Source: Nereocystis luetkeana (taxonomy: Eukaryota > Sar > Phaeophyceae > Laminariales > Laminariaceae). Taken from it: a stretch of DNA of 64,000 nucleotides. Position 1 is the stretch's first letter; every line of letters starts with the position of its first letter. The notes under the pieces were generated by a model, which was not told where the DNA came from, did no database searches, and worked only from the letters and a program-made list of their open reading frames with translations. This document shows, piece by piece, positions 1 to 64,000 of this stretch. The stretch lies in NCBI GenBank assembly GCA_031213475.1, contig JARUPZ010000035.1, positions 1,873,699 through 1,937,698 on the forward strand, read 5' to 3'. The position numbers were made by a program, and so were the translations under genes.

Positions 1-1260
1 CCGAAAAAACACGTCAGCTGGTCTTGTACCATAGCACTTGGCCACCATCGGCGTGAGCGCTGCCACACAGTTGACCAAGTCCGCACAAGTCCGCAAGCAC
101 CGCCGTCCTTTTCGCAACGTTAAAGACGCTGGAGAGGTCAGAGATGACAAACCAGTTACCCACCTCGTGCAGCGTTCGTGCCCTTAGTCCCACATACTCC
201 CCTCCCCTGGGCAAGACGAACCCAAACTTCCTCACCTCTCTGTTGACCTCCTCCAACCGCGGCCGCTACCGTCGCATGGACCCTACGGTGATGAGCCTCC
301 TCCATGTCTTTCCCACGCAAACCGACCGACACTGCTCCCCTTCGTAACGCGGCCAGGCTAGACTGCAAGAAGAAGAGCTGGCAGAACTCTGGCTGGAAAG
401 CGTCAGGCTCGTCGACGATTCTCCGCCAGAAGGCTGTTATTCCCCGACCGAACTCCTCCCGCCCGATGTCGGTGTGGATAGATGGGCTGCAGGTGCGCGG
501 ACGGACCGTTGGCCGTCGTTTCCGGGGCCCGATAGGGTGCTGCGGGAGTTGATGACGTCGAAGAGCACCTCGGAGGCGTACTCGTCAACCAAGCGCCACG
601 GGGAGACAATCCATCTTCGACGTCGGTGGCGCTCGCTAGGCCTGCAGCCGCCACCGCCGTCGCAGCCGCGAACACGGTGGCGTGGTCTTCGGAGGGGAAC
701 TTGACCACCAGCGTGTCCCGCGTCCTCTCGTCTCCGGCTGATTGTAACTCTGCCAAATGGTTGCGTGCTGCCGCTTTGACCCCCTCCCGCGTGGCGACAC
801 GCCGACGACGCTCGTTCGAGCTTCGCCTCCTCCGGAGCTTCTTGGGTGGCATCCGGTTACCTCGAGTCCCCTCGCCTGATGTACGCCATTAGCCATGGGA
901 GCAGGAGGACTGTGCCCCAGTGCTCTCCACCAATACGAACCTCTGTCGCCTTTTGACCCGACCGTCTGGTGTGGTGGAGCAGGGCCGGCCTGAGGCATCA
1001 TAACTCGATCGCTCGCCGGAGCGAGTTTGGCGTCGCCGAGTCCCGGTTCAACCGGTGCTCTCCCACGGTGTGGTTCGAGGATGCCAAGCACATGGACGCC
1101 CAGGCGCGCGTGTGTGCCTGCCGACTGCGGCGGGCTGCACTTTTGTGCCGGTTGCGAGACGTCGCCCCAGGTCATCCAAGGACACGGCATCGAGTGGTGG
1201 CCCTACACCCAGGCCATTCTGGTCCCATCCGCACCAAATACCTCGGCTGCGTAGGTCCTC
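1..1260 (-). pseudogene. Degenerate non-LTR retrotransposon reverse-transcriptase fragment (truncated by window edge)
   Basis: Read on the minus strand, consecutive frames give a reverse-transcriptase-like protein broken by frameshifts. One segment (about 852-600) is basic and charged, the next (about 480-330) holds the phrase GRGITAFWRRIVDEP, and the last (256-14) contains LEEVNREVRKFG and a motif-A-like stretch ISDLSSVFNVAKRTAVL. Another frame then gives ALTPMVAKCYGTRPADVF up to the window edge. At least three frame changes are needed, so no intact protein can be made. I recall similar proteins among repetitive elements of algal genomes; this is from memory. The relic at 62600-63310 looks like the C-terminal part of the same family. 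Where the element starts near 1260 is uncertain. Confidence 0.7.
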
Positions 1261-3540
1261 GCCGCCTGCGGTCTTCAGGGACGGTGAACAAATCGGGAGA
1301 ACCACAACACAACGAACGACGATCCCTGAGGTTTTTGTTATGGTATGCCCTCTCCCCTGTTGCGGCGTTCTGATTCGTAGCAAGTGTCGCCTCATAAAAC
1401 CTAGCAGGCGTTATCGCCTGCCTGGGGGATTAATCTCTCGCCCTTTCGTTCAGAAGGCATCCGGCGAGCGACTAGGGGATTCAACGCACAAAGTACCTGG
1501 GAACCCGAGAGAAGCTGTTACGTACTAAGAGTTAGAGCCGACTGCGGCGCAGCCGGTGCAGGTGGTTTCCGATATATCGCGGATCGGGTCAGGTCTGCGA
1601 CCACAGCCCGACCCGCCAGGTTTTACCGGGTCCGTGGACAGAAAAAAGTTGACGGCTACAGCATCATTGGCTACCTACGTGCATACTGTTTTTGGATGGG
1701 GGATGATGAAAATCGGTGTATAAACTGCATTGCAAGGAGTCTTTACAACACGTATATATATAGCCCAGCATTATCCTATACCTGGTACACTCGTACTCGT
1801 ACTTGTGGGCCCTCACACTACGAACTCCCACAACGGTTGCACCACTCTGAACGAAAACACATCAGGATTCGTTTACAACAGAATGGTAGTGGGAATTAAC
1901 ATGAAAACCAAACGCTACTTACGGTTGCGGCCAGAACAATACCACTCTGTCTCTAAATGTGAGGACCGTTTGTACATCGACATTCAATAAAAAAGGTTCT
2001 TCTGTTTCGGGGCAGAGTGATATGTACCATAGATACCACAGGTACCGAACTTTAAGACCATACCCATATCCCGTTTCAGAGAGAAACCCCCACTTGACAC
2101 TGCCGGGGTATTTTACAGCCTGCTATAGTCTCCCCCCCGCCCCCCCAGACCCCCCCCCATTTTTTCCACCAAGGCCATTGTGCACCTCTGCTGTCAACTG
2201 TACAGGATTTTAGTTTCCTTGTGAGGGGTGTCAGACTGACAGGTTTTTCGAATGCCCGATTCAGAATACCCTAGGTAGGGAATACTCGTGTCTGGAATCA
2301 ACATTAATACGGTGATATGATTTGGTTCCTGTGAAATGTGCAAAGAAAGCCAGAATTCACGGTTTTCCTTCCCATTGTCTTGGGGAATAGCGACGCTGGT
2401 CTTCGATCAAGTGAAATACGAACTGTGCAGACGCGGAGTGCGATTTCTCGCCGACCATACGGAGCAAAACGGCAAGATTTCCCGGGCAGCGGCGGGTGGC
2501 ACGTGTGAAGCCATCCCCGCGAGCGCGTGGCCGTGGCGTGCTCGAGGCCGGAACTACGGTAAAAACATCACGTTCAAATGACCGAGGTAAAATAACTGCT
2601 CTAAAAAAAGAGTGGTGAAAAAAATGCGGGCTCGAATAGACCGGGTTTATTTTATAGAGGAAACAGAAACTAAACCCTAATGAGGGATCTAGCAAAGTCC
2701 AAACCAAACCAAACGATGACACATATAAAAATCCACCTATTGAATTGTCTGCTTTGTTAATATTGATAATCAAAATCGAAAAATGTCGCCGACGGCCGAA
2801 ATAATAGGAGGAGGAGGGGGAGCTCGAACCTTGCCCCCCCCTGCCCCCCCCCCCCCGCTCACGGCCATCTGGACCACCCGAGACGAATGGCGACACAAGG
2901 TCTGTCTCTTCCTAAGTAGGTTCGTCACACTACGCACGGGTATATCCATCGGTCTACACCTGCGATCAACCTCCCCCAGGAGCACACACTCCTTACCAAT
3001 TATACCGTACAAGGCAGCAAAAACAAAGAAGAAAAAAAAAGAGAGAGCATTTTTTGAGACAAAAGACCATGCGATACTCAACCGACCAACGAAGTACGTA
3101 CATCAACGGCAGCTCAGTAAGCTATGAAAAGCAGTACACAACCCAGCCAACTGCAGCAAGCAGATAGTTAAGGTAGACGTTAGTAGCCACACACAACCAA
3201 CTGACTTGACTATTAACCGATACCGTCGTGCGAAACCAGTGCATGCAGCGCAGAGAAAAAAAAGGGAAAAAACCAATAAAAAACAGAGCAGCAGCGTTGT
3301 TTTACCATTCAACACGATGCCAATCAATAAACCAACCGACCAACGTACCAACTACAGCAGCAGAAGCGGATTAAAGAAATACCTGGTAGCATTGATGGTA
3401 GCAGAAGAAGGGGAAGCGAACATGAAAAAAAGGACACAAAACTACAACACTACTACCACCTGTTGTCAGTACCACCATTGTTTGTAGAATAAAACAAAAA
3501 AGGCTGCGCGTACGGTAACTCCACCCAACCACGGTGTTGG
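1261..3540. other. Non-genic repeat-containing stretch
   Basis: I see no convincing gene. The stretch holds a GGGTC/GACCC-rich patch (1575-1640), a family D element (about 1850-2030), homopyrimidine and poly(C) tracts (2130-2170, 2838-2860), and open frames of low-complexity composition only. Confidence 0.5.
1850..2030. repeat. Family D short inverted-repeat element
   Basis: The ends carry the family signature ACCACTCTG and its complement CAGAGTG, with internal AAACGGTCC-like segments as in the other copies. Two or three overlapping copies may be present. Orientation is ambiguous because the element is partly palindromic. Confidence 0.5.
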
Positions 3541-3548
3541 TGTGGTGG

Positions 3549-3632
3549 GGGGGGGGGGGGGGGGGGGGGTGTACTCGATAGGAGAGATGTACTCGATCTC
3601 ATGCATGGCCGTAGTCGTATGACCATAGTTGG
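3549..3632 (-). mobile_element. Family A poly(C)-tailed retroposon, 5'-truncated copy
   Basis: A run of about 20 G is followed by TGTACTCGATAGGAGAG and CATGCATGGCCGTAGTCG. On the minus strand this is the 3' end of family A followed by a poly(C) tail. Only about 60 bp of the element body remain, as expected for a 5'-truncated retroposon insertion. Confidence 0.7.
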
Positions 3633-4028
3633 TGTGGTGGGGGGGGGCTAAGGTAACCAACCGGGCTGTTGCCGTAACGACAACGGCCGGGCTTGGTGGC
3701 CACTGCAGCAACAAAAACCGGGCGGCCCGGGCGCTTGCCGCAACAACAAAAACTCGAGCGCGAGTGCACTGCCGCCATCACCTGACTGCAAGTACTGCTC
3801 TTGTATCTACTGCTTGGTGGTACCGTTCCTAACCAACCCGCCCCACCAAGGCTGTTGCGTTGCTGGGCGCCTGTCAACCCACCGAGCATCTCAACAACGA
3901 AAACAAATGCGCGTGCGCCACACAACAACGGCCACGGCAGCTACATACAGCATCAGCAGCAGTCGAGTCCCGAATACCCAGAGTCACAAGAAGCCGCGAC
4001 AACGTTAAAATTTCCGAAACACTACTGA

Positions 4029-4058
4029 AGCTGCAGCAGCAGCAGCAGCAGCAGCAGC
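4029..4058. repeat. (CAG)n microsatellite
   Basis: About ten CAG/GCA units lie inside a wider CAG-rich stretch (3950-4400). Open frames over it are poly-Gln/Ala-like and have no recognisable domain. Confidence 0.85.
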
Positions 4059-4794
4059 CGAGCCTTAAAAGGCTAGCGTAATAACAAGCAGACAAGCTAG
4101 CGTCAAGCACGCGACACGATAACAGCCACAGCGAGCACCGAATATTCAACAACCATAGCCCAACAGATGCAGGTGCATACACTACTAATAGCAGCAGGAG
4201 CAGCTGCCGCGTCCAAACCGACTAGCGCCACAAGAACCCACGGTGATCGCGTGAAGGACGGTACCCCAGCAGCAGGTACGTATACAGCACCAACACCAGG
4301 CACAAAAACTAGCGCCAGCTACGAGTACACCAGCACACCAGCACCGGCACAGCAGCAGCAACCAGCACCAGGAGCGGTGGCAGCCGCAACTAACTCGAAA
4401 CAGCTACTGTACGTACAAGTACACGTGTAGCGTCAGAAGGAATTACGACTATACTTGACGTTGTAAGGGGTGTCATGCCGATCGAAGCACGAGGCGCAGA
4501 CGCTTTTGCCGCGGTAGCAGCAAGCGTAGCATGGGGGAAACATGTTCCGAGAGGCTCCTGCGTCACCTCAGAGCTCTACATCTCTCACCCGACAATCGGC
4601 TTAAGAACCAAAACCGAAAGCATGAATCAGATATAAAACGGTAAACAATCCCACGGCCTACAGCTAGTGGCAACACTAACGCATATTGCCTTGTAAGGCA
4701 TACCAGGTACGCCTTATTGGGAAGTTCCTGTGTAGGGGAGTCCCTCGTCAGGTCACAAACATATACACAGATCATCGCACACATAATCGATTCC

Positions 4795-5046
4795 CACAGT
4801 TCATGGTCTAGATCTTTCGAGGCAGATAGATGATCTATAATCCCGATCTCGAATGATCTACAGTACCTGGTAGCTCATATTGCCGGGTGGGACCCGTACA
4901 ATCCGCATCATCCATCAGCAGCGCATGTTTCCTGGGTTGGATCTGCACTATGCAGATTCTGCACAACCTCTCACAACGGCGGGTGAGGAACTAGATCATC
5001 TCCAGATAGAATGATCTATCTGTAGATCTGTCCGAGGTGTGCAATG
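4795..5046 (-). mobile_element. Family C repeat (about 250 bp)
   Basis: This copy has the family landmarks: GGCAGATAGATGATCTAT near one end, TTGCCGGGTGGGACCCGTA in the middle, CTCACAACGGCGGGTGAGGA next, and a terminal GATCTGTCCGAGGTGTG. The strand is arbitrary, set relative to the copy at 35160-35420. No coding capacity. It is dispersed at six sites in the window. Confidence 0.75.
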
Positions 5047-5664
5047 TTTTAGGCCAAGACGTGCCCTATTAAGGCATGCCCTATCGCACAGCCGGACGTG
5101 TCTGGCATGTAAGCGCCTTCAACAGGCGAATGGTTGAACACCCCTTTTTGCGACCTTCCTCGGCCAAAAACAGGCAAGAGGAGGGGACAACGGCAAAATC
5201 AACAGCGATAACAAAAACGCGGCAACACCACCTACTTCTTCAAGAGAGGTGCGGTGCTGGTGTAGAGCAGTAGGTTAACCCCAAACCCAACCGCTACACA
5301 GCCAGCAATCAAACGACCACATAATCAGGAATCGAAGGCTACATGGGCAGCCATCAACGGCTGTATGATCAGATATCAACGGCTATAAAGTAAGTAACCA
5401 ACGAGTATATGGCCAGTAATCAACGGCTATATGGTGAGTCGGTCATCAATGACTGCATGGTCCGTCACCAATGGCTATATCAAAGTATTTTTCGCCCGGT
5501 GCTGCTACATTGGCCGCAGTCTGGATGTTGGGAGCAAGCAAACGACGCAACGGCTACCAGCCGCCTTCGGGAGGTAACCTGCGAGAAGCATCCCTCCAAC
5601 CCTCGAGCGACCCCAAAACACAGCCCTGCTCCATCGCAATACCAAATTCCGCAACATCACAGTC

Positions 5665-5790
5665 ACACCTCTCGCTCTCTCTCTCCCTCGTTCTCTCGCT
5701 CTCTTCTCCTCTCTCTCCCTCCCTCTCTTTCTCCCTCCCCCCCTCTCTCACTCTCTATTTTTCTCTCTCATCTCCCACTATCCCTCCTTT
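5665..5790. repeat. CT-rich polypyrimidine tract
   Basis: The plus strand is almost purely C and T for about 125 bases, with CTCTCTCTCTC cores. It lies just downstream of the stop of the small minus-strand ORF ending at 5802, so it would fall in that gene's 3' region. Confidence 0.8.
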
Positions 5791-5801
5791 TCATCCACGC
5801 T

Positions 5802-6056
5802 TCATTTCGAAAACATAGAAGAGATAGAACCGGCGATGCCAGACAGTATCCCGTCTCCTTGGGCACCACCACCCCCACCACCGCCACCCGCCCCTACCCC
5901 CGCCCCCCCTCCCCCTTCCACGTTAGCACTGTCAATACCCTCTTCCACCTGCTGCCGTACAGCAGCCGTCGTCGTTGATTCTGACTCCGAACCGTCTACT
6001 GCGCTCTCCTGAGCTTCGATTTCAGCCGCGTCTGTCTCGGAAACCTTGCCCGCCAT
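5802..6056 (-). CDS. Putative small acidic/Gly-rich protein, 84 aa, unknown function
   Basis: A single open frame reads from ATG at 6056 to a stop at 5802. The N-terminal half is acidic and Glu/Ser-rich (VSETDAAEIEAQESAV). A Gly/Ala tract follows at about residues 48-65. The C-terminus, GILSGIAGSISSMFSK, is an amphipathic-helix-like segment. No family is recognised and no transmembrane segment or signal peptide is seen. The frame stays open upstream to 6161, but that part is proline-rich and looks untranslated, so I chose the internal Met. The gene lies about 1.3 kb downstream of the hydroxylase and on the same strand. In favour of coding are the balanced composition outside the Gly tract and a clean stop. 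Against it, the Gly tract is low complexity and there is no homolog in view. Confidence 0.4.
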   Translation of the reverse strand: MAGKVSETDAAEIEAQESAVDGSESESTTTAAVRQQVEEGIDSANVEGGGGAGVGAGGGGGGGGAQGDGILSGIAGSISSMFSK

Positions 6057-6608
6057 TTGAGCCAGCGCGAACCTGTATAAAACACCACCGAGAAAACCAC
6101 GCCGAAGGAAGGGGGGGAGGAGGGGGGGGGGGGGGGTGGCGGGTTGGTTTTCAACACACATTTTGAGGCGACATTTTGAGGAGAGAGGAACTTGGGCAAC
6201 ACGGCTGAGGAAGGTAACACTGCCCCCACCCCCACCACGTCCCCAAATTCCGCAAAAGAGCGAACTTCAGCGTGGGGCGGCGACGGCGGACGCAAGCTTC
6301 CCAACCATTTTTTTTTTTGGAAGCACCTTTTTTTTCTTCTATACCTCTCCGCTTCTCCCCCCCACCCCCCTTTTAGTTGGCGTGTAAAAATAACACAAAA
6401 CTAATGCCTGGTACCATGGATGCCCTCACCAGGTGCGCTACAATCCCGTCGTCTAGCACGTCGGGTACGCTTTAATAAAAAACGATTACATCCAATAACC
6501 CCGCCCTTTTCCGACCCCTACAAACCACCAACCCCCCCAGTTTTCAACCACCACAACACCACCAACCCCCGCCCCCCACGACCGCCGCCCCCACATCTTT
6601 TATATCTT

Positions 6609-7125
6609 ATATAGGTTGGGCTTTCGTCGGTTGGCAACGACACTGTAAAACATGCCGCTTTCTACTTGAGCTAGACAACCAGGGTACCTATTTTTTTTTT
6701 TTGGCGGCCGGTCACATCTGGCGGTCGAGTTGATCACTTGTGCGGGGAGAACCTTTACTCCGCCCAAGGGAATGGTCGTATCACTTAGTGTTCATGGTAA
6801 GGCACGTAAGAGGCAGTTACATGGAACTCCCATTGCCGTCTCTGGAAGTGGTCACACCGGGAAACAAATTAACTCATTGAAGTTGTCATCCGCATGCAAG
6901 TCCGCCCGACAAGCGGGTCTTAGTAGGATGCAGCTCACTCTTCCTGCTATTGATGTTCGCCGGACTCACGGCGCTTCGCGCTTGGTGCAAGCAACGTCTG
7001 CCTGGTCGGTGAAAACCCAACCTACTCCGTCCCGGCATTGTAGGGATGCGAGGAGTCTATGGTCATACGACCACGGCCATGCATGGCATCAGTACACCCC
7101 ACCTCCGCATCCCCCCCATCCCCCT
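6609..7125 (+). mobile_element. Family A poly(C)-tailed retroposon, near full length
   Basis: In plus orientation this copy runs from GGTTGGGCTTTCGTCGGTTG through AAGAGGCAGTTACATGGAA, AGTAGGATGCAGCTCACTC and CTGCCTGGTCGGTGAAAACC to GACCACGGCCATGCATGGCA and AGTACACCCC, ending in C-rich DNA. It matches the full copy at 16650-17205 in reverse complement. A long open frame across it (6730-7437) runs through repeat sequence and is not a host gene. Confidence 0.75.
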
Positions 7126-7133
7126 TCTTCTAC

Positions 7134-7166
7134 CCCGACTCACGCCGAGGGCATTTTGGAGGGGTC
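7134..7166 (-). repeat. Duplicated 3' end of the hydroxylase terminal exon
   Basis: The bases ACTCACGCCGAGGGCAT followed by GGAGGGGTC repeat, with small changes, the last coding bases and stop codon of the hydroxylase gene at about 7380-7408. This is a short partial copy about 245 bp downstream. Confidence 0.6.
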
Positions 7167-7177
7167 ACCCCCCCCCC

Positions 7178-7245
7178 CCCCCCCCGTCTCGAAAGGGATG
7201 CGTGGTCAATGGTCAAATGACTATGGCAAGCAACAAATGAATACG
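7178..7245 (+). mobile_element. LINE1 3'-end fragment
   Basis: After a C run come TCTCGAAAGGGATGCGTGG, TCAAATGACTATGGCAAGCA and ACAAATGAATACGCG. This is the 3' terminus of the LINE1 element seen complete at 17240-17300, here severely 5'-truncated. Confidence 0.65.
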
Positions 7246-7254
7246 CGCCCCTCC

Positions 7255-7350
7255 GTCCCGGGCATCGTAGCGTTGCGGATGCGACGGTCTATGGTCATAC
7301 GACTACGGCCATGCATGACAATGAGTACCCCCCCCCCCCCCCTCCCTCCC
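7255..7350 (+). mobile_element. Family A retroposon fragment with poly(C) tail
   Basis: The copy contains CGTCCCGGGCATCGTAGCG, GGTCATACGACTACGGCC and CATGCATGACAATGAGTACC, followed by about 15 C. It is the 3' end of family A, 5'-truncated. Confidence 0.7.
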
Positions 7351-7381
7351 CCCTCCCCCGAGCCGAGACCCCTCCCCCCAC

Positions 7382-7558
7382 TCACGCCGAGGGCATCCCG
7401 GAGGGGTCGTAGTGCTGCCAGCCCTTCTCCGCGGTGACCCCCCTCCTCATCCACAGTGTGGCGATCCACTTTGTCCCCTTGATGATGGGGCAGCCCGAGT
7501 GCCTCGTGCGCCCCTTGTCCGTCCTGTTGTCCGGACCCAGGTAGGAAAAGAACACCGC
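7382..7558 (-). CDS. Hydroxylase exon 10 (terminal)
   Basis: It follows an AAAAAACAG acceptor and encodes [16 protein letters not shown] and [18 protein letters not shown], which hold the distal iron-binding His and the 2-oxoglutarate-binding Lys. It ends with [11 protein letters not shown] and a TGA stop. Confidence 0.93.
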   Translation of the reverse strand, partial: AVFFSYLGPDNRTDKGRTRHSGCPIIKGTKWIATLWMRRGVTAEKGWQHYDPSGMPSA

Positions 7559-10500
7559 CTGTTTTTTTCGCGGGGTGGGTGTGGGAGGGGGAGGGGGGGG
7601 GGGGGGGGGGAGGGTGTACTCATTATCATGCATGGCCGTAGTCGTATGACCATAGACCCTCGCATCCCTACAATGCCGGGGACGGAGCTCGTCGGGTTTT
7701 CACGGACCAAGAAGACATTGCTCGCACCGAACCAAAAAAATCGGAGTTGGGGCGAGGGGATGGGATGGGAGAGGGTGGGTCAGGGTTAGGGTAGGGAGAG
7801 GGGGTAGGGGTTGGGGTAGGCGGGGGTGGGGCAGGGGATGAGGGAGGGGGTAGGGGTGAGGGAGGGGGCGGGGGTAGGGGTGGGGAGGTGCGGGCAGGGG
7901 CAGGGGCAGGGGTAGGATTTGGGGTTGGGGTGGAGGGAGGGGTTGTCTAGGGTTCGGGAGGGGGTAGGGATTGGGGTAGGAGTTGGGGGTAGTAGGAGCA
8001 GGGGTGGGGCACGTAGTAAGGGAGGGAGGGGGGGGGGCAGGGGTAGTGGTGAGGGTAGGGGTGGGGTGTGTGGAACTGCGTAGGGGTAGAGGGGTGGGGG
8101 CGGGAGTTAGGGGGTGGGGGAGTGGAAGGGACGTGTTTGCACAGTTTGCCGTGGGCGGCGGATGGTTACACCTGTCCCTTATTTCCGTCGATGAAAAGAC
8201 GTGGGACGAGTGTTGGGATATCATATATCGTTTCCTTCGGTAGGTCGAAACATTAAATATCGAACTTTCGGTGAACGATACCCTGGTATATGCAGTAGTA
8301 TCGGCCCGATTCTCGTTCGATTCTACACCTATTGTGGTGTCGATACATGCTTTGTTTTCCCTGCTCTTTCTGTCTGTTGGTGAAGACGTCGGTATGTTCA
8401 GTGATGGATATCGCATCCGATCTTTCGACATATCGGAAGTTGAAAAATCGAAATTTACGATATATCGGAACGTGCAATATCGGAACTTCGATACATCTGA
8501 ACATGAAATATCGAAATATGGGATATCGAACTTTCGACCTATCGGACTGTGCAATATCAGCACTTCGATATATCGGAAAATGAGATATCGAACTTTCAAT
8601 AGATAGATATATATATCGCAATATTGAATATTGAACTTTCGATGTATCGGCCTATGAAATGTCGGCATATAAAATATCGGACTTTCGTACATCGTACCGA
8701 ACTCGAATCTCGTTCCGTAATCCAGCAGAGATGCCTTGTACGAGTAGCCATTTCAATAGTGCAGTGCTTTCTTCACCTGGCCCTTTTTCCCATTGATGAA
8801 CACGTCCGCTGAACTGAACGTCGTGCCGCCCCCAATCTTCGCCTGCTCGCAGTAAATCACCTAACAAAAGCACACAGCAGCAGTAGCTTGGTTGAGTTGA
8901 GTGAGGTTGAGTTGAGGCTGGTGGAGTCAACCCCTTGGAATTACTGGAGTAATTCGGCGACAGACCACGTGGTACTCCTGTGGTATTTGGCGACAAACTA
9001 CTCGACCCCTTTACAACCGCAGTCCCGTTTCGTGGACAAATCACTTGGGATTAGACTGGTTTGTCCCCAAATCGGGACTGCGGTACTAAAGGGGTCAAGA
9101 GTCAACACTTATCGACAAAATAGTTGGAATCAGTATGTAGCGACAAACTACTTGGGAATAGTGAAGAGTGGGATATTTTTTGCGGTGTTTATAAAGGGTT
9201 GCCGGTGAGTTATTAATATTTATTAGCTGACTTCCGGTCAAGTTGAGTTGAATTGATCACAGTCGCAACGCGTCCGCCTGGTCAACCCCACTCCCCCCCG
9301 CCCTGTCCCTACAGCAGCAGCAACGACTGAAATAACGCTTCCCATTTGTCAGAACTCCTCCCCTCTCCCCCCTCCCTCCCTAGTAACAACTGCAGAGGTG
9401 TAACAATAACGAACAAGGCTTCACCATGGAGGCAACGCGTCCGCCTGGTCGGACCCCCCCCCCTCCCCCCTATTAACAAGAAACAATGGATAACACGGCA
9501 CCATGGTGGCAACGCACCCGCCTCTGATCCATCCCTTCCCCTCCCTTAAAACCGTAAAAAACGCCTGCTCGGAATTCCTTCCCCCCGCCCCAGCCCCCCC
9601 CCCCCACTCTCCTACTAATTGAAACTGTCATCCATGTGCAAGTGCGCCTCACAAGCGGTTTTTAGTAGGATACGGCTCACCCTGCACACGACTCGCCGAA
9701 CACGTCACGGAGCTTCGCGCTTGGTGCAAGCAATATCTGCCTGGTCGGTGAAAACTCAACGCCCTCCGTCCCGGCGTTGTAGGGATGCGAGGGTCTATAT
9801 GCTCATACGTATACGGCTACGCATGAATTCGAGTACACCCTCCCCTCCCCTCGCCTCCCTCCCTACTAGACCAAGTAACGAAAAAAAACATGGTGGCGTC
9901 CTTCCTCCCCTCCCACCCTCCCTATTAACAACACAAAATGAAAAACGCCACAACATAATGGTGGCGTCCTTCACCCCCCCCCCCCCCCCCTCCTACTAAC
10001 AAACAACTATTGAAAAACGCCTCACCATGGTGGCAATGCGTCCGCCTGGTCGGAACTCTGCCCCCGTGCAGTCGCCGTCGCAGTGGGGCCGGTACTCGTC
10101 GTCCGGGCCGTACTTGATCACGCTGAACCCCTCCTGTCCCGGCAGAGGGAGGTCGTATCCGGTGACGTGGTTCGCGAAGGCGTACCCGCGCCTGGTAACC
10201 AGGGGAACACAACGTCGGGTTATTCATTCGCGTTATAACCCTTTTAGCACCGCACTCCCATTTGGGGGGACAAAACCAGTCTAACTCTAAGTACTTTGTC
10301 CCCAAAACGGGATCGCGGTTCTAAAAGGCCTAAGTTCGAAATATTATAAAATAGATATACAGCAGTAGATATGTAAACATACTTACATTTATCTTTTTTT
10401 TTTAATTACTTGATTATAAGGACCTGCTTCGCGCTGAGCGAGTCTTTACCACGAATTTTTGTCGCTTCTACGATTTTTGTTCTCTTCGCGTTCTTTGGAT

Positions 10501-13500
10501 TCTTTGCGTGCTTTTGCTTATATCGTGCCACACTTTTCTTCCCGGAAAAAGAAAAAAGAAAAATCTCGGGAAAAGAAAAAGTCGTCTTTGTTTTTTCAGC
10601 GGTTTGGCGGGTTCTCTTTCTCGCTTTTTTTTTCACCGGGTCGTTGAAATTTCGTTTGCACTTTCAATTATTTTTCTCTTTCTTCTTCTTTCGTTTTGTG
10701 GTACATGCACGCGTGTACGCGGAGCGCGGCACCGCGGGCGAGCCCTGCGCCGTCGCGGGTGTCAGCGGATGCTGACGGGTAGAGAGAGGGGGTTGCAAGG
10801 AGCGCGGTCACCGTTTTTGTCTGGCCTCCATTTGTGGTGAGGGTGGCATCCGATGTTGGGACATGCACGCAGGAGGCGTGTTGTTCCAAAATCCCGTACG
10901 TATTAATAGTATATACGGGACTGTCAACGCGCACGAATAAAAAATCCCCCGAACAAAATCGACCGTTGAATCGTGCAGATAGATCCTGACTACACACACG
11001 ACTGCCCGCGTGTACCAATAAAAGTTCTTCCACACAAATTGACCCTTTTATCTTTCAGATCTCGATTACGAATAAGGGACTGTCGACGCGCACCAATGAA
11101 AAACCCTGCGAACAAATTGACCCTTGAATCGTTCAGATCCTGACTACACACACGACTGTCCGCGCGTGCCACTATTTTTTTTTTCCCGAACAAACGGACT
11201 CTCTTGGATATTTTAGATCTCGAATACAAATCTTGCAAAGTTGAGTATCGATCGATCTGCCGATCGGTTGACCTCACATCTGACGTACTCTTTTTAGTTT
11301 TTGTATTAAAATCTCGGATACGAATACGGGACTGTCAACAACGCGTACCTACGAAAATTATCCGAACAAATAAATACCCCTCCAATCGGTCACATCCTGA
11401 ATACACGACTGTCCACGCGTACCACCCTTGGATCTTTTAGATCTCGAATATAGATATCGCATACGAATGCGAGGCTGTCAACGCGCACCCATCGTAAAAA
11501 AAAAAAAAAAAACTGGCGGCCCGCGAAGCAAGGAGCGGTAGGTAGCATCAGGAGGGCCCGAGAGATCGAGCCTCGTCGAGAAAAAAAGCCAAATATCGAG
11601 TCTGTCACAAAAAGCTCTTCGCGGAGCAACAACAGCGAATAGGACCTCCGTCTCTCCTCGCCCCAGCAAAGATTCTTCGAGTTCGCGACGCGGTCGCGGC
11701 GCTCGTCGGTGGCGCGAGACCCCGAGATGCGCGCACGGGGGGAACATCCGTCGGAGCCCGGCGAGCGCGACCCTCGAGGAAAGCGGTCGAAAAAGCAAGC
11801 GCAAAGCCAGGAAAGCGAAGGCGTCTGGAAATCCAGCGGAATTTCAACACGAAATGTTCGGAATCGGAAGCGAATGCTTCTCTCTCACTCGTCCGAACGA
11901 TTTTGTATGTATCTATACCTATTTGTATATGCCAGGTTCCTGGTAACGTAATATACATGTTCGTGTGTACTCAGCTATACAGGGGGGGAAGGGGGTGAAG
12001 GGAAGGAGGCGTTTAGTTCACCACTCTAGTCTGGTGTTGACTTCAGACTTCAACCGAAGCCTAAAATTCAGTCCAGAAGGTTATACAAATGCGCACCTGG
12101 TATATATGCAGCAGCCTGGACGCAAAAAAAAAAACGAAAAAAAAAAAAACGAGAGCAGATCCTCCCTTGTCCAAGCACCGAAAGCGTTCCAGCGTTTTTA
12201 TATCGCTCCCCCGACCCACCTACCCACCTACCATCCACCCAACACAGCCATCTACCCCTACTCACCAACCCTAACCCATCACTCCCACCACCCTCGCCGA
12301 GCACCCTTACCCCCCCCCCCCCCCACCACCACCACCACCACCCACCCATGCCACTCACTACCCACCACAAACACCCACCCACTTACCCACCCACCCACCC
12401 ATCCGAGGATAGCTCACCACTCACTCGAGGCAATGGTTGCCACACCCCGTGCGCAAGCCGAACCCAACGAACCCCGACCCAAAGAGCCAATCAGGCAACA
12501 CCGAATCAACCTATTGGAACGGGTGGGTGTTGCGTTGGTCCCTTTGTCTCGGCTTGGCTTTCGTTAAGCGCAGAGCAGGATTGGTGATCGGCACAAAAAA
12601 AAACAAAAGTTTCGTGCTGAGCGTGTGTCGTCAATTTCAACCATGCACGTCGGCCCAGAATAATCCTGACCCCTGGCCTAACCCTAACCCTGACCCTAAC
12701 CTCATCCCTAACTCTAACCCCAACCCTTTGCGGGGAGCTTGAGGTCGGCAGGGGCAGTCACTGGGCTTCGCCGCGCGATTTGGCGGCGTTTTTCCAAGAA
12801 AAAAAAAAAAAAAAAACATCCGGGCGGCAGAAAGGCCGGCCGTAATTAGTCAGACTGGCATCCCTGCACATAGGGCGAGTCCTTTGTCTCGTGCACAAAA
12901 AAAAAAAAAAAAATCAAGCGTGTTGACCGTTTTATCGAAAGGAGTGGTGAAGCTCTACTGACACGCCCGCCCGCCCAAAAATCAAGCGTGTTGACCGTTT
13001 TATCGAAAGGAGTGGTAAAGCTCTACTGACACGCCCGCCCGCCCAAAAATCAAGCGTGTTGACCGTTTTATCGAAAGGAGTGGTAAAGCTCTACTGACAC
13101 GCCCACCCGCCCACGTACTCAATCACCCACCCACCCACCCACCCACCCGCATCTCCACGTGCCCCACGTACCTGTATAGATCGGCGGTGATGGAGGCGGG
13201 GTTATCGAGGTCGGCCGCAACGCCGCCAGCCTTGGCCCTGCGTGCTTGGGACAGTGTCGATTTGCCCGCACCGGCGTTAACAGTCGCGTCCTGTCAAAAG
13301 CCAAAACACATGAAGAAAAAAAAAAAAAAAAAGAGTTGGAAACAAAACAAAAAAATAGGAAGAAAAAAGTCACACAGAAAACGAACTTGAAAAAAAAAAA
13401 ACACACACACACACACAAAGGAGCGAAAACAAAAAAACAACGTAAAGGTCACGTACGTATAATTAAAAAAGCAACAAAAGAAAACAGCTGCAAGGTCACA

Positions 13501-16500
13501 CAATTTTGATATTGGTAGAAAGACATAGAATCAGACCTGGGTCAGCGTATCTGTTTCTTAGTACATCCATAGATGTTCTGTAGCATAGATAGCCTACGGA
13601 CTACCACAGTAGGTGTAGACTATTCACGAGGTGACAATTCATTCACCTGGAGGTGAGGCGACGCGTGGTCCATGAGCGCCTTGCACTCAGCGTCCGACGC
13701 GAAATCGTCCAGTAGGAGGACCTTCGCGTCTGGCTCGTCCAGGAACAGCTGCGGCACAAACAAACGGACAATCGACCACAAAAACAAAGAAAACAAGAAT
13801 AGTGAAGAAGAAAAGAAGCGCAAATTCAAAGTTTGCAAGAGCTTTACCACCTATTCGAGATTTGGTCTGGTTGGCTTACGGCCAGGGTTAGGGTCGCTCT
13901 GATTGGCTGAGGGTCAGGGTAAGGGTTGCTCTTAGGGTTAGGGTTAGTTACATTCGTCTCTTACACAGCAGTGTGTGATGACCATTTTCTCGATGAAGAG
14001 GCGAGCAACCTTCCGATGCGCAGACAAAAAAAAACAGCCACGTGACATAAGAAAACGGTCCAACACTCTCAAAACAGACGGGGCACTGAAAAATTATCAT
14101 ACAAAATATTAAAAACGAAAAAAAAAAAAAAGAAGCGAAATTCAAAGGAATAAACGGACAAAGCAAAACAAGCAAGTCAACTATAAATAACATAAAACAG
14201 AGCAAGACACCTCTTGAAAAAAAAAAACAGACAACACTTCGTAAGCGAAAAAAACAACCAAGTAATATGTGTAAGAAAACGAAACGATCAGACACCTCTC
14301 TGAATCCCTTTTTAGGCCCGCAGTCCCGTGTGGGGACAGACTACTTGAAATTAGAGGGGTTTGTTCCCAGAACGAGACCGCAGTCCTATAAGGGTCAACA
14401 AAAAACACTTAACTAACCCTTTTACGACCGCTTTGGGGGACAAACTGCTCAAGAATTTGAGCGGTTTTGTCCCCAAAACGAAACTGCAGTCCTAAAAGGG
14501 AATAGTATAGCAAAAAAACACACACACACACGCACACACACGAACGTGGATCCCAAGCCCTGCCAATTCATTTTACACACCTTTTCGTGTTACAAAGATG
14601 GCCTCTAGCCATGAGAACGTTCCTCACGTTCCCTGCTTACAGGCAGTCTCGAGGAAGTTGTCACCTCTACGCTCCCGGAACGTTCCCGGAATGATCCCTG
14701 CGCTCCGGACACTTAAAAGATCGTCATGCTATTAATATATGGTATTTACCACGAACCAGGCCGAGGCAAATCCCGTAAGCTTCCCTTGGTACGCTATCGT
14801 CATACTACGGGGGGCCATAGTTAATAGGACCAACTATTGTTAGTAAAAAGGTTTAAATATATAGGTTTTTATGTATGCCACAGGTCCTATTAACTATAGC
14901 CCCCCGTAATAGCATATTATAGCATACCGAAAGCGAGAGCATCCGAAGGACGCCCCCCTCGCAGCCTCCTCCGCACATGTTCTCGTTCGTGTCTTCTACA
15001 AACTTTCCTCGAGCTCTTGTCACTCAACGTTTTTTTTTCTCGTAGCTCAATAGACAGAGCGCGCTGGTGTCCGTCCGCAGATGGGCAAAAAGGATCCGAA
15101 CATCGCAACATCACAACTCTCGTATGGTGGCTTTACGTATATATAGGGTCGAATCCTCACAAAACGGGGGAAAAAAAAAAAAACGAACAAACGAATGAAA
15201 AACCTACACAAAACAAGAAAACGAGAAAATACGCCAACGAGCAGAGGAAAACTATCGAGAAAAACGAACACAAAACAAACAAACAAACAAACTACACAGC
15301 AAAACAACCAGGACATATCACAACAAAACGAGCGAAACGAGCCATTTGAAAAAAAAAAACATTCTGCTCCTAGATATGCGGACATTTTAGACATTCATAA
15401 ATTCAAATACGAAAGGTAGTTGTAGTTTTTTCAGGGGCAGAGCGGTACGAGAGGAAACGGGCTGCTACTGCTAACAAGAAATCCAACCCAACCGATTTTT
15501 TTCGCAAGACACCCTACCTGACCTCGTACCCCTACTACATATATCGCCTCCTAAGATCGCGGCACGGGGCTGCACTTTGTCCGATAATATAAGCCATGTG
15601 TAGACTCTGATATCAATATCAAACGGAGAATATATTCCCACCTCGAGTTAGCAACTACCTACCACTCTGAACGGGAATACAATACATGTTTAGACTCTGA
15701 TATCAATATCAAACGGAGCCTACATTCCCGGCCAGCGTCAGGGCGGCACCGCCGGTTGGCACGATACTTCAACTTACAGAACGTTTTCAAGGTTTTTGAA
15801 GGACCAGCGCAGCGTATTGAAATGTTGGGTCGGGGCCTGCTTGCGCAAACAAAACTTAATTCGAAGACATTGTCTCGGGTGAGGGCTACGTATTGAACCC
15901 CTCCCCAGGTTCAATAAGGCACGACCCCTCTAAGGCACTACCCCTGCCAGGCGTTTCTCGAATCGTAGAGCGCGTCCCCCCCCCTCCTCAACCCCATCCC
16001 TCTCTTCCCCCCCCCCCCCCCCACCAACCCATCCACCCACCCCACCCCACCCACCCACCCACCTACCTGCGCTTGGTACGTCGTCCCGCTGACCGGGTCC
16101 AACCAGTCCTGCTTCGACAGGCTCGAGTTCGTCGTCTCCATCTTGGGGTCGACGCAGGTGTAGTTCCTCGCCCGGTCCCCCACGATCTCGAGCATCCTCA
16201 TGTTCTTGTTCGCCTCGCTTTCCTTCTTCGCCAAATCCTCCGCCACCGCCTTCGTCAGGCACTCCGTGAACTCCGGCGAGGTCTCGTTCGGGTCTTGCGC
16301 GGCGCCGATAAGGCACGAGCCCTCGGCGGCGGCGAGGCCGCGCTGCTTGGCGGAAGCCTTCAGCACCGCCGGGCTGGACCGGCACTTCTCGGAGGCGGCC
16401 GACATGAGCTTGGCCGTGCGGGTCAGGGCGCTCTCTAGTACCACCTTGAATTCCCCCTTCTCGTCCCGCGAGACGTGCGCCTTTTGTTTTTTAGTTGGGG

Positions 16501-19500
16501 GGGGGGGGGGGAGTTGGAGGGGCGGGGCACGCGGGGGCGGGGCGGGGGGGGGGGGGGGGGGGGGTGAGGAGGGGGGGATTTCAGCCCTCCCCTGTCGTCT
16601 CGCGACACGTGCGCCTACATTGCGGGATAGTGAAAACCCCCGGAGGGGGGGAAAAGGGGGGGGGGGGGGGGGGGGGGGGGTGTACTCGATAGGAGAGATG
16701 TACTCGATCTCATGCATGGCCGTAGTCGTACGGCCATAGACCGTCGCATCCCTACAATGCCGGGGACGGAGCATGTCGGGTTTTCACCGACCAAGCAGAC
16801 ATTGCTGGCACCAAGCTTTGCGAAGCGCCGTGAGGTGGAGGGCGAGTCGCATGAAGGGTGAGCTGCATCCTACTAAGAACCGCTTGTGAGGCGGACTTGC
16901 ATACGGATGACAGCTCCGATGAGTTGATTTAATTTCCGGTGTAGGCACTTCCACAGACAGCAATGGGAGTACTACGTAACTGCCTCTTGGGTACCTTACC
17001 ACGGACACCACGTGATACGATAACTCCCACTTGTGCGGAGTAAATGTTCCTCACCTTGAACTGATGATCTTACCCGACAACCAGCTGCGGCCGACCGCCA
17101 AACAGAATGAGAAAAAAAACGGTACCCTGGTTGTCTACAGCAGTAGCTCAAGCAGTGAGTGGCATGTTTCACAGTGTCGTTGCCAACCGACGCCAACCCA
17201 ACCCATATAAAATAGGGCGGGGGGGGGGGAGGGGGGGGGCGTACTCATTTGTTGCTTGCCTTAGTCATTTGACCATTGACCACGCATCCCTTTCGAGACG
17301 GAGCACCGTTCCTACTCCTAATAGAGACACCTGCAACAATTGGGCGCTCATTACGTTGTTTCCATATATTACATAGAAAAAAATTGCTAATCTTATCCCC
17401 TTCCTGTTTGGCCGCCTGTGGCCACCATCTATCTCCTAGGATAGCGATCGTTTTCTCGCTGCTTTCTAGTGTGTCAAACTCCTCCATGTCAAATTCCTCT
17501 ATTTCCCTCATCTCCTCTTCTAACACATCCCGTTCCTCCTTGTATATTTCACATTCTCCTACTATGTGAGTTCTACTCTCTATCGCTTTGCCACACGGGC
17601 ACATCTGTGCATCTATTTCCTCCTACTCCCGGCTACTGGTATACCTCTTTCTTCTTTCTGGAAAGTCCAGGTCGCCTACACGAAACCGCAGCTTAGCGTT
17701 TTCGCGAAGTCCATTGGGCCGTGCAGATACGTTTTCATTCCTATTCCTTCCCTCAATCTCCCGTATATCTCTCGGTGTTTTTCCGATTCCACCTTGTTTC
17801 GTAGCGCTAGCCTTTCCCTTCTTTCTATCCTTTCTTCTACTTCTGCCTTGTACTTCCCAAACTTCCCGGCGAACATCACCTCTTCTTGATTTCCCCCTAT
17901 ATCCTTCCATACTTTTTCAACTACGCTATCCCACCTTATTCCAGTTCGCCCTTTTGTTACTCTCTCCCATATAGCTTTATCAACTATGGCCGGCAACCTC
18001 TTTTTTGGCATGTTCCTTACTTTATATTGCCATTTCAACTTTCTCATATCCCTGTTTGTCTTGAGTGGGTGCATTCCCGGTTCTGCTCTTAATACTGTAT
18101 TACTAGTCGTACTTGAGCATCTTAGGATTTTTTTAGCTGCTGTCATCTATGCTGTTTCCAACTGTTTTACGAGTTTCGCATTCCCTTCCCATACTTCTCC
18201 TGCATATTCTAGCTTTGGTACTATCACATTCATCAGGATACATCTCTTAATCCTGGTGTCAAGGTCCGAGTCTGATAGGAACGCATCCATCTTGCCTATG
18301 TGTGCTTTACTCTTTCCTATTACTTTTGCTACATGTGTATCCCAAGAGCAGTCTTTTGAGATCTCTACGCCAAGGTACGTATACTGGTCTACGATCGGCA
18401 ATTCATCTTCTCCCCACTTCCGACTGAAATTTATCGGGTTCACCTTATCTTCGTTACAAACAACTACTGCGCATTTCTTGACGTTCGCCGTCACCCTCCA
18501 TTTCCTAGTGAATTCTAGCGCGTTCTCTATTTGTTTCTGCAATCCTTCGGGTGTTTCTGATATCTCCACGAAGTCATCAGCAAACATCAATCTCGACTCT
18601 GTATCTTCCCCTACCGTGACTCCCTGCCTTGCTGCTTCAACTGCTACGATCAGGTCGTTAATATATATCTTGAATAGGTTGGGTGACAGCGTACATCCCT
18701 GTGCAACTCCTTGTAAAATATCAACATACTTCGATATTTCCCCGTCCAGCATCACAGCACTTCTCGCACATTCCGTCATCTTTTTCATCATTCTCCACAT
18801 CTTTCCTCTGATTCCGGAGTATTTCCCTATAGTTTTTCCCACAATCCATTTCTCCATACTGTGTCGTAGGCCTTCTGTACATCTAGAAAGAAACAGTACG
18901 TTTGTTAGTCCCGCGTCTTTCCTACCTTGGATTATCTTACCTAGAGTGTACACATGGTCTACGCAGCTACGGTTTGGCCTAAACCCTGCTTGCCCTTCGC
19001 TTATTTTGTCTTCCTTCTCCATCATCGTTCCCATTCTATCGTTCAAAATCTTACAAAATGTTTTGCCTACTGTGCTTCGTAGCGTTATCCCTCTATAGTT
19101 CCACGGGTCAGCCTTATCTCCTTTCTTGAAGAAGTTTACTACTACTCCTTCTCTCCACCTCCTGGGTGCGTACTCGTTTTTCCATATCCAGTTATACAAC
19201 ATAACCAGCATGGTAAGCATTCCTTCTCCCCCGTACTTCATAAATCCATTCACTATTTGGTCTGCCCCTGCTGCTGCCCTTCTATTCTTAAGTTTAGCTA
19301 CACATTTCTTTACCTCTTCCCTTGTGAACTCTCTCTGTAACCCTTCCGAACCACTGTCTTCCCTTTCTGATGCATCTACGTTCGCCTCTGCCCACGCGTT
19401 GATTTCCTTCTCGAATTCTGTGTCGAACGTTTCGTTGGCTGTGGGTGTTCCTAGCTTACGGTAATGCTCGACAAGTACTTCCCTTTTTCCCTTCGAACTA

Positions 19501-22500
19501 CTGACCATTTTACCGTTCTGTGCTCTTAAAAATAGGGCGGGGGGGGGGGGGCGTTAGGAGAGGCGGGGCGGACGGGGGGTGGACGCGCAATAATAATAAC
19601 ACTACGCCTGGTCAAAGGGTAATACCACCGTGCTCCCCCGTTCCGGCAAAAACACTAACCCCTCTCCCCACGTCCCGTCGTTGTCCCTCACCTGGGTTTC
19701 CTCAGCCAAACAACAAAAACTCCCCCCCCCCCCCCCCCCGCCCTCCCCTCCCTGAAAAAAAACAAATACCTCGAGGTCGAACTCCCCCATGGTGAAAAAG
19801 CCCATGATCTTGGGGTTCCACATACTGGCGTCGTATGCCGTCAAGCCCTCCACGTGCTGTTCGTCGTTGTCGCCGTTTTCATTCGTTTTGGGGTTTGGGC
19901 GTTTCCGAAGGAGAGAAATCACAATAGGCCCGAGGTAAAGCGGGGAGGGTCAGGGTAAGGGCAAGGAGTAAGGGCAAGGAGTATGGATAAGGGGGAGGAG
20001 TAAGGGCCAGGGGTAAGGCAAGGAGTAAGGGTATGGGCACGGGTAAGGGCAAGGAGTAAGAGTAAGGAGTAAGGGTAAAGGGTAAGGGCAAAGGATAAGG
20101 ATATGGGTATGGGTAAGGGTGAGGGTAAGGGTAAGGGTAACGTCAAGGGTAAGGGAAAATAGTAAGGGGAAGGGCCTGGGTAAGAAGCAAGAGTAAGGAG
20201 TAAGGGTAAGGAGTAAGGGTATGGGCACGGGTAAGGGCAAGGAGTAAGAGTAAGGAATGAGGAAAAGGAGAAAGTAAGGATGAGGGCAAGGGTATGGGTA
20301 TGGAGTAAGGGTAAGGAGGAAGGAGTAAGGGTACGGGTACGGAGTAAAGGGTAAGGCGCAAGGGTAAGGGCAAGGGGCAAGGGTAAAGGGCATGGAAAAA
20401 GCTATATACCACCATCCTTATTTAATCTTGTCGGATCTGCACACCGTGTCAATACAGATTACACTAACCTGCTGCTCGACGACCAGAAAGGTGTGCGGCT
20501 CGAGAGAGAGTCGACGATGTTGAGTACCAGGTATTGGTCATACCGTACTATACCGTTGAATGCTACCGTATATACTCGTAGCCCTTAAGAAAACACACCA
20601 AATGAGACGGAATTCCCGAGCCGATTCTCTATAAAAACAGGGGGGGGGGGGGGGGCACACGCCAACCAGAGACGGTGACACCGCTCGGTGGTTGGTGCTC
20701 TCACCGTTGCCAAGCAAAAAAAGCAGCTTGGGAAATCGTCCAAGGGGGTGTGTTACGTTACCACCCGTGTGATACGGTGTGCTGTTTTATCACCGGGGTG
20801 TGATACGGTGCGCTATCTTATCACCCGTGTGATAACGGTATACTCGTACCGGTACGTACTATGTACCATTGAGGGCTGTCAAGGCATACACTAAAACTAC
20901 TGATAATTGTAAGCAATGCTGCCGCTGTTGTATCATCCCATCTATTATTATACACACCGACCGCCGTCCCCTGCGTACGCACCTGCTCCTCGACGACGAG
21001 AAAGCTGTGGCTGATAAACGAGTCGATGTTGAGAGACCCGCTCGCGATGATAGCTTCCTCCTTCTGCCGCACCAGCGCACCCTTATTCCAGGTGTTGACC
21101 CAGTACACGGCAAGCTCCTCATCCACCTGCGCCCCCCCCCCCCCCCCGGAACACGCCCGCGAACAACGTTGAACACCGGGATCAATTCACGTCTTCACGG
21201 CCCCAGCACGCAACCCACATTACAACACTACACACCTCAGATACATCATGATCTATCTGTAGATGATCTAGTTCCTCGCCTCCCGTTGCGAGAGGTTGTG
21301 CAGGGTCTGCGTAGTACAATATGTAACCCAGGAAACATGCCCAAGATGTATCAGGCGGAACATACGGGTCCCACCCGGCCGCATGAGCTACTCCAGATCA
21401 TACACAAAAGAACCGGGATTCGGGAATAGACGGTCTATCTGCCTTGAGATAACCTACTGTAGGTCGTGGAGTGGGTGTGGTCTGTGGATGATTTTGTTCG
21501 CGTTGTGCAGACACAGCCGTAAGCAACAGCACGTTGCAGCAGCAGCAGCAAGCAAGCAACATGGTGAACCACGGAGGAGTCAAAATGCCCACATAATCTA
21601 GATACGAATCTTAATCTTCCAAGGTTTGGTGTTCATGCAGCACGGTTGTTCATTCAGCCATATTATTGCGCCACGAGCCGCACTACAGATGTTCTACCCG
21701 ACTACCTGGGTATATACCTCATCACACGGGTGATAAAATAGCACACCCCCTGGGGAAGAATTTCAGAGCCGACCGACCTCTCTCCAAAAGATGGGGGGCA
21801 CACACACTGCAGTAGCACGCACAGCGAAAAATGGTGCATCCGAAACATCGAAACATGTTTCGTCGAGATGTTGCTCCCATAGACGCGTCGCTCAGATGTT
21901 TCCACTCTCTCTCCCCGTGTGTCGAGGAAAACCAGCTTGAAAAAAAAACAATCGTCCGAGGGGGTGTGCTAATTACCTCATCACCCGTGTGATACATACG
22001 GTACTACGTAGGGGGTGTGTTGTCATATCACACGTGTCTCGTCTTATCACACGTGTGTTGTCATATCACACGTGTGTTATCTTGCATAGTTACACGGTAT
22101 ATAGAGTATCTGGATCCCTGGGTACGTAACTACAGTCGACGGGTAGCGTATCGGGGGGCGTAATATGGGCAATACATATATATATTTTTTTATTTTTATT
22201 TTTCCCTCTTCCCATTCATTATCTTCGCACATCTTCTTCTCTCTCTCCTTCCCACTCGTAACTCAGATCCGGGGTCACATATCAGGCTCTTCTCCCCCCT
22301 TCCCGCTACGGTACGTGCCTTCATTTTTATCGCGAGAAGATTTCAGCCTTTTCTTCCCTCGTCGACTCGCATCGAATTGTGCCCACCCACGCTGCAAGGC
22401 GCTCTCAACAATTGAATCCTTTTTATAATTTTGCAAATAAAGTCAAAGCCCGACCCACCTGGGGCTCGAACCCAGGACTCAAACAAGTAGAATTCGAGGT

Positions 22501-25500
22501 TAACCACTTGAACCACCGGGGCGACCGGCTGTTGGGTACCATATACCCGTTGGTGGAATCTACCCAGGCGATACCAGTAAACGAAGGTATCGTATGAAAA
22601 ATAGGCGCCATACTCAAGCTACTCTAACCACCGGTGCATATACTGTACCAATAGTCGTATACTGTCTCGATCTCAGGGTACGCAATTGTGCCGATGGGTA
22701 GTATACGGGTGTTGGTGGGCGGTAATCTAGGTGAAACATACCCGAGGAAAGTCTCCCAGGAACATGTCTACTGCTGTAGTGCGGCTTCCGCCCGGCGTGA
22801 TCAATAGCAGTCGGCATATAAGTTCGTTGTTAGCCGACTGTAAGAACTCGGCAGAGCTGGGACCCCCCCCCCCCCCGATATACAGGTGTTGTACTTCATT
22901 TGACCTACGTACAGAAAGCGTGTGACTTCGTCGACCGATAGCTTATGTGGGTGATGCTCGCAAACGCTTCGGAGAACCAACGAAGATAGCTTACAGCGGT
23001 TATCCACCCATTCCACGATGGCACGCGAGCTCGAGGGCTTACGGATGACGGTGAGCACTCGGAATGGTTTGACGTTACAGGGGCTGCGGCAAGGATGTGC
23101 GTTGCCTCCTCTGCCAATCAGATTTCGGTGATACCTATATACGCGGTGCTGGTCAAAGACGCTAGAAAGACCGTTTTTTTGGGCGCACCAAGATTTTTTT
23201 CGGCCTCAACATTATAGTTTTAGTGTAGGAGGCGGTGAGTCAAGGCGTCAAAGCACCGTCTCCTAGAATATCCAACATATTAGTTCTAGTGTAGGGGAGG
23301 TCAGTGAAGGCGTCAAACCGCCGTCTCCTGGCATATTCAACATACTATTTTGAGGGTAGGGGCGGTCAGTCAAGGCGTCTCAACCGCCGTCTCCTAGTAT
23401 ACCCAACATACCATTTTTAGGGTAGGGGCGGTCAGTCAAGGCGTCTCAACCGCCGTCTCCTAGCATATCCAACCTACTAGCTGCAATGTAGGGGACGGTC
23501 AGTCAAGCGTCTAAACCACCGTCAACTCTCAAGAGTATATTTTGTGCTGGTGCGCGCGCCATTGAGGACCCAGACATTCTATTATATGTACCACTCTGTC
23601 CGGGAGTAGGCTCTTATCATATGAATGTCAAACCGGGAGCATATCCGCGACCAGGGTGGTCCCGTATCACACGCGTGATAACATAACACACCCCCTCGGA
23701 CGAACTTTGAACCCGATTTTTCTCGACAGCGGGGAGAGAATGAACACCGAGCGACGCATTTATAAAAAAATCCCGACGAAATATTCGGAAATATCAGCCG
23801 TTTTCGTTGTGTGTGCCCCCTTTAAGGGAACGCTTTCGAGAAAATCGTCTCCGAAATTCGTCCCAGGGGGGGGGGGGGTGTTATCTTACCACCCGTGTGA
23901 TAAACCAGGGGTACGGTAAGGGATTCGGTTCACCTCCATCAACAGGAGGTCGGTGTGAGGGGAAAACGCGTGTGGCATTAGCACGTGTGCATACACGAAG
24001 GGCAGCGTTTGGGGGGGGGGGGGGAATGCTGCACGCCGACGATGCGAAAGTGTTACCTCAAAAAGTCGGCGGAAGGCCTTGCGAAGGACGATCGATGATG
24101 GCAAAAACACGGTACACCCCGGGCACAAGAATCGATTGCCACTTTCTTTCATGGTCTACAGAGTAGGTTTTTCCAAGGGCAGATGGCTAGATCATCTAAT
24201 CCCGATTTTGTCATCTTCTAGCTCATGCTGCCGGGTGGAACCCATGTAATCTGCATGAGTTACAGCGGTAGCGCCTGTTTCCCGAGTTGGATCTGTGTAC
24301 TAATAACCTATGCAGATCCTGCTCAGCTTCCCTCACAACGGCAGGCGAGGCACTAGATCATCTACAGTAGACAGATAGATAGATCGTGATCTACCAGAGA
24401 TGTGATACATTTAACATTTACTGTTTGTATATTGTGACCGTTTTCGAAGCAGCAGGTATCACCGTATCGGGAAAAGAAGGCGGAGACCATCATGCAAAAA
24501 AAAAAAACGGGACACCGCACCCCGGTCACTCCGGACCTCGCCGGTTGTCATCAAAAGCAGCGAGCCAGAGGAAAAAGACTCACGTAATAGACAGGCTTTA
24601 TTGGTATGCGCATATTTTGTAGCTGGTGGGCCGCCTTGCCAAGCGACGTTACGCCCAATCAATCGACAGATCAGTCGCGCGGGGGGGTATAGCCACCGAC
24701 GGTTGAGGCATGGGCTGTACGTTCACCCTGATGGTGTACATTATGCTAAACGCCGAGGTGATGGAAACCCTCATGTACGGGTGTGTGTAACGTGTAACGT
24801 GAACCTCTCTCGGCCCATGAACCATCCGCCCTGCTCCGTACGGAACACCACCCACCACCGCCACCACCTCCTACGAATCATCGGTTTCGGCGCCGACAGT
24901 GCACCGGCCGCCTCTCACAACACGCTAAGGCCCTCAAGACGACACAACGGGCGAGCGTCGAGGAGACCATCCGAATACGGTGTCCTCTCCTCTTCGCGGG
25001 GGGGGGGGGGGGGGGGGGTACAAAGGACGAGAATCAAGGATAGGCTACATACAACGCCGGGTGATGTTCGGGACGATGGCCGGTGGGGAGAATCCGGGAC
25101 AAGGCCGGCTGGTCTGCCAGGAAAGCACTGGGTCCCCACGTCTAGCGGACGACCTCAAAGGTGTTTCGAGCCACCGAGGGGTCAACGGAAGCAGCCTTTT
25201 TTTTTTTTTTCTTTTTTTTTCCATCCCATTCATTATCTTCGCACATCTTCTTCTCTCTCTCCTTCCAACTCGTAACTCAGATCCGGGGTCACATAGCAGG
25301 CTCTTCTCCCCCCTTCCCGCTACGGTACGGGCCTTCATTTTTATCGCGAGAAGATTTCAGCCTTTTCTTCCCTCGTCGACTCGCATCGAATTGTGCCTAC
25401 CCACGCTGCAAGGCGCTCTCAACAATTGAATCCCTTTTTCTTTTCTTTTTTTGCAAATAAAGTCAAAGTCCGACCCTCCTAGGGCTCGAACCCAGGACTC

Positions 25501-27533
25501 AAACAAGTAGAATTCGAGGTTAACCACTTGAACCACCGGGGCGACCGGCTTACACCGCTTAGTTGCTCGAAGTACTGTAGTATTAATAGTCGATACGGTG
25601 TTTGTTGGGTCCCATGGCGGCTCAATGCAGTAGAGGCGGAACCCTGTTTTACTGCTGGCGGGTGTAGTCCGATAATTCTTCGGTCGGTTAGGCACGGGGA
25701 CGGACGCACCGACATTGGTGTCGCTGCGTAGAGAACACGGTTTACAATACCACTCGTATCACGAAGTATCAAAACCTTTTTGATTGAATGTTAATATAGA
25801 AATAGTCTTCACATTTAGCGACAGAGTAACATTGTTCCAGAGTCGGTCGCCCCGGTGGTTCAAGTGGTTAACCTCGAATTCTACTTGTTTGAGTCCTGGG
25901 TTCGAGCCCCAGGAGGGTCGGACTTTGACTTTATTTGCAAAAATAAAAAAAGGGATTCAATTGTTGAGAGCGCCTTGCAGCGTGGGTAGGCACAATTCGA
26001 TGCGAGTCGACGAGGGAAGAAAAGGCTGAAATCTTCTCGCGATAAAAATGAAGGCACGTACCGTAGCGGGAAGGGGGAAGAAGAGCCTGCTACGTGTCCC
26101 CGGATCTAAGTTACGAGTCGGAAGGAGAGAGAGAAGAAGATGTGCGAAGATAATGAATGGGATGAGAAAAAAAAAAAAAAAAAAAAAAAAAGAGTAATAT
26201 TGTTGTTATTATTAGCACTACTGTGCGTGGTGTGAAGACAAACACATGTACCAGGTATGTATACATAAAACTGCGAAACTACTCGTACTACTGTACCGAG
26301 AATGCCGGAGAGCCATCCCGCGCCGACTCAGCAGCAGCAGCAGGATACCGATACTGACTGCTGCACTCAGATGCGTATGTATCCCATGTACGTACAAGTT
26401 ACAGCAGTATACCTGGTATGTAACACCGCACTGAACATCGATTGACTCCTGTGCCTGGGGAACCTTTTGGTGATAGATACCGGTACAAACACTGGACGGA
26501 AACATAAGAAGCGTTCAGATTTTAACATCGATATATACACGGTCCTTATATTTCCGTCCGTGGTGGCATAATGTTGACACCATGGTGCGTCGGATGCACG
26601 CGGTACGAGGAGTACGTCGAGCAGTACACGACACCTCTCAAATTTATTTGCTTTATTCTGCCTCTCGAGCCTCTACTGCAATTCACCAGCCGTGCTTTGC
26701 GTCACTGAATTCATGGTATACCTGTGGTGCTCTGGACGTACGGGTGGTCTGTTTCCGTTCGTTGTGCCCTCAAGTCTTGGGATCGGTTTGCGGAAGCGCA
26801 GAGACGATTGAGCAGATTACGTGGCGGGCCCTCGAAGAGATTGAAATGGAGTCTATACCCGAAGAGTGACTGACACATTCGACCAACCCTGTTGCAGTGC
26901 CCGATGATCTTCGAGTGAGAGTCGCTTTTACTTAGCGATTCGCCGTCACAGGCAAAGAAACTTTGTCCGAGTACATACTGCCGTTTATACCATACCCCAG
27001 CTACCCGGATGTCGACGGGTAGAAACAGAAAGAACACGCACACCCGTAAACACATGAAACGTGACACACGAAACACACAAACAGAACACACAGGATCAAC
27101 AACGTATCATCCAGCGGTGCGGAGTGCTGGAGGCAAACAAAGCGAAAAATCACCAGCCACCAGCCACAAATCTATTCCAAATAAACACACACGAATTAAG
27201 GTCGATGGGGTCAACGGCACGGAACGAACGCCCCTGTACAACAGACACCTTCGGGACGCCCACAACGGCTGCTGCCCTCGCTGGATTGGCAATACAACGG
27301 GGCGAGCAGCGCCAGGACTGGACCGAAGGCCAGAGCAAGGCCGGCGATCAGGAAGGGAAGTTCTTATTGGACCGCAAATATTTAGGCGATCCGTAGCATT
27401 CCGCTAGCGGCCTAGCCTTCGTCGCTCTCACCTCGTTGAGGACGGTCACGCGGACGGTGTTCGCCTTGGCCGCGCGTCCGACTCCCGCTACAAGCGCCAG
27501 AACCGTCACCAGGAGCCCAAGCATAGCTCTCAT
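7382..27533 (-). CDS. Prolyl 4-hydroxylase with N-terminal VHL-like domain (10 exons, about 485 aa)
   Basis: The product is an Fe(II)/2-oxoglutarate dioxygenase that would hydroxylate proline in secretory-pathway proteins. Coding exons on the minus strand: 27533-27432, 21126-20983, 19856-19770, 19691-about 19629, 16480-16067, 13748-13647, 13290-13172, 10191-10026, 8860-8777 and 7558-7382. Junction phases agree and all introns are GT-AG. Residues 1-22 form a signal peptide. Residues about 26-82 resemble a VHL beta domain ([23 protein letters not shown]). Residues 133-270 are a charged, Cys-containing region. The catalytic core follows, with iron ligands H380 and D382 (EYRPHCDGD) and H447 (TRHSGCP), and 2-oxoglutarate lysine K457 ten residues after H447, the classic spacing. 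The least certain point is the 3' end of exon 4. Introns carry LINE, SINE and tandem repeats. It is divergent from the elongase gene at 28062. Confidence 0.92.
7577..7710 (-). mobile_element. Family A retroposon fragment with poly(C) tail, in hydroxylase intron 9
   Basis: A G run is followed by GTGTACTCATTATCATGCA, TGGCCGTAGTCGTATGACC and ATCCCTACAATGCCGGGGAC. It lies only about 20 bp upstream of the exon 10 acceptor, so it supplies part of the intron's 3' end. Confidence 0.7.
7765..8120. repeat. G-rich degenerate GGGGTAGGG-type minisatellite
   Basis: The plus strand is built from variants of GGGGTAGGGG and GGGGCAGGGG for about 350 bases, within hydroxylase intron 9. It resembles a degenerate telomere-like array and should readily form G-quadruplexes. 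The proline-rich open frame on the opposite strand is a by-product. Confidence 0.8.
8215..8700. repeat. ATATCG-rich degenerate tandem repeat
   Basis: Units like ATATCGAACTTTCGATATATC and CGGAACTTCGAT recur with both orientations interleaved, making many short hairpins. It lies in hydroxylase intron 9. A similar patch occurs at 46140-46440. Confidence 0.75.
8777..8860 (-). CDS. Hydroxylase exon 9
   Basis: Flanked by a TTGTTAG acceptor and a CAG/GTGAAG donor, phase 0 at both ends, 28 codons. It encodes [20 protein letters not shown], the strand-turn segment between the HxD motif and the distal His. The GGGTTF phrase is typical of prolyl 4-hydroxylases. Confidence 0.92.
9004..9096. mobile_element. 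Family B hairpin element
   Basis: ACCGCAGTCCCGTTTCGTGG and CCAAATCGGGACTGCGGT form inverted arms around a short centre (ACTTGGGATTAGACTGG). Part of a second, weaker copy lies just upstream (8970-9003). Confidence 0.8.
9262..9980 (-). repeat. Repeated copies of the hydroxylase exon 8 3' edge within intron 8
   Basis: The exon 8 end, read on the plus strand as CCATGGTGGCAATGCGTCCG and CCTGGTCGG, recurs in imperfect form near 9265-9290, 9422-9455, 9500-9530, 9888-9905 and 9957-9975. It is interleaved with C-rich tracts and sequence like TACTAACAA. These look like a tandem duplication that captured the exon/donor boundary. Confidence 0.65.
9612..9850 (+). mobile_element. Family A retroposon, 5'-truncated copy in hydroxylase intron 8
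   Basis: It contains GAAACTGTCATCCATGTGCA, AGTAGGATACGGCTCACCC, TGCCTGGTCGGTGAAAACTC, GGCTACGCATGAATTCGAGT and ACACCCTCCCC, in the order of the consensus, and ends in C-rich sequence. Confidence 0.7.
10026..10191 (-). CDS. Hydroxylase exon 8 (HxD catalytic motif)
   Basis: It starts with one base completing an Arg codon begun in exon 7, then encodes [20 protein letters not shown] and [20 protein letters not shown]. It ends GGRIATM before a GTGAGG donor. The HCD triad supplies two iron ligands. Confidence 0.95.
10237..10332. mobile_element. Family B hairpin element
   Basis: AACCCTTTTAGCACCGCA and CGGTTCTAAAAGGCC are the ends. The arms CCCATTTGGGGGACAAA and TTTGTCCCCAAAACGGGA are inverted. It lies about 45 bp upstream of exon 8, in intron 7. 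Confidence 0.8.
10905..11500. repeat. Higher-order tandem repeat (hydroxylase intron 7)
   Basis: Two alternating modules recur. One is GGGACTGTCAACGCGCAC, near 10916, 11079, 11325 and 11471. The other is CACGACTGCCCGCGTGTACC, near 10997, 11151 and 11404. Spacers contain GAACAAATTGACCCTT and AGATCTCGA. The spacing is irregular (about 145-245 bp). Confidence 0.7.
11510..12660. other. Intronic stretch without recognisable gene
   Basis: This part of hydroxylase intron 7 contains a GC-rich block with open frames on both strands (11600-11960) and a CCCACC-rich block (12220-12410). No domain or splice-consistent exon was recognised. Confidence 0.4.
12663..12727. repeat. Interstitial telomere-like CCCTAA repeats
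   Basis: About nine degenerate CCCTAA/CCCTGA units occur on the plus strand. A counterpart with TTAGGG units in the opposite orientation lies at 13888-13950. Confidence 0.75.
12914..13113. repeat. 68-bp tandem repeat, three copies
   Basis: TCAAGCGTGTTGACCGTTTT starts at 12914, 12982 and 13050, an exact 68-bp period. The copies differ at only a few bases (for example GTGGTGAAG versus GTGGTAAAG). It sits 59 bp downstream of hydroxylase exon 7, in intron 7. Confidence 0.95.
13172..13290 (-). CDS. Hydroxylase exon 7
   Basis: A TTTTGACAG acceptor starts this exon and a CAG/GTACGT donor ends it in phase 2. It encodes [20 protein letters not shown] and ASITADLYR, the helical linker before the jelly-roll core. 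GAGKST resembles a Walker A motif by chance, since the flanks are hydroxylase-like. Confidence 0.88.
13647..13748 (-). CDS. Hydroxylase exon 6
   Basis: 34 codons, phase 0 at both ends, between a GCCGCAG acceptor and a CAG/GTGAAT donor. It encodes [20 protein letters not shown] and [13 protein letters not shown], the start of the prolyl 4-hydroxylase catalytic domain (the family's V-x-x-(L/V)-x-x-F-L-x-x-x-E-C pattern). Confidence 0.93.
13888..13952. repeat. Interstitial TTAGGG-like repeats
   Basis: GCCAGGGTTAGGGTCGC, GGGTCAGGGTAAGGGTTGC and TTAGGGTTAGGGTTAG form a degenerate telomere-like patch inside hydroxylase intron 5. Confidence 0.75.
14304..14500. mobile_element. Two adjacent family B hairpin elements
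   Basis: Copy one (14304-14398) and copy two (14415-14500) each have CCGCAGTCCCG-type and GACTGCAGTCCTAAAAGGG-type ends with inverted GGGGACA/TGTCCCC arms. Copy one is the more diverged. Confidence 0.8.
14806..14908. mobile_element. Family M MITE (foldback, about 103 bp)
   Basis: Terminal inverted repeats TACGGGGGGCCATAGTTAAT and ATTAACTATAGCCCCCCGTA flank an A/T-rich centre. The flanking bases TA on both sides fit a TA target duplication. Confidence 0.88.
15036..15175 (+). other. tRNA-like sequence with A and B boxes, split
   Basis: TAGCTCAATAGACAGAGCG matches an internal promoter A box and D arm, and GGGTCGAATCCTC about 100 bases later matches a B box. The distance is too long for an intron-less tRNA and the acceptor stem pairs only with many G-U pairs. 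It is a tRNA-derived relic or possibly an intron-containing tRNA. Confidence 0.3.
15590..15740. mobile_element. Family D element, tandem copies
   Basis: AGACTCTGATATCAATATCA occurs twice (about 15605 and 15693), with ACCACTCTGAACGGGAATAC between. It is a family D pair inside hydroxylase intron 5. Confidence 0.5.
16067..16480 (-). CDS. Hydroxylase exon 5 (linker region, 138 codons)
   Basis: The longest exon: acceptor ACAAAAG, donor CAG/GTAGGT, phase 0 at both ends. It encodes a charged, Ala/Lys-rich region with five Cys ([48 protein letters not shown]). It ends [16 protein letters not shown] and reads directly into exon 6. I do not recognise a domain; the Cys could form disulfides in the secretory pathway. 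Confidence 0.88.
16650..17205 (-). mobile_element. Family A poly(C)-tailed retroposon, full-length copy
   Basis: Minus-strand orientation: the 5' head at about 17205 begins GGGTTGGGTTGGCGTCGGTT, and the body reads through AAGAGGCAGTTACGTAGTAC, AGTAGGATGCAGCTCACCC and CTTGGTCGGTGAAAACCCGA. The 3' end is ATCGAGTACATCTCTCCTAT and CGAGTACACC plus about 30 C (a G run at 16650-16680). It is about 530 bp and non-coding. It is the reference copy for the family. Confidence 0.82.
17208..19549 (-). mobile_element. LINE1: 5'-truncated non-LTR retrotransposon with poly(C) tail
   Basis: Minus-strand element in hydroxylase intron 4. The 3' end is TCAAATGACTAAGGCAAGCA then ACAAATGAGTACGCC followed by C-rich DNA (plus-strand G run at 17219-17240). 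It is flanked on both sides by AAAATAGGGCGGGGGGG (17211 and 19532), a possible target-site duplication, although the G run blurs it. The 5' part is missing (no endonuclease domain); the reverse transcriptase and a C-terminal domain remain. A longer-lived degenerate copy is at 57630-60930. Confidence 0.85.
17245..19508 (-). pseudogene. LINE1 reverse transcriptase and C-terminal domain, frameshifted
   Basis: Read from 19508 downward, the product has RT landmarks: [77 protein letters not shown] and FADDF with its two catalytic Asp, then a thumb with [19 protein letters not shown]. Motif A, with the first catalytic Asp, lies in another frame at about 18850-18905, so two frameshifts bracket it. 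An in-frame stop at 18147 separates the next 156 codons. A further frame change precedes the Cys-rich end [20 protein letters not shown] (17604-17245). The protein is therefore inactive. A reverse transcriptase acts on target-primed DNA in the nucleus when intact. Confidence 0.88.
19629..19691 (-). CDS. Hydroxylase exon 4 (3' boundary uncertain)
   Basis: After an AAACCCAG acceptor the frame reads [22 protein letters not shown] place the donor at ACG/GTGGTA because it keeps phase 0 with exon 5. An alternative GTTAGTG donor about 30 bases earlier looks stronger but would break the frame unless another exon intervenes. Confidence 0.55.
19770..19856 (-). CDS. Hydroxylase exon 3
   Basis: 29 codons, phase 0: [29 protein letters not shown]. 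The acceptor GAACAG is the first AG after a pyrimidine-rich stretch about 65 bases upstream, and the donor is GAG/GTATTT. The next intron is only 78 bp, the shortest in the gene. It would complete the VHL-like module. Confidence 0.78.
19935..20400. repeat. Purine-rich AAGGGTAAGGGCAAGGAGT-type minisatellite
   Basis: About 460 bases of the plus strand consist of GTAAGGG, GCAAGG and GGAGTAAG variants with almost no pyrimidine other than T in GTA. Its position in intron 2, adjacent to exon 3, means the hydroxylase transcript carries the pyrimidine-rich complement. Confidence 0.85.
20470..20523 (-). pseudogene. Partial duplicate of hydroxylase exon 2
   Basis: The minus strand can be read as [14 protein letters not shown] followed by a GTTAGT donor, closely matching the exon 2 end [13 protein letters not shown] with its GTGCGT donor. 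A one-base shift inside CTCAACATCG breaks the frame and there is no matching 5' half. It is probably a dead partial exon copy within intron 2. Confidence 0.7.
20983..21126 (-). CDS. Hydroxylase exon 2 (VHL-like module)
   Basis: 48 codons, phase 0 both ends, acceptor GGCGCAG and donor CAG/GTGCGT. It encodes [20 protein letters not shown] and [19 protein letters not shown]. Joined to exon 1 (VRVTVLNE) it gives the order of strands seen in VHL beta domains: N-E, YW-V-N, a Gly turn, I-x-S-F-x-x-H-x-F-x-V. Confidence 0.9.
21235..21450 (+). mobile_element. Family C repeat
   Basis: Contains GATCTATCTGTAGATGATCT, GTTGCGAGAGGTTGTGCAGG, CGGGTCCCACCCGGCCGC and GACGGTCTATCTGCC in the order seen at 35160-35420. 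It lies in hydroxylase intron 1. Confidence 0.75.
22178..22530 (-). mobile_element. tRNA-derived SINE, copy 1
   Basis: On the minus strand the head CGCCCCGGTGGTTCAAGTGG and GGGTTCGAGCCCCAGGTGG carries A-box-like and B-box (GGTTCGAGCCC) promoter elements and a good 5-bp T stem (CTGGG/CCCAG). A conserved body and an A-rich tail (T-rich at 22184-22205) follow. It lies in hydroxylase intron 1. Confidence 0.85.
22885..23170 (+). pseudogene. Non-LTR retrotransposon RT fragment (frameshifted)
   Basis: Successive plus-strand frames give [36 protein letters not shown], then [10 protein letters not shown] and [11 protein letters not shown]. The order is motif A-like (missing its clear Asp), then the QG(C/V) motif B segment of a reverse transcriptase. 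Two or more frameshifts and a stop make it a relic. Together with 24600-25195 it appears to be one element split by repeats, and it lies antisense inside hydroxylase intron 1. Confidence 0.7.
23205..23527. repeat. About 65-bp tandem repeat, five units
   Basis: AAGGCGTC (or AAGCGTC in the last unit) recurs near 23243, 23308, 23372, 23438 and 23505. Each unit carries GGGGCGGTCAGTCAAGGCGT and ACCGCCGTCTCCTAG, so GGCGGT and ACCGCC can form a stem. Confidence 0.88.
24160..24420 (-). mobile_element. Family C repeat
   Basis: Contains GGCAGATGGCTAGATCATCT, TGCTGCCGGGTGGAACCCA, TCACAACGGCAGGCGAGG and ACAGATAGATAGATC, the reverse orientation to the copy at 35160-35420. Confidence 0.75.
24600..25195 (+). 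pseudogene. Retrotransposon C-terminal fragment (post-RT region)
   Basis: Plus-strand frames include [20 protein letters not shown] then LLRIIGF, KTRCESVEETIR-like sequence across frames, [21 protein letters not shown] and [11 protein letters not shown] recall this phrase order from a non-LTR retrotransposon family common in algal genomes. Several frameshifts and stops are present. A SINE is inserted exactly at its 3' limit (25195). Confidence 0.6.
25195..25552 (-). mobile_element. tRNA-derived SINE, copy 2
   Basis: Same head, body and tail as copy 1, with a nearly pure T run (25197-25220) as the complement of the poly(A) tail. It forms an inverted pair with copy 3, separated by about 285 bp. 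Confidence 0.88.
25837..26190 (+). mobile_element. tRNA-derived SINE, copy 3, with target-site duplication
   Basis: Plus orientation: the head GGTCGCCCCGGTGGTTCAAG is followed by GTTCGAGCCCCAGGAGGGTC, a body of about 250 bp, and about 25 A ending at 26190. AGAGTAACATTGTT (25823-25836) before the head and AGAGTAATATTGTT (26191-26204) after the tail are a 14-bp target-site duplication with one mismatch. Confidence 0.93.
26205..27431. other. 5' part of hydroxylase intron 1, no recognised gene
   Basis: Apart from a family D element near 26506-26575, I see only unsupported open frames (for example 26582-26869 on the plus strand and 26711-27091 on the minus strand). Neither matches a family I know. 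Confidence 0.4.
27432..27533 (-). CDS. Hydroxylase exon 1 (signal peptide and start)
   Basis: ATG at 27533 begins [20 protein letters not shown], a textbook signal peptide (basic n-region, hydrophobic core, Ala/Gly cleavage region at about residues 15-22), then [13 protein letters not shown]. The donor is GAG/GTGAGA in phase 0. This is the first Met in the frame after an upstream stop. Confidence 0.9.
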
Positions 27534-28061
27534 CGTCGCTTTCGAAAGAGGGTTCAGTCGAGGACTGCTTCTATATTTTCAGCTTTTTTTTGTATCTCTC
27601 CGACCTTCTTCGAAGAAGAGGTGACCTCCCAAACCTCTCCAAGCCCTGGGAGTTGCTCGGCTCAGGAAAACGATCCACCGTATGCAGCAAGCCAGCTTCG
27701 ATCACCACAAGGGTCAGAGGCGACTGAAGTGTGTGGAAACGCGAGACCCTTAGCCTGGTGTTGCACACTGAACAACCCGCCTCATCCTCTCAGGGCAACA
27801 GCTAGCGACGTCCCCTACTTTCCGCTGTATATAACGCCTCCACATACATATGGAACAATTTTCGAAAACCAAAAAGCCGGCTCACCTCTCACCTCTCACA
27901 CAATAAACACCCTCTGACGGATCAGGTTCCTCGATCGCGTTCACCGAGGAGCTAAGAGCCAACACGTGAAGGAAGGAGGGAAGAGGGACGCTTCGAGGAG
28001 GTTGAGCCACGGGACGGGGTCTTGTAGCGTCCAGATCCGTTGAGTTTTTCCCACCGCAACG
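27534..28061. promoter_or_regulatory. Divergent (bidirectional) promoter region between hydroxylase and elongase
   Basis: 528 bp separate the two start codons. TATATAA at 27828-27834 could serve the elongase (about 230 bp before its ATG). CTTCTTCGAAGAAG, a perfect 14-bp palindrome at 27605-27618, lies about 72 bp upstream of the hydroxylase ATG. No dispersed-repeat copies are seen here, in contrast with the introns on either side. Transcription starts are not determinable. Confidence 0.65.
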
Positions 28062-28220
28062 ATGAGTGCGAAGGGCGGGGACTGGGCTTCTTGGGAGGCT
28101 GTGCCGTTGCCATGCGAGAAACTGAACTTCTGGGACGAGCCGTATGCGGAGCTGTACGACTGGTACCCGTGGATGCGAAGGTTCTACTCCAAGCGGGAGA
28201 TCGAGCACAACTGTCTCCCG
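28062..28220 (+). CDS. Elongase exon 1
   Basis: ATG at 28062 begins [20 protein letters not shown], then [24 protein letters not shown]. The donor is CCG/GTGGGT, phase 0. The link to exon 2, 9.9 kb away, rests on phase, the family's N-terminal layout (a W-rich segment before the first helix) and the absence of any better start exon between them. Confidence 0.82.
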
Positions 28221-31200
28221 GTGGGTGAATGTATGGGTGTGTGTGGGTGGGCCAGTGGGACGGCTTTCCGACAGTAAGAAGGATCGAATCACAATCCGAG
28301 CCACAGGATGCAGATATATATTCCAGCCCCACCGATCACGGATCTCGCCCGCGCAGCAGCTGCAGTGCATTTGGCCTCTCTTTCCGAGTGACGATGCTGC
28401 TACAGCTGCCGTGATGCTTTTACCTGGATAACCCGGGCCCCTGCCACGCGGGAGGACTGGAGGTGCATCTAGTTGAGACGGGTGGGTTGATAAAGATTCC
28501 CTCGGGGTCCTCTAGGTTTTCCTGTCTGCGGGGAATTGTTTTCGCTTGTCGGCGACTCCCGTTCTCTGAAATCAACAAACCGCGACGTATTTTCCCAACG
28601 TTTTTTTGTTCCTTTCACCCACACTCCGCACTCAGCACTCCCGCCTAGCACTGCGAAAACGCGAGTACACCAACAGCAGCAGCAGTAGCCAGGTACGTAC
28701 CAGTACTGCTGTGTTTTACCACTCTGTCTCCGAATATAAGGATAGTTTAGATATTCACATTCAACCCAAACGTTCCTTATACCTCCGGACATAATGGTCC
28801 CTGGTATGTAAATACCAGGTATCGAACAAGTGTGTGTGTGTTCTTGACAATATTATCAATATCCTAAGAAGTGCTGACTCATCGGACACATCACCTATTC
28901 CCACAGTTCACCACCTAGACCTTTCAGGGCAGATAGATAATTCCTGATCTATATGATGATCTGTGGTATGATCTGTATGATCTACAGCAGAAGTACGCAT
29001 GAACCTGCAGCAGTAGTACGAGCTCATCTTGCCGGATGAGAGCCGTGTATGTACTCTGCATGATCTGGCACACGCACGGTTTTCCCGTGCGTTCGATCTA
29101 TACTAATGCTTGTGTACAGATCCTGCACAGCACGTCACGTATAACGCCAGGGTTTTAGGATGGTACAGACTATCTATAACCCTTTTAGTACCGCAGTCCC
29201 GTTTTCGGGGCAATCTACTTATAATTTGACTGGTTTGTCCCCAAAACGGGACTGTGTTTCTAAAAGGGTTTTATTCGGGGCAAACTGCAGTCCCATTTTG
29301 GGGGCAAACCAGTCAAATTATGAGTAGTTAGTCCCCAAAACGGGACTGCAGTCCTAAAAGGGCAGATCGTGATCTGCACGACGTGTGTAAAGCTTACGCT
29401 TTGCAGAACGAGAGTTGATACCGAATTTAGTGTAGACCGGACACTTTCTCCGAAACCAGTCAAATTATGAGTAGTTAGTCCCCAAAACGGGACTGCAGTC
29501 CTAAAAGGGCAGATCGTGATCTGCACGACGTGTGTGAAGCTTACGCTTTGCAGAACGAGAGTTGATACCGAATTTAGTGTAGACCGGACACTTTTTCCGA
29601 ATAAAAAATCCTTGCTGGGCAAGCATTTTTGTGTCTGTTGTTTGTTGTTACTCCTTCGATGTGCCCTGAACTTGGCACCCGTCTAGACGGGAATGTGAAG
29701 ACCGTTGGTGTATACACACATACCAATATATAGCGGTCCTTACATTTCCGTCCAAAATGGTACCTGGTACTTTTTGGACCTATTGGTTCACTGCTATCAG
29801 GACCGGGATGTCAGGAGACGGCGCTGTCACCTCTTGACAGACATCAACTTTGCCTTGACATGTCTTGACCGACAACCAAAATACTATTAATAACATACCG
29901 GTACCAGGTACCAGGTACCAGGTAGGTTTTAATGTAAAACACTCGGCCCTACACCCTTGGCAGCTCCCGATTTGCATCGCTTGACATGTCTCCTGATATA
30001 TTTGATCGTGGCAGCTTCTACTGCTGCTGTACGGACGGTACCACTGTGCCCCGAAATTTAAGGAACGTTTTAACATTGATCTTTAATTCAAGAGTTGCTT
30101 ATATCTGGGGACAGTTTGGCACCCGGTAGGCCTCGTACTACAGACAGCAACAGCAGTGACGTGTTACATCAAAAATGTCAGGAGACAGCACAACTGCTGT
30201 CCCGCCTTGACAGCCAGCAACTTTGTCTTGACTTGATTGACATGCCTTGACTGACACCAAGCTACCACCAGGTAGGTTTTGGTGTGGAACACTCGGCCTT
30301 TACCCTACACCACTTGACAGCGCACGTTTTCTTTGTCTTGTTGGACATGTCTCCTGGCTCCTGGGACACCTTTGCGTGACGTGTGACAACATCAAAATTT
30401 GAAGTACTGGCACCAGCTGGCCAGCACGAACAGCCAGCAATGCGAACCAGTTCGCGCGGGTTGCTGTACCTCATGGTGGAATAATAACAATGCCCACTGC
30501 TTGCTGTTGGCGGTTCAGCAGTACTAGATACTGGATACGGATCAGCAGCGAATGTTATAAATATAATTTGCGAATTTAAATGTTCATGTTGGAGGTTATA
30601 CTCCTGTACGCATAAACCGGTCTTTATGTTGGTTTGTTTGGCGGCCACGCCGCTCTATCCAGGGCAATTCACGGGTCGGGTCAAACCTCGCGGATCAGGT
30701 CACAAGTCGGGTCGGCCCTGATCGGCCAACGGTGACCAGGCCCGATCCGTACGAATTTAAATAGCTCCTGACCCGACCCGACCCGACCCGGCCCGGCCTA
30801 ACCCGTGCGATTTTGAAACATTGCTGACCCGACGCGATGGTTGGCGTCCTGACCCGTGAAGTGCGCTGGCTCTATCCTACCCATCAGTGCACCACCCCCC
30901 TGTCCCCTACCCCATTCGCGCCTCCTACAGTGTTCGGATTCAATACTGCTCATCAGAAATCAGAAACCCCATATTTCCTGCGTTCGATCTTGGCACGTTC
31001 GGGTTTTCCCATGAGTTGAAGGCAGTCCCTGGTATTGCTGTGTGTAGTGAGGCATTCCTCGTTATCGCAGCGGTACTATTCTACTACCAGGTACTGCTGG
31101 AGCAATAACAGCACTCTGGTGGTAATAATAATGCAACTATTACTAGTTAGCAGGTGTTCGATCCTTGTGTTCTGGCGCGGCATGATGGGTGTGATCGAGT

Positions 31201-32505
31201 ATTTATACAGAGAAGGGGGGTTCCACCACGTACGTACTTGTAAGTCTTGTTATGCCATTTAGGGCAATTGAAGACGTGGCCGGCAATTCCTGGTACATCT
31301 CAGCAAGCAAGGAAGCTCAAAATCTCCAATTTTTGTTGACAATGGACGAAAGATCCATGAGTTTTGGTGTCGTTGTCGTTTCGCATCTTTCACCCCTCAG
31401 ACACATCAGACAGATCATCTACAGATAGATCATCCAGATTATCTTGTTCCTCACCTGCCATTTTTAGAGGTTGTGCAGGGTCTGCATAGTGCAGATCCCA
31501 AAAGACCGAGGAAACATATATGTTGCTCGTACAGCAGTACATGCTGCAGATTAATAAACCCTTTTAGTGATGCAGTCTCGTTTTGGGGACAAACTACCTA
31601 GAATTTGCGTGGTTTGTCCCCAAAACGGGACCGTAGTCCTAAAAGAGTTAAACCGGCTCCCACCCGGCAACACGAACTGGGAGATCATTCATACCAGGTA
31701 CAAATCAAGAATCCAGCGTTTTTTTTTTTTTAAATTCTAGATCATGAGGTGGGGAATCTGATAATAATAGCTGATCTGTCCGATGTGTGAAGCAGTTTTG
31801 CCCCATTTCTACAACTATCGACCTTGCCGTGAGTTTCGTGTACGTGCTTGCCCTATCGTATGGGCCATCTTGTTGCAAGGGACAAAGAAACTAAAAAATA
31901 GAAAAAAGGAAAGGAAAGCAAACGACGAGGACCCGAACCCTGACGTGATTAATTAACTACCCCTCTGTCCATAAATATAAGAACCTTTTTATTGAATATT
32001 AATCTATAAACGTTCCTTCTATTTCGGGCCAGAGTGGTTACATCAGTAGTGGTACCTCTATAGCGCCGGTATGTCTGCGGCAGCCAAGAACACCGGCACA
32101 ATATGTAGCGGCAACCGGCACCAACTACTCCGCACACTATTACGGGAGACCATAGTAAATAGGACCAATTATTGTTAGTAAAAATAGCGAAATATATAGC
32201 TTTTGTGTGTGCCGTAGGTCCTATTTAATATGGTCCGCCATAATAACGTACCGCACTGGTTGATCCCATCTTTAGTGCCAAGCGATTGATTCCGCAGGCA
32301 CTAATAGGGTGACCGCTGCTGCTGCCGCAAGCGCGCCGTAGGTATATATGGCCATGGGTCAGCCTCTCGCGAAAGGAAAACGGGCGCCCAAACCCTCAAC
32401 GGGATTATTTTTTTTCGTTATCTGCCCTGCTTTTTTTAGTCGCGCACAGACGTCGAGACCAACCCGAGCCGCTTCGCCAACTGGTGACTGGAGGGGGGCG
32501 CCTGT

Positions 32506-32580
<75 letters not shown>

Positions 32581-35500
32581 TCTATACGAGGCGGGCGTCC
32601 TCTTCCGGTCACTAGTTGAAGTGCAGTACAGTAGTAGCGCTCGGGTGTCTCGTCGTCTGTGTGCGTCCATCGAAGGGGAGCAGGAGAACAGTGTCCGCTG
32701 TAAGGTGCGAGTGCCTGTTTTTCCTTTCTGCGGGATTTTACCCTCGGCGTTGCGCGTGTACTGTTTTTAATAATTCGGGAGGCGTGTTATGTACGTGGGA
32801 AATCAGAACCCACCATGGACCCAATAACCACATGTCCCCAAATACTTGGGATATTTTTGACTTGATTATAGTATAGAAATGGTCCTTATGTTTCGGGACA
32901 GAGTGGTACTATTAATAGGTACTATATTTTGGCTCTGATTGCCATATATGTTTCCCCCCATAATACTGCAGGCGAACTCGCGGGATGGTGGCACTTGACC
33001 ATGGCTTCACTCGATTAATAGTCTACCTAATTCGCGGGGATGGTGCTGTGTTTGTTGCTTGACTGCCGTGGGTTTTTTGCGCGTACTCGCCCTCACGGGA
33101 TAATGGTGCTTGACTCTGGCTTCTTCGCGCGTTGTCCAACTCCACGGGATGATCCTCGACCCGACCCGTGGCTCTCTCCGCGTGTACTCGAGCTCAAGGT
33201 GTGGTAGTTGGCCCATGGGCTCCGCGCGTACTCGACCTCGCGTGGATGATCGATAGTCGTATATTACGTACGTGGGTACATAACAGTAGGCCAACTATGG
33301 AAAAGAGAACGACGCTACAAGCCAACAAGGAAACAACAGTTTTTTTTTTGGGGGGGGGGGGCTGGTAGGGCTATGAATAAGGCATTCCTTGGCTGGACTT
33401 CCCGGTTAGTCTGAACCACTCTCTGGACGGATATATAAGGTGCGTTTGGTCTGAATACTATTAATATTAATAGCACACAAACGACCCTATATTTTGGAAC
33501 AGTGTTTAGGGGGGGGGGGGGTGAATAAGGCGTGCCTTGGCCGAACGGGACGTCCACGGTTATTTAACCATTTTAGAACCGCAGTCCCGTTTTGGGGACA
33601 AACTACGTAGGCTTTGAGTGGTTCGTCCCCGAAACGGGACTGCAGTACTAAAAAGGGTTAATACAACTCTGCACGGAAATATTAGGAGCATTTGACCTTA
33701 TATCATCAATGGTTTGGTACGTGAACTGTCATAACATTTCCGGTCAGATTGGTATTAATAGTTGGGTGGAAAAAGCAAGCCGACTATTGGTGACTGCCGT
33801 CTTCGGGTACCATATGTAACAATAAAATGTACTGGTAACTGGTATAAAGCACTCGCGTCGGGCCCACTAAACGTGCCGGTGAGATAGACACCACGCTTGC
33901 CTATGAATGTTATTACGGGGGGCCATAGTTAACAGGACCAAATATTGTTGGTAAAAATGGTTAAACATATAGGTTTTTATGTACACCATAGGTCCTGTTA
34001 ACTATGGTCCCCCGTAATAGGTGTCTTTGTACTCGATATTAATATGCAGACGGTTTTTACGTTTAGGAACAGAGTGGTATAATATACGAAAGACGCTAAG
34101 CTCCGCGAAATTCCCGGACGCAGCTCCACTGCTGTACTCGTACCTGGTAATACCTACTGACTGTACATACTATTAATACCTGGTACATAACTGTTGTTTG
34201 TGTTTCTTACGAGATGGATAGGCAACCTTCAATAGTAACAGCAGTCGCACATTACCTAACCCTCATCATAACCTCAAGTACCGGGGGGGAGAAGGGACGA
34301 CACCTGTGACCACGGCTTATCCAGAAGATCGTTGGGGGTAAAACCTCCAACGAGTCAGGCTGGGAAGTAACGTGATGATTGAAAAAAAAAAAAAAAACGG
34401 TATACATTCGTGTTGTCCCTTCGACACACGTGCAGCCACGGGCACATCTTGCGCAAAGAAGACGAGCAAGCATCCAAACCCTGACATGGCCCAAGGACGC
34501 GCGCCGCCGCCGCCGTGGGCAATTCAATCTCGCGAAAGTAAAGCAGACACCCAAACCCTCGTAACTTTTATTTTGTTCCTTGTCGCTGTTCTGCTTCGCG
34601 CACACAAACGTCGAGACCCCGAGTGTTGCGCCAACTTCTGAGCAGAGTAAGGCGCCTACCTCGACGAGGCAGGCAGGCAGGTGTCCTCTTCTAGTCGGAA
34701 GTTGACGTAGCATCCGGGCGCCTCGACGCCTGTGTGCTCCGAAGGGAAACAGGAGAACAGTAGTCGTAACTGCCGGGGTCTGGGTGCCTGTTTCTCTTTT
34801 GCGGGATGACCCGTGGCTGCGCTCGTACCTCGGACCTCGTGAGATGGTATGTATAGTGCATGGCGCTTGACCATGGGGTTCGCGCGTACTCGAAGTGACG
34901 GGATGGTCGATAGTCGTGCGTAGTAGTGGGCAACCGTTGAAGAGAAAAGCGCGTGGCAATGGATGTATACATTTTTTTCTGTTTTTAGGAGGGCTGTGAG
35001 TTGGGCATGACTGCACGGCGCCTTATCTTTTGCTTGTGGGCAACACAGCAAGTTTTGTGGAGACAGATTGTAAACGCCGAAAGAAAAAAAAACGCTCGCC
35101 TTTTCTTTTTTGCTTGTTTGACCCGCGCTTCCCCTCGTCATCCCGTTAATACATCAAACAGAAAGAATAGATAGATAATGATCTATCTGTACATATATAA
35201 TGTAGGTCATGATCTAGTTCCTCGCCTGCCGTTGTGAGAGGTTGTGCAGGATCTGTTCAAGCACAGATCCAACTCAGGAAACATGTGCTACTAGCTGTAG
35301 ATCGTGCAGATCATACGGCTCCCACGCCGACAACACGAGCTAGATCATACAGATCGTACAGATCAAGAATCTATCTATCTGCCCCGAAAGAGCTAGGTCA
35401 TGTTGAAGAGATCAGTGGTTTGCCCCCGATATGCTATTAATAACAGTTTTGTCCCATTACTATACGATACAGCCAGTAGTGGTCCCTCTTACGTACAAAA

Positions 35501-38500
35501 GAAGAGTGCCGGCATGCGCCAGCCAACAATAACGGCACTATGTATAGCGACAGCGGCCACTACTCCGAACACTACCTACCACACTTGTTACGATAGTCCC
35601 ATCTCTGCCAAGCGATGCCACAGGCATTGTGGCCGGCAACCGGCACTATGGAGGGACCACTGCTGCTGTGTGGTTTGTCTACCTTCCGCGTGAGTTTGAT
35701 ACGTGGAGCGATGGGTCACCCTGCGCAAGGGGCACACAAAGCACCCGGATTCTACCCCACATGGGTCAAGTATTACACGCCCGCGAAATCCGCGGGTTTA
35801 TCTCGCGGAAGGAAAAAAAAACAAGCACCCAAACCTTCTGTAAACGGTTGCGACTACCAGGTACCAGGGTATGGTGTAACTGTTCCCCCGTTCCCCCTCG
35901 CCACACGCAGGAGCCGAGGCGCCCCCGACCGCTACCGTATCTTGTGACTGAAGGAGGACGCCCTGCCTCGTTCGACGAGGCAGGCGTCCTTTTTCATCGC
36001 AGGCTCGAGGTTGCAGTCGGGCGCCTCGGCTCCTGTGCGTATGTCGAAGGGGAACAAGTGGACCAGTTATCATCGTCGCGTTGCAACTATTTGTGTAGGG
36101 CTCAGGTGCTTGCTTTTCCTTTCGTGGGATTGACCCCTCGTGGCTTTTGCGCACGTGCTGGTACGTATTACGAGGGAGCACATTAATTTAATCAGAACCC
36201 AAGTATAGTGTGTTGGACATAGGGGGATGCATGGCTTTCTGGGTTCATTGTGGGCCCTGACTACTGCGACCTGTATATACACCGTAAAAGTCGAACTCGC
36301 GGGATGGCGCTTGGGTGTGGGTTGGCGCCTACTCGAACTGGCGGAGTGGTACCGCTGTGCTTGGCCATGGCGGGCTTCGCGTGTGCTCGAGAGCTCGGGG
36401 GATCGTTCTTAACCATGGCTTGCGCGCGTGTGTGCTCGAACTCACGGGAAGGTAAATAGGTAATCGTAGACGCAGCCGTAGGGGTGGGCAAGTCCGTGTA
36501 AAAGGAAAGAAGCGCGATAGACAGTCCAACAGAGAAAGTTTCAATATTTATAGCTGGGTTTGTCAGTCCGTCGGTCGGTGTGACAGGAAAAGCGCGCGCG
36601 CACGTAAAGTCACGCGACGGTGTATTGCTCCCAGGTATGCATACGCATGGGGGGTGGGTTAGCGTCTGTCCTGCTAATACAGTAGGCTAGTCTGAGGGTT
36701 GGCGGCTGTTTGGTGATGGCTACTATCTGGTGGGTGTGACTGCTGTCTTCCAGAGCGAATGCCCGATGACCTTTCTCGGAGGCCTATTGCGTGCAGGCTG
36801 GGGTTGGTTGGTGATGTTGATGGTGACGCGGCGTAGCGTGCGCCGCCGTGGTCAGCCGAGCACCCGCGCAACCGTGGTCAGCCAAGCACCCGCGCAGCCT
36901 TTCGCCACCTTGCGTCAGGAAGAATAAGCAACCCTAACTCACGACCACCACTCTGGGCGTAAATGCAAGGACCGCTTCGTCTTCATGTTAATTTCTAAAC
37001 GGTCCTTATATTGCCGGCCAGGGTGGTACCACTCTGTACCGATGTGTTCAGGTTTGTGGAACGGGTCTGAATGTTGACATATGTGGAAGGCTTTTTTGGT
37101 GTGGGGATACGTGAGTATTTTGTCGAAACGGTCATTCTTTTTCCGGACTGAGTGGTCTGTTGGCGCTGCTCCCCAGCCACAAGCACTGACAGACGTCGGG
37201 ACCCCTGAGAGCTTCGCCAGCTGGTGACTGGGAGGAGAACGCCTCCATCGTGAAGAAGAGCGACAACGGTAGCCCCGCCAAGGGTCGGGACAGCCTGCTC
37301 TGGCTAGATGAAACAGGTTGTCCCGGCGTTTCGGGTCAGACAGGGGTCTCTTTGTGTCCTCCTTTTTTAATGAGGCAGGCGTTCTCCACCAGGCACCAGT
37401 TGGGCGATGCACTCGGGATTTTCGACATCTGTCTGCATTGGTGGTAAGGGAGCAGGGGCAAAAAATATACCACTCTTGTCGGAAATATAAGAACCTTTTA
37501 GACATTAATATGAATACCAAGCGGTCCTTATGTTTCCGTCTAGAGTGTTGAGCGTTAGATAGGGTTTGGGCTCTGTTTTTTTTTCCCCCATGTGCTTGAT
37601 GATGGTGACACGATGACTGGAAAAAGAGGAGGGCAGGGGCAAACATGATCATGGGATGCAGGTCACCCTTTATATTACTCGCCGAAACACCCCACGGCGT
37701 TTCTCGCGCGCTTGGTGCAAACAATGTCTGACTGGTCGGGGAAAAACGGACGTGCCCCGTCCCGGCATTGTAGGGGTGCGAGGGTCTATTGGCCATACAT
37801 GCGACTACGGCCATGCATGGCAATGAGTACCCCCCCCCCCCCCCCCCCCCCATTACCCCACACCTGTCTGTCTCCCCCCACCCATCATGCTCCGTCCTGT
37901 CAGCGTAGGAGTGCTAGGAGGGTCTCTGGTCGTATGACGACTACGGCCATGCGTGACATGACTCCACCCCCCCTCGAAAGGGATGCGTGGTCAACGGTCA
38001 AATGACTAAGGCAAGCAACAAATGAGTACGCCCCCCCCCCCCCCCCCCGACCCGACCCATTCTGCCTTGGCACCCAAAATAGCCTCTCCTTGCCTTCGCT
38101 CGTCCTTCTATGACCTTTTTTTCTTTCAGGCTTGGGAGTGGCTGCGAGCCAACAGCCCCTGGACGCCCGTGTTGGTCTGCGCGGTGTACCTTTTGTTCTG
38201 CTACCTGGGGCCTAGGGTGATGGCGAATAGGAAGCCTTTCGACCTCCGGCGCTCCCTCGTCGCGTGGAACTTTCTCCTGTCCGCCTTTTCTTTCATCGGG
38301 GCAGCACGGTGAGGGGAGGGGGGGATGGGGGATGGGGGGGTCCCGCGGCTTTAGTTTGTTATCGTTTTTTTTTCTTGTTTTTTTAATCGTTTCCTCTTCG
38401 GTCGTTTCTTTTCTCATTACTAAATAATGGAATTGTTTTTTTTTCTAAACGATTTTTTGAAGTTTCGGTGTTTTTCTTCTATGTTTTTTTCCCGATTTTT

Positions 38501-41500
38501 TTTTTTCGATTGTTCGACCGATTGATCGCTTTTTTGATATTGCTCGGTGTGCCCCCCCCCCCGCCGCGCGGTGCCGTGCGGTGTCCCGGACGCCCCAACC
38601 GCCCGTCCGCCGGGAGGATGGGGGAGGGGGGGGGGGGGGCAGGAGAGTCGTCTGAGTGCAGCGTACCGCTTGTGGGGGGTCTCGGCTCAAACACCCCCTT
38701 GACCACCGCACTCCCGTCTTTTCTCAAGAGACTAATTGCCTGCAGATAGACTGAGAATGTATGTTGCTGTACAGTTAGTGCGGTTGGTACTAACTGGGTT
38801 TTTATACCATGGAAACTCTTTCGGGACTGCAGTTTGGAGACAAAGTACTGAGAATGAGTGATTTGTCCCCAACAACGGGACTGCGGTTCTAAAAGGGTTA
38901 AACTTTCGTTGGAATCTGAGTGGATTGTCCCCAGTACGGGACCGCAGTTCTGGAAGGCTTTTTAGAAGACGGGTGTGTGTGCAAGGCCTGTTTGACCTCT
39001 CTCTCTTGAAACCCGAACTTTTTCTTGATCCGAAATGGGTATTCTGTAGCTTTTTGGTTTGGCCGTGCCAAGCCATTTTTCACCTCTCTTGTGAGACCGG
39101 TAGGTTGTCCGTCGGTCGGTCTTGTCTGTCCGTCGGTCGGTCGGTCTTGTCTGCCCGTCGGTCGGTCTTGTCTGTCTGTCCGTCGGTCGGTCTTGTCTGT
39201 CCGTCTGTCGGTCGTTTCCTCGTGTAATTTCGTGTTTTTCCTTTTCTCCGCCCCCCTCCGCCCGGTGTCAAAACTGCCCCACTGCTCCACATCATGTACG
39301 GCCTTCCCTTTCGTCGGTTTGGCTGTCCGTCGGTCCTTTCCTCGCAGTTTTTTAGCGTACTTCCCTGCCTCTCTCTGCCTATGCCGAACTTCCCCCCATC
39401 ATGCGGGGAGGAAGGAAGGAAGATAAACAGGGAGGGGGGGAAGGAGAGTTTTCGGTATCATGCATGGATGGCCGTAGTCGTATGGGGGAGGGGGGTGTAC
39501 TCGTTCTCATGCATGGCCGTAGTCGTATGACCATAGACCCTCGCATCCCTACAGTGCCGGGACGGGGCACATGGGGCTTTCATCGACCAGGCAGACATTG
39601 ATAACTTGCAGCAAGCGCGAAGTGCCATGAGGTGTTGGGCGAGTCGCGTAAAGGGTGGGCTGCATCGTAATAAGAGGTATGGGGGGGGGGGGACAAAAAA
39701 AAACAAAGAGCGACAGAGGAGAGAAGGGAACGAAAAAAAACACGAGGGAGTCCTAAGCCACTGGCGGTCCGCGTCTTATCCAAGTCTGAGGCATCTATCT
39801 GTCGGTTGATGATCCGAGCATCTATCCCGCACGCTTCAATCCTCCTTCTCGGAAGGATGGAAACCCAACTCAATGTGGTGGGAGCCAGCCACCCCCGATT
39901 CCTCACTGCTTTTTTTCCTGCCTCCCAAGCAAACGCAGCCGCCGCCGCTTCGGCCGCCCCGAAAAAAATGCTCGTTGCTTGCATTTTGTGTAAACCTTCT
40001 GTTTGGTTTCACCTGCGCGTGTTAGTTAACCCCTTCTCCTCCCCTTCGCTCCCCTCCCGTCCCCCTCTCCTCGCCTCCCTCCCTCCCTCCCTCCCTCCCT
40101 CCCCCATTATTGTTTCTCTCGTCCTCATCGTGTTGTTGCTCTCTGGCTCATGAAACGAAAATCGAAAAAAAACGGAAACAGAACTGTCCCCCACCTCCTA
40201 AACATCTTGTACATCTACGGCTTCAAGTACACCATCTGCGCCAAGCCTTCCGTATGGTACGGCTCCGGCGCCATCGGCATGTGGACACAGGCCTTCATTT
40301 TTTCGAAGGTGCGTGCGGTGCATACATGCAGGAAGGGGGGAAGAGTGGGGGAGGGGGGGGAGACTGAGGAAAAGAAAGGCTGGAAAGGACGGACGGGGGG
40401 GGGGGGGGTACTCATTATAGTTCATGGCCGTGTAGTCGTATGATCAGAGGGGGGAGAGGGTGTACTCATTTGTCATGGATGGCCGTAGTCGCATGCATGA
40501 CCATAGACCCTCGCATCCCTACAATGCCGGGACGGAGCACGTCGGGTTTTTACCCACCTAGCTGCGCCAAGCGCGAAACGAAGCGTGAGGTTTGTGTTGA
40601 GAGGGGTCGGTATGTCGTGGGAGAGAGCGGGTTGGGGTGGGGTGGGGAGGGAAGAGAGCGTGGAGGGGGGGGGTGGGAGAGGGAAAAGAGGGGGGGGGGG
40701 GGCGGGGAGGGAAAGAGAGAGAGCGGACATGGGGGTCAACAATATGTGGCCTCTGCGTTGCTACTGGGTAATTTGTACATCGCTGTACTCGTTTTTTTTT
40801 TGTTTCGTTGGGAACCTACCTTGTTTGTCCTTTTCAAGTGATGTACTACTTCGGGGGACCATATTAAATAGGACCTACGGTACACACAAAAACCTGTATA
40901 TTTATCTATTTTTACTATTAATAACAATATTTGGTCCTAGTTACTATGGTCCAGTGGTCCCGTGGTAAAAGACACCCTGGTAAGTGGCATATATGTATCG
41001 ATGCAAGGAAAAATCCGATGACGTTTCGTGGAGTCGAAAGGCCCACCAGCCATTGAAATTTCGGAGTATATACAGTACACAGCCCGGCAGAGGGAAGGCA
41101 TGACGACCAGCGAAAGGAAATCGGAAAGATAAACCTACGTTATCTGGTTTGGTCTTGCGACGCCCCCCCCCCTCCCCCTGCATCGTTCGTCCCCTCTCGT
41201 CAATTTAGCTGCAGTACTCAGATGCTGGTACTTAGTGGGGTAGATTTTCACCGTTAGCCGAGGAGCGGGGGAATCCAACAAAGCCAGACGTCGCCCGGTA
41301 CTGTAATAAACGTCGCAGGGGGAGTTCATCGTTACCTTGTTCGTTCTTATGTTGTTTTGTTTTGATTTTTCACGACATGTTTTCCGTTCGTTTTCGACAC
41401 GACGTTCTCCGGTCGTTCTTTCCCCCCCCTTCTTGCTCTTTTTTCGACGTCTTGAGATTTTTTTATTATTATTATTATTCTTCTCCCAGGTAATTTTTAG

Positions 41501-44500
41501 TTTTTTTTTACTTTTCATGACCTATTTATTGTTCGTTTGTGTCCTTCTCCCGCTTTGCTTAAAATATATATATATATTTGTTTCCCCCCCCCCCCCTCCC
41601 TCCCTCCCATCATTATGTCCCACAGATCCCTGAGCTGGGCGACACCGTGTTCGTGGTTCTCCGCAAGAAGCCGCTGATCTTCCTCCATTGGTACCACCAC
41701 GTGACCGTGCTGCTGTATTGCTGGCATTCGTACTACGAGCAGACCACCTACGGGCTTTACTTCATCTGCATGAACTACACCGTGCACGGTGAGGATCTAC
41801 CCACCCATCTCCCTCTCAAGGATGTGTTGCTTGACGCTTCTATTGATACTGTATGCGCGAGGTGCCTGGTGCCTGGTGTGCTCTGCCAGGTATGTATTCC
41901 ACGGGTGGGGGGGTATACTCTCTCGATGAAGCCGGGTATTTTGCCCGGGTATGACCGATGTGACGAGGTGTGGTACCCGGGTACCCCAGAGTATTTTCCC
42001 CGGGTATGACCGTTATGGCCAGGTTTGGCACCTGGGTCCCCCCGAGTTTTGCTCGGCAATGACCAATATGACCAGGTTTTGATACCACACTATTGTGGGG
42101 ACCATAGTAGCTACAGCAGTAGGACCAAATATTTGTTAGTGAAAATAGGGAAACATATAGGTTTTTGTGCGTACCGTAGGTCCTATTTAATATCGTCCCC
42201 CGTAACACTGCTGTAGTTGAAAAAAAAGATCCTGGCACACTGTACGTAGTGCCCTACTACTCTCCGAGTTTGATTTTCAAGACAGTTGTGCCCGAAACGC
42301 CGGCACAGCTGTAAAAGGGGCTGTAAACGGGATATAGATGCAACAGGTCGTCGTACCGGGTACGACCAGTATGGTTTTACCAGTATGGTTTTTCTTCATC
42401 CCTTTTTCTTCGTACCAGGTATGTGTCTGATGTTTTATTATCGTTTTTGGGTCCCCCGTGAACGAAACGATCACGTACCCTGCCAGGTAGTTTTTTTTTT
42501 CTGCGATTTTTTCACGCGTCTATACGGAGGGAAAACAGCGCGCCGCTATGTGCCTGTAGGTGCCAATTCGAGTATCAACTGCCTGCATGCGGAAGGAGCG
42601 CTTGTCGTGGAACTTCTTGCATTGCAGTTTGGACACGTCCCTTATCCCCTCTACCCCAGCAGCATGCCTCCTTGTGCGGCTTCGTTCGCCCGATGCTGCT
42701 GTAAATGTCCTGAAATTTTGGTCACTTTTTCCCTCGATACTGTAACCAAGTCTCTGAAGAAACCGAAGGGGTCGTCAATTTTTTCCTCTGTCTGTATACT
42801 ATGGTCAAGTCCCCAAAGAGTCGTCACTTATAACCTACACTCTAATATCAGGTCCTTAAAGGGTCGTCACTTTTTCCCTCCTCTATACTGTTTTCAGATC
42901 CCCGAAGGGTCGTCATTTTTTTCCCGCTATACTAGAATCAATAGTCGAGTCCCCGAAGAGTCATCACTTCTTCCCTCCTAAGTCCCCAGAGGGTCGCCAC
43001 TTGGTCCCTCTACTTAAGTATACATATATACCTGGTATATATATACTACCAGGTATATGGTCAAGTCTCCAAAGGTTCGTCACTTTTTCTATATACGTGT
43101 GTGCTTTATGAAAGTCAAGTCTCCAAAGAGCTGCCACTTTTCCCCTCCTCTGTATTACAATCAAGTCCCCAAAGGGTCGCCACTTTTCTCGTTATACTAT
43201 TAATATAATCAAGTCCCTTAAGGGTCGTCGGTTTTCCCCTCTGTTCTATGATCAAGCCTCCGAATTGTTCGTCAGTTTTTCCCTCGAGTCCTCAAAGGAC
43301 CGTCATTTTTTCCTCTGTATACCGTAACCAAGTCCCCAAAAAATCGTCACTGTTTTACTCCCAAGTCCCCGAAGGCCGAAGGGTCGTCACTTCTTCCTTA
43401 TAAGTATCCGATGATTTAAGCCCCCGAAGGTCTCCACGTTTTATCTTTATACTATAGTCAAGTTATTAGGGGGTCGTCACTTTCCCCCTCTAAACGTACC
43501 ACATGTTTTCCCCTCTGTTCAATCCGTTGAGCCCCGGATGGATCGTCACTTTTTCCCCTCTGTACTATATATATATATTATATATATATATATAATCAAG
43601 TCCCCAAAGGGTCGCCACTTTTTCCTTCTATACTACAATCAAATACCCGAGGGGTCGTCACTTTTCCCCCCATATACTATAATCAAGTCCCCAAAAGGGT
43701 CGTCACTTTTTCCCTCCTGTATGCTATAATCAAGTCCCGAATGGGTCGTCACTTTTTCCCTAAAGGTCGCCGCTTTTGTCGCAACGAGTCCGACCACTCT
43801 CTGAGTTGAACACGAAATAATTTATCGCATGTAAAACACCCACGCCCCCCCTCCCCTCCCCTACATATTCCCTTCTTTACATTAAGCACAACCCCTGTCT
43901 AATGCGTGAATAACCCCTGCTTACCAAGTGCAACCCCCGCCCCCCCCCTTTTTTTCGATCGCGATGATTGATGATGCATGTCGCTCTCAACCCTCATGTC
44001 TTATGTAGTCCCTGCTTACAATGTGCAAACCCCTCCCTTCCCCCGCTCTTTTTTTTTTATTATTATTATTCGATCGCGATTGTGGATGGATGGTTGCATG
44101 CATGTATGCCGCTTTCAGCCCTGATGTACCTGTACTACGGCCTGGCCGGCATGAGGATCCGCCTCTGCAAGCCGTACTATATCACGACGATGCAGATCAG
44201 CCAGATGGTTGTCGGTATCGCCGTCTGCATCGCCGGCGGTTACTACATCGCCATGGGTGAGAGACACAATTTAAAACAAATGTCGTACATACAGTAGGAG
44301 CCTGGTATGAAAGAGGGTTGGGTAGTCAGGAAGATTGACTGATAACAACACTCTTATCTCTGTACGGGACTATTTTTTGTCACCACTCCGTGTTGACATC
44401 AGAGTCTCAATGAGGCTTGCAATACCGGCCAGAGTTTTGTACACTCGCGGCACGTATTTTTGTTCTTGTTTTTGTTCATTCTAGCAGTAGCAGTTTGTCA

Positions 44501-47034
44501 TGTCTTGAGTGGTGTGTGCCGCGCGAAAACAATCAAAGTATAGTTCAGAGTGGTTTTATTCCCGCAAGCGATGTACCGCCTGTGTTTTTGTGCTCAAACG
44601 CGTGTCTTTGCCCCCGTTTTTTTCTTTTTTCGTATTTTTTTTTCGTTTTTTCGTTGCACGACCATTTCTTAAGGCGAGACGCAGTTCATCTCGACGCCTA
44701 ACTTCCAGGCAGGGGTGGTGATGTACTTCTCGTACATGCTGCTTTTCATGCAGTACGCATTGGGCCGATTCCTGTCGAAGGCTGGCGGGGGCAAGGTGGG
44801 TGGGTGGGTGGGTGGGCGGCTAGACAGCAAGACCGAATGGCCAACGAGATTTTGACCGAATCGCCGACCGAATTGATTATCAACGGACCTAAGTGTAAAG
44901 ACCGAATGGTCGACGAATACACCGAACTGATGGCCAACGGTCAACGGACCGAGAGAGACCGAATGGTTTGACGAATTGGCTGCGTACATCGCCGACCGAA
45001 TTCATGATAACGGAGAGGATAAGAGACCGGATGGTCAACGAGTAGACTGAATTGATGGTCCACGGACCAAGAAAGGGAGAGATCGAATGGTTGAGGAATA
45101 GACCGAATTGATGATCAACGGACCGAGGAAGAGATACCGAATGGTAAACAAATGACTGCGTACATCGCCGACCGAATTGGTGATCAGCGGACAGAAGAGA
45201 AACAGAACGATCAACGAATATACCGAATTGATGTCCACAGAACAAGAGAGACACCGGATGTTCAACGGATAGATAGCATTGATGGTCCACGAACAGAGAG
45301 ACCGAATGATCAAGGAATAGACTGCCTACATAGCTCGACCGAATTGGTGTTCAACATACAAAGAAAGAGAGACCGAATAGTCGTCAACGAGTTGACCGAA
45401 TTGATGGTCAACGAGTTGACCGAATTGATGGTCATTGAATCAACCGAATTGATGGTCAACGGACAGAGAAAGAGAGACCGAATGATCAACGAATTGACTG
45501 CGTACATCGCCGACCGAATTAGTGTTCAAACGGTCGGAGAAAGGGATACCGATTATGATCGACGAGTAGACCGAATTGATGGACAATGAATTCACCGAAT
45601 TGATGGTCAAGAAGTCTACCGAATGGGCGGTCAACGAATCTACCGAATTGATGGTCAACGAACATAGAAAGAGAGACCGAATGGTCCACGATTTGACCGC
45701 GTACAAATTGATTCGCCAAGGTGCAATGCCTCGAGCCGCACGGAACGGGCGCGACATGATCCTAGCCGTACTGCCTGGCGTTCACACTGCTCGCAGACGG
45801 TTACACACATACGCCGAAAACTATCATTTTATTTGGTGGCTATCTTCCAACACCCGAAGGGGTTATCGGCAGGTTAGGATCTGGCTGGTACGTACCTGGT
45901 ACAGTATAGTAGAGATTTTCTACATAGCATATTTATCATGATTTTCCGATGTGCGAAATGCAGTATTAATAGTTCACCGAAGCGCCGACCGAATTGTATT
46001 ATCAACGGACCGAGAAAAGAGAAACCGACCCCCCCCCCCCCCCCCCCCCCCCCTATATGTTGTTTCTATCGAGCCGAGCGGGGATTGTACTCCCGGCTAG
46101 AGTGGTACCTGCTGTATAGGTATGTGTCGTGTCTCCGTCGCCGGCAATAGTGAAAAATATCGAAATTTTGATCTATCAAAAAGTATCGAACTTTCGAGAT
46201 ATCGGAATACCACTGTTTCGATATGTCGAAAAATATCGTACTTTCGATATATCGTATAATCGCACGTGTTTTGCCCTCACACCCCTTTGGCATCCCCGTG
46301 CGTATGGTGCGTGCACTGAACGAAAGCTTCAATGCACCAAATCACAAAAAATCGTTTCGATTAGGTAGCTATTTGGTTTATCGATATCGTACGATATCGA
46401 TTTGTTTGTGGTTTGTCGATATCGTCATCGAACTCGATTTTCGTCGACATCCAACAGTACTCTCTACTGTCAACAGCGAACGCGAGTTTCTTCTTTTTCA
46501 CGGCATAAAAAATAGTGGGGTGTTGGGATCCCTTTTTTCAGAGACTACCGAAGCGACCGACCGGCCGGCCGACCGACGGACACAATTCCTCGACGGTTAC
46601 AAGTATCCTGCTGCGCGAGATCCTAAAACAGAGGCAGTTGTACGAACGTGTCTCCGTTTCCTTCCTCCTCTCTCACTCAATCACTAACTCTTTTCTCTCT
46701 TTCTTATGTTTTCCTTTCGTTGTTTTTCTTACATCATATCACACGATCTCTTTTGTTTTCTCGCTCACCCACTCACTCACTCTTCCTCTCTTTTTTTTTT
46801 GCTCGGTTTTCCCTTGGAAACAAAAAAAAAAAACTCTTTTTGTTCATCTCTTTTTTGCGTACGTACGTGCGTACCTGCGTGCGTGCGTGCTTATCACAGA
46901 AACTCTCCAATGGGCGGGGAGTGGCTAAGACAACAACGACAACAGCAGCAGCAGAAGCAGGAGCGGGAGAATGTAATGGAGGGATCAGAAGCACCAGGAC
47001 GACCCGAAACACCCGCTCGAAGAAGGCAGATTAG
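28062..47034 (+). CDS. ELO-family very-long-chain fatty-acid elongase, ELOVL6-like (7 exons, 340 aa)
   Basis: The product is a 3-ketoacyl-CoA synthase of ELO type, which condenses malonyl-CoA with an acyl-CoA in the ER membrane. Exons: 28062-28220, 38130-38308, 40182-40308, 41626-41788, 44119-44256, 44674-44795 and 46900-47034. All junctions are GT-AG and phases agree over 340 codons. Landmarks: [20 protein letters not shown] (first helices), [19 protein letters not shown], the HWYHH box at residues 176-180 (H176, H179, H180), and NYTVHALMYLYY across the exon 4/5 junction. Hydrophobic helices follow, and a basic tail ends in KKAD, a dilysine ER-retrieval signal. The K-x-x-E-L-x-D-T and HWYHH wording is closest to animal ELOVL6 and fungal ELO-type saturated or monounsaturated elongases, so C16/C18 substrates are an inference. 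Intron 1 is 9.9 kb. Confidence 0.95.
28888..29166 (-). mobile_element. Family C repeat with family B inserted near its end
   Basis: GGGCAGATAGATAATTCCTG, CTTGCCGGATGAGAGCCG and CAGATCCTGCACAGCACG are family C landmarks. The characteristic end (GATCTGCACGACGTGTGTAAAG) reappears at 29368 after family B sequence, so B interrupts C. Confidence 0.65.
29178..29600. mobile_element. Family B hairpin plus local duplication
   Basis: A complete family B copy (29178-29270) is followed by half copies at 29271-29366 and 29450-29510. The segment from CAGTCAAATTATGAGTAGTT to GTGTAGACCGGACACTTT is duplicated directly (about 29306-29443 and 29457-29593) with few differences. Confidence 0.8.
30655..30845. repeat. 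GGGTC/GACCC-rich imperfect inverted repeat
   Basis: CGGGTCGGGTCAAACC and AAGTCGGGTCGGCCCTG on one side and GACCCGACCCGACCCG on the other can pair. A related patch lies at 1575-1640. Confidence 0.6.
31396..31800 (+). mobile_element. Family C repeat interrupted by a family B hairpin
   Basis: Family C sequence (GATCATCTACAGATAGATCA, AGAGGTTGTGCAGGGTCTGC) stops at about 31556. A whole family B hairpin occupies 31557-31650. Family C then resumes with GGCTCCCACCCGGCAACACG and ends GATCTGTCCGATGTGTG. The nesting shows B inserted after C. Confidence 0.8.
32141..32242. mobile_element. Family M MITE
   Basis: TACGGGAGACCATAGTAAAT and ATTTAATATGGTCCGCCATA are the inverted ends; GGACC and GGTCC lie at the standard internal positions. 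Confidence 0.85.
32356..32745. mobile_element. Family E foldback element with (TGCC)n expansion
   Basis: Ends are CTCGCGAAAGGAAAACGGGC and TGCCTGTTTTTCCTTTCTGC (inverted). ACAGACGTCGAGACC and GGTGTCTCGTCGTCTGTG pair further in. The centre contains about 18 TGCC units (32506-32579) that replace the compact loop of the 35795 copy. Confidence 0.75.
32506..32579. repeat. (TGCC)n microsatellite
   Basis: About 18 uninterrupted TGCC units at the hinge of a family E foldback element. Confidence 0.95.
33566..33660. mobile_element. Family B hairpin element
   Basis: AACCATTTTAGAACCGCAGT and ACTGCAGTACTAAAAAGGGT are the ends, with CCCGTTTTGGGGACAAAC and CGTCCCCGAAACGGG as inverted arms. Confidence 0.88.
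33914..34017. mobile_element. Family M MITE
   Basis: TACGGGGGGCCATAGTTAAC and GTTAACTATGGTCCCCCGTA are near-perfect inverted ends. TA flanks both sides. Confidence 0.9.
34530..34812. mobile_element. Family E foldback element
   Basis: CTCGCGAAAGTAAAGCAGAC and GTGCCTGTTTCTCTTTTGCG form the outer arms. CAAACGTCGAGACCCCGA and TCCGGGCGCCTCGACGCCTG are inner arms, around CCTCGACGAGGCAGGCAGG. Confidence 0.7.
35160..35420 (+). mobile_element. Family C repeat
   Basis: GATCTAGTTCCTCGCCTGCC, GTTGTGAGAGGTTGTGCAGG, CACAGATCCAACTCAGGAAA and ATCTATCTGCCCCGAAAGAG appear in order. It is used here as the reference copy. Confidence 0.78.
35795..36136. mobile_element. Family E foldback element, clearest palindrome
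   Basis: Outer arms CGCGGAAGGAAAAAAAAAC / TTGCTTTTCCTTTCGTGGG, middle arms CAGGAGCCGAGGCGCCC / GGGCGCCTCGGCTCCTG (perfect), and inner arms AGGACGCCCTGCCTCGT / ACGAGGCAGGCGTCCT. The whole 340 bp folds into one long hairpin and has no coding capacity. Confidence 0.85.
37670..37855 (+). mobile_element. Family A retroposon, 5'-truncated, poly(C) tail
   Basis: TGACTGGTCGGGGAAAAACG, CCGTCCCGGCATTGTAGGGG and CATGCATGGCAATGAGTACC precede about 20 C (37830-37850). A further partial copy follows at 37887-37975. Confidence 0.75.
37976..38051 (+). mobile_element. LINE1 3'-end fragment with poly(C) tail
   Basis: CTCGAAAGGGATGCGTGGTC, TCAAATGACTAAGGCAAGCA and ACAAATGAGTACG are followed by about 18 C. It is identical in order to the 3' end of LINE1 at 17240-17305. 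Only about 60 bp are present, just upstream of elongase exon 2. Confidence 0.82.
38130..38308 (+). CDS. Elongase exon 2
   Basis: A TTTCTTTCAG acceptor starts this exon; it encodes [20 protein letters not shown] then [20 protein letters not shown] and the second helix. It ends in phase 2 (CG/GTGAGG). Confidence 0.95.
38821..38955. mobile_element. Degenerate family B hairpins
   Basis: GGGACTGCAGTTTGGAGACA and TTTGTCCCCAACAACGGGAC form one worn copy. A half copy (GATTGTCCCCAGTACGGGAC) follows. Confidence 0.6.
39105..39225. repeat. GTCGGTCG/TCTGTCCG tandem repeat
   Basis: CGTCGGTCGGTCTTGTCTGT-type units recur about five times on the plus strand, inside elongase intron 2. Confidence 0.85.
39483..39670 (-). 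mobile_element. Family A retroposon, 5'-truncated
   Basis: After a G-rich run come GTGTACTCGTTCTCATGCAT, GGCCGTAGTCGTATGACC, ATCCCTACAGTGCCGGGACG and GGTGGGCTGCATCGTAAT, in consensus order. Confidence 0.75.
39735..39984 (-). other. Unidentified open frame antisense within elongase intron 2
   Basis: The minus strand reads [40 protein letters not shown] and [18 protein letters not shown] without a stop. The composition is protein-like but I recognise no family. It may be a remnant of a mobile element or chance. No start or splice logic was established. Confidence 0.2.
40182..40308 (+). CDS. Elongase exon 3
   Basis: Acceptor GGAAACAG; one base completes the Arg codon. It encodes [20 protein letters not shown] and [14 protein letters not shown]. 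The donor is AAG/GTGCGT, phase 0. Confidence 0.95.
40398..40600 (-). mobile_element. Two stacked family A 3'-end copies
   Basis: A G run then GTACTCATTATAGTTCATGG (40408) is followed at once by a second G-rich run and GTGTACTCATTTGTCATGG (40458), then the longer body ACAATGCCGGGACGGAGCAC. These are two successive truncated insertions. Confidence 0.7.
40848..40964. mobile_element. Family M MITE
   Basis: TCGGGGGACCATATTAAATA at the left and TTACTATGGTCCAGTGGTCC at the right are worn terminal inverted repeats. Confidence 0.75.
41626..41788 (+). CDS. Elongase exon 4 (HWYHH box)
   Basis: Acceptor [29 protein letters not shown] then [20 protein letters not shown] and MNYTVH. The histidine box and the MN-x-x-VH motif are the ELO family hallmarks. 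The donor is CACG/GTGAGG, phase 1. Confidence 0.97.
42092..42204. mobile_element. Family M MITE
   Basis: GTGGGGACCATAGTAGCTAC and TTTAATATCGTCCCCCGTA are the ends. The left arm carries a small insertion (CTACAGCAG). Confidence 0.8.
42735..43775. repeat. Degenerate 35-60-bp minisatellite in elongase intron 4
   Basis: AAGTCCCCAAAGGGTCGTCA followed by CTTTTTCCCTC and an A/T-rich spacer (TATACTATAATC) recurs about 20 times with variable spacing over 1 kb. It ends about 340 bp before exon 5. Confidence 0.9.
44119..44256 (+). CDS. Elongase exon 5
   Basis: Acceptor GCTTTCAG. It completes the Ala codon and encodes [20 protein letters not shown] then [20 protein letters not shown]. It ends ATGG/GTGAGA, phase 1. 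Confidence 0.96.
44674..44795 (+). CDS. Elongase exon 6
   Basis: Acceptor TTCTTAAG. It encodes [20 protein letters not shown] then [21 protein letters not shown], the last membrane helix and the start of the cytosolic tail. The donor is AAG/GTGGGT, phase 0. Confidence 0.95.
44820..45715. repeat. GACCGAATTGATGGTCAACG-type minisatellite in elongase intron 6
   Basis: Short units (GACCGAATTGATGGTCAACG, GAAAGAGAGACCGAATGG, ACTGCGTACATCGCCGACCG) recur about 25 times in mixed order over 0.9 kb. Long open frames through it encode only repeats (ELTELMVN). A remnant lies at 45975-46025. Confidence 0.88.
46140..46440. repeat. ATATCG-rich repeat patch
   Basis: AAAATATCGAAATTTTGATC, TATCGAACTTTCGAGATATC and ATCGTACGATATCGA resemble the 8215-8700 array. 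Confidence 0.6.
46900..47034 (+). CDS. Elongase exon 7 (terminal, KKAD tail)
   Basis: Acceptor TTATCACAG, phase 0. It encodes [20 protein letters not shown] then [17 protein letters not shown] and TAG. The K-K-x-x end fits the ER retrieval signal of elongases. The low-complexity Thr/Ala stretch is unusual but keeps frame. Confidence 0.85.
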   Translation, partial: KLSNGRGVAKTTTTTAAAEAGAGECNGGIRSTRTTRNTRSKKAD

Positions 47035-47105
47035 ACACACCCCCATCCCCCCCCCCCCCCCCCCCCCCCCCCGTACCTCCCACTGCCTTCCTTCCTACCG
47101 TATAA

Positions 47106-47182
47106 CGCCCTGGACGGAAATATAAGGAGTGTTTACACATTAATAGGAAGACCAAACGGTCCTTACATTTCGGGCCAAAGTG
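47106..47182. mobile_element. Family D element just downstream of the elongase stop
   Basis: GCCCTGGACGGAAATATAAG and CTTACATTTCGGGCCAAAG are the inverted ends, with AAACGGTCC inside. Confidence 0.65.
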
Positions 47183-47290
47183 GCAACACGCCCAAGATAA
47201 CGCATCCCCTCGGACCGATTTTGTTCGAGCTGATTTTGTGGACCACGGGGATAAAAGTGAAGAAGGAAAGAACAACAACAACAACAAAAA

Positions 47291-47428
47291 CACGGAGCGA
47301 TTGCGTCTATTATGTGTATACATGGAAAAAAATCTCGGCGCGATCGTTCCGCAGCTCTTCACGGAGCGATTGCGTCTATTATGTGTATACATGGAAAAAA
47401 TCTCGGCGCGATCGTTCCGCAGCTCTTC
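47291..47428. repeat. 69-bp tandem duplication
   Basis: ACGGAGCGATTGCGTCTATT begins at 47292 and again at 47361. The two units are almost identical through CGATCGTTCCGCAGCTCTTC. Confidence 0.92.
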
Positions 47429-47429
47429 C

Positions 47430-49650
47430 GTTTTCGTTTTGTGTGTACGTGCGCGCCCTCCTCGGTGTGGTGGGTTTGGAGATTCGTTTGGCTTGGGAAT
47501 TATTTTTCAGGGAGCGGGGGCGGGGTGGGGGCGGGGGGGGGAGGATGGCGTGCTGTCCCCGAGGTTATTGCCCCTCCTTCCGCACCCCTCTACCCTTTTT
47601 TTCCAAGCATGTGTCATAAAGAGTACCAGTACTGATATCGTACCCATCCATGGATGACACAAGAGGGAGAGAGGGAGGGGGGGAGAGAGGGAATGGGAGA
47701 CAAGAAAAAAAAAAAAATGGATTTCCGCGAGATCATCGAGCGATGGTCGTGTAAAACGGATGAGACAAAAACAGGGTCGGGTTTTTCTGGAGGTATCATC
47801 GGGCCGCGGCGGCCGCCGACTCTCGCATTTTTTGTTTTTTGTTTTTTTTTGTTTCTTGTTCAACGTTTGTCGTCAACCCGATCCCGAACGATGGGTTGGA
47901 TTTTGCCGTAGGCACGCACGGCCACGAGTAGCGACAGCCAGCGCACAGACCGACGGCAACCTGGGCCTCCTGGCTTCGTTCAGCGCCATGATCTAGTGTG
48001 AACGGAGGCAAGAACCATGTTTGGTTTCCTAGAGATTTAATCAGACTGATGGCGGCGTACAAGACGAGCCACGGGGGACGAGGTCGGGGGGCTGGAGAGG
48101 GGGGCATGACTGAATCGAGCGAGGAAGAGGGAGGAGGGGGTGGGGGGGGGGGGGGGGTCCTGGGGGCGGCGGGGGAGTGGGTTAGTGGGTCCAGAGGGTG
48201 GGTTGGGTAGGTGGGTGGGTGGGTGGGGATGTGTGGGTCCTATCTATTCTCTCTTGTGGGTATCGTCTACTGTAACAGACGTGCAGTTATTGGTAAAATA
48301 TTTCGCCTTCGAGTTAGTCGCCTGCACCGCGCGCAGTGCGTGTTTTGTGTGTCTCTTTCTCTCTCTCTTTTACGAGGCCGCCCTCGGCAGCAACGCACGA
48401 TCGAATAAAAGCTTCCGCTACCCCCTCTCCTCCACTCTCGCGTACGATAGAAATCGGAACAAACGACAGCCCTCCCCACCCTCTCGTATCGTTGGCTGCC
48501 GGGTATGTGGGTGGTTGATATGGATTGTACTTTTCCTCACAGTTCGGCCGGGTCCTCCAACCCCCGGGCGATGAGGCGCTCGCGGGGTTTCCACACCACA
48601 ATTCCCACTATCCACAAAGCTGGGGGTAGGGGAGGGCGCGGGGGGAAGGTTTGTGGGGGGGGGTCGAGCGAGTGATAAAACGCCGCTCGTGACTATTAGG
48701 GTGGTTGTTGTAGTAACTTCAACACCCTTCCTTTCTTTCTTCTTCCGGCTTCTCTCCGCCCTTCGCTACCAGAGTTCAGTTGCAGTGCAGTATATACGTA
48801 CGTGAGGCGTGGGAGTCACCTACTGCGTACCCCCCCCTTCTCTTTTTGTGCGTGGGATGTTCCCAGTGTGCTGCTCGGCTTTCTCTGCTGCGCTTTGCTG
48901 TGCTTTGCTTGGCTCTGTTTTTGTTTTGGTTGGCGCGGCTTGCGTTGCTTTGCTTTGCTTTGCTGTGCTTCGGTCTACCTGCTGTGTTTCGGTTGCGTAC
49001 TTTTACCAACCCACTACTCTGGTGCTGGGGTAGCTGTGAGTTGGCACATATAATATGGAAATATGTTTACGCAGACATTCCGGCATGGGATGAGCGGTGG
49101 GACTGGAAAGGAAGCACAGCAGCAGCGGTAGCAGCAGTAGCTGCGATAGCAGCGCCGTCTTCGAAGTATGTTTGGTTTCTGGCGCTCTTTTCCCGTCTCC
49201 CGCGTCCGCTTCTCCACGCCTATCTTGTGTCAGTGGTCACTTTTTGATACATTTTGGTCGATTTTTTATCACTTTTGGTCAATTTGTGGTCGCTTTTGTC
49301 CATTTTTTGGTCGCTTTGGAACCGTTTTGATCGATTCTGGTCAAATTTGATTGCGTCCTGTCAATGGTCACTTTTATCACTTTTGGCCATGCGTGGGCTC
49401 TTTTTGGTCGTATTACTAACTGTAGTAGGTGACGGTGTTTTTTTTTTTTGTCACTTGCTTTTGGGCGCTTTCAAACGCCTTCAATCGCGTTTCCGTCCGT
49501 TCTTAGTACTCTCCGTTGGATGCTTCTTTCTATTGCTCCGTCGATCGTCGTCGCCCGCCCTTTGTTGGGCTGGCGTTCCGCCGAACGGGATCGCTTGTGA
49601 TTGGTCTACCGTTCGTCCAGGAAATCGGGGGCGGGGTCGGATCGTCCTTG
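47430..49650. other. No recognised gene
   Basis: GC-variable DNA with G-rich tracts (47512-47545, 48130-48240), GCTTT-rich sequence (48885-48975) and a TTTTGGTC-rich stretch (49235-49400). Open frames exist on both strands, but none has a recognisable domain. Confidence 0.4.
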
Positions 49651-49800
49651 AGGAGGCGGGGGGGGGGGGGGGGGGGTGTACTCGATAGGAGAGATGCACT
49701 CGATCTCATGCATGGCCGGAGTCGTATGACCACAGACCCTCGCATCCCTACAATGCCGGGACGGAGCATGTCAGGTTGTCACTGGGGGGGGGGGGGGGGG
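49650..49800 (-). mobile_element. Family A retroposon, 5'-truncated, with a second G run
   Basis: A G run, then GTGTACTCGATAGGAGAGAT, CATGCATGGCCGGAGTCGTA and ATGCCGGGACGGAGCATGTC, then a second G run (49784-49800). It ends only about 110 bp from the tail. Confidence 0.75.
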
Positions 49801-50128
49801 AGTCAAAATATATGCCAGGTATATACTACCTGACACACCTCTTTGGACTGGAAAGGCGGAAAAAATGTCCACACGCACGTATGACTATAAAAAGACAAAT
49901 AATGACCTGCTGCTTCAAGGTAATCTAAATGTGAATCTCCTGCTATCATACGGCGCCGTGTATACTCGAGCAGCGAGAGGCAGATCATGATCTACTTAAA
50001 GGTGATCTAAATGTGCACCTGTTGTTGTCGAGAGTATAGCGAGCGCTATTTCACGAGAGATATTATTAATAGATGCATTTTCTGTCGTAGGCAATTATTT
50101 TTTGCTCGTGCACGATTTACCTACTCTT

Positions 50129-50222
50129 AACCCCTTTAGAACCGCAGTCCCGTTTTGGGGACAAACTACTTGAAATTTGAGTAGTTTGTCCCCAAAACGG
50201 GACTGCGGTTCTAAAAGGGTTA
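50129..50222. mobile_element. Family B hairpin element, near-perfect copy
   Basis: CTTTAGAACCGCAGTCCCGT and ACGGGACTGCGGTTCTAAAA, with GGGGACAAACTACTTGAAAT and TTTGAGTAGTTTGTCCCC inside, give arms of about 43 bp with only one or two mismatches. Confidence 0.93.
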
Positions 50223-50349
50223 ATGGACAGAATGTAAGGATCGATATGCATGCATGCGTGTCCGTCTTGATAAACCTAGAACGAACCGTACAGTGTATAT
50301 TCCCGTCCGGTGTTGGAACAACATCTTTGTACAGTACACATCAGCATTT

Positions 50350-50470
50350 TCTTAGTGTGAATGAGGCGTTACCCTATGATTTTTCTGAGGCTCCTCACTT
50401 AAGGAGCTCCATGCCTCATCCGAAAACAGACTTCAGCGAAAAATCAAAAAGGCATCACGGCGAATAATTC
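50350..50470. other. Imperfect palindromic segment
   Basis: GAATGAGGCGTTACCCTATG and GATTTTTCTGAGGCTCC are partly mirrored by GGAGCTCCATGCCTCATCC and CGAAAAATC. It is possibly another foldback element; only one copy was seen. Confidence 0.35.
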
Positions 50471-51759
50471 CATGGCCCAAGTCTACAAAACGTTTTTTTT
50501 TTTCTAACTCAAGATTGACATTCCGACGATTTGGCGTCAAGGAACCTCGTCTTTCAGAAACAAAATAGCGGAAATGTGCTACCTCTATTATCGTAGAACG
50601 GGTCGACATCTGCTACTCAGCCGACGTCGACGACGACCCCAGAAGTCAGCTGAAATCACGCGCGCATCCCACGGGCGACGGGGGTATAAGCCCTACTGCC
50701 GTGGCGAAACGCCAGAAAAAAAAAATCGTCGCTTTCGCGTACTTCTCCTATAGGAGAAAAAGAAGGTTTGCATCAGCAGAAGGCGTTTATTTCTACCGGG
50801 GAAAATGGTGGTAAAATGTATACCAGGTATCTTATAGCACGACCGCTGCTGCTACGCCAGCGGGACCGGTGTTGATGATGAGGCCGTGTTTTGCCTGTAT
50901 CATAGGCAACAACAACAAAAAGTCTCCGCATACCCGATGCTTACAGGCTTTCCACTACTACTACTACTGTAGTCTTTTCTGTCTGTCTTGTCTGCTTGCT
51001 GTGTGCTGCTTGCTGTGTGCTGCTTGTTGTGTTGTACCAGGTATTAACATTTTTGTGTTTTTCCACCGGCTGCGAGAGCTGCACGTGGCTAATTTCCACA
51101 AAGAAATCCAGAGTCTACAAACAGAAAGCGGGCAAGCTGTGGGGCTATCTATCTATCTATCGCGTTGGATCTGTTTCGTCGCGAGCTGTCTCTATTAAAG
51201 GTTTATGGCGCAGAACCTACTAGGTATGGCGATTGGCGTGTGTACCAGCTCGAAGCTGGTGTGTACGCCTAGACTCGATTGCCGATGGCCGGCAATACAC
51301 AGTCAAAATGTTCGAGGCAAACACGTAGTCACTGTCAGGTGACTAGTACGTGAAGCTTCAACATAGAAGAGAAGAAGATGGTGTGGTGACCCCAAGCCAC
51401 ATTGTTGATTGATTGCTCAGCTGGAAGCTGATGATGATGAGCAGATGTAGAGCAAAAGTAGAGTGAGCTCAAAGGGGAGGGCGGTGCGCGTGTGCGCTCG
51501 CAGCTCGCAATAAAGGACGACCCTTGCACTTCGGTCAAACAAAAACAAAATGAGGGAATACCCTCGTATTCCGTTCAAAATAAAAACAACGAAGAGAACC
51601 CCCAGATTTACTGTAAAGAACAATATATCTTGGGGTACATATCCATGACCCCAGTGTAGCCTATGTTGTTCCTCCAACCAGAACTACATTGTAACAGTAA
51701 AACTATGCTACCGGTCTCGGAGGGATACTGAAGATATCCTTTCCATTATGCACCAATGA

Positions 51760-52038
51760 TAGCACGTACTAAATGTGCTGTCTACCGTAGATCATGTACG
51801 TACGTACCACAACAACAGTAGATCCATGGCACTACTCGTCATTGGAACTTTATTTTGTGCGTACGGGTGCACAGCAGTATATGCGTAAAAAGACAGCTGC
51901 TGCTATCCTACTATACAGTATAACTCAGACTGGAAAACTGTCTGTTGTACATATAATGCGTAAATGTATACCAGATGACGTAAGTGTAATCGAGTAACGA
52001 ATATGATGGTTACTGACAAGTAAGTATCATCTGTAATA
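51760..52038 (+). repeat. Direct repeat, left copy (LTR-like, 279 bp)
   Basis: From TAGCACGTACTAAATGTGCT to ATCATCTGTAATA this is identical to 54323-54597 as far as I can read, apart from a 4-base TAAG duplication near the end. The start contains AGCACGTACTAAATGTGCT, an inverted repeat. Confidence 0.9.
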
Positions 52039-54322
52039 CCTCCTCCCGTTGAGCGTACACTTTCTTACTCTGCGTTACATGCTAAAACTGCTTGAAAAGA
52101 AACACACATACATGCAACATCAAGGAGTGATATTGTTTTGGGAACACTTACTTGTACATAATGTACCTGTATGATGGTTCCAAGGATATTCAGTTGTACA
52201 TGATGTACCTACCGGATGAGATCCAAGGAGTGAATTCAACACATAAAAGGGCAATAAAATAACCGAACATAGAATCGTTCTGTTCTATATAATACTACTG
52301 CAACACCTGCTTGTATGAGGTGGGTGTGTATACCTAAACTACATACGAGGGTTGCTACAGGAGTACCTAGTAGTCTTTATAAAGTGAAAATGGTTTGTCG
52401 ATCCGCTACAATCACAGGAAAGAATAAACCTGGTCGAAAGTTCCTGCCGCCCCAAAAACAAACAAAGGAACAATGTGGACGATCACTGCAAGTGGTTTAC
52501 TGCTTGCTCAAAAGACTACCAGATACAGTAGGTAGTACATTACCAGAGTTCCCTGCTGTATCCCCCAGGTGCGTCCCCGGGTAAAAAAGAAGATGCACAC
52601 GATGATACATCCTGATGATGATGACACTCCAGCTTGTGGCGGTGGTAGTGTTCCATTCTGTGATGATGACGTTCCGGTCCCTGATGAGGAATCTTTTGTT
52701 AAATATTGTAGTTCTTGGTGAGGTGATCTCGTACGATACTACAACAACACCAGTAGTACCGTATACCAGGTACCTGGTATACAGCAGTATTTCTTGGAGT
52801 AGCTGCCGCACGATGCTCGGGGATCCCGAGGCTTTATATTTGCCGTATGTATATTACAGCAGTCGACAGTGTACTGCTGTAGTATCATCCAGATGAAGGT
52901 GATGATACAACAGTACACGGGTTCCTTCTTGATGATACAAGAAACAGAGCTCAGTCACCACAGGCAGCGATGGCCGGGAGATGCTTCCTATAATAGATTT
53001 TGCTCGTGATTCACGAGGCTGACAAATCCACACCAGTAGTGGATGGCGCCTAGCAATGCCTCTAATCTACAGGAGTACTGTGATTGTCTTTGGGGTAGCT
53101 ATTGAAACAGCACCAAGCTACGTAAGTACTCGACGCGATGCACTATCGAGATTTGAGTTATTTTCAGGGGCTTCTCCTTGATGATCCCGCGGGGAGGTCC
53201 CTGTTGGAAATTTGTGAAGTCAGGGTCCCTTTTTACAGACGGTGGTACCGCCGGGAGTTACTTCTATACAACTGCAGCTCGGATTGCCCGAGGCTGACGA
53301 TCCACGATGTGGACTACACTAGGCAGAGCTCCTTAACCCCAGCGGTGCTGTGAGTTGTGGCGAAGTTGTCCTTGACAGCGTACAGCAGTATAATAATACT
53401 CGACGTTGAGTCAAGATTTTTCGAGTCCACACTTCGTATGAGAAATATGGCCGGAGGTGAGATGCACACAGTAGATAGCAGTACTGCTCTGTGCTGTGTG
53501 ATCAAGACACGAAACTAAACTGTTGTCGTACGTATCCTCCTCGGAGAAACTATTTGCTATTATTATGGTTCTTGTTTCAACGGTCGTGTGGGGTCACGGA
53601 TCCACGTGGAGTCCAATGACGACTGTCGAAACAAAATCTCTCTGGGGCCGATGGCCCTTTCGGAGAAAGAAAATCTCTCTGGGGCCGAAGGCCCTCTTGG
53701 AAATGTATCGAAATAAGTTCAGAGACAGCAGAACGCTTGTCGGGAGATAACTTCAATGTCGCTGTTGCTCAGAGTAACTGAGGCTTACGATCCACGAGAT
53801 GGACTACGCTCAGCAGAGCTCCTAACCTTCAGATTTACTGGGTTGTAATTTGGAGTTGCTGTTGGGCAGCGTACAGCGGGTTAATTTATTTATCGAAGTT
53901 CAGCGCTCCTTTAACAGACAGCAGAAATGCTTGTCGGGAGTTGACTTAAATGTCGCTGTTGCTCAGAGTAACTGAGGCTTACGATCCACGAGATGGACTA
54001 CGCTCAGCAGAGCTCCTAACCTCAGGTTTGCTGGGTTGTAAAGTGGAGTTGCTGTTGTTCAGCGTACAGCAGCAGGTACACTCAAGGTTTTCTCGAGATT
54101 ATTGGTCCTCGTCTATGGAAAGACAAAGCGGAGAAGGTGAGATTGTCACAACTCCTACGCGGTGGTACTCTGTAGGTGTCTCTATCGTAGTTACAGCAAC
54201 TAGACTACAGCAGCAGTGAACTACAGCAGTACAGCAGTAGTGAACTACAGCAGTAATATAATGCCCTACGCAGGACCCTCGTACAAGCACGCGGTATATG
54301 TACCACGTGACACTCACGTATA
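52039..54322. other. Internal region between the direct repeats
   Basis: About 2.3 kb without an open frame resembling gag, pol or any known protein. It contains about 200-bp internal repeats (GAGGCTTACGATCCACGAGA and ACGCTCAGCAGAGCTCCTAA at 53783 and 53985, weaker at 53290) and a duplicated TCTCTCTGGGGCCGA motif (53637, 53673). Confidence 0.6.
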
Positions 54323-54597
54323 TAGCACGTACTAAATGTGCTGTCTACCGTAGATCATGTACGTACGTACCACAACAACAGTAGATCCATGGCACTACTC
54401 GTCATTGGAACTTTATTTTGTGCGTACGGGTGCACAGCAGTATATGCGTAAAAAGACAGCTGCTGCTATCCTACTATACAGTATAACTCAGACTGGAAAA
54501 CTGTCTGTTGTACATATAATGCGTAAATGTATACCAGATGACGTAAGTGTAATCGAGTAACGAATATGATGGTTACTGACAAGTATCATCTGTAATA
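54323..54597 (+). repeat. Direct repeat, right copy (LTR-like, 275 bp)
   Basis: See the left copy. No obvious 4-6 bp target duplication flanks the pair, and no primer-binding site or polypurine tract is convincing. Confidence 0.9.
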
Positions 54598-54913
54598 GTC
54601 TCGAGGTGATGGCAGTCGCCGTGTTGCTGTGTCTTTTTTGTTTTGTTGGTGTGTTCTTATTTTGAGTGCGGCGGGATTTCGTCGGGGGGGGGGGCGTTCT
54701 GTTCTTCTTCTTCTTCGAACACGCACAAGGCCTGCTGCAAGTATGAGGTCGCCTTGCCTCATTTGCCTCCCTGTGCTGCTGAGGTATGCTAGGTTCCCGC
54801 CATCGGTATTAGAATGTCATCCACGCGTGCGTACGTACCTCAGGCGTCCCAGGAGTACCCGAAGGAAAAAGACTCCGACCTCCATTTACCGAGGCGTTGA
54901 CACGGGGTACTAT

Positions 54914-55020
54914 TACGGGGGGGCGTGATAAATAGGACCTACGGTACACACAAAAACCTGTACGTATATTTACCTATTTTTTCTCAAAGTATTTGGTCCT
55001 ATTCACTATGGTCCCCCGTA
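54914..55020. mobile_element. Family M MITE
   Basis: TACGGGGGGGCGTGATAAAT and ATTCACTATGGTCCCCCGTA are the ends, with internal GGACCTACGG and GTATTTGGTCC. Confidence 0.85.
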
Positions 55021-55138
55021 ACACTATGAAACTAATATTAGGTTATTTCGGGAAAGTTATGAGTGATCCATGTTGAAGATCATGCTGCACATTGTCGGAT
55101 GGCAAGAGTAATAATAATATCGGGTTGGTTGATTCTTC

Positions 55139-55560
55139 AGGGGACCATAGTAAATAGGACCAAATGTTGTTAGTAAAAATCGGGGAACGATATAGTTTTG
55201 TGTGTGTACCGTAGGTCCTATTTAATATAGTTTCCCCCTTAAATAGTGATCATCACTCGCATGGTTTACTCGGTTTCCCAGTTCCATACCGAACTTTAGC
55301 ATCATGCTTGAACTTTAGCAGCATGCTTAGCACCGACCACCGCCACAACGATCGCCATACACGTACGTGCTACGTCAGGTGGCACTCATACAGTTTCCTG
55401 GTGTGCATCTGTTCTACGTCCTGTTGTCTTCCTTACAACCATAAACAATATTAATCTTACGGGGGACCATAGCTAATAGGACCAAATATTGTTAGCAAAA
55501 AAAACGAAATATATAGGTTTTTGTGTGTACCGTAGGTCCTATTATCTATGGTCCCCCGTA
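55139..55560. mobile_element. Two family M MITEs
   Basis: Copy one (55139-55241) has GGGGACCATAGTAAATAGGA and TTTAATATAGTTTCCCCC. Copy two (55458-55560) has perfect TACGGGGGACCATAG and CTATGGTCCCCCGTA ends. Confidence 0.85.
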
Positions 55561-56104
55561 ATAATAATAATACCTAGGGAACAGCAGGTCAACGCAGGTT
55601 CTGTACAGTGCACATCCAACCCTAGAGACATGTACTATCACTATTGATGGGTCGTATCCCTAATGAGATTTTTTTTTTGCTCTTTGATTTTCCGTCGGGA
55701 CTGTTTTTCCGTCGGAACTGGTTTTCCGTCGGGACTAAAAACGAAGCACTGAAGAAAATTGAAAACGGTTTCCCCTGTGCTGCACAACTCATCACACCTT
55801 GTTGAAGCACGTTGGTAGGCAAGCATATATATATATATCTTGCGTTGAAAATTTGGTAGGTTTTGAAACGCGGTTTCTCAATCCACGCCGAGCAACCATT
55901 GGCTCACGAAAAAAAAAAAAAATGCAACAAAAATCGGCGGGACGTTAGATTCTTCGACGGTGCGGCCAAGAGCAGGGGTATATAGCTTCGAGACATATAT
56001 AGACTAATCGCCTGTGTCGACCCGCGCTGCTGTTGATCGCCAAGAAGTCGCTGAAAGTAGTGTTTAGGTCGGTTCACAAAGCAACGCCACACTTGATGCG
56101 TTGA

Positions 56105-57150
56105 GTAGTACGCTTGTGAGGCGGACTTGCCTATGGATGACAGCTTCAACGCGTTGATCTAATTTCCGGTGTGGTCACTTCCAAGAGCATCGGGGGGGGG
56201 GGGGGGGGGGCGGGGGTACTCGATAGGAGAGATGTACTCGATCTCATGCATGGCCGTAGTCGTATGACCATAGACCCTCGCGTCCCTACAATGCCGGGAC
56301 GGAGCATGTCGGGTTTTCACCGACCAGGCAGACATTGCTTGCACCAAGCTTTGCGAAGCGCCGTGAGGTGTCTGGCGAGTCGCATGAAGGGTGAGCTGCA
56401 TCCTACTAAGAAACCGCTTTTGAGGCGGACTTGCATATGGACGACAGCTTCAATGAGTTGATTTCATTTCCGGTGTAGGCACTTCCAGGGACAGCAATGG
56501 GAGTACTATGTAACTGCCTCTTGGCTGCCTTACCGTGAACACTACCAGGTACGTGATACGATCATTGTGGATGACAGCTTCAACGAGTTGATAGATTTTC
56601 TGGTGTGGTCACTTCCAAGAGCATCGGGGAGGGGGGGGGGGGGGTACTAATTATCATGCATGGTCGTAGTCGTATGACCATAGACCCTTTCATCCATATG
56701 ATGCCGGGACGGAGCACGTCGGGTCTTCCCCGACCAGGCAGACATTGCTTGCACCAAGCGCGAAGCGCCGTGAGGTGTTGGACGAGTCGTGTGAAGGGGT
56801 GACCTGCATTCTAAGAGGAACCGTTTGTGATGGACGTACATATGGATGACAGCTTCAATGGGTTAAAGTATTTTCCGGTGTGGCCACTTCCAGAGACACC
56901 AAATGGGGCGACTATGCAACTGCCTCGTGGGTGCGTTACCATAAGCACTACATACAGTACCTGGTACGATAATTCCCCCATGTATGTGCGGAGTAAAGAT
57001 TCTCCATCCCGCACAAATGCAACTCGATCGCCAGCCACGACCGACCGCCAAGAAAAAAAAAACAAAAAAAAAACGGTACCCCGCTTGTCTAGCTAACGTA
57101 ATGAGCGGCATGTTTTACAGTGCCGTTTTCTACCAACGCCAACCCAACCC
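56105..57150 (-). mobile_element. Stacked family A retroposons (partial, partial, near full length)
   Basis: The head-proximal segment ending CACTTCCAAGAGCATC occurs twice (56178-56194, 56608-56624), each time followed by a G run and a fresh family A 3' end (TACTCGATAGGAGAGATG at 56217; GTACTAATTATCATGCATG at 56643). The right-hand copy continues to the head CCAACGCCAACCCAACCC (57150). The arrangement shows repeated insertion, or duplication, at the same internal site. Confidence 0.78.
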
Positions 57151-57164
57151 ATACATAACATATA

Positions 57165-57630
57165 GAGGGGGGGGGGAAAGGTGAAGAGAAGAGAAGGGGT
57201 GGAGGTGGGGGGGGGGGGGGGGGGGGGGAGGGGGGGAGGGGGGGGGGGGGAGGGGGGGGGGGGAGGGAAGTGAGGGGGGAGGGGGAAGGGGGGCAGGAGG
57301 GGTGGGGAGGCAGGAGAGGGGAGGGGCGGGGGTGTGTGGGGCGGGTGGGGGGGGGAGTGAAAAAAATAGGGCAGGGGGGGGGGGTACAGGGCGGGGGGGG
57401 TGGGGGTTGGGGGGGGGGGGGTGGAGCGGGGGGGGTGGGGGTTGGGGGGGGGGAGTGGAGCGGAAGTTGTGTTCGTGTGGAGGGGGGGGGGCGGGGTGGA
57501 TGTGCAAGTGGGCATTAGGGTGGGGGCGGAGGTGGGGGTGGGGAATGTGTGGAGTCGGGCGGTATGAGGTAAGGGTGAAGGTGAGGGGGGGGGGTGCGTG
57601 GAGGCGAAGAAGCTGGTGAGGGGGGAGGGG
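57165..57630. repeat. G-rich low-complexity tract
   Basis: About 450 bases of the plus strand are mainly G runs broken by A or T. It lies between the family A head and the poly(C)-tail side of LINE1 copy 2. Proline-rich open frames on the minus strand are artefacts of this composition. Confidence 0.85.
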
Positions 57631-57933
57631 GGGCGTACTCATTGTTTTGCTTGCCTTGGTCATTTGACCATTGATCACACATCCCTTTCGAGACGGAGCA
57701 CCGTTTCTACTCCTATTAGAGACACCCCCAATATTCAGGCACTCCTTCCACGAAACACGTGGGATATGTTTTCCTATCTTATCCCCTTCCTATTTATTTC
57801 GCCGCCTGTTGCCGCCATCTATCTAAATTGGGAAACGGCTGGCAGAGAAGCGTATGAGGGATACTGCTGATTTACGGAAGGATATTCGGTGTATATCGGA
57901 ATGGCATATACGCTATATTGTCGGAAGGCAAGC

Positions 57934-58071
<138 letters not shown>

Positions 58072-58122
58072 GTAATAATAATAATCTCATGGGATAGCGA
58101 TCGTTTTCTCGCTGCTATTTAT

Positions 58123-58220
58123 TACGGGGGACCATAGTTAATAGGACCAAATGTTGTTGGTAAAAATTGTTAAATATATAGGTTTTTATGTATACCATAG
58201 GTCCTATTAACTACGGTCCC
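58123..58220. mobile_element. Family M MITE
   Basis: TACGGGGGACCATAGTTAAT and ATTAACTACGGTCCC. The right end lacks the final CCGTA, having been lost against LINE1 sequence. Confidence 0.85.
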
Positions 58221-58317
58221 AAACTCCTCCATGTCACATTCGCCTGTTTCCCTCATTTTCTCTTCTTCTACTACATCCCGTTACTCCTTGTACATTTTCA
58301 CCTTCTCCTACTAGGTT

Positions 58318-58915
58318 TTATAAGGATTACCCTGGGCTGGGTAATCGATGGATATTTTACCCCTATAGCTCAGTAAGTAACACCTTTACATTTGACGTCG
58401 TCGAGGACACGGGTTCGAATCTCACTTCGGACGTTTTTTTTTATAGAAGAGGCGCCTGCGCTTGCGTCCCTGAATACGGATGTCTCCCTGGCTCTCCCAA
58501 AGATCCCGCCATTCTGAGGAGGGGAGGGTGTTATCAGAATTACCCTGGGCTGGGTAATCGATCGATATTTTACCCCTACAGCTCAACAGGTGACACCTCA
58601 ATACATGTATGTGAGTTTCACTCTCAATTGATTCGCCACACGGACACAGCTGTGCATCTACTTCCTCCTCCTCCTCCTCCTCCTCCTCCTCCTCCTCCTC
58701 CCGGCTACTGGTATACCTCTTCTTTTTTTTTTGGGAGGTTCAGGTCCCCTAACGAAATCGCAGTTTCAGCGTTTTCGCGAAGTCCATTGGGCCGTGCAAA
58801 TATGTTTTCACTCGTATCTCTCCGCTCAATCCCCCGTGTTACAAGGATTACCCTGGGCTGGGTAATCGATCGATCTTTTACCCCTATCAGTAGGTAACAC
58901 CTTCCCACCCGCCGT
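58318..58915 (+). repeat. tRNA-like short repeat, three copies
   Basis: AAGGATTACCCTGGGCTGGG, TAATCGATNGATATTTTACC (N varies) and CCCTATAGCTCAGTAAGTAA occur near 58321, 58537 and 58846. The first copy continues to CACGGGTTCGAATCTCAC, a B-box-like sequence about 45 bases after the TAGCTCAGT A box. It looks like a tRNA-derived SINE head rather than a functional tRNA. Confidence 0.6.
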
Positions 58916-59897
58916 ATATCTCTTACGTTATTTTCCCCCGATTTCTCGTTGTTTTTCTCGCGCTAGCCTTTCCCTTATTTCTAGCATTCCTTCTACTTCT
59001 GCCTTGTACCTCCCAAACCTCCCGGCGGACACCACGTCTTCTTGGTTTCCTCCTGCATCCTTCCATGCTTTCTCGTTCGCGCTATCCCACCTTATTCCAC
59101 GGCTCGCCCTCTTGTTACTTTCTCCCACACAGCTTTGTCAACTACGGCTGGCAACCTCTCTCTTGGCGTGTTCCTTACTTTATATCGCCTTTTCAACTTC
59201 CTCGCGTCTCTTTCTGTCTCGCGTGAGTGCATCCCCAGTTCTGCTCTCGCTACTGTATTACTCTGTCCCACTTGAGCATCTCAGGATTTTTTACCTATTA
59301 TTGTCATGATGTGTGCTGTTTCCAACTGTTTTACGAGTTTCGCATTCCCTTCCCATACTTCTCCTGCATATATATTCTAGCTTTGGTATTATCACATTCA
59401 TCAGGATACGACGTCTCTTAATCCTGGTGTCAAGGTGCGAGTCTGTTAGGATCACATCCATCTTGCCTACCTGGTACGTGTGTTTTACCCTCTCCTGTTA
59501 CTTTTGCTATATGTGTACCCCAAGTGCAGTCTTTCGAAATCTCTGCGGCAAGGCACACCCATCTTGCCTACCTACGTGTGCTTTTACCCTCTCTCTCCTG
59601 TTTATTTTGCTATATGTGTATCCCAAGTGCAGTCTTTTGAGATCCCCACGGCAAGGCACACCCATCTTGCCTACGTGTGCGTTACCCTCTCCTGTTACTT
59701 TTGCTCTACGTGTACTGTATCCCAAGTGCAGTCTTTCGAGATCTCCACGGCGAGGTAAGTATACTGGTCTACGGTCGGCAATTCATCTTCTCCCCACCTC
59801 CGACTGAAAATTTACCGGGTTTGCCTCATCGTCGATACTAACAACTACTGTAGTACTGCGCATTTCTTTACGTTCGCCATCACTCTCTCTTTCCTAT

Positions 59898-60000
59898 TAC
59901 GGGGGACCATAGTTAATAGGACCAAATATTGTTAGTAGAAATGGTCAAATATATAGGTGTTTATGTATACCACAGGTCCTATTAACTATGGTCCCCCGTA
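59898..60000. mobile_element. Family M MITE
   Basis: Perfect 20-bp ends TACGGGGGACCATAGTTAAT and ATTAACTATGGTCCCCCGTA flanked by TA. It is inserted in LINE1 copy 2. Confidence 0.93.
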
Positions 60001-61754
60001 ATAGTGTATTCTAACGCCTATGATATGTGTTTCTGCATTCCTTCGGGTGTTTCTGATATTATCCCCACTTACGCATCCGCAAACATCGATTGTTGTGGTA
60101 CTGCTTACACAATCCCGACAACGTATCTTCCCCCACCGTGACTCCCTGCTATGCTGGTTCGACTGCTACCACCAGGTCGTCAATACAAACCTTGAACTGG
60201 TTAGGCGATAACGTGCATCCCTGTGCAACTCCTCGTAAAATATCGACATACATACTTCGATATTTCCCCGTCCAGGATCACAGGACTTACTCGCACATTC
60301 CGTCAATTTTTTCATCGTTCTCCACACATTTTCCCTGATACCTATACTTCACACAGTTTTTCCCACAATCCACCTTCTTCTGTTCTCCAGGAAACCTGTG
60401 TCGTAGGCCTTTTTGTACGTCTAGAAAGAAACAGTACGTTGTTGGTATCTCCGCGTCTTTCCTACCTTAGGTCATCTCACTTGATGTGTGCAATACTGGT
60501 CTACGCAGCTACGGTTCGGCCTAAACCCTGGTTTCCCCTTGCTTGTTTGGTCTTCCTTCTCCATCATTGTTCCGAATTTTATCAACCAAAATCTCACAAA
60601 ATGTTCTGCCTGCTGTGCTTAGCAGCGCCACCCCTCTACAGCCCCCCCGGGTCAGCCTTACCTCCTTTTCTTGAATAAGTGGTTTCTACTCCTCCTTCTC
60701 TCCACAATCCAAGATGGAGTGCTCTCGCTTTTGCCATGTATGTCCAGGCATACAACATAACCATCATGGTGAGCATTCCTTCTCGTCCTTGCTCCATACC
60801 TTCCTTCGCTATTATTTTGGTCTGCCCCTGATGTATTTCTGTTCTTTAAGTTTAGCTACGGTACGCACTTCTTTACTTCTTCCCTTGTGAACTCTCCCTG
60901 CAACCCTCTTAAACCGCTATCTTCCCTTTCTGATGCGTTTGGGGGGGGGGGCGGAGAACGGGGGGGGGTGTAAGGGGTGAGGGTGGTGGGAGGAGAGCGG
61001 GGGGAGGGGGGGGGGGGGGGAAGATGAGGGGGTTGGGGGGGGGATCTCAGTTACTATACAAGTAGGGTAAGGAGTGAAATAGACTAAGCAGGGCCAGCAC
61101 GATGATGATGATGAGCGAAACCGAAACATCGTGAAGTAGGTAACGAAACGAGCTATATAGTCGAGGTTTGTTCGTGCAATACATGGGCGTCCTAAAGCCC
61201 GGTTTTCCTGGCTTTTGTTCTCCATGTTTTACGTGTCACCAAGTCGCTGCTTATGAGTGATCGGCGTAGTTTTATGCTCATTTAACTTCATCCTGCTGCA
61301 GATTGCTGTTGTTGTCGGATTTTGAACAAAAACGCGGGTGATATATGATAACTGCCCGTGCGATACAACCCGCCGCTGCAGGATTGATCTATTCACCGCA
61401 CATTGCTACAGACAGACGCAATCCCAGTAGCAGCAGCAAGCACTAAGCACTAAGCACTAACATTATTGTTATTATTATTATTATTATTATTATTTCTCTT
61501 GCCATCCGACAATGTGCAGCATGATCTTCAACATGGATCACTCATAACTTTCCCGAATTATTGTACATGCCATCCGACAATGGTGGAGCACGAGCTTCTG
61601 CGTTGATCACTCAAACATTCCTGAAACAAAGGGAAACCTATATCTATGCACGAGGTCTATCCAGGAAACCTATGCACTAAGGTCTATCTACCTCCCATGG
61701 CTACTTTCCCCTATTCTATACAAAATATACACATTTTTTGCCGTGTTTGTTTTC

Positions 61755-61820
61755 TTCGTTCGTTCGTTCGTTCGTTCGTTCGTTCGTTTGTTTGTTTGCT
61801 TGTTTGCTTGTTTGTCTTTC
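61755..61820. repeat. (TTCG)n(TTTG)n microsatellite
   Basis: About eight CGTT units followed by TTTG/TTGC units, inside the long inverted-repeat element. Confidence 0.92.
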
Positions 61821-62052
61821 ATCCCATTCGATACCTTTGCCCCCCCTGATTCTCCGAAGTCAGATACGGGGTGGTCACGTATGGCGGGCCCCCTCCCCCC
61901 TGCCCCCTCCCCACCACTACTACTAACTGTGGCATGTTCGTACAGCCGCAGGCATGCACTATATATATACATATAGTGCCGGTGTGGCGGCAACCAGCAT
62001 TATTGCACTGACTGGTCAATCCCGTCCGTGCCAAGCGATTCCCCGGGCACTA

Positions 62053-62171
62053 TTGCGGGCGACCATACATAGTAAATAGCACCTACGGCACAGACAAAAA
62101 CCTATCAGGTATATATTTAACTATTTTTACTCACAATATTTGTTTGGTCCTATTTACTATGGCCTCCCGTA
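62053..62171. mobile_element. Family M MITE
   Basis: TTGCGGGCGACCATACATAG and ATTTACTATGGCCTCCCGTA are worn ends, and the centre matches other copies. Confidence 0.78.
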
Positions 62172-62304
62172 ATATTATTGCAATGGCTTAGTTCTGGTTG
62201 GGTGATCGGTTAACCTTTCGTCAGTGTGGCCCAACGGACCACAAGACCTCAAGTAATAAAAAATAAATGGCGTCGTCGGCAGGACAAAATTCGCAACCGG
62301 CAAT

Positions 62305-62556
62305 GTATATACGAACTCAACCGGCACTATATACGTGCTCAACCGGCACTATATGAGTGCTCAACCGGCACTATGCACGTGCTCAAGGCACTATATGCGT
62401 GCTCAACCGGAACTATGTACGTGCTCAACCGGCATTATGTACGTGCTCAACCGGCACTATATACGCACTCAACCGGCGCTATGGATGCACTCAACCAGCA
62501 CTATGGACGCACTCAACCGGCACTATACAAGTGCTCAACCGGCACTATAGAGCGAC
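62305..62556. repeat. About 23-bp tandem repeat, ten to eleven units
   Basis: CTCAACCGGCACTATATACG-type units repeat with variants (CTCAACCAGCACTATGGACG and similar) at about 22-24-bp spacing. They encode TYR-rich repeats (NRHY) in all frames. Confidence 0.92.
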
Positions 62557-62624
62557 CACTCCTCCCTGTATATACCTATACACGAGTACTACAGAATAAC
62601 TGCTGCACTGCACCTCGAGGTAGG

Positions 62625-63310
62625 TTGTGTCGGGGGGGGCTTGGTCCGCCTTCGTCGGTCGCGTCATATGTCAAGCCGTCGGTACGTCGCGCCGTCGGTC
62701 GATCGATCCACCTCGTCGCCCCTGCACTATTTCTCATCATTGTTACTTACAAAAAACTGTCGTCAGGAGAGGAGGTCTACGGGACGCTCCTGGCAGGGAA
62801 TATAGGGAGAAGTCCATCCTGCTGGACGTCACCCATGCCGACCCTCAAGCGCAGATGCACCTGCGAGGAGGCAGTGCTGTGTTCACGATGATTCAGCTGT
62901 CTCAACCTCCGAGGCGCGCAAGCGCCAACACTACTATTAGCTCGTCCGGAACATGTGTCCTTTGACGAATGGAGCCACAAACTTGCCACTCTAGCGGTGG
63001 AAAGCTTTGGGTGTCTCGGGGTAGAGGGCAGTCAGTGTAAGTTCATTGACCAGCTGGCGGCTATTAATAGTGTCGTGGGGGGGGGGAGGGACGGTGGGTC
63101 GATGGGAAGGAAAGGAGTGGTGAAGGAACGCCTACTCCAGATCGTCTCGGTGACTGCACAGGTCGCCATCTCGAGGAGGGTGCCGCGATTCAAACTCCAG
63201 CGTAGGGGTCGACAAGAATCGAGAAGGAGCAGGGGGGGGGGGGGGGGGAAGACAGACCTACACCGTTGGCGTGGGGGCGGAGCTTGGATGCGGCGTACTG
63301 GTAGGATTTA
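62625..63310 (+). pseudogene. Retrotransposon C-terminal fragment with restriction-like endonuclease segment
   Basis: Plus-strand frames read GGLRDAPGREYREKSILLDV then THADPQAQMHLRGGSA, the Asp/Lys pattern (K-x-I-L-L-D-V) of a PD-(D/E)XK-type nuclease as in restriction-like-endonuclease LINEs. After a frame change come HVSFDEWSHKLATLAVESFG, KGVVKERLLQIVSVTAQVAI and RVPRFKLQRRGRQ. A stop and at least one frameshift break it. The nuclease reading is inference from the pattern and from family memory. Confidence 0.65.
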
Positions 63311-63918
63311 AGAATAGAACGTAAAGAGTGCATATTGAGATGGAAGAGGGAGCAAAGAAAACAAAAATAGAGTATCGTAGATAAAGCATAGAGGGAAGTA
63401 GACATTGAAGGTAGATAGACCTTGTGCATAGATAGGGTTCCTTTTTTTCCGGGGATTTCTTCTTTCAGGAAAAAGTTTTGAGTGATCAACGTTGAAGCTC
63501 ATGCTGGACATTGTCGGATGGAAAGCATATTAAACATTACATCATTATTATTTCCCTTATTATTATATCCCTTGCCATCCGACAAAGTGCAGCATGATCT
63601 TCAACATTGATACCTGGTATATTATTATTATCATGCTTGCCTTCCGACAATATAGCGTAGATGCCATCCCAATATAAACCGAATACCCTACATAAACGAA
63701 CTCATGAAAAAATATTCGAGGTTCGTTCGGGAGACGTTTTCAGTTTTCGTTTTCGTTGCAGGGGGGAACTGTTTTCTTCGTTGACGATTTCTTCCTGCCC
63801 CTTAAGGCTAGGTCTTCCTTTCATTTTTTGTTTTTATGTACTTTGCCGGCTTCGCTGCCTTGTTGTTCAGAGGCGTGTGGGTTGTTTTTGATGAGCCGCA
63901 TCTTCGACTCATGTTCCA

Positions 63919-64000
63919 TTACGGGGGGGCATAGTGAATAGGACCAAATATTGTTATTGATATTACGGGGGGCCGTAGTTAACAGGACCAAATATTGATA
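63919..64000. mobile_element. Two partial family M MITEs at the window end
   Basis: TACGGGGGGGCATAGTGAAT (63919) is cut after about 40 bp by a second left end, TACGGGGGGCCGTAGTTAAC (63964), which runs off the window. Confidence 0.8.

Follow-up and report, generated by a model that had tools for sequence, protein, structure and literature searches.

A LINE and a short retroposon with homologous 3′ ends and C runs at both junctions in the kelp Nereocystis luetkeana

In a stretch of 64,000 nucleotides from Nereocystis luetkeana (contig JARUPZ010000035.1, positions 1,873,699 to 1,937,698; hereafter the window), an APE-type LINE, LINE1, and a short retroposon, family A, have homologous 3′ ends that are followed by a C run. 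This arrangement, which a preliminary description of the DNA had placed at 16650–19549, is borne out by shuffle tests and by the layout of the elements. Moreover, C runs flank the copies of both elements on both sides and on the same strand, which suggests that at least part of the C run is target sequence and not a dedicated tail. The likely mode of movement, both for a LINE with an APE endonuclease and for the non-autonomous family A, is target-primed reverse transcription at C tracts. The principal features are as follows.

17240–19528, minus: LINE1, APE-type LINE copy, 5′-truncated
18147–19508, minus: LINE1 open frame of 453 aa, containing the reverse transcriptase (RT) domain
17240–17303, minus: LINE 3′ end in common with family A, 64 nt
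17245–17247, minus: TGA closing the LINE reading frame, 5 nt ahead of the C run
17219–17239, minus: C run that follows LINE1, C9TC11
19529–19551, minus: 5′ copy of the LINE1 target duplication as read from the sequence, C13 + GCCCTATTTT
17209–17229, minus: 3′ copy of the LINE1 target duplication, likewise a sequence reading, C11 + GCCCTATTTT
16681–17214, minus: family A, near-full-length short retroposon of about 534 bp, directly downstream of LINE1 in the same orientation
16681–16771, minus: 3′-terminal part of family A, homologous to that of the LINE, with 50 identities in 63 aligned bases
16656–16680, minus: C25 run that follows family A

Judged by its sequence, the LINE is a member of the APE-type class, given the RT domain, the upstream endonuclease in one frame with it and the 5′ truncation of copies with a fixed 3′ end. 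The RT frame of LINE1 matches RVT_1 over the cut-off (E = 2.2e-18) and, in phmmer searches, the PDB entries 8c8j (RNA-directed DNA polymerase, E = 9.8e-16), L1 ORF2p (E about 2e-15) and R2 (E = 3.5e-13). At its 5′ side LINE1 breaks off in coding sequence that lies downstream of the endonuclease. A longer LINE copy (locus L068) encodes, in a single frame with the downstream RT, an Exo_endo_phos domain (E = 2e-8, residues 195–345); RVT_1 in this frame (764–823) is below its cut-off, and the locus piece stops inside the RT. The open frames of two further copies (L062 and L063) finish with ...QMTKASNK at the TGA listed above. The LINE1 3′ terminus reads ...TCAAATGACTAAGGCAAGCAACAAATGAGTACG (17240), followed by C9TC11, and the last 95 nt are the block best kept between LINE1 and the older LINE2 (0.925). 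A poly(A) tail was not found at the LINE 3′ end; a C run stands there instead in 19 of 20 copies selected by an internal piece of the element. The motif TATTTT in the 3′ duplication of LINE1 is also the 5′ start of the neighboring family A copy.

Family A, whose 3′ terminus reads ...CGAGTACA (16681) before the C25 run, is short, non-autonomous and present in many copies, its core giving 22,826 matches in a genome-wide pattern count, and has its 3′ end in common with a LINE. On these sequence features it is SINE-like, but it falls outside the strict definition of a SINE, for want of a recognizable Pol III head: one window copy gave no Rfam match at E ≤ 5 and, by simple pattern, no A or B box. 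Thus, of the earlier proposal of a LINE with a parasitic SINE, the partnership agrees with the RVT_1 and Exo_endo_phos domains, the homologous 3′ ends, the one-sided truncation and the fall in copy number toward the 5′ end, and only the label "SINE" does not hold strictly. The LINE probably mobilizes the SINE-like family A.

The homology of the two 3′ ends was evaluated by shuffling. For each of the seven real family A copies of the window compared with LINE1, 0 of 1000 shuffles scored as well, and a hand-made family A string was identical to the LINE 3′ end at 53 of 64 positions, with 0 of 5000 shuffles as good; these tests rule out a chance resemblance. Furthermore, a BLAST search with the LINE query matched the family A copy at 7616–7669 (E = 8e-4). 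A conserved 3′ hairpin was considered and rejected: the 3′ ends fold no better than shuffled sequences (z from −1.7 to +1.2), and the candidate stem is identical in the LINE and family A and hence gains no support from covariation.

Several further copies in the window illustrate the layout.

3570–3628, minus: family A fragment, 59 bp, flanked by a clean duplication, C9+ACCACACCAA ahead of it and C23+ACCACACCAA behind
7184–7245, plus: LINE 3′ fragment, 62 bp, with C18 ahead and a short 3′ C run (4)
37654–37830, plus: family A copy, truncated, with a run of about 21 C at its end
37973–38030, plus: LINE 3′ fragment, 58 bp, ending in C18
49677–49782, minus: truncated family A copy, C17 before and C19 after
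57634–60936, minus: LINE2, older, diverged and interrupted, its pieces 75–83% identical, with a LINE1-type 3′ end and C run

LINE2 also has C11 ahead of its 5′ end. In total, 18 BLAST matches in the window reach the family A or LINE 3′ end, corresponding to 17 copies, because 7615–7728 was matched by both queries. As had been claimed, many 5′-cut copies keep the 3′ end beside a C run: a same-strand run of at least 6 lies within 60 nt of 16 of the 18 matches, the exceptions being family A at 9614–9837 and the LINE fragment at 7184–7245, with a longest run of 4 each. The tie of C runs to the common 3′ end holds in part, since such runs are common elsewhere as well: of the 67 C/G runs of at least 9 in the window, 22 adjoin a same-strand copy and none an opposite-strand copy, and 45 lie elsewhere. 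The genome contains 96,209 C/G runs of at least 12, a pattern count for which the reversed control, being a C run itself, is uninformative.

With respect to truncation, genome-wide pattern counts for the LINE at growing distance from the 3′ end are 5,677, 4,223, 381, 179 and 92 (all reversed controls 0), where the first two belong to 35-mers about 20–54 and 44–78 nt from the end and the last to the endonuclease region; the fall is due in part to the better conservation of the LINE 3′ end among copies and not to truncation alone. Among 30 pattern-anchored loci, LINE lengths range from 58 to over 1,500 nt, with fixed 3′ ends and scattered 5′ ends. In 13 of these 30 the copy starts 58–68 nt from the 3′ end. 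We read this cluster as a truncation hot spot because the upstream sequences look unrelated by eye, and for the same reason a distinct SINE family behind the very short pieces was rejected. In one set of family A copies, with L001, L002, L005, L009, L012 and L018 left out as duplicates, 5′ ends are scattered across positions 1–502. In another, 130 family A chains that included overlapping loci, less 10 duplicate chains, give 120 copies. Equal truncation at both ends, to which the preliminary description had opposed its proposal, was not found: truncation is one-sided, apart from 18 of the 120 family A copies that end short of the 3′ end, 8 of them cut by the edge of the fetched piece.

The C runs at the 5′ side of the copies are a point absent from that description. 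A C run of at least 6 within 30 nt ahead of the 5′ junction is present in 44 of 51 LINE copies (9 of 60 loci, in which the element starts less than 80 nt from the locus edge, being omitted), compared to a window background of 2.4%; the corresponding counts of other runs are G 0, A 1 and T 1. A 3′ C run follows the element in 58 of the 60 loci, a count that is biased because the loci were found by queries including C letters, so that the better figure is the 19 of 20 given above. This internal-piece set comprises 20 of the first 23 places, 3 already in the earlier set having been skipped and L092, the same place as L041, retained; of its 14 copies with a visible 5′ junction, 11 have a C run before the element and none a G run. 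Of the 120 family A copies without duplicates, 95 extend to the 3′ end and have a visible flank on each side; a C run is found in 83 of these 95 at the 3′ side (G in 1) and in 50 at the 5′ side (G in 0). Age or other sites may explain the copies that lack a 5′ C run of 6 (7 of 51 for the LINE and 45 of 95 for family A). Insertion into one kind of repeat, the hallmark of target-specific LINEs, is thus a strong preference and not an exclusive one.

Additional evidence comes from target duplications and nested insertions. Matches of at least 4 bases past the C run at both ends occur in 16 of 64 copies, compared to 7.3% in mismatched pairs; of these, 6 consist almost wholly of C, which leaves 10, and two of the copies (L041 and L092) represent one place. 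A duplication of C alone is indistinguishable from a C tract. An unconstrained duplication search yielded 6 of 51 LINE copies at a score of at least 8, compared to 3.2%. In three clean cases, L036, L100 and the window copy at 3570–3628, the 5′ C run lies outside the duplicated flank; L100, with C16+GCCCGATAGG at both ends, sits in a C run that belongs to an older LINE. By a loose pattern, the C run of an earlier family A or LINE insertion houses 16 of 64 copies, L092 having been dropped as the same place as L041. Moreover, two LINE copies (L028 and L053) occupy one and the same C run within a tRNA-like SINE. In L037, a copy of family A also ends at this C run, as visible on the 3′ flank only, and L090 is probably another such insertion.

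These data bear on alternative readings of the C run. If it were a true tail, the RNAs would end in poly(C), produced by a polymerase or by slippage of the RT, insertion would have no selectivity for C tracts and the 5′ runs would be secondary. Such a tail would account for the greater frequency of family A C runs at the 3′ side and for the LINE run lengths, the 3′ run being longer in 39 and the 5′ run in 11 of 52 pairs, in a set mostly chosen by queries with C letters. It is unlikely, however, in view of the 5′ C runs of the LINE copies with no G runs, their position outside the duplicated flank in the clean cases, the two LINE insertions in a pre-existing C run of another repeat and the similar run lengths at the two ends of family A (medians 9 and 8; 3′ longer in 28 and 5′ longer in 25 of 57 pairs, no clear difference). 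The earlier formula "poly(C) instead of poly(A)" is therefore right in that C replaces A at the 3′ end and needs amendment in that the C run, present also at the 5′ side, is at least partly target. A combination of the two, in which insertion occurs at short C tracts and the run is lengthened by slippage during priming, is a possibility that we regard as doubtful although it deserves consideration: four empty copies of the tRNA-like SINE have C5–C6 and the occupied sites have flanking runs of 17–18, already before the element, and the longer LINE 3′ runs point the same way, but family A has no such difference, replication slippage after insertion also expands homopolymers, and longer tracts may be better targets.

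The partnership itself could be questioned, inasmuch as family A might represent the 3′ portion of another autonomous LINE and not be mobilized by the LINE1 family, which would fit an identity of only about 78–85% between the two 3′ ends. We find this improbable, because 23 of 120 family A copies begin in the first 20 reference bases, several of them showing variants of TATTTTATATAGG directly behind a C run, the longest stop-free stretch of the window copy is at most 88 codons, and family A has no likeness to the LINE body, a BLAST comparison of the 540-bp window copy with LINE1 having given nothing at E ≤ 1.

Under the favored reading, target-primed reverse transcription at C tracts, the element RNA would carry a 3′ region of about 65–95 nt, observed as sequence and predicted to act in recognition, followed by C residues. 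The endonuclease, to judge from strand and position, would nick the G strand of a C/G homopolymer, and cDNA synthesis would be primed by the 3′ end of the G run, paired to the C stretch in the RNA. Synthesis would often halt early and leave the 5′-truncated copies that are observed. A second-strand cut in or just past the tract would duplicate the C run with or without a few bases, as seen in a minority of copies and compatible with many others. RNA read through from an element in a C tract would already end in C, so that neither a dedicated tail nor a poly(A) signal would be needed, and the absence of a tail would agree with a reading frame that closes 5 nt short of the C run. Furthermore, each insertion would end up with a C tract on either side and thereby provide new targets. 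We tentatively entertain, as a serious possibility short of an even chance, a self-building target system in which the pair borrows the C tract as its RNA 3′ end, with no polyadenylation, a 3′ UTR of 5 nt and a recognition element within the coding sequence, and leaves a C tract on each side, so that each insertion makes landing sites and helps fill the genome with C tracts.

In L1 and Alu, LINE and partner alike have a 3′-terminal homopolymer. The kelp pair resembles them in this respect and differs, as far as the relevant passages of PMC3747384 describe them, in having C for A, a C run also ahead of the 5′ junction and common sequence beyond the homopolymer. In the stringent pairs with 3′-end recognition outlined in the same passages, such as UnaL2 and the eel SINE, an autonomous LINE and a short element likewise have a common 3′ end; the kelp pair is distinguished by its C runs, by a common end inside the LINE coding sequence and by the lack of a recognizable Pol III head in family A. 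The tails named there for LINEs and SINEs are poly(A), TAA, TGTAA, TTG, TTGATG and, for some SINEs, poly(T). Among APE-type elements, the target-specific clades given in the pertinent section of PMC4640811 are R1 and Tx1, and the non-LTR retrotransposons of microsatellites and telomeric repeats covered there share with the kelp LINE a short repeated target that recurs at the 3′ junction, whereas the kelp target is a mononucleotide C tract. A literature search over titles and the starts of abstracts found no report of a C-tract LINE. Searches of viral contigs, prokaryote contigs (both sensitive to close relatives only) and phage records confirmed no relatives. The genome also gave 68 light-harvesting matches, one of which has LHCI, ACP and FCP chains among its PDB relatives, as expected of an alga or a similar organism.

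The LINE 3′ ends named in those passages of PMC3747384 are A-rich or short-repeat tails. If the kelp pair indeed uses C tracts both as target and as 3′ end, target-primed reverse transcription can be defined by homopolymer pairing, with no requirement for poly(A) itself. The pair would then provide an example from nature of target and RNA tail being one sequence, and would connect a retrotransposon with the abundant C tracts of a genome.

Within 16650-19549 the sequence carries two retroelement copies in tandem:

19528 to 17240, minus strand, LINE1, a 5'-truncated copy of an APE-type LINE; 3' end ...AACAAATGAGTACG, then C9TC11
17214 to 16681, minus strand, copy of family A, a short protein-less retroposon; 3' end ...TATCGAGTACA, then C25

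LINE1 is preceded by C13 plus GCCCTATTTT and followed by C11 plus GCCCTATTTT, and is thus flanked by a duplication that comprises the C run and ten more bases. Given that TATTTT constitutes the first bases of the family A copy, LINE1 seems to have landed at the C tract that borders an older family A copy on its 5' side; at other A copies, a C run plus TATTTTATATAGGTTGGG is seen again in variant forms. Degenerate tandem repeats of the AAGGGTAAGGG type, similar to telomere-like units, occupy 19946-20390, and a short MITE-like repeat of ~95 bp, matching its own kind in both orientations, is present at 50127-50223, 29177-29362, 33564-33661, 9005-9102 and 31557-31651.

The window copy of the LINE encodes a reverse transcriptase domain (RVT_1, E=2.2e-18), whose relatives of solved structure include 8c8j, L1 ORF2p and R2. 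In a longer copy (L068), which carries stops further on, one open frame encodes an apurinic-type endonuclease together with the first part of the reverse transcriptase; ~1.2 kb upstream of the frame, containing sub-repeats, is common to two longer copies. The reading frame ends five bases before the C run, so that the LINE is almost devoid of a 3' UTR and the 3' end that it has in common with family A is coding sequence. When LINE1 is compared with LINE2, an older, diverged copy at 57634-60936, conservation is highest in the final 95-nt block (0.925, vs 0.67-0.89 for the others). LINE2 is split by other repeats, among them one of roughly 100 bp, with further copies as follows:

14803-14921, copy of the roughly 100-bp repeat
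32140-32246, copy of the roughly 100-bp repeat
33911-34020, copy of the roughly 100-bp repeat
55457-55563, copy of the roughly 100-bp repeat

Another LINE copy (L063) is interrupted at 4934-5328 of its locus by ~395 bp, probably another mobile element, flanked by a repeat of ~4 LINE bases.

The preliminary description held that a LINE and a short retroposon have a common 3' end, and this is borne out: a hand-made A string matches the LINE 3' end at 53 of 64 aligned bases, a score reached by 0/5000 dinucleotide shuffles, and seven real window copies match it at 29/36 to 53/63 bases (0/1000 shuffles each). With BLAST, the full window A copy found nothing in LINE1 at E<=1, and LINE1 as query matched one other A copy (E=8e-4); outside the 3' end, family A shows no similarity to the LINE. 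Family A is about 534 bp long; in its window copy no stretch free of stops exceeds 88 codons, a simple pattern search gives neither an A box nor a B box, and Rfam gives no match. Family A is SINE-like in size, number and shared end, and not in its head.

The predicted one-sided truncation likewise holds, with fixed 3' ends and scattered 5' ends. Where the 3' end alone served as anchor (30 loci), the LINE copies measure between 58 and more than 1,500 nt, with a hot spot 58-68 nt before the C run where 13 of the 30 start. Family A reaches its 3' end in 78/86 copies, with 5' ends scattered over 1-502 (twelve at 1-18); in a larger duplicate-free set the 3' end is missed in 18/120, 8 of which are cut off at the edge of the retrieved sequence. 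Genome-wide, the 26-base LINE end including five C has 5,994 matches (<=2 mismatches), and 35-base pieces (<=3 mismatches), ordered by distance from the 3' end, have 5,677 at about 20-54 nt, 4,223 at about 44-78 nt, 381 at about 1,046 nt, 179 at about 2,222 nt and 92 at about 3,360 nt (endonuclease region), a fall that partly reflects stronger 3' conservation; reversed-pattern controls gave 0. For the core of family A the count is 22,826 (control 0). The genome contains 96,209 C/G runs of at least 12, which exceeds the number of copies counted several-fold; LINE and family A insertions therefore probably do not account for all genomic C tracts. At G000:C18:4260167-4318567, four exact LINE pieces recur at intervals of about 19.3-19.7 kb and probably reflect a large tandem duplication, and light-harvesting gene matches cluster at G000:C32:5191488-5290931.

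With respect to the C run, which had been described as a poly(C) tail, its presence at the shared 3' end stands: in 19/20 LINE copies chosen by an internal piece, a run of at least 5 occurs within 75 nt downstream of that piece, and family A has a C run on this side in 83/95 copies (G run, 1). The run is, however, not confined to that end. Among 51 LINE copies with a visible junction, a C run of at least 6 lies within 30 nt before the 5' junction in 44 (G 0, A 1, T 1; 2.4% of random 30-mers from the window), and in 46 a C run of 5 or longer stops 0-12 nt short of it. Of the internally chosen copies, 14 have a visible 5' junction, preceded by a C run in 11 and by a G run in 0; for the family A 5' side the figures are 50/95 and 0. 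These flanking runs are strand-specific: the window has 67 C/G runs of at least 9, of which 22 lie next to a copy of the same strand and 0 next to one of the opposite strand.

Some insertions occupy a C run that another repeat already carried. LINE insertions L028 and L053 share such a run within a tRNA-like SINE, four empty copies of which have C5-C6; L090 resembles them by eye, and a family A copy in L037 has this run directly at its 3' flank. A loose pattern places 16/64 copies within C runs that belong to older A or LINE copies. When a C run followed by matching flank was demanded at both ends of 64 copies, 16 matched over 4 or more bases past the run, vs 7.3% in mismatched pairs, six of the 16 being nearly all C and one place counted twice. 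Many remaining copies have a C run at or near the junction and no recognisable flank duplication; a duplication within the tract is thus possible in these, albeit not provable. As to length, the 3' run is the longer in 39 and the 5' run in 11 of 52 LINE pairs, a set chosen mostly with C-bearing queries, and family A runs are alike at the two ends (medians 9 and 8; 28 vs 25 of 57 pairs).

LINE/SINE pairs with common 3' ends are described, with poly(A), TAA, TGTAA, TTG or TTGATG tails (PMC3747384), and microsatellites and telomeric repeats are named among LINE targets (PMC4640811); the open-licence literature searched yielded no report of C-tract LINEs. Our observations fit target-primed reverse transcription at C tracts. 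Under this model, the endonuclease would nick the G strand of the tract, the G end could pair with C residues of the element RNA, these residues would come from read-through of the tract, and family A would be mobilised by the LINE. Slippage may in addition lengthen the C runs. A third retroposon, with three copies (93-95% identical; 22185-22530, 25197-25550 and 25841-26190), looks tRNA-derived by eye, and ARAGORN found no tRNA gene. The C-tract elements land in its internal C5-C6 run. The end of this retroposon is A-rich on its own sense strand, which suggests that the genome also has a second machinery, of the poly(A) type.
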